The notes under the pieces were generated by a model. The model made no database searches. It saw nothing but the letters and a program-made list of their open reading frames with translations, and had not been told where the DNA came from. Positions 1-64,000 of a stretch of 64,000 nt of DNA are shown here, one piece after another. The stretch spans positions 10,081,001 to 10,145,000 of the forward strand of contig NC_092580.1 of the NCBI RefSeq assembly GCF_037975245.1. The letters are read 5' to 3'. This DNA comes from Apostichopus japonicus. Its lineage: Eukaryota > Echinodermata > Holothuroidea > Aspidochirotida > Stichopodidae. The stretch's first letter is position 1; every line of letters starts with the position of its first letter. A program made the position numbers and the translations under genes.

Positions 1-2586
1 CAAGAATACATTACAACTGTTTTCATTGGTCAATCATTGTCACCTCCAAAAATGCACTGAAATTTCCAGATGGAGTCAGTTTTAGGCACACCCAAATGTC
101 TGGTCAATAGTTCTGCATGGTTGAGCTACAAGCGTTTCATCACACTTGTGTGTGTGTTCACACTGCACAATTGGGTCATTCCATAAATAAGGTTACCAAT
201 GTGTTGCATGCGCATTTAGCCACAAAATCTATCAATCACCTTTATATTATAAACCCCCTTTTCAGTTTGTTGTTTCTAATAGGAACCTTCAAAATGACAT
301 TGTGTAAATACCTTTTTAAGGGCAAAGGAGTGAATTACATCCTCAGAACTCCTGAATTTCTTGAAAATTGTACGTTTCACATGTAAAAGGGACACCAAAA
401 TGTTTACATTGCAATAAGTCACAATAAAACTTGTTTTAAGCCATGTTATTGTTATATCATAATAACTTAGTTTCTATATACAAGCATCATTCATTAAAAT
501 GATCAATAGCTTTATCTGATTTTAAAAAAGACGTTGCAGGGACACCAACGTTGTATTCACAAATTATTTCAAATTCTGAAAGAAGTTTGGCAAAAAATAT
601 GAATGCTTGTTGAAAACCTTGCTCCATAATAAAGTTTGAGATGGAATTGGCATCTCATTAAATCTGGGAAATATTGACAATGCCAAATTTTAATCAAATT
701 TAAGACACAACATTTGTAAATTTGGTAAATTTCTTTAGGTGTTATTTAGTGCAGATAGATAGTGGCAACACAATGATCATATAAAATTGAACATGTTGAT
801 CATAGTAGCGTGACAAATGCCTCATGAAAGTATAATAAATAACAAAATACCACTGGCCCTCTAATTTATGGAATAACCCATTTACGATTTATTATCACTA
901 CTAGACGAAGAAATAAAATTAAATAAGTCGACTGTTGATACTAGAAGTACCTGCTCATTGGATGACAAAGTAATATTGCAAAACTGTGCTGCAATGACAT
1001 GCATGAAGGTTGTGATGAAAGACTTTCAGTTGAGTATTACAAAATATTTAACAGTATACTTGTTATATTAATATGAATGAAGCAAAGGCATGGCTCTTGT
1101 GATATGAAATCATGGGACTTCTTTATTGATATCACTATGGCATGATTCTGAATCGGTATGGCGCAAGTCCTTCCTGATTGACAGCAAATATTTGTGGAAA
1201 GTTATCAAGAGTATGAAAAAGACATATTTGCGCTGTAAGCAATGGAGACAGATTATTGCAACATTTTAAATACACTGCCAGATTTGTACAATTTGAGGGG
1301 CACAACTAAAGGATGCCCATCTCTCCAAAGGGGAAGGGGGGGGGGAGTGGATAGATGGTGGGAGAGACCATCGGTGCTGTAAAGGATGGTAAACCATGAA
1401 GGGTTGTAACATTAAGAATGAAGTGGAAGTGGCAGGAAGGAAAAATCAACACTATTCAATAAGAATTGGAGATGGGGGGAAAAAGGTTTTACCATTACAG
1501 ATGGAGTCCGGGGAGGGGGGGGGGGTGTTAGGGCAACGATCAAGACTTCAGTAAGTATGGGAGGGAGGGATTGCAGTATGATGGGGATCATCAAGGCTGT
1601 ACTTGAAGGATGGGGGCAGGCAGGGGGGGGGGTTACTGAGTGGTTATCAAAAGTAGAGCATATCAGTAGCATGCTCTAGCCCTTTCTTGGTTCAAATTTA
1701 AACAAACTCAAAGTTACTCTGTTTCTTCCATTGCAAATATTGTACATGTTGACTGCTTTCATCATGTGTCAATCAGTATCAAGTGCTCCGTGCTTAAAAT
1801 TGTAGAAAGGATGGAAACGTCAAAGCCACGCAACTCTCTACGCCTTCATCAGAAACACAATTTCGTGCAAATTTAGTTTACAAGTCATTACCATAGACAA
1901 CTTGTGTAACACCTTTTTTCCCTGATATTAGAACTACATTTCCTGTATGATTCATATCCAGCATGTGGAATCTAAACACCTTTAATACACAACAGTTTGC
2001 TGATACATCAGATATCCACGATCATAAACAAACAAACAGAGAACTTGACCAATCAAATTTATTTACCTAGCTGACTTCTTAGATTTTCAGAGTGGTTTCA
2101 TTTGCATTCCTTCGTTCTATTGGTTGATTAAACCGATGGAGCAAAGCGTTAATGAAATTGAGATTTACAGATTTGGTTCATTACTTAAGATCGATCCTGT
2201 TTTCGTGCTGCTCATGTGGTTTTTTGGTTTATAAACTATTAACCACAAGGTAACTCAAGATTTAGTTGTGTATATATACTAAAGTACCCACAGCCAAAGA
2301 GGCTCTAGCACAATCTGTGGGTGCAATCTGTGGGTAAAATCTGTGGGTAATGTGGTAGTTTGAGATACTCCAACAATGTGAGAGAGCCAGGGATATTTCA
2401 TCATGAATAGTCATTACCCACAATCCTTTGGCCTGTGAAAAAGTCTATAGAGTCTAGGACTTCAGTTATAAACTGACAGATTTAACCTGTTTTTGAAGAA
2501 GATAAAGATTGGACAAATTTATGTACTGCCAGTTTGTTGCGTTTGATTGAGGCAGCTGCAGTGAACTCCTTATATTAAATCACTCC
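1..2586. other. Region downstream of XPOT without a recognised gene
   Basis: No exon or conserved ORF recognised. It holds G-rich low-complexity tracts at roughly 1330-1350, 1510-1530 and 1610-1635, and a small imperfect hairpin repeat at about 2286-2443. Open frames here are short and compositionally biased. Confidence 0.5.
2286..2443. repeat. Imperfect inverted repeat (hairpin element)
   Basis: The left arm contains CACAGCCAAAG followed by three copies of an ATCTGTGGGT-type motif. The right arm is the reverse complement of CACAGGCCAAAG and ATTGTGGGTAATG. This is consistent with a small decayed snapback repeat, with no target duplication visible. Confidence 0.4.
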
Positions 2587-2592
2587 TTTATT
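2587..2592 (-). terminator. Candidate poly(A) signal for XPOT
   Basis: AATAAA on the minus strand, about 560 bases after the tentative XPOT stop. It would fit a normal 3' UTR, but AT-rich sequence makes chance matches common and no cDNA evidence is available. Confidence 0.3.
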
Positions 2593-3147
2593 TTTTTCAC
2601 TTCCAGGTAAGAAAACGAACAAAGAAACAGAAAACAAACTAAGAATCATAGAGATTTTAATACTTTCGAGCACTGGCAACTTTAGAGCTTTTGTCAATTA
2701 TGCATCTCAACAAGTTACGATTTCTCATAAAAACGAAAGAAACAAGTTTGATGGACCTCAGATGATCTTTGACATTTTCCTAATGTCCGTACAGAACATT
2801 GGATGTGCCTTGCTGCTAAATAAATAAAATCCCATCCTGTCTGATGAAGTTTCACTCCTCCATCATTTGTGACCTTCAAGAATGTTTCTACTCGTCCTCA
2901 TCTGTGGATAAATCTGTCTGTGTGTCCATTTCTGAGTTATTCCCTCTCAAAAGGTCGCACTTTAAAGACATGTTCCGGCTGTTCGTAATATTAGCTGGGA
3001 TACAGTCAGTGGTCTGGTAGGCATTGTCTCCGTCTACATAGATATTACTCAAACATCTTTTTTCACCTGACAATGTCGACCTCAGAGGCCCTTTCGATTT
3101 TTGTGTTTGTCCTCTGCTGACCTTTCCCTTGTCCTCCGAATTTGCAT

Positions 3148-3207
3148 TCACTCTCGGGGGTCATTGACAAGAAACAATGTTAGCTGTTCTCTTTCTTCAG
3201 ATACAAA
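3148..3207 (-). CDS. XPOT: Tentative terminal exon of exportin-T
   Basis: After the well-supported exon 3340-3459 (ends in phase 0), a reading frame opens behind a TAG acceptor at 3208-3210 and runs 19 codons to TGA at 3148-3150. The peptide ([19 protein letters not shown]) brings the protein to 954 residues, near the family length. It only weakly resembles the expected helix before the C-terminus and lacks the lysine/phenylalanine-rich tail of the vertebrate protein. The polypyrimidine tract is poor. A GT inside the last codons (GA|GTGAAT) could instead be a donor to a more distal exon that I could not find. Confidence 0.35.
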   Translation of the reverse strand, partial: FVSEEREQLTLFLVNDPRE

Positions 3208-6200
3208 CTACAGTTTCATCAAATACCATCTTTTCCTTACGTCCCATAAAGGACCACATCAATCACTCTTAACGGTATACATAATATAAAACATTTGGAT
3301 TACTAGGAATGGTGCTTTCAAGCGACGCTAAGACCTTACCTGCGATGTGTCTGCCGGCAGTGATATACTAGGGAAGTACTTGCTCTGTAAAAATTGGATG
3401 AAATCGGCTCCTTCTTTGGTAAATAAAAGATTTAATACTGAAGACATTTCAGTAAGAGCCTGAAGGAAAAGACAAAACAAAATTATGAAGAAAGCACAAA
3501 AGATAGAGAAACAAAAAGCAAAAAGGAGTCTATCCAAATTGTTCTAGTTTTATATAAGGTGTATCAATAATGACCCAACAGCCGTCATAAGTTACCAGAG
3601 GTTATCATTTGTTGGCTTCTAATACAACCTGAGGCCAGTTAAAAACTGATATGAAGTATTTTCCCCTTTTTAATTTATAATCATCAGACAACTTGAAGTA
3701 GATGCCATTTATCAAACAAAGACCTTAATGTTTTTTTCCTTGTTAGGTATGTTGCAATTGCTCTTGCTAAAAATTGAGGTATAAAGTCCACTCGGTAGAG
3801 AATTCCAAACAATGTATAATTCAATATGAAATATAACCCTAACCACAACCCCTTTAAAAAAAAACAAAGGAAAGTAAAGAAAAGATAAAGAATATAAGAT
3901 TGTCAATCATTTCATCAGTTACTTGAAAGAAATGGATGGAAATTCGGCACAAAGTCCCTTCTTTTTAATGCTTGGAATGTTGACAACAATTCCCTCCTTC
4001 ACTGAACAACCCTGACATCAAACTATGATCGAGTGAGATACACCATAAGGCTGCATTATACTTCACTAATTGTCAAAATAGCAATAAACAATTCAACCAG
4101 CAACTTTCTTGCCTTTTAGAATGATGAACAGCCAGCATTCAATGGATGAGTCACTAATCTAAAAACAACCAGCATCTTTTGGGGAAAACTTTTAGAATGA
4201 TAAAGAGCCATCATTCAATGGATGAGTCACTAATTAAAAAATAGACTGACTTTGTGTGGCTTAATTTTGTCAGGTTAATAAATAAACACTGATTTCCTTT
4301 CTATTCAGTTCCTCCAGAAATGTTGATTTAATCAGCAATAGCTTCAAAAACATAAGATCGTTGGATCATCGTAAGATTGATTACATTTGCTCTAACCATC
4401 GTTCTGCTTGAAAAAACCCTCAAAAAAACCCCAAACAAAACAACAGGCAGTTGGCATGGTATTCCCAATAACACAGTGACCACAGTTGATGACTCAGATC
4501 AGACAATGATTGGTTGCTGGACTTGACTGTGGGATATGACTGGAATACATCCTTCCCATGGTCCATCTATATGTCAACGCTTCCAAAAGGATCATCAAGT
4601 TACAAACCTTCTTCCTTATAGATAAGATCATATTTCTTTGGTTGGGAAATACACCGATCTGATATAGATGTCTTCACAGAAATGTCTACAGCTGGAATTG
4701 TCTCTTCTATTTGCAGTTATTACGATCTGTCTTGAATAGTTCTGCATTGTACTACCAGTGCACTTACATTGTCTTTAAGGTTAAGCTCAGACTTTTTAAG
4801 TTAAAATCTTCCATTTATTTTTCCAGGTCTATTTTTGGATCCTCTAAAATCTACTGGTGGATATCCGCTGTCCCTTCATCTCATCATTGAGTTGCAATTC
4901 TTTCCTATGGTACAAACTTACCAGTACTGTTTGGGCATCGGTGAGGTCAAAGTTCCTCTTCAGCGGTGCCATGAAACAAGCCGGTATGATATATTCATAT
5001 GTATAGTCTCTGAACACAGGAATTCCATTCTTTCCTCCCCAAACTTCCAAGAGCCTCTTTACGATGTTGAAGCAGACTTTTTGTGACTGAGAAACAAAAA
5101 TGAATTGATAGAGTTTAAGTCATTTCATAGTATAGATTCAGCCAATAGCAATAAGTCACCGCTTGATCACTAACTCAAGTAACATTTTTATTACAGCCGT
5201 ATAATACCTGTCGTTCAATTAATTACAAAATGCCTTCTTCACCACTTAGGCCCTAACATATAGTGGACCATCAAATAATCAGGACAAGGAACAATGTTTA
5301 CCTAGCATTCAGCAATATTAAACAAATGAAAAACCCAAATGATGACAGAACTACAAAGGCCATGTCCTGACTCTGGTTTACAATTATTCATGTTCGAAAC
5401 ATTACTTAAGAAACGTGTGTGGCTTGACCACCCCTCTTAACAAATACAATACGCTGGCCTACAGTATGTGTATATACCACACAATATATATTGCTAGCAT
5501 TATTATGTACTGTATGTCTGTCAAAGACACAGCTTAAGGTCTCTCCCTACCTCTCTCTCTCTCTCAAGTAACTTTTCAGGAGCAGAGCAAGTTGTTGAAA
5601 AAGAGGGCACACATGACAAATTCTCTTGAAGTGTATCAACTGCTCTGCTGAGAGCTGAACCAAAGGACTGTACTGACCCCTTTTTTATGAATATATATTA
5701 TAAGATACAAGCCAAGCCATCCGCTTGGCTTGAGCAATATTTTACCTTGTAGACAATTGACCCACCCGAGGTGGAGGACCACCTCCCCCCCCCCCCCCCC
5801 CAATCAGCACAAAAAAGGATCAGCTTTTAGACCTTATTGAAACTGTACAAGTTTGATAGGGTCCAATATGTACAGCAGCTTTGTACAGTGCAATGAATTG
5901 ACTTTGTGCATGTACTAGAGTCCAAGTGTATGGCATCTTCACATGAAAACCAATTGTAGCAAATCGTTCAATGACAGTGACTTCAATGTGTACTAGTTAC
6001 TAAATATGGAAATCTGTCTAAATCTGCAGCTCTGCATATACACATTAGTACTGTTACTGTCTAGTTACCACAACAACAGGCACCGGTAAACATTGACGGT
6101 GGCCACTGAAAATCATGACCACGTTTTACTGTACATTGAAGATGTCTTCTCTCGTAGGAATCATCGAAACTTACCACGGGGTCCTTTCCATCTACAGCGG

Positions 6201-9200
6201 CCTCTGCAACAGTTATTAAGACTTGTCGAAAGTTATCCGGACCTGAAACAGAATGGCAAGAAGAGGACGACATCGTTAATCGATTGATGTAAAGTCCACT
6301 TACAACTATAGTGAATTACACAAAGCAAAGATACAAGAAGACACAATTATACACTAGAAAGTCTCAAACCAAACACATGATTACAAAGTGGGTATTAAAC
6401 AAGCAGTATTTTGAATAACCCTGTGCTAGTACATGGTCATTGAGCAAACCACTACTCACATTTTGCCAGTACAATTAACAACAGTAGTCAATGCAAAGAC
6501 TCTCTCAAATCCAAAATTGTAAAGTTTGCTCACTCTTTGTTTGTTAAATTTAATACGTTCAGTCAAGTTGGGCTCTTACTGTAAATATACCCACTCATTA
6601 TGTATTAAACAGGGAGTGAAGCAAACATCGGTCCTTCCTTTACTTATCACAGATTGTACTGAAATTTGATAGTTCTGCCCTAAATTTGGAGAGGTTCCTA
6701 CAGCTGATGTCTACGTAGCAGTAAGACCTGTCTTTTAGTTTCTTTTGGACCTTCAGTACTCTGCACTTGTGTAAATTATTGAAACAATTTAAAAAAAAAA
6801 ATGAATGGGGGGGGGGGGGGGCCTGTTCATGCTAGTTTTACAGTATGCTTGATTGAAACCTATGTTGTGTTACTGTTAGGATTAATGATGTTCCTTGAAA
6901 TCTTTTAGTTGATACAGGAGCTGGATTTTCTAATTTCCCCGTCGTTGAAATGTCAAGAATGCTTTTGATTCCCCAGCTGTGCCAAACTATATGCTATTTT
7001 CTATATTTGCCACAGACCTTAAAGGTATAAACTGTAAAATAGACATTTGAATCAACAGAGTATTAAAGAATATGTTTTCTTCATCACTATTTTAATGCAG
7101 ATGCGCAACTCGATGACATGGTATCGGAAAGATTGTGAATAGCGCCATCTCTCCAATTTAGTAGTAGTACGTAACTTTTTAGATGTAGTATACTTCGAAT
7201 TAGTAGTAGTACGCGACATTTTAGATGTAGTACACTTCGAATTAGTAGTAGTACGCAACATTTTACATGTATTACACTTCAAATTAGTAGTAGTACACTT
7301 CGAATTAGTAGTAGTACATGTCAAATTAGTAGTGGTACATGTCACTGTGGTCCTTTTGGCGTTCCATAGGTAAGGGGTTACACATGCATGAATGCATATA
7401 CCAACTTGCCTGCCTATGGCAAGTAACCAAATATGGACTGTTTAGTAGAGCTGTACTGTAACCGCCGCACCATATATGGCTTTACTTTACAAACACTAAA
7501 CACAATGACAAATACAAACACCTCTCTATATATGGTTTCCATGTATGGGCTTAAGTTATTATGGACTTCCTTATTTTCTTACTGAGATAAAAGAAGTGGT
7601 ACATAACATCCGGCAAACCTCAAGACCTATACAAGGAAAAAGAACTCTATATTTACATAATGACTACCTGAGAATGTAAAGTGCTCATTTAAATTACAAA
7701 GAAAGATATGTTCCTTAACCATAACTTTAACCACCTATGTTTGTCACTGAACACTTCAGTTGCATTACACTTGCATCTATAATAAAAGTAAAGGAAGCTA
7801 ATCTATACTACTACAGTATAATCAATACAAATTCAATCAATATCTCAATATCAAACAAATGATAACAGCTCTACAAAATCCAATCAATATGCTTGATTAG
7901 AGTTGCTACACAGGGAAATCCCCACTCTTGTTAATTATACCAATGGTTCATAGTGCTGTTTCAATATTAGATTGTTGGCAGTGTCCTTCACTGATTCTTT
8001 GTTTCATATCCCCTTTGTACATAATAATACCCTACTTCTTAATTATCAGCTTTATTAATCAGCCACAAACAATTGACAAAATTCTAAGAATAATTTCCAA
8101 AAAGGGAAGTTGTTTTACTTCAGGTTTATAGTTCACCATCAGTTACTACATATATAAAATGGCTTGTTAGAAAATTCCAAACACAAAGACCTAATGGTAA
8201 TATAATCTCAGAAAAACAGACAGGAGACCATATCTACGAAAAAGATCTGGATTTACAGTATACTACATGATGATAACACAATAATTTAGTGTTGTCAAAG
8301 TGATGATGAAAGGAAACAGACTGTGTAGGGAGCGTACAGTAAGTGGGGGAATGGGCAGGGGGAGTTGGGCAGGAGGGGGGGGGTGGGCAGGGGAGTGCAG
8401 AGGAGGGCAAAAGAGGATAATACCTCCAATCCCTTGCCAATACTCGACCACTGTACCATGTGGTTAGAGTACTGTATAAAGCCCCTGCTGATCCACATTT
8501 GAAACTTAATAGTGACAATACGGTACTTGATGCTGACAAAGCATCTTGCCTTAGACTTTGATGCAAAGCAAAATGTAACCACAACACATTCCTCAAGATA
8601 TTTGACATAATCCTGGATCAGGCCTCCTCCTGTTCCAGTCACTGATCGATACGGCCTGATTCGATCTATTAAAAATAACACTGTGATCATCGTTATTCTT
8701 ACATTATATAAGCAAGCGCTATATTCATGAATGGATTTTACGTATTCCAGACATGATTCTGTAGGTATCACGCAGAGCTGTAAAGCTGTATGAGAAATAA
8801 ATTTCCAGATTTCGGGCACTGTACAGCATTATCTACTGACATTCGGTCTCGCTCAAAATGTAAGTGTGACAAACAAGTATCATAGCTTTCTTTCGGTTTT
8901 TATTTCAAAAAGGTTGAAACCAACTGGATGGGAAACGAGAAACTCGCCACCAGGATGCACACGATAGAGAGTAAAAGTTTTCCAATCCAAGTAATACTTA
9001 ATGCTATGGTACAGTACTAGTGCACAACATTCACATTAAATCATATAGATATCCAGATGTTCAAATATATCATGCATGAGACAAGACAAAACAAAAAATT
9101 GCACTGAAGGGGATTCCCGCATCTGATGAAATTTTATATTGATCTCTCTTCCATCTAGGGCACATGTTATATATATCTTTCTCCCTGGAGTGTAACTAAA

Positions 9201-12200
9201 TATTGATACAATGATATACAAAAGATAGAGCCAGGAGTATAGTTTACTGAACTTACAAACAGGCCTACCATCAATACTGTTAGGTTATTTTCAAGCAGGG
9301 TTGATGCCCTGACAAAATTAAATGATATTGACAGTTGCCAATATCTCTGCGAGAGGTTAAGGTCGATGTTTCTGTGGGTGAAACTGAATTTGCATCACTT
9401 GGCACAATCTTAGGTTGGTTGATTGCAGTTTAATTAAAGAGGGATATTGTATAAGGAAACCCACTATTACAAGTAAGATTGCCATCAGAAACTGCTCCTT
9501 GGTTAATACTGCATTTTGACAAAAGAATTGGTGCCAAAAAAAAAAAAATTACATTTTAACATTAGTTTCCCTTAGCTGCTCCTGTCGCTTCAACTATGGG
9601 GCATTGCCATGGTTCAATGGTGGCAGCGCAATCCTACTGGTGCCCACTTCTGCGAAGTACACTGTGTACTGAATGTATGAGATTATATAGTTACTAATTC
9701 TCATAGAGCCTATAATGTTTGGCATAGACTATGCTGCATGTATAACGAATAAGCTACTGTGTTTGAAAAAGGTTAACATTCTGCCTCTAGACCAGCTTTC
9801 AGCTGTAGCCTTGCTAGTGATAGAGGTATTATACTGACAGCATTGACTTCCACTAGCTTTGTGTCATTCCCATTGAACTGACGACCTAGCCAAAATCCGG
9901 AACATTCAAATGCACATTATAAACTACTACCCAACAAGAGTAATTCAAGGTTCCTAACTCACATGTAGCCTTGGAAATTTTGACAGGTCTATGTCCGCAA
10001 TAGAAATGTATATAACTTGGAAGCAGTCAATTTCCCTTCTTGGCATGACAACTGTCAAACAGTATTAGTACAGTCTGTACAGGGCTAATAATAACAATAG
10101 AACTACTATGTCTATATGACAACTTAATAGTAATTCCCTAGTTAGAATAATAGCGGCCGTTGTAGTACAACAGCTGTGACTCAAAGGGAGTTTGTTTTTC
10201 TTGGCCTCTACCCTGGCTGGGTGAAACGAAAGTCCTGTCATCCTGACAGGATATGCATAGTTTGCGAGTAACAGAGCAATCATGCGGACCGATCTTCTCG
10301 GCTTCAATTGCACTTTTTTTTTTAACTTTCAAGGTATTACGCATGAAGTATCCTATAGAAACATCCAAAGACAATCACTACTCACGTTTGGGGCCAAAAC
10401 AATATGAACTTATGGTACATATTTGTATTATTTTGCCCAAGGTTGGGTTCTGCAGACCAGAAGTCCTGTTTTGAAAGACATCTTTGAGTACGGTATGTAA
10501 AATTCAGTTGCAGTAAAAGCCCAAAACTACCCTCCAAAAGTTGAGTGAATTATTTTGTTCTCTGAAGATGCACTGAAGTCATGTTTAAGCCTAACCACAG
10601 TGCTACCAAGTGAATGTCCATGTTTTGAAATACACACATACAGAACCTCTTACACTTTCATAACATCACCATACTCTTTCATGAGTCTTTCAAATCTGTT
10701 CAGAATATTTACTTCAGAAAGTTGGCATTCACATACTTAACAGTTAACAATATATGCACATCAGGCTATTAGCTAAGTATTGCAAATATTCTGAGTCATT
10801 CCTCCAAGTTAAGTTATTAAATTGCCAGATGTTTTGCAAGACTTTCAGATGTGTGCAATCATCATTTTACCTCCTCTTCCAATGTTTGGTTATTATGCTT
10901 CCATATACAGCAATGGATACATCAATCAACATAAAGTATATATATTCAAATTCACATGAAAACTTGTAAGAGCAGTGTACTGTGTTTATGCATGATAAAG
11001 CAAAAAGAGGGTGGGGGGGAGGAAGGAAGGGGGGCGGCTGTATACACCCACCGACTTAACGTTTATTCATATTTATGAAGAACAGGAAATTTGAAGGGAT
11101 ATTAGGTGGCAGGCAATGAGAAACTAAAATGGCAAGGAAAAATATTCCACATTGTTAGTTCATCTCAATAGTTTGTCTCTAACTCAATATGTATGGTTGA
11201 TTGAATCTGTTAAATTACCTCCATGATTGAATGGAACTGGTTTTGACAGGCTTCACCCTCCATTATTCCCTACCGGTCTGAACCAGATCACTGTACACTA
11301 AGTAGCTGGTCTGTGATGTCATAACAACAGCTGTTCTTCTTCTTCAAAGGCCTTACTTTTTATATCATAATACTCTTGCTGATTTGTTCTTGAAACTTGA
11401 CATATTTGGAATGCTGACTTTATGCTATCAAGATTCTCTGCATTTGGAAATTCACCAAGATGTAACTGTGTTGTAGAAAAGATTATTTTCCTCTGTGAAT
11501 ATGTGAGCTGAATATTATCAAGTTAAGCAAGAACATTTTCGACTGAATTGTTGCGATGACATGATCACTCACTCTGCTGTTACCACAAGCACTCACAAAA
11601 AAACCACAGAATTTGAAAAAAAAAAGAGAAAGATGGCAACTTTACAATAAATTTCCAATAAAGTGACATCATAAACATAATATGATGAGGAGCTTGTAAC
11701 CCATTCATGACCAAACTGAATGTATGAAAACCATGTACCCTCGTTCAAGATTCACTTGCACCTGTGGTCTTTATTTATACGAACCGGGGAAACGTTCAGG
11801 TAAATATTATGACCAAAACCTGTTGCATTTTCTTAAGTGGAAATAGTTGTGGGGGGAGGGGGGGGGAAGGGAGTTGAGTAAAGTGGAATTTGTAAAGTAT
11901 AATGTGCAGTACTTTAGTTAGTGAAGGAATTTCTAGAAAAACCATGGTAAGAACAATGTGGCACAAATTACAGTTGCCACGCCCATCACTTCACATTTAT
12001 CTTCCAACTGAGCTGAAAAATATTAGGATTTTTCCTCGAATAAACCCCACTATTTGTCCAAATATAACATGATATAGAGTCATCAAACATTGCAGGATTT
12101 ACAATTAAAGCTATATCAGTCGGTGCTTTATTTCGCAGCTATAAAGAGAGCAAAATAGATCTTTGGTTGAAGAAGGTAAAGAAAGTTCAGCCCATGCTTA

Positions 12201-15200
12201 TGCATTTTGGGATCAACTTGATACCCCACAGCATAAGACTTGTTGATCTCCCGAATGTGCAAGGAGGCCCCACAAACTTGTGGCAGAGTTCTGTGAATGC
12301 TTCGCATATAATAAACTTGATGCAGTCTTTGAAGGTCTATGGACATCTATGAACAACATTGTCTTAATCACTCTAATAGGCATTAGAAATCATGAAAATA
12401 GCTGCAACTCCCATCAAAATCCATCAAAGATTGACCATTTTACAAGTCTTTTCTTAATGCTTGTTTTATTTATGAATACACATTAGCTAATTATGCATTT
12501 ATTATTATTTTGTTTACCATGCTACTAAAACAGGGTATGGCAATATGTGCAAACACCATATTGGTAATTCATTAACTATCGCCAAATGTTTACGTGATAC
12601 ATCGCCACCAAAACATGTTCGTCTATGGTACGTGCACAGCTCTATTTAAACTTCATCACTCACACATTTATATGATCAAAGATACTGCTTACAGTATCAT
12701 GTGTAATTTTCTACAACAGCAATTACTTAGGGTTGGGCCTGTAGTAATTTGACTCTTGGTTCGAGTTCCTAATCCTCCTCCTCCTTGGGAGAAAAACTAA
12801 CGGCTCTTGCTCGTTTGGGGTCTCGAAATGATTTTTGGACCTTATTTGTATGCACAGCTGTGGAAGCAGAAATATTTGCATATTTAATATGTTCAAAGGA
12901 ACTACAGTTTTTTTGTCTGTTTAAAGGTTTAGACTAAGTTTATCAGTATCAATAGCAAGAATTTTCCTATACTGATGATATATGTTTGGTTGGCATGGAT
13001 AACAGTGCTAGAAAGAAACCATCTTTGGAATATAAACTGTTACTTCAGTTTGGATATTATTCCGCACCAGCCATCATCTTCTTATGCTGATGCCAAATTA
13101 TTGATCACAATTGCTTTGTTCTTTGTTTTTCTTCTTTTAATCTTCTTTAAATTCATGAATGTGAAGACTTACTCTGGTTGCTAATTACTTCCAGTACGTC
13201 GTTAGCGATGAGGCCTTGGAGAAACTGGAAGAAGCTCCTCTGGAGGGCGTCCTTTTCTATCTGAGTCTGCATATCCAATTCGTCGGTCGGTTGTGAGAGA
13301 ACGCTGAATATATGCTGCACGACTGGCATGAAGGCCTCTTGCAAGAATGGGATAATAGTTTTCTGAAGTGACAAAAAGTTAACACCAAATCTCACCCCTT
13401 TGATAATCAAACGTGTAGCTTGAACTATACATCTAAAAGTGGTGGCATGTGTATGCATCCCATTCCTAACTGTTGTGTTTCATATTTGTATACACACAGA
13501 CTGCTGCAGCCCTCAACTATAAGTTGAATCCCCCCTCCCCCACCCCCACATATCACAGTAATAGAATTTATTGATTGTTTAATATGTATTTCAATGATAA
13601 ATTTCTAAGTTTAAAGCCATATTTACTATATGTTCTAACTATAAAATAACACAACAGGTATGTACACAATGAGTATGTACACAATGAGTACATAGCTTCC
13701 ACATGCTCAACTATGATTTATTGTCACCAGACCACTTTATTCATAATATGCAAAATTCAACTATAACAACAAGTTTTTTTCCTCTTAATGCATCTTAGTA
13801 ACAGAACTGAGGACTTACAACGATGGTATGGCCTCACACCTGCTTACGATTATTTTCAACCCGGGTACTCTCATCCTCCCTATTTTTCGATAAGATTCTT
13901 ACCTTGAATTTTGAGACGATCTGATTGATCAGAGGAATGAAGTCGTGGACGTCTTTGACGTCTCCTTTCTTCAGCAGATGGTCGACGGCTATCGGTACGT
14001 ATGGGAGTATGGCATCCCCTAAGCATACAATCATCCTATGGAGAAACTGGCGGACCGCAGAGTGGATGAGTTGATGCTGGTATGGAGTCTCCAACGCGCA
14101 GAGAAACACCTTCAGCGCCTCCACGTAGCAGGCTAACAGTCCGCTCTGTTTCATGGTCAGCTGGGTGTGGAACGCTTTACTGGAGCGGCTGCGTGAGACG
14201 TAGAGGAAAGAGAAATATAGATTTCAGAGTGTAAACCCACGACTGAGGTGCAAGCAGCATGAAATGTAATGCCTAATACTTGTTTGGTACGAGGGACGTG
14301 TGGTCTGGTGGAGATGGGAGGGAGGTGGTGCAGTTGGGGGGAGCAGGTGTGGTCGGGTGGCGCTGTTGACAAGAGGTAGAAAAGAAGCAAGCAGGTGCAC
14401 GCGTAGTTCATTTTACGAGAACTATGATGTTGAGAGGGAGGATTAAAAATGGATAAAATATTGAACAATCTTTTGAGGTTATTTATGAATCGACACAATA
14501 TACCATATCTGTTCCACTGTGCTAAAAGGGCAAGAAAACACTGCTTACCAAAGGTGACTATGTTCAAATAATGCACGCATTCAACGTTATTAATTCAGTA
14601 AACTGAAAGATTTTCGACCAGTGAATCAGTTTGTACATGGTAGATTTGAAACCACAGGTATGAGACAGGTCAGCTCGTCACTCGTAAATATCCAAACCAG
14701 TAAGTTTTGGGAATATTTGAGTTGTTCCTCGCTTACCTGTCTCCACACAACCTTAGCACCTCCTACCGTTCCTAGAATGAACTGGTAGAGTGAGAACCCA
14801 TATGGACCTAAATGGTAGTTTTTTCCCACACATATCAGTACACGACCACCTCTCTGTCGACAAGGTTAGTTTAATATCGATCATTTCACGCCATGCTTCT
14901 CTGGGAAGAGGAGGGAAGTAGGTGGTGGTTGATTTGGCACCTAACCCCTTTAACACTTACTACATAATTAAATATTCAACAATTGAAGAGGGCCTGTCTG
15001 CTCTTCCATTCCAAAATGTCAATCACACTTGAATTCTTTGATAGTCCCTTATTTCTCATTTGAGTTATTTTGGGATAATTAGCTAAGTTTCCCCACTCTT
15101 CTTATATAACAATGTGGTATAACCACAGCTATGTGGTTTCACCACAACTATTTTCGAAGGGTATTGTCAAATCTCTACCAAAACCAATGAAGGGTATAGT

Positions 15201-15832
15201 AAAGGTCAAATCTCTACCAAAACCAACTACCAAAACAAACAGTTGGTGTTAACAAAGATAAAATGACAATCAATTCCTTTGTAAATATGGTCACAGATTC
15301 CTGACGACTTAAAATACTTAATGATTGCACAGTTGTGGAGTACTTGCTAATTATATAAAATAAAATTTACCAACTAATAGGCCAAAGGGTAAAGTTTGGT
15401 AAACTCTTGAAAGGCAAAACAACAGCACCAAAAATAGCCTCCAAATGGTTAGGTCTTACATTTATATTTGCCTTACTCTAGAGATCAGAAATGATGCTAA
15501 CCCATTTGTGATTTCTAAAGCCGGATCTTGCAAGAGATACTTTGAACAGACTGTTAAATGAAATGGAGGTAAATGACAAAGGCAAATAAATATTAATATA
15601 ATTGAAATCGTAGTGAGTTGGAAATTCCAGAACAGTGAAAAAACTTCCAGCCTCCACCGAGGTTCAAACCCGGGCCTCCCGCTTTATATGTGGACACCCT
15701 AACCACAGGGATATGGATGCTGATTGTATGTCCATAGGTTCGAAAGAGATAAGGAAGGTCATAATTTCACTGTAGGCGTTTGTCACCTGTATGAAACAAT
15801 TTCAAACTAGTTCTGTTTTGGTGACATATTTG

Positions 15833-15881
<49 letters not shown>

Positions 15882-18800
15882 TAATGATTAATGAATGCTG
15901 TTTTTCCCATCCAATTCAAATTTTCTCATGTGAAGAGTCATCTGACACTCAACAAACACTTTGCTCTGTTAAAATCAACAATGAACAAATTGAGAGAGCA
16001 CCCAAGTTCTTACCTGGCACAGGCAATGGCATGGTTTATAACCTCAGCAAACATAACCTGCTTGGCTTCATCAGTCTCAGAGTGGAGTCTTGTGTACATA
16101 GTCTGGAACTTCTCAATGGTCGTGGCAAGAAGGTTGTTCATCAGTAGTTGCTTCTTCTGATTAAGAGAGAAATAAAAAATGAAAAAACATTTTCAGGAAA
16201 GTTTAACTTTATGGCTTCAAAACAATGAGAGTAAACACGAATCCATCATCAGGTTACTATTTTAAATGTTAGCTATGACATCAAAAGACAACATTTGCAC
16301 ACAAGCTTACGCCTTACAAGGAAAAATTAACTATGAGCTATGACTTAAGAAGGAAAAAAATGTTGCACATTAACTGTGTCTTAAAAAGAAAAATATGAGC
16401 AAAAACTACCCAACACTTTTTACATTTAACAAATGTAAAAATGGTAGGTTTTAATTTTGGCTGTGCTACTGCATACATTACTATTCAATCACAGATATTA
16501 ATTAATTTGCATTAACCAAATCCAGGTTAATAGTGCTTACATACCTCCACTGGTAAGGTGCTAGATATGATGATAATGCCAGCAGCCTCATAAAGGAACA
16601 GTTGATCATCTGTTGTGAGGATCTGATGGTGTCCATTTTCCTGGAAGGCCAAAAAAAGAAAGAAAGAAGAAGGCTAAGAAAAACTTTCACAAAGTTTGAA
16701 GTTATTATAAAAAAACCTTGAGGAAGGTGCTGACAATCAATAAGATGTGTTTTGATTTTGGTTGTGCCTGAAGAGGCCAAAATATGGTTAAACAAATTTG
16801 CTTTTGATACACAATTGAAGAAGCATCTCAATGCATTACTTTTCATAACATCACCTAAGCTTAATACTTAATATGAACATTTTAGTATCACAGTTTGTAG
16901 CCAATTATTTGTAAAATGTACAGATATGGAGAAGAATGGTGTGGGGGGGTGGGGGGTGAGGGGAGATGGGGATTTGCACTTTGTTCTTTACCTTTCTTTC
17001 CTAGATGGAATAAAGGCGAGACACTAGAGGAGGTATCAGCTGTTTATGACTTGCACTCTACAATGAATCATTTGAAGTCAATTTGGGAGTCAAAGGGAAG
17101 ACCAAGATCAACTGGGAGAGATCTCAGAAATGAATAAACCGAGGTGAGGTGGTGATAAGCATGGACTCTGAAAAACAGAATCTGGCATCAACTTAACTAA
17201 CGTTGTAATGTAAACTAGCTAAAAATAAATAAATAACATAAAAAAATATCAGAAAAACTTTTATAACCTACCTTAAGTTACTGCTCCTAAAATGATTTGG
17301 GATCCATTGTAAGATATCTTCTGTGAAGGGTGCCACAGATATTTTTGTTTCTTTGTAAATTAGCAGAATTGCTCAAACCAGTTGCTTGCAATTGCAGCTT
17401 AACTTATTTTTAGTAACATAAAAGATACTCTTGAACATTAGCTACATTATAGATTTTCCTTCATTAACATCATGGCAGTTACCTATTCAGAAATTTTGCT
17501 GTCCCCTCAAAATAGTTCTCGACAGTTAAAACATGGATCTAGGACCCTGTCATGACAGACGTACTGGGACTCCTTGCATATAAGAATTGGGGCTGAATTC
17601 ATTATCTCTATCAACTACTGAGGTTAACCAATGGTACTCTAAAAGGATGTGGTCAATTTGCATAATGATATGTACTTGGCCAAATGCACTTCCTTTGATG
17701 AGAAATGAAAAAGAGGAATGATTTTCTTAAAAACAAATGTTTCAATCTGTGCCATGGGAAAATTAGATTCTGTGTAGTTGCCTATGAGTCTAACTATCAA
17801 CTAACTGTAACTTAGTAGATTAACAAAAACAATCCTTATAGAACTTGGACACAAACTAGCTCCAGTGAACAGATTGAATCTGTTTGATGGGTAGACCACT
17901 TTCGAACGACAAAAAAAAAAATCAGGAAAGATTGGACAAATGTTTGAAAGGTCAACTTACGGGTGTCTGAATGGTCAGAAGATCCGGGATTCTTTGTAAG
18001 ATATCTTCTGCATAAGGAGCGACAAGACCCTTCAGCTGCTTCATGAATCTCCCAAAGAGATACGCACACCGGCTACGGACTGTGCCTTTCTGGTTTCTGA
18101 TGCCGCGCTCATCCAGGAAAGCTGACAGGGCGGCTGGGATGTGCTCCTGAGACGCGGAGAAGAATTTCTCGTATCTTGCTACAGTTTCAAAGTACTGAAA
18201 ATGTGAAATGATTAATATGAAATGAAAGACACAAAAATTAACAGAGGAGAGAGAAAATTGGCGGAGACTATGACTGTCGCTGTGAGAGTATTGTGATCAT
18301 GTAGTTAAGGCAATAATCTAATGATTGCATAATTGGGTCCTGCCAGGATCATTACGTAGCGTCCCTGTGCAAGGCTTTTTATCTCCATTGCCTCTCTTCA
18401 CCCAGGTGTATAAATGAGGACTTGTGATGTGGCTTGTAAATAAAGTTGGATGCGCTGGTTCGTGGCTGCACCCTATGGGTGGTCCCCCGGGGACCACATA
18501 TAGATGAGGTGCACTGTGTTGCCTAGGAAGTGACTGTCTGAATTGTGCACACTTGGGAATGTGGGTGTGACAAGTCACCAATGACCGAGGGGGGGGGGTT
18601 AACTATTGTAAAGCCTTGTGAGAAGGCCTCGCACTGATATAAGAACCGTCCACTTTTAAACTTCTTGATTGCCGCTTTATTTTGTATAGGGTGGAAGAGT
18701 TAGTATTCAGTTCAACCTTCCAGTTGATAGCTCCATTTATTCCATGATTAAAAGTCACACATTCCAACAAATACTCATTATCTGGCTTATACTATAATGC

Positions 18801-21800
18801 ACCCACAACCAACCCTGCAACCCACGTTCAGTTTGTTGGAAGTTACGCAGTCTTTACAGGCACTAATGCAGCTGCGCTAACTTTTACGACATCATACAAA
18901 GCAAGGGCAACGTTGTTTGAAAGGTCAAACCAAAGACATGCCTGAAAACGTCCCTGCTCGCTTGAAAAAGATGCTGGCACACTGCAAGCAGCCAGTGCTA
19001 TATATAAACATAGAACAACAGATGTTACCCTAATCAGATATTCAGTACACACTATGAAAATGGTAGCTAGAGCCATAAATGGATCTTCTGGTGACAAAAA
19101 AGGTGTTCTTGAGATATGGTTGATTGAGTGAAACCTATTTTGACTGGCTAAACCACAAAATTTCAACTATTCCTGGATTGTATCAAAGTAAGGGGGGTCT
19201 GTGATGTCATGTGGATGACTGCTCTCCAAAAGATTTAGTTAGGCTATTATAATCTTCTAGTTCAGTAATCCTTCAAAACAGACACATCTGCCATTTTTCT
19301 TAGCTTCCAAACTGCTCTGTACTTTGAATGTGATCAAAATGTATCCCTAATTTGTAAAAAAATGAAATTTTTCTTTTGCGGATAAATGGTTAACAAATTA
19401 TTAGAGAAAAACAAAAACCGTTTCTCATTCATTTTAAAAATATCACGGAATTCTTTGCAAATACCTCCCTGATACAAAATAGATTCAGAAATATTTCAGC
19501 AATTTTGCAACTTAATAATAATAATTAGCAGTTATTTTTACGACGCTTAAGCGACCACAATGAGGGGAAACCTGAATGGGCTTATGGATTACAACTAACA
19601 GGTTAGGGTGGGAGGGGGGTGGCTTCCAATTCAACATTTTTACTCAAATTTGGAATCTTTTCAATTTAGAAAGTCATTTCAGATGGGAATACCGTAGATT
19701 GCTCTTGGATGAAAAACCCACCTTACTATGACCCAATTGTTAAGCCTCATTGCTTCAAATACCACCACTGCTTTTATCGACTTTATCCAACTTCAGCCCA
19801 GCGCAATATCCTTTTAGCCAAAACAACGAAAAAGGGAACTCCATCTTCTCTGACGGAACAGTTTAAATTGTACCACAAAGTATTTCTTGTTTGCCCTACA
19901 CTTATCGTTTCCTTCCTTTGGTTGTTTTTTGTTTGTGGTTGAAACAATCTACACCATACTTAGATGGCTAGGTTTCACTTCTGCTATTTATGTTGAACAC
20001 GCTATCAAACAGCCAGACTTCCTTCCAAGCAAATAATACAGAGGAAGGGGAACAAAGGTGAAGGGGAACTTCCTCTACAGGGTTCCTGTTTTTGTTTGTA
20101 ACTGTCTGACTTATTTGTGATGCATCTCGTCACAAGACCGACCCTTTAAAACCAATTTAGCAAATAAATATAGACATCCCAACCAGGTGATCCTCTTCTC
20201 ATTTTCTGCTTCCCGTCTGTCAAACACATCAGTGCCGATGATAAACAAAGAATAACGGTACATTGCATGTCATGTCACGCATATCGAGAGCTAGTGGCTT
20301 TTAAATAAATAATACCTGTAGCTGAACTGCCCAATGGGTATGCTGTGAGACGCCGCTCTCCATCAACTGCAATAGGAACAAAAATATTAGACATTAGGCA
20401 AAATATATCCCGAAACAAACATTTATTTGCTCTTTAGAAGGGGACTATCATAGTTCCCACAAAAATGGAATTTACTGGAAAGAGCAAACTTTTGATTGTA
20501 GTTGGTGCTCATAAAGCAGTTTCTAATGTAAGAAAACATTAATAACAAGATTGGACTCATTTATTTCAAAGCAAATTTTCTATTTGCTGCATTTTTGTGA
20601 TATTTGTTTCACAACATGCTATGGTTCTCATGAACACATGATTATTTTTTTCGTTTGTTCTGTAAACAGGACACAAATTAGTCATTTAATGAGTAAAACT
20701 ACCTTTTTAACTGCCAACTAAAATTAGTTTTGAACAGCTAGAAGTGAACAGACTTAAACAAACCAATGTAATATTTGTGATTCAAGTTCTACCAATTATA
20801 TATTTTATTTTAATATAATAGAAATCATAGCAAACATTTTTGCCGTCCAAAAACCTCCAACTCCATAATTAGTATAAATCTTTTTTTGGAAAGCTTAACC
20901 TTTAAAGGTTCTCTTTAATTCAATTTGTCCAAACACATGGTTATCTTTCCCCCATAAAGGTGAGACTTACATGGCTCACTATATGTTTGATACACATAAG
21001 AACTTATCAGGTTGATACACATGAGAACTTATCAATGCAGAAACTTGCCATGTGAATGCACAACTTGTAAGTTGTGTAGCAGTGTCTTTTGCAAGAGAAC
21101 ATTGGCATCTTTCTTTAGAAGTTTTATGATGACCAAAGTTCAAAAACCTGAAGAGTGCTATGTAAGTCTTCAAAATGAAAATTGCTGCCTATGACTGACT
21201 GTGTACATAACTTGCATTACAACAAATATTACATTGTTGCCACAACTTATATACATATTGCCATTACAAAATACTGCCATGGTTACTGTGAAACATGAAA
21301 ATAGCCTGGAAATTTCACAGATATTGTGAAATATCTATCAACAAACAAAGAACCAAACAAAAAACTAACAAAAAGGAAAGTAGTTCATTAATTATTAATT
21401 GTTGGTCAATACAGACACCGTGATAGAAAATTAAGTGAATGCAGACAATAATAAAAAGAGAGAAAGAAAACAAACGACCATAGAGAAACGGTAATTATCG
21501 TAACCATGGCACTCACCAAAACCATGCACTTGTGCATGACGGTCTCCTCCTTCCATGTAAACTGATTGCCTTGGACCGGAGGAATTGCCTCTCCGAGATT
21601 GTAGAACATCGCGATGGCCAGCTCACATTGAGTGAATGTGACGTTCTTCCACTGACTGTCAAAATAAAACAATAAAAGAAAAATACAAAAACTGAGTGGT
21701 AATTAATTACCACAATGGCAGATACAGCAAGCGAGAGAAAGCTGAATAGTGGGCTTTTTAAACTTTGCAAGCAATTACAACTGTTGTCATAGGAAGGGTA

Positions 21801-24800
21801 CATACTGGAAAAAAATTAAGTACACTTTGTGCTTGGCTCATTACCAGAACAAGACCTACCTCAAAGTCATCTCCAATAACTGATGGACGCAGTTTAAAAC
21901 CAGTTCTTGATTCAGCTTGGCTAAATTTACAAAGAGCACCATCATCTGTTTCCGGTAATCTAAGAACATCACCTCGTCTTCGCCCTGAGAGTCAAAGTTG
22001 TACGAGTCGTCGTACTCGAACTTCTTCATGACTACTTTGAGCAGGTCTTCCATACCGAACTGACTCAAGATAGCGGAGCTGCCGACCTAAAGTACATAGG
22101 AAAATACATAGCGTAATGGTAAACAGCATCTGAAAAAACAAAAAACAGGACTTAACACTACCAAACGCCCACTACACACACTCTACAGGACGCACACTCC
22201 AGGGTTCACACTACAGATCGGACGTACACTACAGGCCGGACGCACAGTAAAGGCCGGACGCACACTACAAACCGGACGCACACTACAGACGCACACTCCA
22301 GGATTCACACTACAGATAAGACGTACACTACAGAAAATAAACATTGTAATTAATGAAGACAATAAAAATTGAAGCAGGTGTGGATCAATGATGTCATATT
22401 TGGACTTGATCAAATCTTCAGCCTCGTGTGTGAAAGAAACATTAAATCTCCCAGATGGAATACGATCATCCTTAGCAGTCTGGGGAAGTTAATCTCTATC
22501 ACAAAGACCAATAATGATGGTTGGGCATGTGTCTCCTTAAGTCATAACATCACTGAACGCTCTGCAATGGTGTGGTGTGGAGAGTGCAACAATAAACAGG
22601 TGATCAGAAGGTATGCCACAGGCTAATACTATGGTCAGGATTCAAAACATTGTGTCATACCAACACTTTCAATCAGGCCATCAGTTCACATCCAGGATAG
22701 ATGAAGTTAATTCTATCCACACTAGTCAAAGACATGATACCTTTACAGACAAAGATTCCTTTTTATTTCTTACAATACTTGTTCCTTAATTTCCTGCTGA
22801 GGAAAGTGAGGGAAGAGCAGGAGAGGATACTTTTACACTTTAAACACATCAAGCTAGAAGGGAAATATCACCAAACGATGACAATTACGAAAGAATACAC
22901 ATTCATTCCCCCCCCCCTCCCTTTCAATAACTCGAATACATATGTTACTGAAAATAGGAGATCAATCTTAGAGATTTTGACAAATTTCCTGACCAGATTG
23001 GACCTGCTTTTAATTATTTTGTTGTTCCCCCTGGGTTCCCATCAATAATCGGTACTACATCAAACTTGTGTTGCTGTCAATGGTTTCGCTCTGTCAGTTT
23101 TAGTAAATTACCGTTCATTCTTGCCATGTTCATGAATTGACTAGATTGACTTATTTGGTCCCCAATACCTGTTTCAGAAGACCGATGTACTCCTTGGTAA
23201 AGTCCATTGTTGCTAACGATACATCGTCATCTTCATGACCTAGGAAAGCAAACATGAAGGTGAGCTTCCCCTGGATCGCCCTTAAAGCGTTCCCGGTGTT
23301 CTCAATAGTACCTTCCTTGGATAACCTGTAGAAAGTAACGAGAGGATAGACTGCAAATGAAAATAATCATAATAATAATAATACTAATAACAAGAACAAT
23401 AACATTTTGAGTCTATCCTCATTAAACTCTTTTAACAGATACTTAAAAAGCGTGTCGACTGATGACCCACTGAATTTTGAACTTTTCACCCCGGAATTTT
23501 GAGTGATTATTTATCAACAATGCCACTGCTACATTGAAGTGGATAAATTTAGTGGCAAAGAAGGCATTGAAACTCAGCACCTTTAATGTTGTGGCTTTAA
23601 TTTAATCCTGCTGGCCAACGTAAGACAAGTTTTTCATGAAGATGGAAGCAATGGCTTTGCATAATAAATCAAACATAAGATATAAGAAAGTTAACTTGAA
23701 TTGCAAACTCGTTTGATTTCAAACCAAGTTTATGCCAGGTGAAATAAATGATTACACAATGGCCATTATCATGGTGGTGGTGTTGGTTGTCATTATTAAT
23801 TATTATTTGTTCACTAAACCATTGGCTCAAGTCATATCATGTTTCTACTTATTAGCAAGTTCTAAACCATTCAAGACAGTACAGAAAAGTGTGTGTTACA
23901 GAAATATAATATTAATTATTACATTTCTGTTTTTTATTCTTGTATACTTTTTGTCTATCTTTCGTTGTGTGCTTTTGAAGGACGTAGAGTAACAGATTAC
24001 ATTTCCAACTTCAATAGCATTCCATTCACCCACATTTTCTCTGTTTGGTAAATTCACATTTAAAGGAAAAAGTCAAATCAAACTGAAAATGGTTTTGACT
24101 TTCATAAAGCATACAGCTTAAATACAATACATATATTACTTTGTTTCTACTTTACCTTTGCCAACAACCAATCAATTGACAGCCCATGTCACTGATAAGG
24201 TTTGAGAGTTTAGCTAGATAATCAACATCATCCTCCTGGGTAACAAAATAAAAGGAGAAACAATTTCTGTCACTAGGTCTGTAGCTTTATGCAACAGTAC
24301 TTTGAATACCATTGCCAATAGGTTTCATAGCCAATTCCCCATACAACACATCTTTGGTAACTCTGAAATTTATATATCTACCAACTATTAGAACAAAATA
24401 CAATAAAACTGTTAGCAAACTGCTTATCCATTAGAGAGCCTGTGTAGGAGAATGTGTAAAAGTAAGTTGGCCTGACGTTTTGATCCTAGCAGGATTTTCT
24501 ACAATGGCTAAAATGAAGGCTAAAAATCATTTTAAAATTAATCACAAAAGCTTAAAATCATTATAGCCTTTGTAGAAATCCTGCTAGGATTGAAATGTCA
24601 GGCCAACTTACTATTACACAACTATTAGAACAAGAGTTTTCTTACGGTACCTGTTTTTGGGGAACTGTTCTTCACAAAGACCTCAATCACACAAGCATGT
24701 CCTCTTTAAGTTTTAATATTGGATGCTTTTATTGATCTATTATAAAAGTTCAAATCTTTTTGACTTTCCCTCACCTGTGTACCTCATCAATCTGTACACT

Positions 24801-27800
24801 TTATATACCTTACACGGAAACAGTATCTGAGCCAAAACAGCAAGATTTGACGGCTATAGTTCTTGCAATAACAATTTTCTTCTCACTTGGGATGAGATGA
24901 AACTTTCTACGCTAACAGCTACTGTAAACAGAGATGAAATAAAATGCTGATTTGAAAGTACGACGACTAACGTAATTGGGTGGAAGGACTCCGGCTGTTT
25001 GCAGTACATTGCTGACCGACTCGATCAATTCCACTTTGGCTACGCTGTCCATTCCTTTGTTTATGATCTCACAGAAACAATCGCATGCGCTCTCTCGTAA
25101 GGCCTCCACGGTCAAATGATTGAGCATTCGCTCTATGAAGTGTTCGTTTGCGATCAGTCCGATATCGATCCATGAAACGTAGCAGCCGATGACCTCCAGA
25201 CAGAGGCAGGTCAACTCCGGATTCTGACTCTCGTACGTCTTCTGTGATTAAAAATGAAAGACTGAGGCATAAGAGATGAAACTCTGAAAACAAGAGTTTT
25301 AATGACGAGGAAATCTTCCCTTTCAAAACTCCTCACTTATAGATGTTCTGTCAGAAGTAGAAGGATTCTAGCGGTAATAATTCTCTCCTCGTTTCTTCTC
25401 TTTTTCGGTGTTTCGGGTACCAACTTTGAAAGACAATCTGCTGCTTGTTCTATGGCAATATACATTTGCTTCGAATGGATTCGGAAATGTTGAGTCCGCG
25501 TGGACAAGCAATGCCTAAACACATTCTGCACCGAGAATTTACTTTGGGTGCAGGCCTCAACTTTATCCATTGTTTTATATAAAATTCAACCAAAACAAAT
25601 TCTTTTAAATTTTATATTTGTGAAGAACAATTTTATATTTATACAAAGAGAGTACCCTTGTTTGATGACATCCAACACCATGTTTTTGCATTGAGTTTTG
25701 TGTTGCATCTGAGTAGTAACTAACCTAATGATCTGTGTATTAGACAATATAGTCAAGCCACTTTAACTGATGAATCTTGGCTGTTTACAAGGTCATTTCT
25801 CAAACTAGAGCACCAATGGTGCAGAAGCTCATACCTTTTCGAGCTTAAAAATGTAGGGCCCACAAAACCAATTTTGGGCCCGTGAGGGATACCCCCCCCC
25901 TCCATTAGCAGAATCCTGGCCACACCACTGGCTATAATTCATATTTTCCCCTTTAAATCCTATTTTACCCACTCTCTCAAACAATACCACTGACCTACCC
26001 TATTAAACTTTCTCCCCTCTACCTTAGCAGACATAACAAGCACTCCCTACAAGGCATAACTTCACAAGCTGCCTACATACCTCAGGCTCAAAGACTTCTA
26101 AAAATCGGCAAGTGCTGATTGGCTATAGGGCTCTCATGCTTACAGTTCAACAGTTAACAACAACTCCCAGTCCTGCTTTAATTCCACTAACAGCCTCTGC
26201 AGAGCTTAACCACAAATGTAAACAAACACTGCAGACACTGGGAGACAAATTAAAGGAGCTTTGGCAAAAAGTGAAGGCTCAGATTTTTTTAAACAATGGG
26301 GATTAATTGTAATTAATTAACTTTTGACCAAAAATTTTTAGGCATCACCTTATTCATACACAATCCAACAATCATCAGTTCAACTTTGAATATGATCCAT
26401 CAAAATCTTGTGGAGATTGAGATATTTGAAAATATTACAAAGAATGACCCCCGATGACCCCCTAAATGACCTTTGACCTCAATTTTCCGAACACCCCTCC
26501 TAACTCTCATCCCGAGGAACATTGTGACCAAGTTTCATTATAATTGGCCATACACTGTACGAACAGGAGCAATTTGAAAATATAGGGCCGCGGCCCGGGA
26601 CACAAAAGACCCCTAGTTGATCTTTGATCTCAAATTCATGAACACCCTGAAGGTAAAACTACCATAGTACTATCGTGACAAACCCTCAACATTGTACCAT
26701 GGAATCTGTAGGAGAAGAAGCATTTTGCGTATTTGCACAAAATGGCCCATTACGGCCCACAGGTGACCTTTGACCCCAAATTTTGGATCATCTCTGATGG
26801 ACCTATACCTAATGGTCCTTGTGTCCAAGTTTCATGAAATTCCATCAAACACTGTGCGAGTGGGAGCGGTTTTACCAATTGTTGACGGATAGAGTGATAG
26901 AGTGATAGCATGATAGACGCCGCACTGTAACAATAGCTCACACCAGCATGCTGGTATGAGCTAAAAATTACAAGTGTTATAGAAACCTGGACTGATAGCA
27001 GTATGTTTTAACAGTCCACAATGTCATCAAAATTCAATTTGTGTCTAAAGTTCCTTCCAATCCAGAGGTAAGAATGCTGCATTGGGTTCATATCATTTTC
27101 GTTATCCTCCATTTCTACCATGTAGCAAACATTTTTTAACTTACCAATATTTGATACCAGGAGTCTACCAGTGCTGGAACACACTGTACCCTCATTGTAT
27201 CCTTTAAAAGTGTATTTCTTTGGGTTTCCTGTTGAATTACAGAGAAAGAATAAAGGAAATATCACTCCAAAGAACCACCAGTGTATGGTTACACATTTAT
27301 AGACTTAGAATATCGGTAAAATACAAAACCACACTACTGCAGTGGATATATGCTTATCTGATTAATTTACAGGATGAATCACTCTTACCCCTGCCCAACC
27401 CCCCTCGGGCTTGACCGTGAGGTGACCATGACTCACAAACAGTATTGAATACAATAAGAACAAGAACAAAGAAGCAAAGTAAGTTTTAAATCAAATTATT
27501 AACAAACTGCTTGTTGTTCTGTCCTGAAGAGACTACTCCTACAGTATCGATTATTCAGGATAGATGAGATTGCGGAGAGAGGTTTTCAGTTGATGTGCAT
27601 CCTTTATTAGGCCATCTTTTCTTTCTCATATTTTCCAGCACTCATGTGCATATACCTGAATATCCATCACATATCACAAGGACTGTACCATTAATGTAAA
27701 GGTAATATTTATGTATCGTAAGGATATAACAATTATCAGATAAAACTGTATGATGCCTTGATGAAACAAGAGACAAAAGACAGGAGGTCCAGGCAACAGG

Positions 27801-30800
27801 AAACTTCTGAATAAGAATATTTTAACATTTACCACATACTTTTCTGAAAGTAAGGGAAACTGTGCAATCACCTGCTGTGCACGCTGTGACAATGAAGTGC
27901 ACAGTATTTCATAGGTGTGGGCAGGTGACACATTTGAAAATTCCTGGACTGATATAGGGATGGGCATGAATCTCAATAGAAATAGGTGGCTCTGGTGTTT
28001 TTAAGCTGACTTCCACGAGGGAATTGGGGGGTACCCAGAAAAAATTAGAAAAAGTCTAGATGACAAATGGTGCATTCTGAGACACTCTTGAGATACTCTT
28101 GTATTTTTGTGTGAGGCTGTACAGGGGGGCTGAATGTAAAAGGTCCCCTGACTGACTGCCATGTGCCCCCCCCCCCCCCACTCTTCCACAATTGCACCGC
28201 TGCCCTGTTATACTTGCTGTTTTGTTTCTATTTGTGAGGTATATATACTCCTTACTGACAAGTTTTAAGCCAGTATTACTCTTTTAAGGTGAAGTTATGA
28301 CATCCACAGTGGGATGTAAGGTATTCACTCAATAGGCAGCGAGCTTGGAAAATCTAAATACTGAAACAGTTTTGTAGGAACTACAAGAACGTGAGCAAAA
28401 TCAGAATGTGCATAAACTTTTCCCAAACAAGCTTTTCAGTTGGCAATTCACTATGTTTACTCGGAATCCAATGACATCTAGTACATTCAAGTTAAAGGAA
28501 ATTCACTTTAAATCCTGTATGATCTGATTCCATTATTTCACTTACCTCTGGGGTGTGAGCAATATCTCTATCAACCACTTCTATATCTATGGCTAACAGA
28601 ATCCGCAGGAATACATCGATGACCGGAGGTCCGTGAGAGAGGTATTGGAGGAGATCCTGAAAAAATGTTGGCCAATGGTTTAGGTAATCTTGCACAAAAA
28701 CTAGAGAAAATAGTTGGGCCACTTTATTCTTAATAAACATCTTTTCCTCAGTTGGAGCATAGGCCTGTGGGAAGAAGAATAAGAATACGTAGAATATAAA
28801 TACAGTGCGTCAAGTGGGAAAACAACAGATAAAATTTTCTTGTTTTGTGTTCAGAAAGAGTAAGTTAAGTTATGTGTCATACGAGCCACAACTGAATTTT
28901 AAAAATCCAGTGTAAGAATGGATCTCTTCTATCTTCTGCATATGGTGCTGGTTACTGTAGCCACAATTTCATTGACAAAAGAAGAAAAAGAAGCAAAAAT
29001 TAAATAGAGTTAATTGGAGACTCACAGACATTTGAAGCCAGGTTATCAGAAGGTTTTGTATATTAAGGCGATCCTCTTGGCTTGCTGTAGAATACCTGAG
29101 GAAAATATCAGTGAGGTAATTAATAACAGAAGGTGACATCTAGAAGAAAACAATAATTTGCTGGCTTTCAGCTTTAAGAATTTCGGAAAACAAACTTCCG
29201 ATGCAGATTCAATGTTTCTTGTTCTAAATGCACTCTGACCAGGTGGGTTTAATGGAAAAAAGCTGTCGCAATCGAAAGAAAGAAATTTATTTTCTGTTGC
29301 CTTTATGGCGCAAACGATTTACCCTAGAGTCACTGCGACCGCCCATATCAGCATGTTCATTACACAAATGTAACCTATATATACTCGTATCGTACACTTT
29401 TTTCACCCAATTCCACAGAGGAAACGTCTGATAACACCTGTTTATTCATTGCAATGGAAGTAAATGACATAATTTCGCAAGCAACTTTCGTAAGACTGAA
29501 AGAAAGATACTATCAAAGAGAAGGGACCTAACACAGACTAGCAACGAAGTGAAAGTTGTCCTAAAACAGAGAGATTTGATTAGCGCATGATCTGTTGGGC
29601 GGGGCTTGCAAATTTTGATTGAAGATTGTAGGATCTACGGACTCGTTCATAAATCTGGCGAATTTTATCCAACTCAAAATATGTAACTTCAGATAACTCA
29701 ATAAAAATAATGAATATTGATATGGAAATTGCATAGAAAATTGTCATTTTCACTGAGCTTTTAGTGCAGTAAGCTTTAAAGTTGAAGTTTAAATTTGGCA
29801 AACACGTACTGAGACTGATTACTAGGTTTTCACAATTTGACCCCTGGTGACCCCAAATGACCTTTCACCTGCAAAGAAACAATAGGCTTCTTGTTCTCAA
29901 TGTGGTACTTCTACACACCAAATATGACATTGGTCTGACCTTCGCTTCATCAGATATCGTGTTTACAAGCTGATCATCACACACACACATGGAGACGCAC
30001 ACACACATACATACACCATCATGAATGCAAAGATTACGATTATCATCGAAACCAAAAAGGAAAAAAAAAGCAGAAACCCAGATCTAGGAAAAGATCTACA
30101 GTACCGTTCACATTAAATCGGCCGTGGCATCGTGTATCGTGATGCCCTTATCTTTTTCTATCGTTTTCTATCGTGAAACCTGACTACTGTAAATTTTTTG
30201 TACACGCTACCACGATATAACGATATACCACGATCACACGCTATATCGTGATACCAAGCCTTCACGATAGCAAACATGACTGCTACATTCACGCTAACAC
30301 GTTATATCGTGAGATGGTGATTTCAAGCTGAGCGCAACACAATTCGTAACTTCGTTTGGGCTTTGGGTTTTTATTATTCATGCTATTTCGTTAAGTCGTA
30401 ATATCGTGTATCATGAAGTTCCTACTCTACTGTGCGAAAATCGATCTTTACAGGAGTTCCGCCTTGAAAACTTTTTGATGTCAGCTCACAACTTTACACG
30501 TTTAACTTTTTATTTAACAACAGTAACGTTACGTACGGATAGCGACTTTTCTGTTACTAGTAGTGTTAGTTGTAGATTTTATGTTCCACGTTACTTTGAA
30601 TAGTTGGCAACATTTTGAAGAATAATAAAGTACTACTAAGCCTTTCTTGTGTTAATTTTTTATATAATTTATCGTTGGTTCGAACAGAATGAAAAGGGGA
30701 AAAAAATCCACCCCAACAACTCTGAAGCAGGGCCAGTTAAAAACAAAACATCTTCATCGTCCGCGCAAGGGGCCTCCCTTTTCCTGATTCCCGAGTCTCT

Positions 30801-33768
30801 ATTCGGATTCAAGAAATCTAACTAACCTTAAAAATTATTTTGTTAAGGTTGCCACATATTCCAAACTAGTATTAGCGCATGAAAAGAAGAAAAACGTCAG
30901 CCTGTTTTTTTTTCAGATCTCAGTACGAGAAACATGTATTTTATTTGGATAATAGAAAAACTTTCTTTAATGTGGTTAATTCATATTTTCCTACCCTAGC
31001 TATTATTTGATAAAACCTTCATGAAAACCGACTTTTTAGAAAATGGATTTTGAAGCTCAGTCAACAATTTAAAAAATGCTTACCGTTAAATACTGGCGTC
31101 AAAAATACATTTCGAATTTATTCCAATAAAGATCCACAAAGGATAAAAATGCGAAGAACAGCTTACTAAATAGAATTGAAACTGCATGTACAGTACATGG
31201 TCATTTTAAGTATCCAAATACTATACAAAGAGATCGAGTTCACCGAAATACCCCTTTTCCCTACCACCTGAGGAAAAGCGTCTTTTATAAATTATAGTAC
31301 CATACAGTACGGCCAGGTCGATAACGCGGAAACGCGGAAACCGCGGAAACCGCGGAAATCGATAAACCGGGTTCGGTAATAGAGATACCGGGTTCGATAT
31401 CAACGGTTTCCGCGGTTTCCGCGTTATCGACCTTGCTATATAGCAAGGTCGAAAACGCGGAAACCGCGGAAACGAGAGGAATTTGTCAAGGGAGGGTGAC
31501 AAAGTCTTTTTTTTGGGCGCATTTCAGCCTATATTCGCCAAAAAGGGGTGCGGGTTTAAAGCTATTTCAGTAAATGTAGGTCGAAAACGCGGAAATCGTA
31601 CTTTTACAATGGACGAGTTAGATTATTTTGTCAAGGGAGGATAAAGACGTTTTTTGAGCGCATTTCAGCCAATATGCGCCAGGAGGGGTGGGAAAGGGCT
31701 AAGGTTTTTTTTTTTATACTAAATGCAGGTCGCAAACGCGGAAATGTTTTTGTACACAATGAATGGCGAAACTAGAGGATTTGTCAAGGCGGAGGGTGAA
31801 GAGTTTTCGGCGCATTTCAGTCAATATGCGCCAGGAAGGTGATGGAGTTGTAGGCTTTTCCCCTAAATGCAGGTCGCAAACACGGAAATGTTTTTAACAA
31901 AGGCGGAACTAGAGGAGTTTGCCAAGGGAGGGAAATGAAGTGTTTTTGGCCGGCGCATTTCAGCCAATATGCGCCAGCAAAGGTGTGGGGATGTGGTTTG
32001 AGGCTTTTACACTGAAATACAGGTCGAAAACGCGGAAATGTTTTTTTAACAATGGTGAAACTAGAGGATTTTGTGGTGGTTATTCCAGACATTAATCAAA
32101 GAAAATGTGACGTAGGCTATTAATATCAGAGCTTAAGTATTTCGCCATGGCATAAGTCTCAGCATACCGGTTCTTAAGCTAATAATTGAGTAGAGCTTGA
32201 TATAAGTACTTCATACCCGACGAATCTAAGTGTTTTCTACATAACGATATCTCAAATAACAAACTTAAAAGAAAGAGAGTAAACACAAACGGAGGTACAA
32301 TGGAAATTTTCTGATATAAACACGTATAGAACTAAAACATTAAGCTTTTTCAAGGTCCCGTAACACTCATTAAAGAAGTAATGATTTAGTGGTAATTTAA
32401 ATCGGTCAAGCACTCTTTGGACTGGGCAAGACGCATTATGGTACTCTTCTACAATGTCATTAGAGTTCATGTTACCCAATGGTTTGGTGATCCAAGGCGT
32501 GCTGCATGGATTAGGGCCCAGAGCGTGTTCGTGGTCCCGTTACACTCATTAAAGAAGTAATGATTTAGTGGTCATTTTAATTGGTCAAGGACTCTTTGGA
32601 CCGGGCAAGACGCATTACGGTACCCTTCTACAATGTCTGTAGAGTTCATATGACTCATTGGTTGGGTGGTCCAAGGCGTGCTGGTCTTGATTAGGAGCCA
32701 AATGTTTTTCATTCGTTGTCCCGTTACACTAATTTAATAAGTGATTATTTAGTTGTCATTTTAATTGGTCAAGCACTCTTTGGACCGGGCAAGACGCATT
32801 ATGGTATCCTTCTTCATTGTCTTAAGAATTCATATGACCCATTGGTTAGGTGGTCCAAGACGTGCTAGTCTTGATTAGGGCCTAAAGTGATTTTTCGTCA
32901 GGTCCCGTTTCCGTTACATTAATTTAAGAACCGATGATGTAGTGGTCATTTTAGTTGGTCAAGAACTCTTTGGACCGGGCAAGATGCACTATGGTACCCA
33001 TTTACATTGTCATTAGAGTTCAAATGACCCAGATAAACCTCTTTTCCACGACCAAATGTTGAACATCTTGTAAGAATGCATTCGTCTTGTCATAAGTGTT
33101 ACGTCGGTACCATTGTCGAATAAGAAACTGAATAGGTAGCAGTTACTCATTCGCGAACGTCGAACGAGGAACGAGGAATTAGTATCTAACTTCACACCGG
33201 TATTCCAATACTGGGGAAGATGGCAGGGTTGCCAGTTTTATTGTAACGCAATCGGTCAAATAATTGTAAATGTGACTGTCTTACTTCTAATAGTTCGCAA
33301 CTTCAAGTTCATACACTTCCTCCGAATCGTCCCCCAAAACATAGGTTTTATGTTTTCTTTTCATAAACGATCAAAAGCTCCTTTACCGTCCCCTAGCTGT
33401 GAAAATTCTCTAGATCCGCCATTGTACATACGCACCTTTATATATACCGACGGGGTGGCCCCAGAGGGGGAGGGAGAAGCGGGGTAACAGTCCCCTTCCC
33501 CTCGTCGGGGAGGTCTAGCCCCCTGGTAGGGGAAATTATGATTTCGTCAGGGAGCAATGAAGAAAAAAATATATTATTGTGTATTTCTTATCATCATAAT
33601 GATCATTCTATGATAAAGATAAATGTAGGAAAATCAGTCCCCGACAGGTGTCAGCCGCACCGACATACGGGCTTCAAACTTTTCTCATATACCAAAAAAG
33701 ACACCACAAATTACCGCGCGCTTCGGCAATATTAGATTTATATATACATAGATATATATCTGTATGTG

Positions 33769-33810
<42 letters not shown>

Positions 33811-36800
33811 TGTGTATGTGTAAGTATATATATACATATATATATATATAATTTTTTATTTTTTTATTAATATTACAACGTGCACACAATTGTTTCCGGG
33901 GACCTTAGCTCCCGTGTCGGAGAAATCCTGGAACCATCCCTGCATACCAAATGGACGTTAACAAACATTACTGAGTTTTCTGCCTGTATTTAGTGAAAAA
34001 AGCTTCAACCCCAAACCCTTCTTGGCGCATGTTGGCTGAAATGCGGCCAAAACATTTCTTTACATTCCTGCATGCATTTAGAGTATTTCCGTCATTGTTA
34101 AAAAAAATTCGCGTTTTCGACATGCCTTTAGTGGAAAGACTTCAACCTCACCCCTTTCTGGCGCCTATTTGCTAAAATGCGCCCAAAACACCTTTTCACC
34201 CTGTCTTAACAAAATCATCTAGTTGTGAAAAATGTTGTGAAAAAAAAAAAAATTCCGCGTTTTCGACCTACACTAACTGAAAAAACTCTCATACCCCCAC
34301 TCCATCCTTGCGCATATTGGCAAACACTTTTTCCGCGTTTTCGACCTGCATTAAGTGAAAAAGCCTCAACATCCTTCCTCACCCCCTTCCTGGCATTTTG
34401 GCTGAAATGCGCCGGCCAAAACCCTTCTTTTCCCTCCCTTAGCAAACTCCTCTAGTTCCGCCTTTGCTAAAAACATTTCCGCGTTTTCGACCTCCATTTA
34501 GTAAAAAAAACAGCCTACAACCCCTCACCTTCCTGGCGCATATTGACTGAAATGCGCCGAAAACTCTTAACCTTCCGCCTTGACAAATTCTCTAGTTTCG
34601 CCATTCATTGTGTAAAAAAACATTTCCGCGTTTTCGACCGGCATTTAGTGAAACAAAATCTTCTATCCCCACCCCTCCTGGCGCATACTGGCTGAAATGC
34701 GCTCAAAATTTTTTTCACCCTCTCTTGACAAAATCATCTAGTTTCGCCATTGTAAAAAAAAAAAACATTTCCGCGTTTTCGACCTACACTACCCTCCCTT
34801 GACAAAATAATCTAACTCATCCATTGTAAAGTACGATTTCCGCGTTTTCGACCTACATTTACTAGCTTTAAACCCGCACCCCTTTTTGGCGAATATAGGC
34901 TGAAATGCGCCCAAAAGACTTCGTCACCCTCCCTTGACAAATTCCTCTCGTTTCCGCGTTTTCGACCTTACTATATAGCAAGGTCGATAACGCGGAAACC
35001 GCGGAAACCGTTGATATTGAACCCGGTTTATCGATTTCCGCGGTTTCCGCGGTTTCCGCGTTTCCGCGTTATCGACCTGGCCCATACAGTACTTAACATT
35101 TGATACAAAAGTAACATCTACAACAACTTCCCAAAATTTGTACGTCACAATAGGTTAAGTTTTAACCGCACAGTACCATTAATAATTTGCATATTACATC
35201 AAAAGTTACACTCGGGCGTCCAGATGGCGGGAAAATGTACAATCATGTACAATTTGTTGTGTCGTTCCCACGGTGCAATGAACTTGGGCAAGTTGCCAAG
35301 TTCGAATGTCGTTGACCTACTTATGTTCCGTAAACAATGTCAATGGGAATTATGTGTGTAAAAACTTGTTTTTTCCATGTGTTATATATATATATAGAAG
35401 TTTTACGTAAGCGGAGTGAATTTCGGGCGGCTCGTTGATTGTGAGGAAGCACTTATCTAAGCATCAATATTTGTGAAATATATCGTACGGTTTTTCTTCA
35501 GAAAATATTTTTGACTAGTATTTTCTCAATGTATTAAGAAGGGTGACATACCCTATGTTCCGACGTCTCTATGTTCCGACGTCTCTTTAAGTTCCGACAA
35601 TTTTTTTGGACTCTAATTTTTTGAACCCAATTTTTTTCTGGGGGGGGGGGCTCAATTGTGTTAGACCCAAATTCTGTCTGACTAATTTTTTGGGGGATTC
35701 AATTTTTTCGGACCCAATTTTTTTGGGGACTCATTTTTTTTTACCCAAATTTTGTCTAGCTTAAGTTATTTTTTTTGGGGGGACTCAATTTTTTTGGACC
35801 CAAATTTTCTTTGTGGAATCAATTTTGTTAGACCCAAATTTTGTCTCACTAACTATTTATTAGGGGGGACTCAATTTTTTCGGACCCGATTTTTTTTGGG
35901 GGACTCATTTTTTTTGGACCCAAATTTTTTCCGGCCTAATTTTTTTTTTGGGGGGGGACTCAATTTTATATGGACCCAATTTTTTTTTGTGGAATCAACT
36001 TTTTTGGACCCACAATTTTTCTGACCTGATTTGTTTGGGGGGACTAATTTTTTTCGGACGCGCCAATTTTTATTTACGAAACAAAAAATAAAAGGGCCCA
36101 GAGTTTTTTATGACCCAAATAGTGCTTGTCCGAAAAAAAAAATTGGTCATAAAATATTTTAGAGTAAACACAATTTGTGTCATCAAAATATTTTGGTCCA
36201 AAAAATTATGGGTCTTAAAAAAATCTGGTCCGAACTCCGAAAACATATTGGTCAAAAATATTGGTCAAAAGAACTTCAGAGTAAAAAACAATTGTCGGAA
36301 CGTAGACACGCCGGAACCCATAAAATATACTGGGTCTACCCCTAATCATTGCATTTTGAGCGAATGTGTATTTAACTACGTTACATGATGCTTAAACACA
36401 TGTTTGAACAAAATGAAAAATTCAAGTATTACCACATAAATATTCAAAAAATATACTTTTGTTGCATGGTATGAAGGATTTGGTGAAACTAAACATGTCT
36501 GGACTGGTTTGTAAATTCTACGAGGTTCGTGATCAACTTGACCGTCTAGTATTTTCAGAAAGTAAGGTTGCTACCATACAAAACTGTCCGGCCAAAAGCA
36601 ATTAAATGACTTTATGACATTTAAATAAAAAAAAAGCTTCTAACAGAAGTTATGACCAATTTTGTATAATTTTTAATGTGCGCGTCAATACGGGTTGCCA
36701 TCAGGATCATATCGATTACTGATGCTATGCAAAAGAAACTGCTTATTTGAGCATATCATATGGTGCGGAAAAACATTCTTCAAGTAAACAATTTTCTCGA

Positions 36801-39240
36801 AAATCTTGCAAAATTCGATCGTGAAAACAATGTTCAAACATACTAAAGTATGCCACCCTATGCATCCCGGACGGTGAAAAAGCTACTGTAGGCCTATATT
36901 CAGCGTTACAAATGCATATTAACCCTATCGTAACATTTGGGATGATTTGCTAGTACAATTAAAGCCTAGGCTGATATTCTTGCATACAAGAAGTTCAGAA
37001 CGAATGTTTTGTTCGAACTGAAAATATTTTGCGACCGCTATTTTTTTTCAAGAAGGGGTTTGTATGAAGGAGTTTGGATGAGTAGGCCTACAGTGTGTTC
37101 ATTAGGCGTATCGTACTAGTTTTGCGATTATGAAACTTGTATGTCGATTGACACTTAATTTTGGTGACACACCAAACTTTTTGATCAGAATTTGCAATAA
37201 ATCTATTGCACATTGCGTTTAATTGATGATTTCATCTACTGCGGGAAGAAGCCTACCCCAATTCTTTCAAATCACGATGAAACGATCGATCGTTCTGCAA
37301 CGTGATTCACGCTATAACGATAACATTACGATAGTAGACAGTGCCAGTGAAATGATGCACACATTATCACGATATTACGACCACGATGCGACGCACGATA
37401 TCACGTTAGGTACTTGCTATAGGCGTAATGGAAACGATATCACGATAGACTCCTCGAGTCTCCTCATATTTTGTCACGATACACGATGCCACGGCCGATT
37501 TTATGTGAACGGTACTGTAATATTGAAGAATTACTCACTTATCCTTGATGAAATGCTCTACAACTTGAAAACAGAAGAACTTAATATGATCATTATCATA
37601 TTTCTTGGCAAGAATAGCATTAGCACAGAGTTGCCATCCAATTTCAGACTGTTTCATTTCTTCAAAGTACGCCAATGCCTGAGAGAAGGGGAAAACATGA
37701 AAGAAATGATTCATCACAAAGTCTAGCTCATAACAAAGATACATATTCCTAAACTCTTGAGTTACCTATCATGGCCGTTACGTTTATAAATATGTTTTAA
37801 TGTACTGTACTTTAAATCTGTACATGGATCCACTGAACTGTTAATACCCTTCAGTCTTGAACTTAATCATTCCAGGTTTACAGAGAAAGCTTCTCATTTT
37901 CAGTTCATCAATTGATTCTCTTAGATCAAGGGGATCAAGTATTAATAATGAGTAAGTCAGTAGAAGAAAACATGCAACATTAAAAGGATCAATTAACTCT
38001 GAAATCTTAAGTACATTACTGTTCATTCATACTTTGTAAAGATTCCTAAATCCTATTGGTCCATTCAGGTCAGCTGACCGTGGTTAATCCTGTGAGTAAC
38101 GCACGGTAAAATTACGGGGCATCACTTTAATAAATCTTTGGTTATATGTAACCAAAAATGTTTTGTTTTATGATTTTTCCCCCACACAAATGGTAGTGTA
38201 TGAATGAACGGGGTTAATCAACGGTCTAGCGTGCGTTACTCACATGATTAATGCACTCCGGGTGTTAATGCTATCGCTGGATGCACTCGGGCTCCGCCCT
38301 CGTGCATCGCTTGCATTATCCCCCGATCGTGCATTAATCCTGTGAGTAACACACGCTAGACCGTTGATTAACCCCTTATTGAACTACAGGTACATAAGCT
38401 GACCATAAATTACACAGGCTCTCTAAATACATTTACCTACACAGGCTTTCTTGCAGCAGAAAAGCAGTTTATGAACAGTTTTTAGAACTCTCTCTTCACT
38501 TCAGCCTAAACTTATTATATGCTACATATGCATATCTGCTATCATATCATATCAGCTATGGAGGTTTTAAAGTTGTTGTCTAGATCAATGAAGGTTTTCA
38601 AAGACATGGGTGATCAGCACACTGCATTTGGAATATTTAAGAGCAACTGGTTAAATACATGCAGTAGATCTAAAGAGTTTGACCACATTGTACACAACTC
38701 ATAGAGCCATTTAATCTCCTAAACAAGTCAAAACAATGGAGTATGTCCCCTCCAAACTGGTGTAATTACTTGATGCTTCCTCTACAGGCTGATGTCACAA
38801 TGAATCAGGATTCTTTTCTATAATCATGGGCTAGGCCTTAATATATATACTTCTACTATGACATTGCTGTAAATGTTGGCTTTGCCAATGTTTTGATGTG
38901 ACAGACTTTGGGACAATGCACTACAGATAAACATATACAGCTGGAAATGTCACTTTGCCAACACACATGACCAGCGATATATTCTTCTCTCTCAGAATCA
39001 ATTCTAAGATGTATTACACATACATTAATTATGACAAGCAATGCATGTCCGAGGAACAAACAACTGGTTTCCATTTGTTGGTATAGGGTTTTGAATGAAT
39101 GCTGGTAACGAAATTATGGGCAACATTGCAAAGAGCACGTCAACACACATTGTAGCCAATAATAAAGACCTTACCCTGCGTTGGGATTCTGTAGTTGCAA
39201 ATGGCCCCAAGCCTTGCAGAGCTACCTCATCCATTTCCAT
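3148..39240 (-). CDS. XPOT: Exportin-T (tRNA nuclear export receptor), 20 exons
   Basis: Importin-beta family HEAT-repeat carrier that binds mature tRNA with RanGTP in the nucleus and releases it in the cytoplasm. Exons, 5' to 3': 39175-39240, 37539-37678, 29026-29095, 28546-28764, 27145-27228, 24972-25241, 24156-24235, 23169-23325, 21860-22086, 21517-21655, 20316-20366, 17961-18194, 16545-16640, 16014-16156, 13903-14188, 13173-13362, 6175-6242, 4922-5086, 3340-3459 and tentatively 3148-3207. All junctions are GT-AG and the phases chain without a break, giving about 954 residues (human protein 962). Recognisable blocks include ALAYFEEM and [12 protein letters not shown] (residues 23-67), [14 protein letters not shown] (exon 4), [20 protein letters not shown] (exon 5), [20 protein letters not shown] (exon 6), [19 protein letters not shown] (exon 9), [11 protein letters not shown] and [14 protein letters not shown] (exon 15), and [20 protein letters not shown] (exon 18). 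The start ATG at 39240 has A at -3 and G at +4; a second in-frame ATG lies two codons on. The gene is divergent from RPL18A. Confidence 0.95.
4114..4234. repeat. Short direct duplication in XPOT intron 18
   Basis: Two copies of a ~46-bp segment (about 4114-4161 and 4189-4234) sharing TTTTAGAATGAT and ATTCAATGGATGAGTCACTA, separated by ~27 bases. Confidence 0.6.
6243..13172. other. XPOT intron 16 (6.9 kb), mostly featureless
   Basis: A large intron between XPOT exons 16 and 17. It contains a poly-G run near 6809-6822, the minisatellite at 7155-7340, G-rich tracts near 8346-8400 and 11855-11870, and otherwise unique AT-rich sequence. A 174-codon open frame at 8295-8819 (minus) shows no family resemblance and runs through low-complexity sequence, so it is not called as a gene. 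Confidence 0.5.
7155..7340. repeat. Minisatellite, ~20-45 bp units
   Basis: Tandem degenerate units built on TTAGTAGTAGTAC plus ACATTTTAGATGTAGTACAC-type spacers. Translated on the minus strand it gives an artificial Thr/Cys/Ser repeat, which explains the open frame there. Confidence 0.8.
15640..15735 (-). repeat. tRNA-derived SINE head (fragment)
   Basis: Read on the minus strand, the segment has an A-box-like TGTGGTTAGGGTG (695-707 of this kilobase) and, ~37 bases on, a B-box GGTTTGAACC (15661-15670) preceded by GGGAGGCCC. That is the pol III promoter layout of tRNA genes and tRNA-derived SINEs. It does not fold as an intact tRNA, so it is called a SINE remnant in XPOT intron 14. Confidence 0.5.
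15836..15878. repeat. (AT)n microsatellite
   Basis: About 21 uninterrupted AT dinucleotides in XPOT intron 14. Confidence 0.95.
18318..18655 (+). repeat. SINE-like dispersed repeat
   Basis: Contains TCTTCACCCAGGTGTATAAA (near 18397) and ends with a GCACTGATATAAGAACC-like tail. Both resemble motifs I associate with short interspersed repeats of sea urchins and related genomes. It lies in XPOT intron 11. The family is named from memory of motif style, not from a search. Confidence 0.4.
22171..22333. repeat. ~20-bp minisatellite (ACTACAG-CCGGACGCAC units)
   Basis: About eight degenerate tandem units of the type ACACTACAGGCCGGACGCAC, in XPOT intron 8, about 85 bases upstream of exon 9 in transcript orientation. 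GC-rich compared with its surroundings. Confidence 0.85.
24454..24619. mobile_element. Snapback MITE, 166 bp
   Basis: Arms of ~60 bp are near-perfect inverted repeats: GTGTAA(A/T)AGTAAGTTGG, then CCTGAC and CCTAGCAGGATTT on both sides, with an AT-rich loop. In XPOT intron 6. No unambiguous target duplication was read. Likely a non-autonomous DNA transposon. Confidence 0.7.
26390..26960. repeat. Dispersed repeat with ATAGAGTGATAG motif and terminal hairpin
   Basis: Repeated phrases such as GACCTTTGACC, AAGTTTCAT, AGTGGGAGCGGTTTT and two GATAGAGTGATAG-like units. It ends in a near-palindrome AGCTCACACCAGCATGCTGG running into TATGAGCT. Such internally repetitive blocks occur in high copy in marine invertebrates. 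In XPOT intron 5. Boundaries are approximate. Confidence 0.45.
32354..33033. repeat. ~180-bp tandem array, four copies, in the foldback core
   Basis: Four successive copies start near 32354, 32533, 32716 and 32901. Each carries GTCCCGTTACACT, TGATTTAGTGGTCAT, GGTCAAGCACTCTTTGGACC and GGGCAAGACGCATTA with diverged spacers. The last copy is truncated at its right side. Confidence 0.85.
33739..33851. repeat. (TA)n microsatellite
   Basis: Long TA/TATG tract between the core array and the right arm of the foldback element. Confidence 0.95.
35553..36322. mobile_element. AT-rich foldback element with GGACCCAATTTTTT units
   Basis: Left part: two ATGTTCCGACGTCTCT copies, GTTCCGACAATTTT, then about ten degenerate units of GGACCCAATTTTTTT plus GGGGGACTCA. 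Right part: the reverse complement of the same pattern (TTGGTC, GGTCCAAAAAA), ending in AATTGTCGGAACGTAGAC and CCGGAACCCAT. The whole is a ~770-bp inverted repeat. No coding capacity beyond translated repeat. It is nested in the outer element of XPOT intron 2. Confidence 0.7.
38210..38375. mobile_element. Snapback MITE, 166 bp
   Basis: 47-bp terminal inverted repeats beginning GGGGTTAATCAACGGTCTAG with two mismatches, and an inner palindrome (ATGCACTCGGGC / GCCCTCGTGCAT). A related arm fragment (TTAATCCTGTGAGTAACGCAC) lies ~110 bases to the left at about 38085. In XPOT intron 1. Confidence 0.8.
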
Positions 39241-40011
39241 CTTCCTGTCCTCTGCACCAGATATTTATCCTTCAATGATAGTAAAAATAAATACAAAATA
39301 AAAACAAATTGGAATTTATGGTCAGATATATCTCGTCAGAATATACCAAAATTGAAAGATGTACTGTAAATAATAATTAATATTGCAATAAAAGTAACAT
39401 GAAATACAGATAAATGCAATACATGTTTTTCTAACCCTGATGTATGCCATATGTTTCCAAAATGTTTAATTTTCTGTCATTAAAATTTATATTCATTAGA
39501 AAAGAAGCTGCAGGCTACTTATATAGCAGTCTAACAATTGATATATTTCGCTTCATTGAGTTTACTGTAGCACAGCCAAAGCATTCATTTGTCAAAATAT
39601 TGACAGGAATTAATATCAATTGAATTTAAAAGATAACTGGTTGGCTAATATTAAATTGAAAGGAGGTAAACTGTCTCAACAAAGAAAACAAAGACAAAAT
39701 GACTGTGACTTCAAACGGCATTGTGGTTTCTTTAAAGCTTTTAACACCCTGCTCCAGGTTTAGCACATATATCTTTTGGCAAAACCAAAATTACCTCAAC
39801 ATGATACCAGTGGCACTACTCTCTGTGACCTGACCTGTCTGAGCTTTGAGCATAGCAACAGCATTGAGAGTAAATGGATGTATACTTACAGTTAGCTTAT
39901 TGACAAATGTGTCAATTTCGGGGTATGAAAGAATTTGACGTGGCAGACATTTTGTGGTCAAATTCTTTTCAATTGTATGTTGCGTAGGCACAGAACAATA
40001 AATATGAGGCT

Positions 40012-40266
40012 GTGGCTATTCTTACGACTAGTCGTAACAATTATTTATTAACTATTCTTACAACATCGGCAAATTCATGCGCAGTTAAGTAAATAAAGCA
40101 ACTTCGCATGTAGTAGGGTTAATCCTAACCCTAAACCCTAACCCTTACCCTAATCGGAAAATAATGGTAACTCCTAGTCATAAAAATAGTACTCTTGGTT
40201 GTTAAAATAGCAACTGCGCATGCGTAATAGGAAATTATTGTTACGACTAGTCGTAAGAATAGCCAC
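40012..40266. mobile_element. MITE with 16-bp palindrome in each end, 255 bp
   Basis: Terminal inverted repeats begin GTGGCTATTCTTACGACTAG and stay identical for ~29 bp. Each contains the perfect palindrome TTACGACTAGTCGTAA. A second conserved inverted block (CATGCGCAGTT) lies inside, and the centre has telomere-like CCTAACCCTAAACCCTAACC. Target duplication not resolved. Confidence 0.8.
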
Positions 40267-41046
40267 TTTGTAAATATTATGCGATCATGACATATCTGAG
40301 GAATTACACATGTGATCAATGCATACACTTGAGTGATTTGGATTTTTCCTTGATAGATATCATTGATCAAATCCTTATGTGCGTCAATTATGAGCCCACC
40401 ATACTACACTAAACAAATTATGAGCCTGGTTCAATTCTGTTCCTCACATCAAAACACTACACTAAAGTATTGCTTCATCAACTTAGTTCTAGAGTTTACT
40501 AAGTTTGCACTAGATGATGTAGAAAAGCTTGTAAAATGTCAGATTTCGTTCTAACCTGAAATTTGTCTATCTCCACTGCAGTAACTTTATTTTGGTAATG
40601 GTGAACAGCACACATGGGTTACTTTCTGTATAAATGTACTTTTTACGGTTATGATAATCGAGCACTGTCTAAGTTCTAGCCTAGCCTCCTTTGCACAGTT
40701 TCACATTATCAGTTGCTACTACTACTACTACTATTAGTACTAGTAATACCAAAACATGATGACATATTGTTGCAACACATGGGTTGTCAAACGTTAGACT
40801 AGTTAAAACTTGGCCAAACCAGATCTTCAATTCATCATACTTTTAAATAGTATTATTTATAAACTGAAAAGAAACTAAAATGTGTGTTTAAATAACATAA
40901 TTTAAAATTCTATATGATTTTGGAAAACACAACTTTTAAAGAAAAATTTATATTATCAATTTTAGACAGTTTACTTTTGACTAATAACTTAACTGGCATC
41001 GCTGTGCAGAAAAGTATTGTCCAACTGCGCAAGTGCAATTGCTCGT

Positions 41047-41057
41047 CCTCTTTCCCC
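41047..41057 (+). promoter_or_regulatory. TOP-like pyrimidine tract at RPL18A transcription start
   Basis: CCTCTTTCCCC lies 14 bases upstream of the RPL18A ATG. Ribosomal protein mRNAs of animals begin with a 5'-terminal oligopyrimidine tract that places them under growth-dependent (mTOR/LARP1) translational control. The very short 5' UTR implied here is typical. Confidence 0.65.
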
Positions 41058-41070
41058 GTGGACTGCAACC

Positions 41071-44000
41071 ATGAAAGTTCGTGGACAGGTAACTGACGTT
41101 TTAGTCGCATTAAAACGATTCCAGGCAGAGAATGTTCTATATAACTTAGTGCCGTGTGTCCAAAACAAACTTAGATATCCAAATATGAAAAGTTTTACCC
41201 TGAAAATATTTATTTCGAATGATATTTCCTTAATTCCCTTTTACCCGCATGACATTCTTCACTCCCTGGTAATATCCTAACTAGGCCTAGCCTATGTGAT
41301 AAGTATAAAGGCTAGGCTATTGTAGTAGCCTACATAGATACTGTCCAAAGTTGGGCTAGGCGTATCAACACAGTTTTAATCCAGTGCAGTTGTAGTGTAC
41401 CGCTCTGCTTTTGCTGGAAACGTATGCACAATATCCCCAATGAAAATAATACTACATTGAAACATACCTTTCAAATTCTAACATGTGGCTGAGAAGATTT
41501 TCATGTTGCAAGTGATCCAGACATTAATTTACAGTATGCTGAGGCCTAGTGTAAAGTTTTGCTTTACAATTTTATTACAGAACTATTGAAGTGTGCCCAC
41601 ACTGGTACCAGATACGAAGTAAAAAACCAAAAGCTGCACCTTAATGTGCAGTCGTAATTGTTGGAAGTACTGTACTGATACTATCAACAGTTAGGCTATT
41701 GATGCATTTTAAAAATTAAATAACAAAGGCATCCAGGCTGAGAAAGGTCCATGTGGGAAAAACAAAGAATCAACCACAACCCAAAGGTCAAAACATTTTG
41801 TATCTTGTATTTTCGTCTTTGAAAACAGTAAATCAAATCATTTGTTAGGTTCTTTTGCAACTGATTAACATTTATTTATAATTTTTTGTTGTTATTGAAG
41901 GCTGAAAGTTATAAATAATAAGTTCGGTACTAATTTAGAATCCGTACCAATCGACCCTACTTCCTAACCCCTAACCCTATTCCCTACTTCCTTACCCTAC
42001 TCCCTAACCCCTAACCATATTGCCTACTTCTTAACCCTAATTCCTAACCCCTAACCCTACCCCTTAACCCTACTTTCTAATCCCTAACCTTATTCTGCCG
42101 ATTCGAGGTAAGCTTTCCCATTCATATGGTACGTATTCTAAAGTTAGACCATTAGTTCCTACAGTAGTATGCCAGTGTATTAGATGTAAGTGTTAGGTTT
42201 TCTCACTGTATTGTTGTTGATCTAATACTGATCTGATGGATATAGAAATAGAGTTGTATTTTTATTTGAAAGTCCAGAGTAAGTGATGTTTCATTCATGC
42301 ATAAATTGTGCTTTTATCTGAAGTAACTGTTGAATCATACTGTTTTTGGACATTTCTTACCAAAAAACAACAAAGCACTTCGCAAAGGTACACTATCAAA
42401 TGTGATTTGAATATGCATAATTGCAGTGTATTGAGGATTTGGGTCAACATTTCTTCCACACTTCACAGCTAGAGAGTGGTCCAAGTAGAATGCAATGAGT
42501 CTAATCAGAATTTGGCTTGTAAACAGAATGGTTTACACAGCTTTTGATATTTGATACTTGCTAAAGCCAATCAAATATCCCAATAAAGGCACTGTCAAGT
42601 TGCCCCACAAGATTAGGAAACAGCACTTGATGATGTCATTCTTTTCTCTTTTATCTTTACAGCTAAAAGAATACAACGTGGTTGGGAGGGCTTATCCCTC
42701 AGAGAAGGTCCCAACTCCTGCTCTCTATCGCATGAGGATTTTTGCCAATGATGAAGTGGTTGCAAAGTCACGATTTTGGTATTTTGCCAAGAAACTGAAG
42801 AAAATCAAGAAGACTAACGGAGAGATTGTCTGTTGTCAGAGGGTGAGTTGAGCTATAAACATGGTACCAATTGAAGGTATGAAGGCTGCTCCAAGCAAGT
42901 CTTAGATATTTCATATGCATGACTTGAACTGTCTTCATGTTCAAATGCACAGATTACAGTAGTTAGCAATAGATAGAAGGACAAAATAAAAGTGTAAGGG
43001 TGGTTGCCATGTACTTGAGGTAGCTGAATATTTTGCTTAGATGTTATGTTCACTTCATGGAGGGTTTGAAACATGCATAAAACTCATTGCCAGTCACACA
43101 AGAACCATGCGCAACTGGCTGGTAGTAGAAAGTAGCTAAAAGCTCTAGCAATACTCTATTATAGCTGTGTGTAAGTTTTATCTAATGACTGTTTATTAGC
43201 ACAGTGTGGATTTCATAGATTTGAAAATCTGACAGTCTAGTCAAGGAGTTGTATATGTGTATCTCATAGCAACATCATATGCAAGAATTAAAGAAGTTGA
43301 TGCACAGATATGAAGCTTGTTTTGTATCTTCATTATGAAATACTGGAAATACTCCTCCTATAAAGTTTTGTAAACAGAAATTGCAACACAGCTTATGAAT
43401 ACTAGAGAATTAACTGGCAGTAGTGGGGCTCTAGTGGATGTGTGCTGTAAAGCAACAGGGAGACTAAGAATTCCATGTGAAGAAATAATTTGTTCTCAGT
43501 ATGAATAGCTGTTTTTGAGTTGTAATGTGTTTTCTTTAGTAAAATCATATATGAATTGGGTCTGAACATTGCTGTACATAATGCATCAAGTTGCAGTGTG
43601 GTTACTTTAAGGTAGCATTTGCATTTGGGGGGGGGGGGGATTGGACAGGGGGAGTGTGGGATAAAAGGGGGTTAAGTTGCTACTTACAAAGTAAGGTGAA
43701 TATATGATCATGCCTACAGATTGACACCCAAAGATTAAAGTATATGACATATTTAAATATGAAGAATTGCATTGAATTTATTCTAACAGCGATATGAGAA
43801 GAGACCTTTGCAGATCAAGAACTTTGGCATCTGGTTGCGTTATGATTCCAGAAGTGGCACACACAACATGTACAGAGAGTACAGGGACCTGACTACAGCT
43901 GCTGCTGTTACCCAGTGCTGTAAGAGTTCTTTTCTATGCAATTTACAAGTCAGTCATGTGACTAGAGACAAAGATAGGGACTATTAGCCAATCGAATCAC

Positions 44001-46774
44001 GAGAATTTTGGATAAGCATCATTGTAGATATATTTAGCATGAAAATCTCCGTAATGGAGTGTTGTTAAGCCTGTACCTTGCGGTTGATTGTTATGATAGA
44101 TTTATTTTCAGACAATTTCAATGATCTGTAGGAGTGGGAGAAATTTGGGTTCTTGTCAGAAGAAGTTGTGGTTTTTTAAAATGAAAGAATGAAAAATGTT
44201 CATTCAAAAATGTGTTTCGTTATGTTTCCACTGACCTAGTTCGCCGAACGCAAGCAATTTGAAGATTTTGCGAGCCTGGCCATAACATTGCTTCCCAGAC
44301 GCAGAATCCTGCATTCGTACTAAATAATGTAATTATTGCAGAGATGCACCAAGAAACTAGACCTGGAAAAACACCCCAAAAAATGCCGCTACACTTTCCT
44401 TAGCTGCAACTTGCTCAAGTATGAGAAAATATGTTTTCAGATTTTGGAGCTTCAGGTATTACGGTTATGTTGTAACTGATGTTCAGCAAATGAAGTAAGA
44501 TTTTCTACCGGGAAGTTTAGTCTTCACTCCTCATGGTAAATTGCAAAGAAGGGTCATGACTAACAGGTTGGACCTAGATGAGTTGGTCACACGTGTTGTT
44601 CGCTAACAGTTCCTTTCATAAAAAGTTAATAAAGAAAATGTGTTTGGGTTTAATAGAATCATTCATTGTAAATATGTGTGTCAACCATACAGTATATGAT
44701 ACTTTTGCACTGCCAGAATTTTCAAGAAAAGTGTTTCACGGAACGAGAGTAGTAACTACTGGAAATTAGGTTGTGTCAAGTGTCTTGCCCTGAATTTGCA
44801 TTATTGTTGTTGTTGAGAGTGAATTACTATTTGAGTTCCTCATAAATTGACATTTACCTTCATTCTCTGTGCCCGTAGACCGTGACATGGGCGCCCGTCA
44901 TCGTGCAAGAGCTCACTCTATTCAGATCATCCGTGTAGAGTCGATCACCAATGAGAAGTGCAGGAGGCCTCACATCAAGCAGTTCCATGTGAGTTGTTTG
45001 GATTGTATTTGATCAGAGGAAGAACTGTAAGCAAATCCTCTGCACAAAGTCAAGATTTAATCCATGATCCTGTAGTCTGTTTGGATTAAATTTCTTGTCA
45101 AACCAAAACTGCACACAGATGTTAGGGATGCTGAATAATAGGGATGCACCATATCCAAATTTTTGGATCCGGCCGGAACCGGATTTTGCCGGATAGTACA
45201 TGAAATCCGGCCGGATGAAATGCGGCCGGAACCGGATTTTTTCATTACACAAAGAAAATCATTAATAAGAAGTAGAAGTATGAAACAAGGAGCAAATCTT
45301 AGGTGAGGTATACGCATATTATAAAGAAGGTGAAATTAAGACCCATTTTTGAGATTAAATATGACTTGAAGTGGTGTAATCTACATTCTTTAATAAAATA
45401 ACTACAATATAATTGTTGACAAGCTTGATACAGTATGTTAATTTGTTTGCTGGAAAAATACTGCATACTACCTATGAAGTTTGTTTTAAAACGGGAAGCT
45501 ACATTTCACAAATCTCATACTTTAAATGTTAAACCTAATTTGTCCTTACTTTGAATGTTTTTATTAATTTTTGGAAATACTTTACATTGATTTAAGTTAA
45601 TACCAACACCTTTTTAAGGAATAATTCAGGCCAGATTTTGAAAAAGATCCGGCCGGATTTTGAAAAATATCAGGCCGGAACCGGATAATTGCTCCCTGTC
45701 CGGCCGGAAAGTGACCGGATATCCGGTGCATCCCTAATGAATAACCAGTGAAATTACTAGTCAAATAAATCCCTTGCATTAATCTTGGTGACCCTCAATC
45801 TTTTTTGTTAAGGTGACCTTAAAATTCAAAAATGCAGGTTGTAGGAGGGAAATGTACAATTATTTTAATTTTAATTTTAAAAGTCCTGCTTTAGTTAAAG
45901 CACCCTAGGATGAGAAACACACAAGGACTGTTATTTGTGGTAATGTGAAGTATTTATCTTGCTTGTGAAGCTAAGAACTGTTGGGTCATTCCGTAACAAG
46001 TCGACAAAGAGTCTTTAGGAATTCCTTTTAGATTTGCATGAAAAGCCAAGAAGATAATGCACTGTGGCTACAATGAACCCATATTAAGGGAGACACATTC
46101 TGAACATTTGACAAAAGTAAGCTAGAAGCTTGATGGGAGAAGGAGTTTCTGTAACAAATGTTTGAGGGCCATAGCCATACATTAAAAGTTGTCCAAATCT
46201 GGATGCACCACACTCAATTTGGAGGACATTTGATTTATCCAGATAAACAAGGCTGGGTTATTTCACCAAGATTGCACCAGGAATGATGAAACAAATCACA
46301 AACTTTTCATTTAAACATAAATAATTAATCATAACATTTATTTGTGTTAGATAGAATAAAAATAAATACAATAAATCTACACAGTGTATGCATAGGATAC
46401 AGTATTCATACCTCAAAAGTTAATAAAGGTGAATGCTGAGCAAACATTTGTTCATAATTTGTCAGTTTTTATGGAATAGATCATCCACATATAATTATAG
46501 TAGTGGCTAGTGTGGCTCTATGATGCAAAGTCATTCTGTCAGTGTTAAAGGAAGTTTGTATTTGGTTGAAATCGTTAGTTGTCTGGTTATGTTTTAGAAG
46601 TCTGGGGTCAAGAGTTAATCACATGTAGTTTTACTTCCATTGGTAATTTTGACATGATTTTTCTTTATTTCTCAACTACAGGATTGCAAGCTGAAGTTCC
46701 CTCTGCCCCATCGCATCCAGAGGAGAGGCAGGCCTGTGTTCACCACAAGGAAACCTGTTACCAACTTCCACTAA
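41071..46774 (+). CDS. RPL18A: 60S ribosomal protein L18a (eL20), 5 exons, complete
   Basis: Structural protein of the large ribosomal subunit. Exons: 41071-41088, 42663-42842, 43790-43919, 44879-44988, 46682-46774. The joins are in frame and give exactly 176 residues, the length of the human protein. The first exon codes only six residues (MKVRGQ), as is common in ribosomal protein genes. Conserved family blocks seen: [20 protein letters not shown] (exon 2), [20 protein letters not shown] and [15 protein letters not shown] (exon 3), [20 protein letters not shown] (exon 4), [20 protein letters not shown] (exon 5), ending NFH. A pyrimidine tract precedes the ATG and AATAAA follows the stop by 72 bases. 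Introns carry a telomere-like repeat element (intron 1) and a hAT element (intron 4). Confidence 0.98.
41931..42146. repeat. Telomere-like CCCTAA minisatellite within inverted ends
   Basis: About 150 bases of irregular CCTAACCCCTAACCCTA-type repeat (41952-42095), bounded by inverted ends TTTAGAATCCGTACC (left) and GGTACGTATTCTAAA (right). In RPL18A intron 1. Looks like a decayed palindromic element whose centre expanded, not a chromosome end. Confidence 0.65.
45139..45736. mobile_element. Non-autonomous hAT element, 598 bp
   Basis: Inverted ends TAGGGATGCACC, followed on both sides by GGATCCGGCCGG- and CCGGAACCGGAT-type boxes. Flanks are CTGAATAA (45131-45138) and ATGAATAA (45737-45744), an 8-bp target duplication with one mismatch. 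Ends of this form and 8-bp duplications are typical of the hAT superfamily. No transposase. It sits in RPL18A intron 4 and carries many CCGG/GGCCGG palindromes. Confidence 0.88.
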
Positions 46775-46845
46775 ACTCATTGGTTTGGTTGTTATTGCTT
46801 GATTAGGGATGAAGTGTTACTCCACCCTTTCTGTAGAGTTGCTTG

Positions 46846-46851
46846 AATAAA
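46846..46851 (+). terminator. Poly(A) signal of RPL18A
   Basis: AATAAATAAAATAA begins 72 bases after the stop codon, giving the short 3' UTR usual for ribosomal protein genes. Confidence 0.8.
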
Positions 46852-47610
46852 TAAAATAAGATCATAAAAGATATTTCCATTGTGTAATACTTTTTGGTTT
46901 TGTTCCTTTCTCTTGTAAATTCGTAAATAATTTAATTTGTTGTATAATTAATCAAATTCTTCTGACTAAAGAATTTTGGTATTGTCAGTCAATATAGTAA
47001 CCGCACCTAAACTGGCCGTTTTGACCACTCCCAATAGGTAACAATTCATACCAAAATTTAGCCTTAAATCCCACTTTATTGGTCGAGAATAACCTGGTAA
47101 ACACCAGGATACCTCCAAAGTTTAAAGACTTAAAGCCTCAACCTAATGGAAACACAAACTCACCCATCATCATTGGTCGGTTTGATAGAGATAACTTCCC
47201 AATAACAGCTAAGGAATATATCCCTTTGTTAGAAGCTATCACATATTTAATGATCCTTGACCCACAAAGCTGAAGACTTGATCAAGTCTAATGATGACAT
47301 CACTGAGCCACATGTGCTTCATTTTGCTATTGTTTTCTATGTTTATTACGTTTATACTCTGTAATGGAGATGGGGTTTGAAAATGGTGAATCAGAGATAT
47401 TGGAAGCCCTTAAAATGACCTAATAATGACATTGGGTTCAATGCTAACATTGTTAGAATTCTACCTTGAAAATTTGAAAAGAAAAGCAAAGAGTAAGTAC
47501 AAGGTGTTTTGAGATCCTAAAAGCTGTATGACATTACAGATATACAAAATGACCGCTACCCAAACACAACATTTAAACTAGGATATCTCCCTAACAGAAC
47601 AAGATTTTTC

Positions 47611-47829
47611 TCAGCTGTTCAGGAAGTTGTACTTTGCAAAGAACTCTGCCATGTAAGCTAAAGCTGATGGTTGGTTTTCAAAAGACATCTTTGGTTTCAC
47701 AAGACTCATCGGCCTCACAGCATCCAACACTTGATCGAGAAGAAGCAGTTGTTTTGTGAATTTCAAAAACTCCCTGTATAGAGCACTGACCGGAAATACA
47801 ACACACAGCCCCATTATTGAAATCTTCAT
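47611..47829 (-). CDS. Unidentified small ORF (72 codons), possibly coding
   Basis: Not recognised. The frame opens at ATG 47829 and ends at TGA. The peptide has a balanced composition, with the tripeptide LYR in SALYREFLKFTKQL, followed by LDQVLDAVRP and a tail ALAYMAEFFAKYNFLNS, predicted helical. A CAG at the 5' side could instead be a splice acceptor, making this the last exon of an unseen minus-strand gene. Codon choice looks more coding-like than neighbouring frames. LYR tripeptides occur in small mitochondrial assembly factors, but no family match can be claimed. Confidence 0.3.
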   Translation of the reverse strand: MKISIMGLCVVFPVSALYREFLKFTKQLLLLDQVLDAVRPMSLVKPKMSFENQPSALAYMAEFFAKYNFLNS

Positions 47830-49946
47830 TTCACCTTCAGTATATTATGAAACTGAAGACACTCCCAGGTCCCCTTATATACCCCAGCCCTTTGGCCATA
47901 TCCCCCTCAGATACCCCCCCCCCCCTCCCTTTATCTCTCTCCAGCCTGTTGGAAGGTGAATTGCTTGAATCATTGAATACCATTTACTAAGTACAGTTTT
48001 CATGTAGTTTTCTATGAAGGAGTGGAATACATTAGTCACACATTTGGTAAATAAATTATAATGGTAGACTGGTAGTCAACTTTGCTGAGCTGTCATTCTC
48101 ATGCAATACCATCATGTAAGCCCCAAGTGTAGTTCAGTTCTGAGGATTATTGACACTATCATGTCAATACCCATATGCCAATGTCTCTCTTTGGGAAGCC
48201 AATTTATTGGCGCTTAAAATGTAAAATCCAGCTTATGATTCTCTTTTAATTATAATTAATACTCTTTTAAATCTATTAAGCATATGATCAGGCCTGTAAA
48301 CACAGTTTGAATGGCTTTTTGTGGGTGTGTGTGTGGGGGGGGGTATGGGGCACAAATGTTGGCTGATGTCCATCCTGGGTAGGGTTCTTAGAGGATGTCC
48401 CTCCTATTCATTTTCAGATGAAGAGCAATTTTGACAAGAAAAATAGCAAACCATGGCCTGTTCTCCCCTGTACCAACCAATGCTGGGATGTGAATTAATG
48501 CCTGCTTCTGATTGTCACACAAACATCAAATAAACTGCACTGTAATGGCCAACCCTAACATCCGCCCCCAATTATTATCATCATCATTTTGTATATCAAT
48601 AGTATTATTATGGACCGCATGTTTATAGGACTATAGGAGCTTTTGATTAAGTGTAAGTCATTTGGAAGGGCAGGTGGGGTATGCAAGCCCCCTCCCCATC
48701 CTCCAAAGCATCTGAGCTTGCCTTTTAAAGATCTGAAACTACACTGTTGAGCTTAAAGGAGAAAACATCAGACTTGATATATTTTTGGTTAAGTTTATTG
48801 TAACAACTAACAACAGGCCTGTATAAATAACTAGTTGATCGCAGTCTCTGAAATGCGTCCTTCTCAACCAATTACACACACATACCACTGTGAATAGATG
48901 GTATCCTACCACTGTGAGTAGATGGTTTCATATTGCTTCTTTCACTTTACACTGTACTTTCATTATCTCCAATATGGCCAGAGTCCAACAATGTTTCATG
49001 TTGAAAGTGCCATCACACCACCATACTGTACCTGATGATTATCACAAAGCGTTTCTCTGCAGAAGTTAGTTATCACAGTTTCATTTGTAACAACACGCAA
49101 CAACAATAATAATTGGGTTCAAGATACCAACATTTTCTTTTTTAAATAGTCCAGATGATTTGCTTTAAAGGCAAAGACTATGCTTGACATTTGGCATAGT
49201 TCTCCCCTCCCCCTTTCTGTAACAATGTTAAAAACTAGTTAAGACTATAACTTTCGTGCACAAAGCCCATATTCACAAATTTTTGTGATATTACAATTTC
49301 GCTCTGCATCCACCCATTTCCACATTTTCCAATGGGCTTGCCTGACAGAGTTAAGTAAAGCTACCAAATTACACATTATATTAGTACCACATAATAACGT
49401 GTGCAAAGTTGCCAGTGCATACACAAATTTTGGCCATACTGATATGATTTATAAGGATACGTCCAAAAGATCTCGTCCAAAAGATCTAGATGTTTCATGT
49501 GTGGATTTCTGGTAACTATTAGTCAAGTTTATGAAATAATAAGAATAGCATTACAAATTACTCCCAATCAGTACTATATAACGTGTCAAATCATAGTATA
49601 TTCAAACAAACACCTTAGTGTTGTACAATAGTGATTAATCCTGATCCAACTTTGTATTTTACATTGTCTATCCTCAGTTCATTGCAAAGAATTTCACACA
49701 TTGAAACAATTTCTATTTTCAAGACATCTTACTGACTGGTCACAAGGCAATCAAAAATTTTGATTCATAAGTTGAAACAAACGTTATCTGACATATTCAT
49801 GTATAATTTAAACTTTATCATTTTTTCATAAATTAAGTTTTTTTCCTTTATATTGGATTTGATCAAGCTTGTTAATTTGTTAACTGTCTTGTACTTTTGT
49901 TGTTACAAGTAATAATTTAAGATATTGTCTTCAATCACATCATTTT

Positions 49947-49952
49947 TTTATT
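49947..49952 (-). terminator. Candidate poly(A) signal of ACAD9
   Basis: AATAAA on the minus strand about 167 bases after the ACAD9 stop codon. Confidence 0.5.
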
Positions 49953-50118
49953 TTAACATATATCACTGATAATTTCACTTTGTCTAATCAAGAGGCTTGT
50001 TTTCTTTTATCCAATAATTGCAAAGTAAATGAATGTCTTGATGTTGGACCGTCATCGGACTAATTCTCTGCTGGCTTCACAAACTTTGTATTGTCCTTTG
50101 GGTTTTTGAGGAGAGTCT

Positions 50119-53100
50119 TCAAAACTCTTTAGTGAGGGCATGTACGGCCTTGAATCCCCTGTTATCACACACCTCGGTAGCGATCCTCTTCAAGTTGTCG
50201 TCTCCATTGCCATCACCTGTGACAAAAGCAAAACATGGCTGGTATAGTATTAAGGAAGCATGAATTCAGAGGTTTAACAGATTCCGTATTTCCAAACAAT
50301 CTGACATTACCAAATTTAACAGAAACTGCTACAAACATCCTTCCTTTCAATCTCAAATGTCTTGTGAGAAATTTGTTATGCAATATTTGCCAATGATCAA
50401 AAAGTCCAAAATTTCAGAAAATTGTTCGGAATTGAATGGAGGCCTTAATATTGATTAAATTAAAAGAAAAAATAAAAGGAAAAAAATAAAAAAATAATTT
50501 TTTTGTTGTTGAGAGTGAGACAATCTAAGAGTGTTAAAAGCATCATTGATTATAATTATAACATTGAGTAACAGTCTGGGTGAGTTTGGTATCAAACTTG
50601 TCAGAAACTGGCATAGACTCAATACACAAATCCAATTCATCGCTGAAGACACTAGTACTGATGCCCTCATCTCCTATTCTCAACTCACCATCAGCAATCT
50701 CTGCTAAATTCTGTTGGATTCTCTTTGAAGCCTGACTGCAGAAGGTCTTGGCGAGTAACGTCTCGTGTTCATTATTGGGCAGCCCCCACGAGATGGACCT
50801 AGTCGCCCTTGAAAGCACTGCTGTCATGGCGTAGATGTCGATGAGAACATCTGCCACCCTCTTCAGGACCATCTGTTCCCTGACAATGTCCTATCGAGAA
50901 AAGGGTAAAAGCGTTTACAAAAACAGTGACAAAACCGAGAACATTATGTCATTCTAAGGTACAGATATGAGTTCCCAAATTGACAGACTCTTAATTCTTC
51001 CAAGGTGTGCATCACAGTGGGTGGTCAGTGACATCTAATTTTATCTATATAACCCAAAGAACACAACCAAACACAAACATAGAGCAATTAAATATGCCAA
51101 ATGGCATGCTACAATATAAAAGACATTCTTACCTTTTTGTACTTGGCTAGGATACTTTCCACGCTAAAGCCAAACACTGTTATGCTCTTTGAGAGCTCAT
51201 CGGCACTCTCCTGGAAAACAATAATAATCAGCAGATAGTTTACTTGAAGTAGAAGGCCTACATGATCAGGAAAGACTGATTTCCTGGCTGTGATAACCTC
51301 ATTAGTGAAAAAAAAGGTTTACTGAGTAACAATGCTTTTTTTTACCTTTCTGAACAACAAAAATATCAAACTATACTGTAATGACTTGACAGATTATTGG
51401 GATAGATAAATAAAGTAACAGTCTATGTATTTATGCAGCAACATGATGGGGCTACTGCAGCTCCCAGTTGTAGGCAAGTAATGAGCCACATAGTTTGGCC
51501 ATTTATTTTAAAATCAACAATAGCCTTACTATATATATGTATATGAGACACATGCATATTTGTATCAGCATACTTTAGACACAAAACCAGGGCTTCTTTT
51601 GTATACAAATGAAAAGTAAGTAAAAATCATGAGGCATAGCCCAAAAAACAGGGCCGATGGGGATAAGAAGGGCGCTATCCTTTGCTAATTGACATTGAAC
51701 ACTAGCATTGTCCTTGCATGGAAGGTATTACACTACAAAGTTGCAAACTAAACAGATGCATTTATGCAAGAAATGTAAAGTACCTGTGACAGTATTACAC
51801 AATAATGGGGAGGATACCTGCCATGTCACAACCAGGATTTTAGTGATTGAGCAATCCCTTATACTATAATGCTTATAGCATTTATCATAATGCAATTGTG
51901 AACTAGTCAACTGAGAAAAGCCAAAGCAATCTTGCAAAACAGTGCATTCTTTATTTGTCATGATTATTCAAGCAACAAGCAACTAATATTGTAAACTAAG
52001 TACATATGTTGACATTATCCACAGCCATAGTATCAAAGGCACTGCAATGCACAAGTCTGACCACACAATACAAACATGATGTCTTTCCAACTTCTTGCTG
52101 GTTTAAAATGCTGACGAAAGGTTCCAAATTTTGACCTCTAGTGATTATATTATAATCTCTGACATCTGTCAGCACAGCTCTTCCCTCCAGTGCAAAGAAA
52201 TGAAACTTCCGTTGGGTTTTTGCTTTATTTGCGTGTGTTCTATACCAGATAATTTCTCATTGAATTTATACCTTTAACGTTGGATGAGTGGCATCGTCTT
52301 CATGGAATACTGGTACTTTTGGTGTTACCCCCATTCTGTAGAGTACCCTCTTGCTCAGTGATTTGTAGACAAATCCTGGATTGGAAAGCGGTGCCCTCAA
52401 CTTCCTGCGATATGTCAAGATAGAATGATTATAGCTCGAACTTTAACACTTAATGTTAACACGAAGCAACGCTCTGACAAATCTTTCTAGTTGTGAGTAA
52501 TTTTGATTTGCTGGAAAAATTTAAAATTGAGCAAGAATCAACTCTCATACTGCTACACGAAACCTTTATCGTAGAACGTATTCATAACCTGGTAGAGCTC
52601 CTATTCATAAAAGTAGTCAAAGGGCTTCATGCGTTAAATCTAGTTGGATCTTAGTTTCAAAAGCAAATATAACTTAACAGATCTTCTAAATATCAAACAC
52701 TTATTCATAACAGCTGGTGCAGTGTATAATTTGTTGTTAACAACGAAAATAGTAAAAAATATTTAGAGAAAAAATGCATCATGTACAGCAAAATTATATT
52801 TGAATCAGCTCTTTTTAGCATTTAATAGACAAACCTAATCAAAATGAGGAGAGAGATAACCAGAAGCAGACATATATGCACATTTATACATGTTAACTAA
52901 CCGGAGTGTTTCTTGTAATTCTTTGCCGGCGTGTTGCATGCAGGTCAAGGCTACGTACATACGTAGGATCTCATTCGTACCCTCAAAGATTAGCAAGATA
53001 CGGCAGTCTCGCATGTACCTCTCGTAGGGATAATCCTTCATGTACCCCAGACCACCCAGAATCTGGAGAGCTTCAGAGACGGAATACCAGCAGCCCTCTG

Positions 53101-56100
53101 AACTGAAAATCTGAAACAGGGTACAGTAGATGCCAAGGGTAGCATAGGAGTTAGGATTAGACCAGACAAAAGTAGTCAGATGGAAGGAATCAGAAGATGA
53201 AAGTTCAGAAATGAAAGGTTTCAATGTCATAACTGTGCAGGGGGTGGGTGGGGTTTGCAACAAGTCCATGGCCATCCACACCACGATATCATGATAATTT
53301 CCATGTAAGTCTATGCACAAATATAATGCAGTGGCGGAGCTAGGGGTATTGGTCAGAGGGGGGCTTTCGACACTATCTAAGCGGAGCGCCACCACAGGTT
53401 GGTGCTGAGCGTACAGAAATTTTTTGAGTAAAGATACTCCCTAGATCGCCGGAAATGAACACACTGATCATGGAGCAGCGTATAATGTACACTGCATGCC
53501 GACTGCATGCCGAAAATTTGGTGTTTATTACTATTTTAGCCACTGCACGTGGCGTATCGTCTTAAAATAGATCGAAAACCCCGTACAGTTCTTGGAAATA
53601 GTTTCGTACAACAGAAGTGCTGATATAAACCGAGACCCTGAAGGAAGCAGGCGGTCAATTGTCAAAGCTTACAACATTTTAACAAATTTACGGCTATTTT
53701 TTACAATTTGAAAAGTTTTGTATTAATGACTACGTTTGTTGTTATAATACCAATGGTTTGGACGTTTTTAATATATATCTGAACCATAATTTTTAGAGAA
53801 TCTTAAGCAATAGTCTCAGTGCAATACAGGAATAACTCAACCTAACAGGCCTACACACAGTGCCTACCGTAGCAAGCAGTGCTCAATAGTATTACAGTGA
53901 ATTAGTGTGTACATCACAATGGAAGCAGATCACACACGCTACGGGATTACCACTCAAATCATTTCAGAGTGTCAGACAGAGCCGTCATTAATCGACCCAT
54001 GCTCAACAAACTGCCGCGACCCCAATGGTGAACTAGCCAAGCATGTCGCCTGTGATTTCTGTGGTGTAGTATACCATCTCTTATGTGTTGGTTTGGAAAA
54101 ACAGCCTGTTAAAGGAGCGAAATCGAGATGGTTTTGTCAGGGATGCCTTAAAACTCCAGGCCTGCTTCAATCAACGCAGCACCAACTCAAAGAGGCATTA
54201 AGAACTATTATATCTCTGCAAGCTGAACTGGCGGAACTTTCAAGCCCAAGGCCAAGAAACACAGAGACTGGTAATGTACAATCAGATAACCAAAATAACA
54301 TAGACACTCCCGATCAAGTCCGCCATAACACCTACGCCGAATGTGTCTCATCTATACCTACACCACCACCCCAAGCCGTACGACCAGTAATGATAATCGA
54401 GGACTCTATTTTAAAACACGTATATGAGGATGATTTTACTGATGAGATCGTGAAGGTAAACTGCCTGCCGGGAGCCACTGTCAAGGACGTGAGAAACGCT
54501 CTTCTGGCTCAAAGGGAAGATTTACATACATTTAGTTATATTATAATTCATGTTGGAACGAACAATATTAACACACATAATCCAAATGTCAACGACATTT
54601 CTGCTGATTTCGAGGAGCTCATCACATCTATCCATCTACTGAACGGGCATAGACCAAGCATCTATATTTCGGGCCTGTCCGCGGAGTGATGATCATACGC
54701 CACAAATTATAGATTTGAACTCTCACCTGAAGGAACTCACCAATAAGCTGGATTGTAAGTTTTTAGACAATATGGTGTCGTTCACTTACGCAGATGGTGA
54801 AATCGACTTATCTTTATATCATGGCGATGGTGTACATCTCAACAGAAAAGGCACCGTTAAACTGATCAACAAACTAACGATCATAGGCCCCATCTGCATT
54901 CGAAAGAAGAGCTCAAAGATGGAGAATGCCCGGCATATGGGAGTTTCAAATCCCTCCCGCAACTTCTATAGTCAACACCGCTCAAATGGGACTATCCACA
55001 ACAACACGTCCAGATATGAACATAGGCAGCAACGGATGAGGGGTTTCACAAACAACGATCACCAACGTGAGTACCACCGTAGACCAAATCGCCATCCACG
55101 AACATCCAACTCATCTCGTCAAGATTGGCAGCGGGAATGCCACCGCAAAGAAAACCGCCAACCAGTTGCTGACCACTATAATCACCGCGGATGTTTCAAC
55201 TGTGGTGAACGCAACCATGTAGAGGCAAACTGCCGTCTCGAAAGGAGGATAGAATGCCATCACTGTTATCGACTCGGTCACAAGGCAAGCCACTGCTGGA
55301 ACCGATAAGATGCTGGCCAGAAGGAGCGTGCCGTCAGTATATCACCCACACCTAAACAATTTAATGTATTGGACAAATGTGACCATTTTATTTTGCCGTA
55401 TGAGGACCCACTCATGAGTGATGTAAGTCAAGATCTCCCAACTAATACAATACAACCCCAGAGTAAAGAAGGTAAATATGTAACTATAACTAAGGGTATC
55501 CAATTTGGATTTATAAACATCCAACACCTTCATCCTAAACTAGATCAAATCCCCACACTTATAAACAGAAATGGAAGGAATATTGATATATTTGGATGCT
55601 GCGAAACATTTTTAAACTATACTTATCAAAATCTGGAAATCACTGTTCCTCTATATAATACTATCCGTAGAGATAGATTAAATAAAGCTGGTGGGGGTAT
55701 TGCTATTTATATCAATGAAAACATTCCATTTAATAGGAGAAATGAGTTAGAATGTGATTATATTGAAGCCATATGGATTGAGCTTGTCTTACCATTTACC
55801 AAAAATATTTTAGTATGTGCTGTTTACCGTCCACCAAATTCCAGGGTTATATGGTTTGGTCATTGTCATGAAATGATTAGCAAGGCATATAGCTCATGCA
55901 TGGAGATAATAATGATCGGTGATTTTAATATTGATTATCTACACGCTAATATACCTTCATGTTGGAATGAGATAATTAGTCATTTTAACTTTAAACAATT
56001 AGTAAATATGCCAACTAGGGTGACGGAGCACACCGCCTCCATAATTGATCATATCTATGCAACTAATGAAAATCATATTTGTGATATAGATGTTCCAAAT

Positions 56101-59100
56101 ATTCGATTCAGTGATCATTTTCCAGTATATTTCAATTGGAAAAACAATCTTATGACAAGGCAGACTATTCCAAATTCTCATAAATCTGTTGTATACAGAT
56201 CAATTGATAATATAAATACGTCCTTGTTCTTTAATGATCTTCGTAGCTTTGATAGGACAAGAGGTGAATTGAGCTCTCCTGATGAAGCCCTTTCCAACTG
56301 GGAGAGAAGTTTGAAAAGAATACTAGATAAACATGCACCTAAGAAGCAAAAACGTATAAAACGAGAATCGCAACCCTCGTGGATCAATGCAACCATTTTG
56401 AATGCGATGAAAAGCCGCGACTCTGCAAAACAAAATGAACCTGACTTATATCGATTCTGGCGCAACAAGGTAAGATGTCTTATACGATCTGCAAAGCAAA
56501 ATTATTTCAAAAAGGAAATTTCAAAGAATGTTGGTAACACAAAGGAGATCTGGAAGATTTTAAAAAATGTTCAATCAATGAACCATGACACCAACAACGA
56601 AGGCCCCAGTATACTTAAGAGTTGACGATTAGAACATTACTGGAAATGCTAATATAGTAGAAATTCATACTTCACTTCAGTAGCAAGAAGCTACACTGAC
56701 ACAACTCATTCAAACTTTGATAGTTCGTCTATTGAAAGACATCTGTCCTAAAATTCCTCCAGATGAAACATTCGAAATTCCATGTATATCTGAAAATTTT
56801 GTATGCAAATATTTAACTACTCTTGATGCCTCCAAAGCAACAGGAGTTGATGAACAGAGTGCTAAAGTTTTAAAAATGAGCGGCACCCATATATATGCAA
56901 GTATTACTCGTATTATAAACATAAGTATTAGGACAAATACATTTCCATCTAGATGGAAAGTCGCAAAGGTAATACCCATTTTCAAGAGTACTTCACGACA
57001 AGATTTATCGAATTATCGACCAATTTCTATTCTCCCTGTTTTGTCCAAAATTTTGGAAAAACATGTTCATATTGCTCTTACTAGTTTCTTAAAGCAATTT
57101 GATTTATTAGAAAATGCGCAATCTGGCTTCAGATTGAAGCACTCATGCGAAACTGCTCTATTACATGTCATGGATTTATGGATGGAAGCAATTGATAAAG
57201 GAGAACTGACTGGGGCTGTTCTATTGGACCTCAGGAAAGCGTTTGATTTAGTAAATCATGATAATCTGATAAAAAAGTTGAAATTATACCAGTTTTCAGG
57301 TGCTACTATTGAATGGTTTAAGTCGTACTTAATGAACAGAAGTCAGTATGTCGTCATGAAAGGGACTGCGTCCTCATGTATGAATATTAGTAATGGCGTT
57401 CCACAAGGGTCAATCTTAGGACCACTCTTATTTTTAATCTACATTAATGATTTTAGCCTATGTTTAACTCACTGCAAAGCCGACATGTATGCAGATGATA
57501 CTACTTTCCACATTACAAGCTCCAATGTTGAATCTCTTCAAAGCAAGTTGAATTTTGATGCTAAAAATGTTTCCAATTGGTGCAAGAATAATAAAATGGC
57601 AATCAATACTAATAAAACCAAATCAATGTTAATATGTTCCAAACAACGCTATGATAATCTACGAGGACAAAGAAATATTTCTGTCAAGATGAATGATATC
57701 GTATTAGAGAATTCTGATACAGAAAAACTTTTAGGAGTCAGAATTGATGCTCACCTGACATGGCAAGCTCAGATTGATTATTTAAGTAGTACTATTAGTA
57801 CAAGATTAGCTCTGTTACGAAGGATTAAACAGTATATAGACACTCCCATGTGCATTCTTTATTATAATGGATACATTCTTCCAATACTTGACTACTGCTG
57901 TCTAGTTTGGGGAACTACCACTGCCCATAATACCGATAGAATTATTAAATTATGTATAGAAGATTAACCATGGTTTTCAAGTCAATTAATGATCAAGGAC
58001 CGGAGTACATGAACGAGATGTTTAAACCAGTTACGAACATTCATAATCATAATTTAAGATCCTCTACTGCACGTAACCTGCACATTACAGGCGGACACAC
58101 TCATTTTTATAACAACCGTTTTTCATGCATTGCCGCAAAAGACTGGAACAAACTAGATCAAAGAGTAAAATCAGCAAGAAATCTTAACCATTTTAAATGC
58201 CTTGTATCTGATATTGTTTAGGCCTACTTCACTTTTATTTTTACCAAATTTCTTAATTTTCTTTACTCTGTACACGTTCTTTAAATATTTTTTTTTTAAA
58301 AACTATTTTATTAAGCATTTTTAATGTATTTACGACTTCTTAAATCTTCATACTTTTTATATTATTATATGTCTTTTTAAAAACTATTTTTTATAATATG
58401 TCTTTTTAAAAACTATTTTTTTAAAAAACTATTTTATTAAGCATTATTAATGTATTTATGACTTCTTAAATTTTCATACTTTTTATATTATTATATGTCT
58501 TATCAGAGGGCCTCGTGGAAGATTAGCTATTGCTAAACGAGCTACCCTCTTAAAATAAAGTTGAAATAAAATAAAATATTAAAGACCGCAGTTAGAGCAT
58601 TTTTTAAAAAGTCAATAATCACGAATAGGTAAAATAGCAACAAAAAAAAAAAAAGAAAGTAAAATATGTAGTAAAATAAATAGTAAAATAGAATAAGGTA
58701 AATAGCTGAAAAGGGCGCCAGCAGTCCATTTGAGTCCGTCAGGGGGGGGGGCATCCGCCCCCTGACTGTATGGAGGCTCCGCCACTGATATAATGATCAC
58801 CTTCTGTATAAGTTGTTCACACCAATGAATCAGCTTACCTTGACCATAGCAGCTTCCACTGAGCAGTCCTTCTCTCCAGGTCTATCTAACATACCAGCTG
58901 TTAAGTAAGCCATACTCTCCATTGCATAAGCAGTCACTGTCATTTGGGCTATCTTCTCTTGGATCAGACCAAAGTCCTTCAGTTTCGTATTGAACTGTTT
59001 CCTGTTTGTAGCGTGTTCGGTAACTTGGGCTAAATAAACACACAAAATACATCAAGTAAAGTTAGTGCGCTTTGTTTTGAAGGAGTTTAGGGTCTTGTGA

Positions 59101-62100
59101 TCTTTAATTTACTACTACAGTCTTTCTGATCTTGGCAAAACTGGAAGGAGTGCCCCAAATAGCTTCTCCAGATACAACCTACAGTATTGGATTTTTATCC
59201 CAAATTTCACAAGCATATTAAAAGTCACAGCAAGTTTGCCACCGATTATTAACTGACTGAATAAATCATTTTTCTATGCATGTGCTACATGAAATCTAAA
59301 TACCACACATGATTTGGTATCCTAACACAACCATGGATATGCATCTGTTCTCCCAAATACTACTGCATATTATACAGTTGTGTTGCAAATGTATAATTCT
59401 ACTGCAGCTACAAGCAAAAATGTTATCATATGAGGTAGTGATTTTTGACAACAGTTGGTCATGAATCTGACTGCAGATCTACACAAACATTAAAAGCTGG
59501 AAGGCTCAGGCACAGACTACACAAAGCACTCTACAGCCAATTTCAAAACCCTTTCATTCACTGAGACGTACTATTCTTTAACTACACACTCCTCAATGTC
59601 TAAAACTTAATATTTGTTTTGGTTCGGTTAGCTGCGAAAGGAGGGGGAGGGGGGGCGTGAGGTGTTTTGGTTGGTTGGGAGGGGGCAAAGCAGAAATCCA
59701 AAAAATTACCTTTTAAATCACTTAGCAATATCTAGCCTGCTAAGTGTTAAAAAAATACTGTTGACTTTCACAACTATCACTGAGGCGTACTATTCTTTAA
59801 CTACACACTCCTCAATGCCTAAAACTTAATATTTGTTTTGGTTCGGTTAGCTGCGAAAGGAGGGGGGAGGGGGAGGGGGCGTGAGGTGTTTTGGTTGGTT
59901 GGGAGGGGGCAAAGCAGAAATCCAAAAAATTACCTTTTATATCACTTAGCAATTTCTAGCCTGCTAAGTGTTAAAAAAATACTGTTGACTTTCACAACTC
60001 TCATCACTCAAGACACAGACATATAATGTAGACACTTACCAACCATCCGTCGAATCATGCCTGACCCAGAACTACCCATGCTGAAGCGGCCGCTGTTCAG
60101 GATGTTCATAGCCAGCTTGAATCCACTCCCTACCTCACCAAGAACATTCTCAATAGGAACTGGAGTGTCCTCAAAGTGAACTTCACAAGCTGAAAAATAT
60201 TCAAATTGAAATTGTAAGTCAGTACAATAGAATACACAGGTATATTTGAGATGTACTGTCGTAGAGTTCCAGAAAGTTCACCAAATGTCATTCAGTATAG
60301 CCATAAATGAGTTTGCAATATTTTAAACCAAGACACTTTCTTGCAATATTCCTCAAATGACTGGTAACTAGCCAGTAATTCATGATTCACATTCAATTCC
60401 AGCAATTTTGTCTCTCACACACCACTTAAATTTAAAGTTCTCAGCATCAACATCTTAAAAGAAGCCATTTTTTATTTGGTCATCAACTTGGAAATCATTT
60501 CTTGGCTGACATAAACTCTGTTTTTATACTCACTGTTTGATCCTCTGATGCCAAGCTTGTCCTCTGGTTTGCCACTTGTGATTCCTCCAAAGGCTCTCTC
60601 GACTATAAACCCCGTGATCTTGTCTTGCTTCTCTCCCTGTTGATTCGTTAGAAATAAGAGGCGATACATTGCACATTAATGTGAGACCAAGATTGCATAT
60701 CATAAAATCAAAATTTTACAGATCGGATTTTGTTGTGGGATGCTTTACTTACAAGAGTCAAGTCAATATGATGTGAATCAGTCCACCTGAAATAAAATGT
60801 TAACGAGTCTGACCTCCTAAACCTATACACATTTATTAGGCCTCAGCCCTTGTGACAGGAACACTGTTGATACTTATCTGCGCTGATAAACTGACATGAT
60901 TGGCTTGTCTAATCTACAGCAGAATTTTGACTACTGGGCTGTGACTGCTGAAAATACAAAGTGCCCAAACATTTCACCACACGCGTACATGAAAATGTGA
61001 CCAACGTTGGGAAATGTCCTCATATAGCCCAAAATTTGGAGAAATATTTGTGAACTGATAGTAGAGTTTTATGACCTTTGTTCATGATCCTCTCTCTAAA
61101 GTTCCAGAGCGTATGAAGAAACTGAAATCATCAAGTAGAATCACCAAGAAATTCAGTTTCTTCGTTTAGCTCGACTAGGTGGATTATACCTCCGATGAAA
61201 TTTGTGGAAATACGAAAGGAAAGAATTATATCTGTCCTTGTAGATGATACTCACTGAATCATTAATAATATGTGAGAGCAAAGGGGAAGGTGGTAATGAA
61301 GTGAAGAAAGAGACAAATGTTAGTTAATATGGTAATGCTGGTTGAGCACTGAGCAGACATTCGTCCTCAATGACATCATCTTAGTCAGCTGATCACACGA
61401 ATCGTATCATCTCCCTATCATTAATAATATGTGAGACCAGAGGGGAAGGTGGTAATGAAGTAAATAAAGAGACAGACAAATGTTGGTTAATTAAGTAATT
61501 AAGTAATTCTGGCTGAGCAGACATTCTTCCTCAATGACATCATCTTTGTCAGCTGATGACACGGATCGTATCATCTCCATACGGTTGTCTAAACCACCCG
61601 TAAGCAGACAAGGTGTTACATGCTGTTAGATGAACTTTAAATGATCATAGATCAGTCTGTCTTTCTTTTTTTCTAGTAGAGAAAGAAAAATTTCCAACTT
61701 ACTTTTTCATTGGTCACTTCTGTTCTTGCAAAGACAGTGAATACATCAGCAATACCACCATTTGAGATCCAAATCTGCGAGAATATAACAAAACAAAAAA
61801 GACATATTAAAAACATAAATATACCTCATCGTGCCTTATTAACAAACTTGTTTCTGGATGGTGACGATGCAGTACAGTAGTTGAAAGCTCTGACTCAACT
61901 TTTGGTAAATATGGCCAGGGATATCACGAATGCATTTTAATAGAGTAGAAACCTTCCATATATGCTTCAGACAGTGTACAATAATAGTTTCATATGACTT
62001 AGTTATGGATATCATACCTTGCCACCATTCAGGTGGAAATGTTTCCCATCTGGACTGAGAGTAGCTCTGGTCTGGATGGATGCTGCATCGCTTCCACTGT

Positions 62101-63478
62101 AGGATAATATAAGAAGAGATTATAGTCCCTGTCATATTAAAACACCACCTTCTACATACTGCATATTCATATGTCCATTTCAGTGCTGATACATATGCAA
62201 AATCAAATTGAGTATGTAGATACTGGTAAAATGGGGTTAAGGAGACATTAGGAGGAATACAATACCAGACTTTTTGTTCACAAACATATTAAGTGTCATT
62301 CTTCTATCATGAAAGCAACCAGAATCATCTCATTTGGAGACAAATCATTTTGGCCTGACATGAAACTGTAGAGCGAGAAAGACAAGCTGTAAACATACTG
62401 AATATTCAGCAAGGCTGCCCTGTCTTTAAACTCTTCACAAGTTTCCGTGGCGACCTTCATATCCGATGTCAGTGGCGGCCTGACATTTCACTTACTGTAG
62501 CCTGTACAAATCTTTTGCTATAAATGATGGTAATATGTCAGGTACAACCGCATTATGTACACAAGTATCAACTTTTGATGCAGACCTTGATGGTTCCGTC
62601 AGACAGAATGCTGCGACTAATTCTCCTGTGGCAAGTCTTGGTAAGTATTTCTGCTTTTGTGCTTCGTTTCCAGCGATCAGGATACCCTGTTCAACGAAGA
62701 TGATACAACAATTAATGTCGAGTGAGAAGAAACGGGACATTAAACATAAATCGTATTACACAATCGAGTGACATCGACAGAAGTTCCAAACCAGAAAGGT
62801 CTAAAATGTGTCAGGAATGAGTGTCTAGTCATTTTACTATTTCGAGCATTACGATTGTCTAGACTAAATGAAGAAATCAAATCTCCATAGTAATTTTGTT
62901 CCTAAACATTTTAAAACAAAATCTGAAACTTTCTTCCATGTAGCCTCTCCTACTGTATCCTTCCAAAGTTGCATTGAAATGTCAACAAATACCCCCGGAA
63001 AGAATCTTGTACGAGATGTTCAATATTTGTAAACGAACATTTACTTTAAACATACAATTAACGATGTATTGTCTGTGTCAATTTTCTAACCTACAGCAAT
63101 ACAACAGAAGATGTACCTGCCCTTTATAACAATAATATTATAAGCATCTAGGCACATGTATAATTGTCATAAGGGCTATGGAGGATAACTACCAACTAAC
63201 TGTACCTTTTGGTGCAAGAAGAGAAACCTTTTGAGTTCATAGAAACCTTGTTGGATCAAGGAATTTGGAACTACAAAATTCAATATTTAATTTCTGCTGT
63301 ATATAAATCTGTGTATATCAGGGAGTGCATGGTTGGGGATTATACTGCATGGATTTTAGGTCATACAGTACCTTCAAACCAATGGCTTGGTGAGCTGCCA
63401 GAGTGACACCGATCGCACCATCTTGAGCTGTGATTTCGGCGATTCTTGCATATTTGGTGTTGTTCAGGTTCAACCCGC
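50119..63478 (-). CDS. ACAD9: Acyl-CoA dehydrogenase family member 9, last 12 exons (5' end outside window)
   Basis: Mitochondrial flavoprotein with acyl-CoA dehydrogenase activity and a main role in assembling respiratory complex I. Exons: 63372-63478, 62586-62686, 62018-62096, 61703-61774, 60534-60636, 60040-60189, 58839-59029, 52902-53110, 52272-52404, 51133-51210, 50689-50890, 50119-50216. Phases chain without a break and give ~506 residues of the usual ~620; the N-terminus and targeting peptide are missing at the right edge. Seen: [32 protein letters not shown] (flavin/substrate region), [39 protein letters not shown], then [20 protein letters not shown] and [12 protein letters not shown]. 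The Glu of that last motif corresponds to the catalytic base. The DYPYER block and the C-terminal domain ([20 protein letters not shown]) favour ACAD9 over the related very-long-chain enzyme. The donor of exon 62586-62686 (AG|GTCTGC) is weak but the phase requires it. Confidence 0.94.
53907..55308 (+). pseudogene. LINE ORF1: PHD finger, SGNH esterase-like domain, CCHC knuckles (frameshifted)
   Basis: Starts at ATG 53907. Residues ~30-80 have PHD-type Cys/His spacing ([12 protein letters not shown] and WFCQGC). Residues ~165-260 carry SGNH hydrolase blocks: a DSIL serine block, HVGTNN, and in the second part GDGVHLN. The first block reads IIEDS where families usually have a Gly before Asp, so the oxyanion region may be altered. 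A stop at 54687-54689 follows a small indel; the frame continues from 54715 to 55308. Two zinc knuckles ([28 protein letters not shown]) end the ORF. Esterase-bearing ORF1 is known in several CR1-clade LINEs and is thought to help ORF1p handle RNA or membranes. Confidence 0.85.
55369..58221 (+). pseudogene. LINE ORF2: endonuclease and reverse transcriptase (broken in two places)
   Basis: Starts near 55369, ~60 bases after ORF1. Endonuclease motifs: [34 protein letters not shown]. Reverse transcriptase motifs: [49 protein letters not shown], and YADD at the catalytic site, all intact. The frame is broken by a TGA at about 56623 with a frame change before 56717. It breaks again near 57955, where the copy also seems to lack a short piece of the C-terminal domain. 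The remaining C-terminal part runs 57952-58221. The product would prime reverse transcription on nicked target DNA; this copy should not make an active enzyme. Confidence 0.9.
58297..58500. repeat. Direct duplication in the LINE 3' UTR
   Basis: Two ~80-bp copies (about 58297-58377 and 58424-58500) sharing AAAACTATTTTATTAAGCAT and GACTTCTTAAAT, joined by a third partial copy of TATGTCTTTTTAAAAACTAT. Confidence 0.75.
59561..59999. repeat. 219-bp tandem duplication in ACAD9 intron
   Basis: Copy 1 (59561-59779) and copy 2 (59780-59999) are nearly identical, including the G-rich block GGTGTTTTGGTTGGTTGGGA. The main differences are in the poly-G length and a few substitutions, so the duplication is recent. 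Confidence 0.92.
61260..61580. repeat. ~159-bp tandem duplication in ACAD9 intron
   Basis: Two copies (61260-61418, 61419-about 61580) share CATTAATAATATGTGAGA, GGGGAAGGTGGTAATGAAGT and CAATGACATCATCTT, with about 10 percent divergence and small indels. Confidence 0.85.
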
Positions 63479-64000
63479 CTGTGATGAAATGAACATTTAC
63501 TTCATAGGTACCATATGCTTCTACTCAGCATGTTACACTGGATTAGTATGCAGAGTATTATTTTATTCATTGCTACATGTATGTAAACATCACTGTAAAT
63601 TTGTGTATCGAACCCGGAACCTCTCGATGGCTAAGCAGTATTGCAAGTTCATACTGTAAGTGTAAGGCAACACTTGAAAAATTTGCCCGAGAAATTACTT
63701 ACTATATTAAAGTTCTATATTTAACTTTCAGAAGGTAAAAGTTAGTTCAGATTCTACAGGCATTTTAAGAGCTGCACCAGCAACTTATCACATTTGAGTT
63801 AATATCTTTGGCACAACCTTTTTAAATAACATCACTTTAAAACAAAAACTAGGCCTGTCCATCTTCTTTTTTTCTAATTTTTGGATAACTAAGTTAACTG
63901 CTTTCCATTTCTTTTTTTTTAACAAAACCTTTTTGATCCTGTTTAAACTGTTCAGGTTCTTACATTTTTTAACCAAACCAAACCACCCCCCCAGATTTGC
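63479..64000. other. ACAD9 intron sequence at window edge
   Basis: Upstream of the first visible ACAD9 exon. No further exon was recognised before the edge; ends in T-rich sequence and a C run. Confidence 0.5.
63608..63650 (-). repeat. tRNA-like B-box fragment
   Basis: On the minus strand AGAGGTTCCGGGTTCGATAC has the form of a tRNA variable loop plus T-arm (B box GGTTCGATAC). No complementary acceptor stem is visible, so it is probably a SINE remnant, not a tRNA gene. Confidence 0.35.

What the first reader, a model, noticed from the sequence alone, without database searches (positions are those of the whole stretch)
31301..35092. Complete foldback transposon with exact 10-bp target duplication, hairpin tips and modular arms
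Element 31311-35082 has perfect GGCCAGGTCGATAACGCGG ends, an exact CATACAGTAC duplication, and arms of repeated ~145-bp units facing each other. Each tip also folds on itself through CCGCGGAAA repeats and a TATATA palindrome. The left arm carries a ~30-bp insertion not in the right arm. The structure matches the foldback class (Drosophila FB, sea urchin TU), but the unit sequences and the 180-bp core array are not ones I recognise, so it may be an undescribed family.
Basis: partly seen in the sequence, partly recalled or inferred. Interest (0 to 1): 0.85.

Follow-up and report, generated by a model that had tools for sequence, protein, structure and literature searches.

The report
Recently active echinoderm foldback transposon family
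The stretch is a real, recently mobile "foldback" jumping element with mirror-image arms built of repeated blocks, one of about twenty well-preserved copies in its (echinoderm) genome, and its middle carries a broken arm of a second, different foldback family; it is a nice new family of a known kind.

Summary
Window 31311-35082 is a complete inverted-repeat element with an exact 10-bp target duplication. The 19-base tip occurs 57 times exactly in the host genome, 0 in the reversed control. It gives 22 head-to-head pairs: 19 have exact 10-bp duplications, 2 have 9 bp, 1 has 10 bp with one mismatch. A clean paralogous empty site with one duplication copy exists for one sister copy. 40 of 48 arms have a counterpart of at least 98% identity in another element, so movement was recent.

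The arms repeat an inward-pointing tip-like motif about every 145 bp in all 24 elements scored. The "unrecognised" 180-bp core array is a broken arm of a second foldback family (tip ACCGGTGTGAAG, 190 exact tips; of 22 pairs read, 14 have 9-bp duplications, 1 has 10 bp, 7 none).

No transposase gene was found in the copies looked at. None of 38 MULE-domain loci lies within 26 kb of any of 79 tips with at most one mismatch, so Mutator membership is inferred from duplication length and architecture. The host reads as an echinoderm. New family of a known kind.

The parts
31301..31310 (.). left 10-bp target-site duplication CATACAGTAC
31311..31434 (+). left tip hairpin: GGCCAGGTCGATAACGCGG, CCGCGGAAA repeats, reversed motif copy (longer than the right one by 21 bp)
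31428..31451 (.). perfect palindrome CGACCTTGCTATATAGCAAGGTCG between tip hairpin and arm array
   Evidence: sequence; the fold pairs its middle
31311..32073 (+). left arm: tip plus about 145-bp units, 6 inward-pointing tip-like motifs counting the tip
32074..32341 (+). core spacer present at 92-100% identity in 16 of 24 family elements compared
32342..33201 (-). fragment of one arm of a second foldback family: 3.7 units of about 180 bp plus its outer end, ending at the tip ACCGGTGTGAAG (read on the minus strand); present whole or in part in 16 of 24 family elements
33350..33495 (+). about 146-bp core module found at 92-100% in 22 of 24 family elements; 84% over part of it in L024, not found in L026
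33739..33850 (.). TA tract; in the C5 copy an unrelated repeat of about 19.6 kb lies in the equivalent tract
33961..35082 (-). right arm: about 145-bp units, 8 inward-pointing tip-like motifs counting the tip, 91.3% identical to the left arm over 711 aligned columns
35083..35092 (.). right 10-bp target-site duplication CATACAGTAC

Best explanation
It is a non-autonomous DNA transposon of the foldback kind. A transposase made elsewhere recognises the GGCCAGG...CGCGGAAA tips. It moves the whole element as DNA into a new site with a 10-bp staggered cut, giving the 10-bp duplication. Shown: tips, duplications, dispersed near-identical copies, a paralogous empty site, no recognisable coding capacity in the window copy. 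Inferred: the transposase is of the Mutator (MULE) superfamily; the inward-pointing tip-like motif repeated about every 145 bp in each arm is an array of transposase-binding sites; arm length varies by gain and loss of whole units. The middle of the window copy contains a broken arm of a second foldback family that landed in an ancestor and has since been carried along by this family, in 16 of the 24 elements compared.
For: 57 exact tips (30+, 27-), reversed control 0. 22 exact-tip pairs of 1.9-7.8 kb on 13 contigs: 19 of 22 exact 10-bp TSD, 2 of 22 9-bp, 1 of 22 10-bp with one mismatch. Seven further pairs with an imperfect tip also have 10-bp TSDs: exact in L025, L027, L030 and the C5 copy, one mismatch in L024, L028, L029. 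L027-L030 appear to be one insertion copied with its surroundings. Empty site: joined flanks of sister copy L016 match 40 of 40 scored places over the junction; in the two that I aligned, L041 and L042, the junction carries one TSD copy with no gap at it. 40 of 48 arms have a counterpart of at least 98% in another element, while left and right of one element differ by about 6%: one master copy spread recently. All 24 elements have motifs pointing inward in both arms. No frame over 169 aa in the 21 loci, and no Pfam hit in six frames of the window element.
Against: No autonomous copy was found. None of 38 MULE-domain loci lies within 26 kb of any of the 79 tips with 0-1 mismatch. Six MULE loci (stretches of 7-10 kb) carry no tip with fewer than 6 mismatches; the only matches to the family were in TA-rich stretches (L043, and 105 bp of L047 against the L018 core). 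So the Mutator step is not shown. The window element's own empty site was not searched for. Of the 40 empty-site matches only 4 span 109 of the 110 bases; the others are 102-103 bases long, so they lack about 7 bases at a place I did not read. 131 of the 231 tips with up to 3 mismatches were not listed (control 49), so a coding copy with drifted tips could have been missed, as could one in assembly gaps.
Confidence: 0.9

Rival explanations
1. Foldback of a non-Mutator superfamily (for example P-type, as reported for Galileo), which evolved the same arm architecture independently.
For: No MULE gene is linked to the tips. PMC3169594 (passages) states that foldback elements can harbour different transposase classes, including a P-type one in Galileo.
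Against: The consistent 10-bp duplication (19 of 22 exact) fits the 8-11 bp given for MULEs (PMC6446971, passages); P-type elements make shorter ones (recalled). MULE-domain loci, some with a FLYWCH match on the same strand 0.4-4.2 kb away, are present in this genome. P-type transposases were not searched for.
Confidence: 0.2
2. Mirror-image arms made by local duplication or inversion without transposition.
For: Some copies were duplicated with their flanks: L004 and L006 have flanks identical over 150 of 150 bases on both sides, in reverse, and L027-L030 on C7 share target-site letters in both orientations.
Against: 22 exact-tip pairs on 13 contigs, nearly all with different target sites and exact duplications, and a clean empty site for one.
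Confidence: 0.01
3. The element is a short form of a larger autonomous transposon, the 22.7-kb C5 copy being the complete form.
For: C5:1915002-1937689 has family arms at both ends and an exact 10-bp TSD GTGGATTTAG.
Against: Its interior is a separate repeat: 10 other places match more than 5 kb of it at 97-98%. Of six stretches fetched where the ends of three other copies were expected, three (L036, L037, L040) show the match stopping at C5 index 1492 or 21136-21160 without foldback arms; L035 is all N, L038 shows nothing, and L039 has one unexplained 292-bp match to C5 index 21786-22064, outside the repeat. No Pfam domain in six frames of index 3400-21300.
Confidence: 0.03

Closest known systems
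Tetris, foldback of Drosophila virilis (PMC4079207; passages, section 10)
   Same: Long inverted arms (up to 1,735 bp) with a tandem array of about 220-bp units, non-coding middle of variable composition, no autonomous copy found, 8-10 bp duplications, array units that gave rise to satellite arrays elsewhere.
   Different: Other unit length and host; three structurally complete copies against 22 exact-tip pairs here. Here the array that is also found elsewhere belongs to the arm of a second transposon family, not to this family's own arm.
Tm1, Mutator/Foldback family of root-knot nematodes (PMC3169594; passages)
   Same: Composite inverted repeats of variable length, many copies without a transposase, 8-10 bp (mostly 9) duplications, a test for empty sites.
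   Different: 13-15 bp arm units, 9-bp duplications, and a member coding for a Phantom-type MULE transposase was found there; none here.
TU elements of sea urchin (recalled; PMC4079207 cites a sea urchin foldback)
   Same: Foldback element in an echinoderm.
   Different: No TU sequence was at hand; TU duplication length (8 bp) is recalled. Sequence relation not testable here.
Drosophila FB / FB-NOF (recalled)
   Same: Inverted arms of repeated units, non-coding members moved in trans.
   Different: Shorter arm units and 9-bp duplications (recalled); no NOF sequence was at hand to search with.
Rehavkus (PMC6446971, passages and table row)
   Same: Inverted repeats up to 400 bp plus minisatellite.
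   Different: 9-bp duplication and a PHD-finger transposase; this family makes 10 bp and no transposase was found.

Membership tests
Foldback class (structural) | long modular inverted repeats facing each other with tandem units | tested here: met
   motif orientation in 24 of 24 elements
Foldback class (structural) | fixed-length target duplication and dispersed copies | tested here: met
   19 of 22 exact 10 bp; 57 tips
Foldback class (structural) | precise empty site | tested here: met
   for sister copy L016; not tested for the window copy itself
Foldback class (structural) | non-coding middle of variable composition | tested here: met
Mutator (MULE) superfamily | target duplication of 8-11 bp | tested here: met
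   range from PMC6446971
Mutator (MULE) superfamily | a member with the same tips that codes for a MULE DDE transposase | tested here: inconclusive
   none found, but only 100 of 231 tips with up to 3 mismatches were listed
P superfamily foldbacks (Galileo) | short (7-8 bp, recalled) duplication | tested here: not met
   duplication is 10 bp
P superfamily foldbacks (Galileo) | P-type transposase | not tested
   no search with a P model was made
TU (sea urchin) | sequence homology to TU arms | not testable with these tools
   no TU sequence or repeat library at hand
Rehavkus | 9-bp duplication | tested here: not met
   10-bp duplication in this family
Rehavkus | PHD-finger transposase | not tested
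   no search with a PHD model was made; no transposase found in the copies read

The most novel reading that the evidence does not exclude
The arms are amplified arrays of the transposase-binding tip. A foldback element lacking its own gene has out-competed its (now drifted or lost) autonomous parent by multiplying binding sites, and each internal unit can serve as an alternative end. It also swallowed the arm of a rival foldback family with a different cut length (9 against 10 bp) and now disperses it, so foldback families grow by exchanging arm modules.
Probability: 0.25. Interest if true: 0.55.

Novelty: new member of a known kind. Interest (0 to 1): 0.4.

Why it matters
Well-preserved foldback families with many complete copies, exact duplications and readable empty sites seem rare (my recollection; the open-access library gave few foldback papers). 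This genome has two such families, with different duplication lengths, a piece of one nested in the other, and one young enough that arms match up to 100% between copies. That makes it possible to ask how foldback arms grow, whether arm units bind transposase, and what moves elements that have no gene.

Tried and rejected
Autonomous partner. PF10551 in the host genome gave 38 matches at E<=0.001 and 85 at E<=10. The nearest of the 38 to any of the 79 tips with 0-1 mismatch is 26.3 kb away. Six of the 38 loci were fetched as 7-10 kb stretches and scanned; a second copy of one was fetched to find its ends, but the two were 99.4% identical over the whole 7 kb, so no ends appeared. FLYWCH gave 11 matches. 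Seven one-ended tips (2.5 kb each, from about 1 kb inside the tip) and two loci with divergent module matches were sampled: longer pieces of this family in some (L052, L053, L056, L059), small matches (L054, L055) or none (L051, L057, L058) in the others. Of the frames of 110 aa or more that one search printed, the seven that I gave to Pfam showed no transposase; one 465-aa frame (L051) had two matches below the curated cut-off, one of them lectin-like. Shorter exons were not scanned.

The 22.7-kb C5 copy looked like an autonomous element but its interior is a nested separate repeat.

Long copies L015, L017, L019, L020 and L024: length comes from inserted or rearranged DNA, no long frame, no Pfam domain in L015 1771-6302; the inserts of the other four were not scanned with Pfam.

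Homogenisation of the two arms within an element: rejected. Mean identity of the first 420 bp is 0.937 within elements and 0.942 between elements, 24 elements, L004/L006 pair excluded from the between set.

Palindromic target preference: not beyond column composition (34 of 110 pairs, mean of column shuffles 34.8, p 0.61). A weak G-T...A-C edge preference remains. The 22 TSDs used there leave out L006 (same site as L004), L011, L015 (9 bp) and L027-L030, and take the left copy for L009 and L024.

Papers: nine searches of the open-access library. One search was too loose to mean anything (3,561 papers, the ten listed are irrelevant). None of the papers listed in the other eight describes by its title an echinoderm foldback family; subscription papers and Repbase are not covered.
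Full report
WHAT IS THERE. The window element spans 31311-35082 (3,772 bp) between exact 10-bp duplications CATACAGTAC. The outer 64 nt of the two ends are perfectly inverse. Each end folds on itself as a single strand through CCGCGGAAA repeats and a reversed copy of the tip motif, much more strongly than shuffled DNA. Then comes a TATATA-centred palindrome, then an array of units of about 145 bp. The arms align over 711 columns at 91.3% identity.

Each arm unit begins with a near-copy of the tip itself, close to AGGTCGAAAACGCGGAAA. In 24 of 24 elements scored (20 fetched, L024, L025, L026, and the window copy) these motifs, found with up to 3 mismatches, point inward in both arms. The only reversed copies lie within 150 bp of the ends, as hairpin partners of the tips (at both ends in 23 elements, at one end only in L007). 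Counts run from 6 to 13 per arm, tip included; steps are mostly about 145 bp, some about 70. Single-base shuffles of the window element give 0.005 on average against 16 observed, and the rest of the 64-kb window has none. Genome-wide, a 17-base form occurs 329 times exactly with 0 in the reversed control; only the first 100 places were listed. That these are transposase-binding sites is inference.

COPIES. The exact 19-base tip occurs 57 times in the 671.6-Mb host genome. 44 of these form 22 tip-to-tip pairs of 1.9-7.8 kb on 13 contigs. 6 more pair with a tip that has one mismatch, and 7 stay unpaired. Of the 22 pairs, 19 have an exact 10-bp duplication, L011 and L015 a 9-bp one, L009 10 bp with one mismatch. 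L004 and L006 have identical 150-bp flanks in reverse, so independent insertions are 21 at most; L027-L030 on C7 appear to be one insertion copied with its surroundings (ungapped flank comparison is mixed, 70-149 of 150). Across 22 duplications the edges prefer G-T at the left and A-C at the right, weakly, and there is no palindrome beyond that.

EMPTY SITE. Sister copy L016 sits in a repeated sequence that reads like reverse transcriptase (my reading of the flank translation, not a database match). Its two flanks joined with one duplication copy match all 40 scored places (of 261 candidates) over the junction. Four of these span 109 of the 110 bases; the others are 102-103 bases long and lack about 7 bases at a place I did not read. 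I aligned two of the four, L041 and L042, over 290 bases: each carries one duplication copy and no gap at the junction; the only gap is one T ten bases away. L042 matches every base of the duplication GAGACTAACG, L041 differs at its last base. This is a paralogous, not an allelic, empty site, and it is for L016, not the window copy.

AGE. Of the first 420 bp of each arm, 40 of 48 arms have a counterpart in another element at 98% or more; the exceptions are both arms of L017, L020, L024 and L026. Four of the 40 are the duplicated pair L004/L006. The two arms of one element average 93.7%. By best match, left arms go with left arms and right with right, or the reverse when the element lies the other way round. 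So one asymmetric master copy was spread recently, and the arms are not being equalised within elements.

THE CORE. 16 of 24 elements carry the window-type core. Five others (L001, L008, L015, L016, L018) have a short core sharing a module of about 146 bp (window 33350-33495) at 92-93%; L020 is intermediate and also has the module at 93%, L024 has part of it at 84%, L026 has none. The extra 1.28 kb of the window-type core includes 32342-33201, which is a piece of another transposon. It is present in 16 of 24 elements, whole or nearly so in 14, cut short in L009 and L013. The 180-bp array matches 27 places outside this family among the 40 scored of 343 candidates. Two such loci read in full, L049 and L050, are inverted-repeat elements whose arms, 1.9 and about 1.35 kb, are arrays of 179-bp units. 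Their ends read ACCGGTGTGAAGTTAGATAC, and the fragment in the window ends there at 33201. This second tip occurs 190 times exactly, reversed control 0. In the first 100 places listed I count by hand 25 head-to-head pairs of 3.3-11.9 kb and 9 places inside copies of the first family. Of 20 of these 25 pairs whose edges I fetched, 13 have an exact 9-bp duplication, one a 10-bp one and 6 none; L065 and L067 have the same duplication and near-identical edges. L049 has 9 bp and L050 none; the remaining three were not examined. So the host has two foldback families with different duplication lengths, and the window element is a copy of the first with part of an arm of the second inside.

WHAT MOVES IT. 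No frame over 169 aa in the 21 loci, and no Pfam domain in six frames of the window element, of the L015 insert or of the middle of L049. The genome holds 38 MULE-domain matches, several in long open frames, and 11 FLYWCH matches, some beside MULE matches. None of the 38 lies within 26 kb of any of 79 tips with at most one mismatch. Six MULE loci scanned show no related ends. The 10-bp duplication and long arms fit the Mutator superfamily (8-11 bp; PMC6446971, passages), and PMC4079207 (passages) says most foldbacks seem to belong there. The direct test, a gene between these tips, was not passed. I put Mutator at about 0.75.

HOST. The mitochondrial contig's cox1 reads through with AAA as Asn at positions that are normally Asn (code 9, which echinoderms share with flatworms; recalled), followed by frames that I read as nad4L and cox2, the echinoderm order (recalled). 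Class not determined. A sea urchin foldback is cited in PMC4079207 (TU elements, recalled name); whether this family is related to it could not be tested.

VERDICT. The finding is right in observation and in kind. It is a new, young family of a known kind with two points of interest beyond the first report: the arms are arrays of the tip motif, and the unknown core array is a rival foldback's arm. The absence of a linked transposase is common for foldbacks (recalled; also so for Tetris) and may reflect incomplete listing, so I do not score it as a mystery.

Noticed in passing
L021-L023 (C5:1916341 to about 1936000) and, among others, C19:5226316-5233781, C7:3881261-3888731, C16:42078541-42086012: A repeat of about 19.6 kb; 10 other places match more than 5 kb of the 8-kb piece searched at 97-98%; no Pfam domain in the six frames scanned (C5 index 3400-21300). 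In C5 and C7 at least one end lies in a TA tract. It sits inside a foldback copy on C5.
   Followed up: partly
C10:13183546-13191071 (L049), C12:20888178-20892031 (L050) and 23 further tip pairs: A second foldback family with 179-bp unit arms, ends ACCGGTGTGAAG and mostly 9-bp duplications (14 of 22 read); 22 of 25 pairs are 6.7-11.9 kb apart; the interior of only one copy was scanned for domains, none found.
   Followed up: partly
C16:44214024, 44390008, 44568316, 44905649, 45103686, 45589454: Six tips TGCCAGGTCGATAACGCGG in the same orientation, 176-486 kb apart, suggesting a large segmental amplification near the end of C16 (L031 carries arm pieces).
   Followed up: no
C7:4944785-4949529 (L030), 8211015-8212998 (L027), 9787137-9791100 (L028), 10782765-10786733 (L029): Four foldback copies with the same target-site letters in both orientations, up to 5.8 Mb apart on C7: probably one insertion spread by segmental duplication.
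   Followed up: partly
C11:10789890 and C11:10802058: A MULE-domain match lies 12 kb from a tip of the second foldback family; a possible coding member of that family.
   Followed up: no
window 53901-57967: Open frames resembling a non-LTR retrotransposon (zinc knuckles, endonuclease, reverse transcriptase by eye) and at 52835-53440 (-) an exon that reads like an acyl-CoA dehydrogenase (names by eye, no family search).
   Followed up: no
window arm units, e.g. 31810-31833: Arm units also hold an imperfect palindrome of the form GGCGCATTTCAG..AATATGCGCC.
   Followed up: no
window 35553-36059: Tandem arrays of short TTTTTTTGGGGACTCA-like units right beside the element.
   Followed up: no
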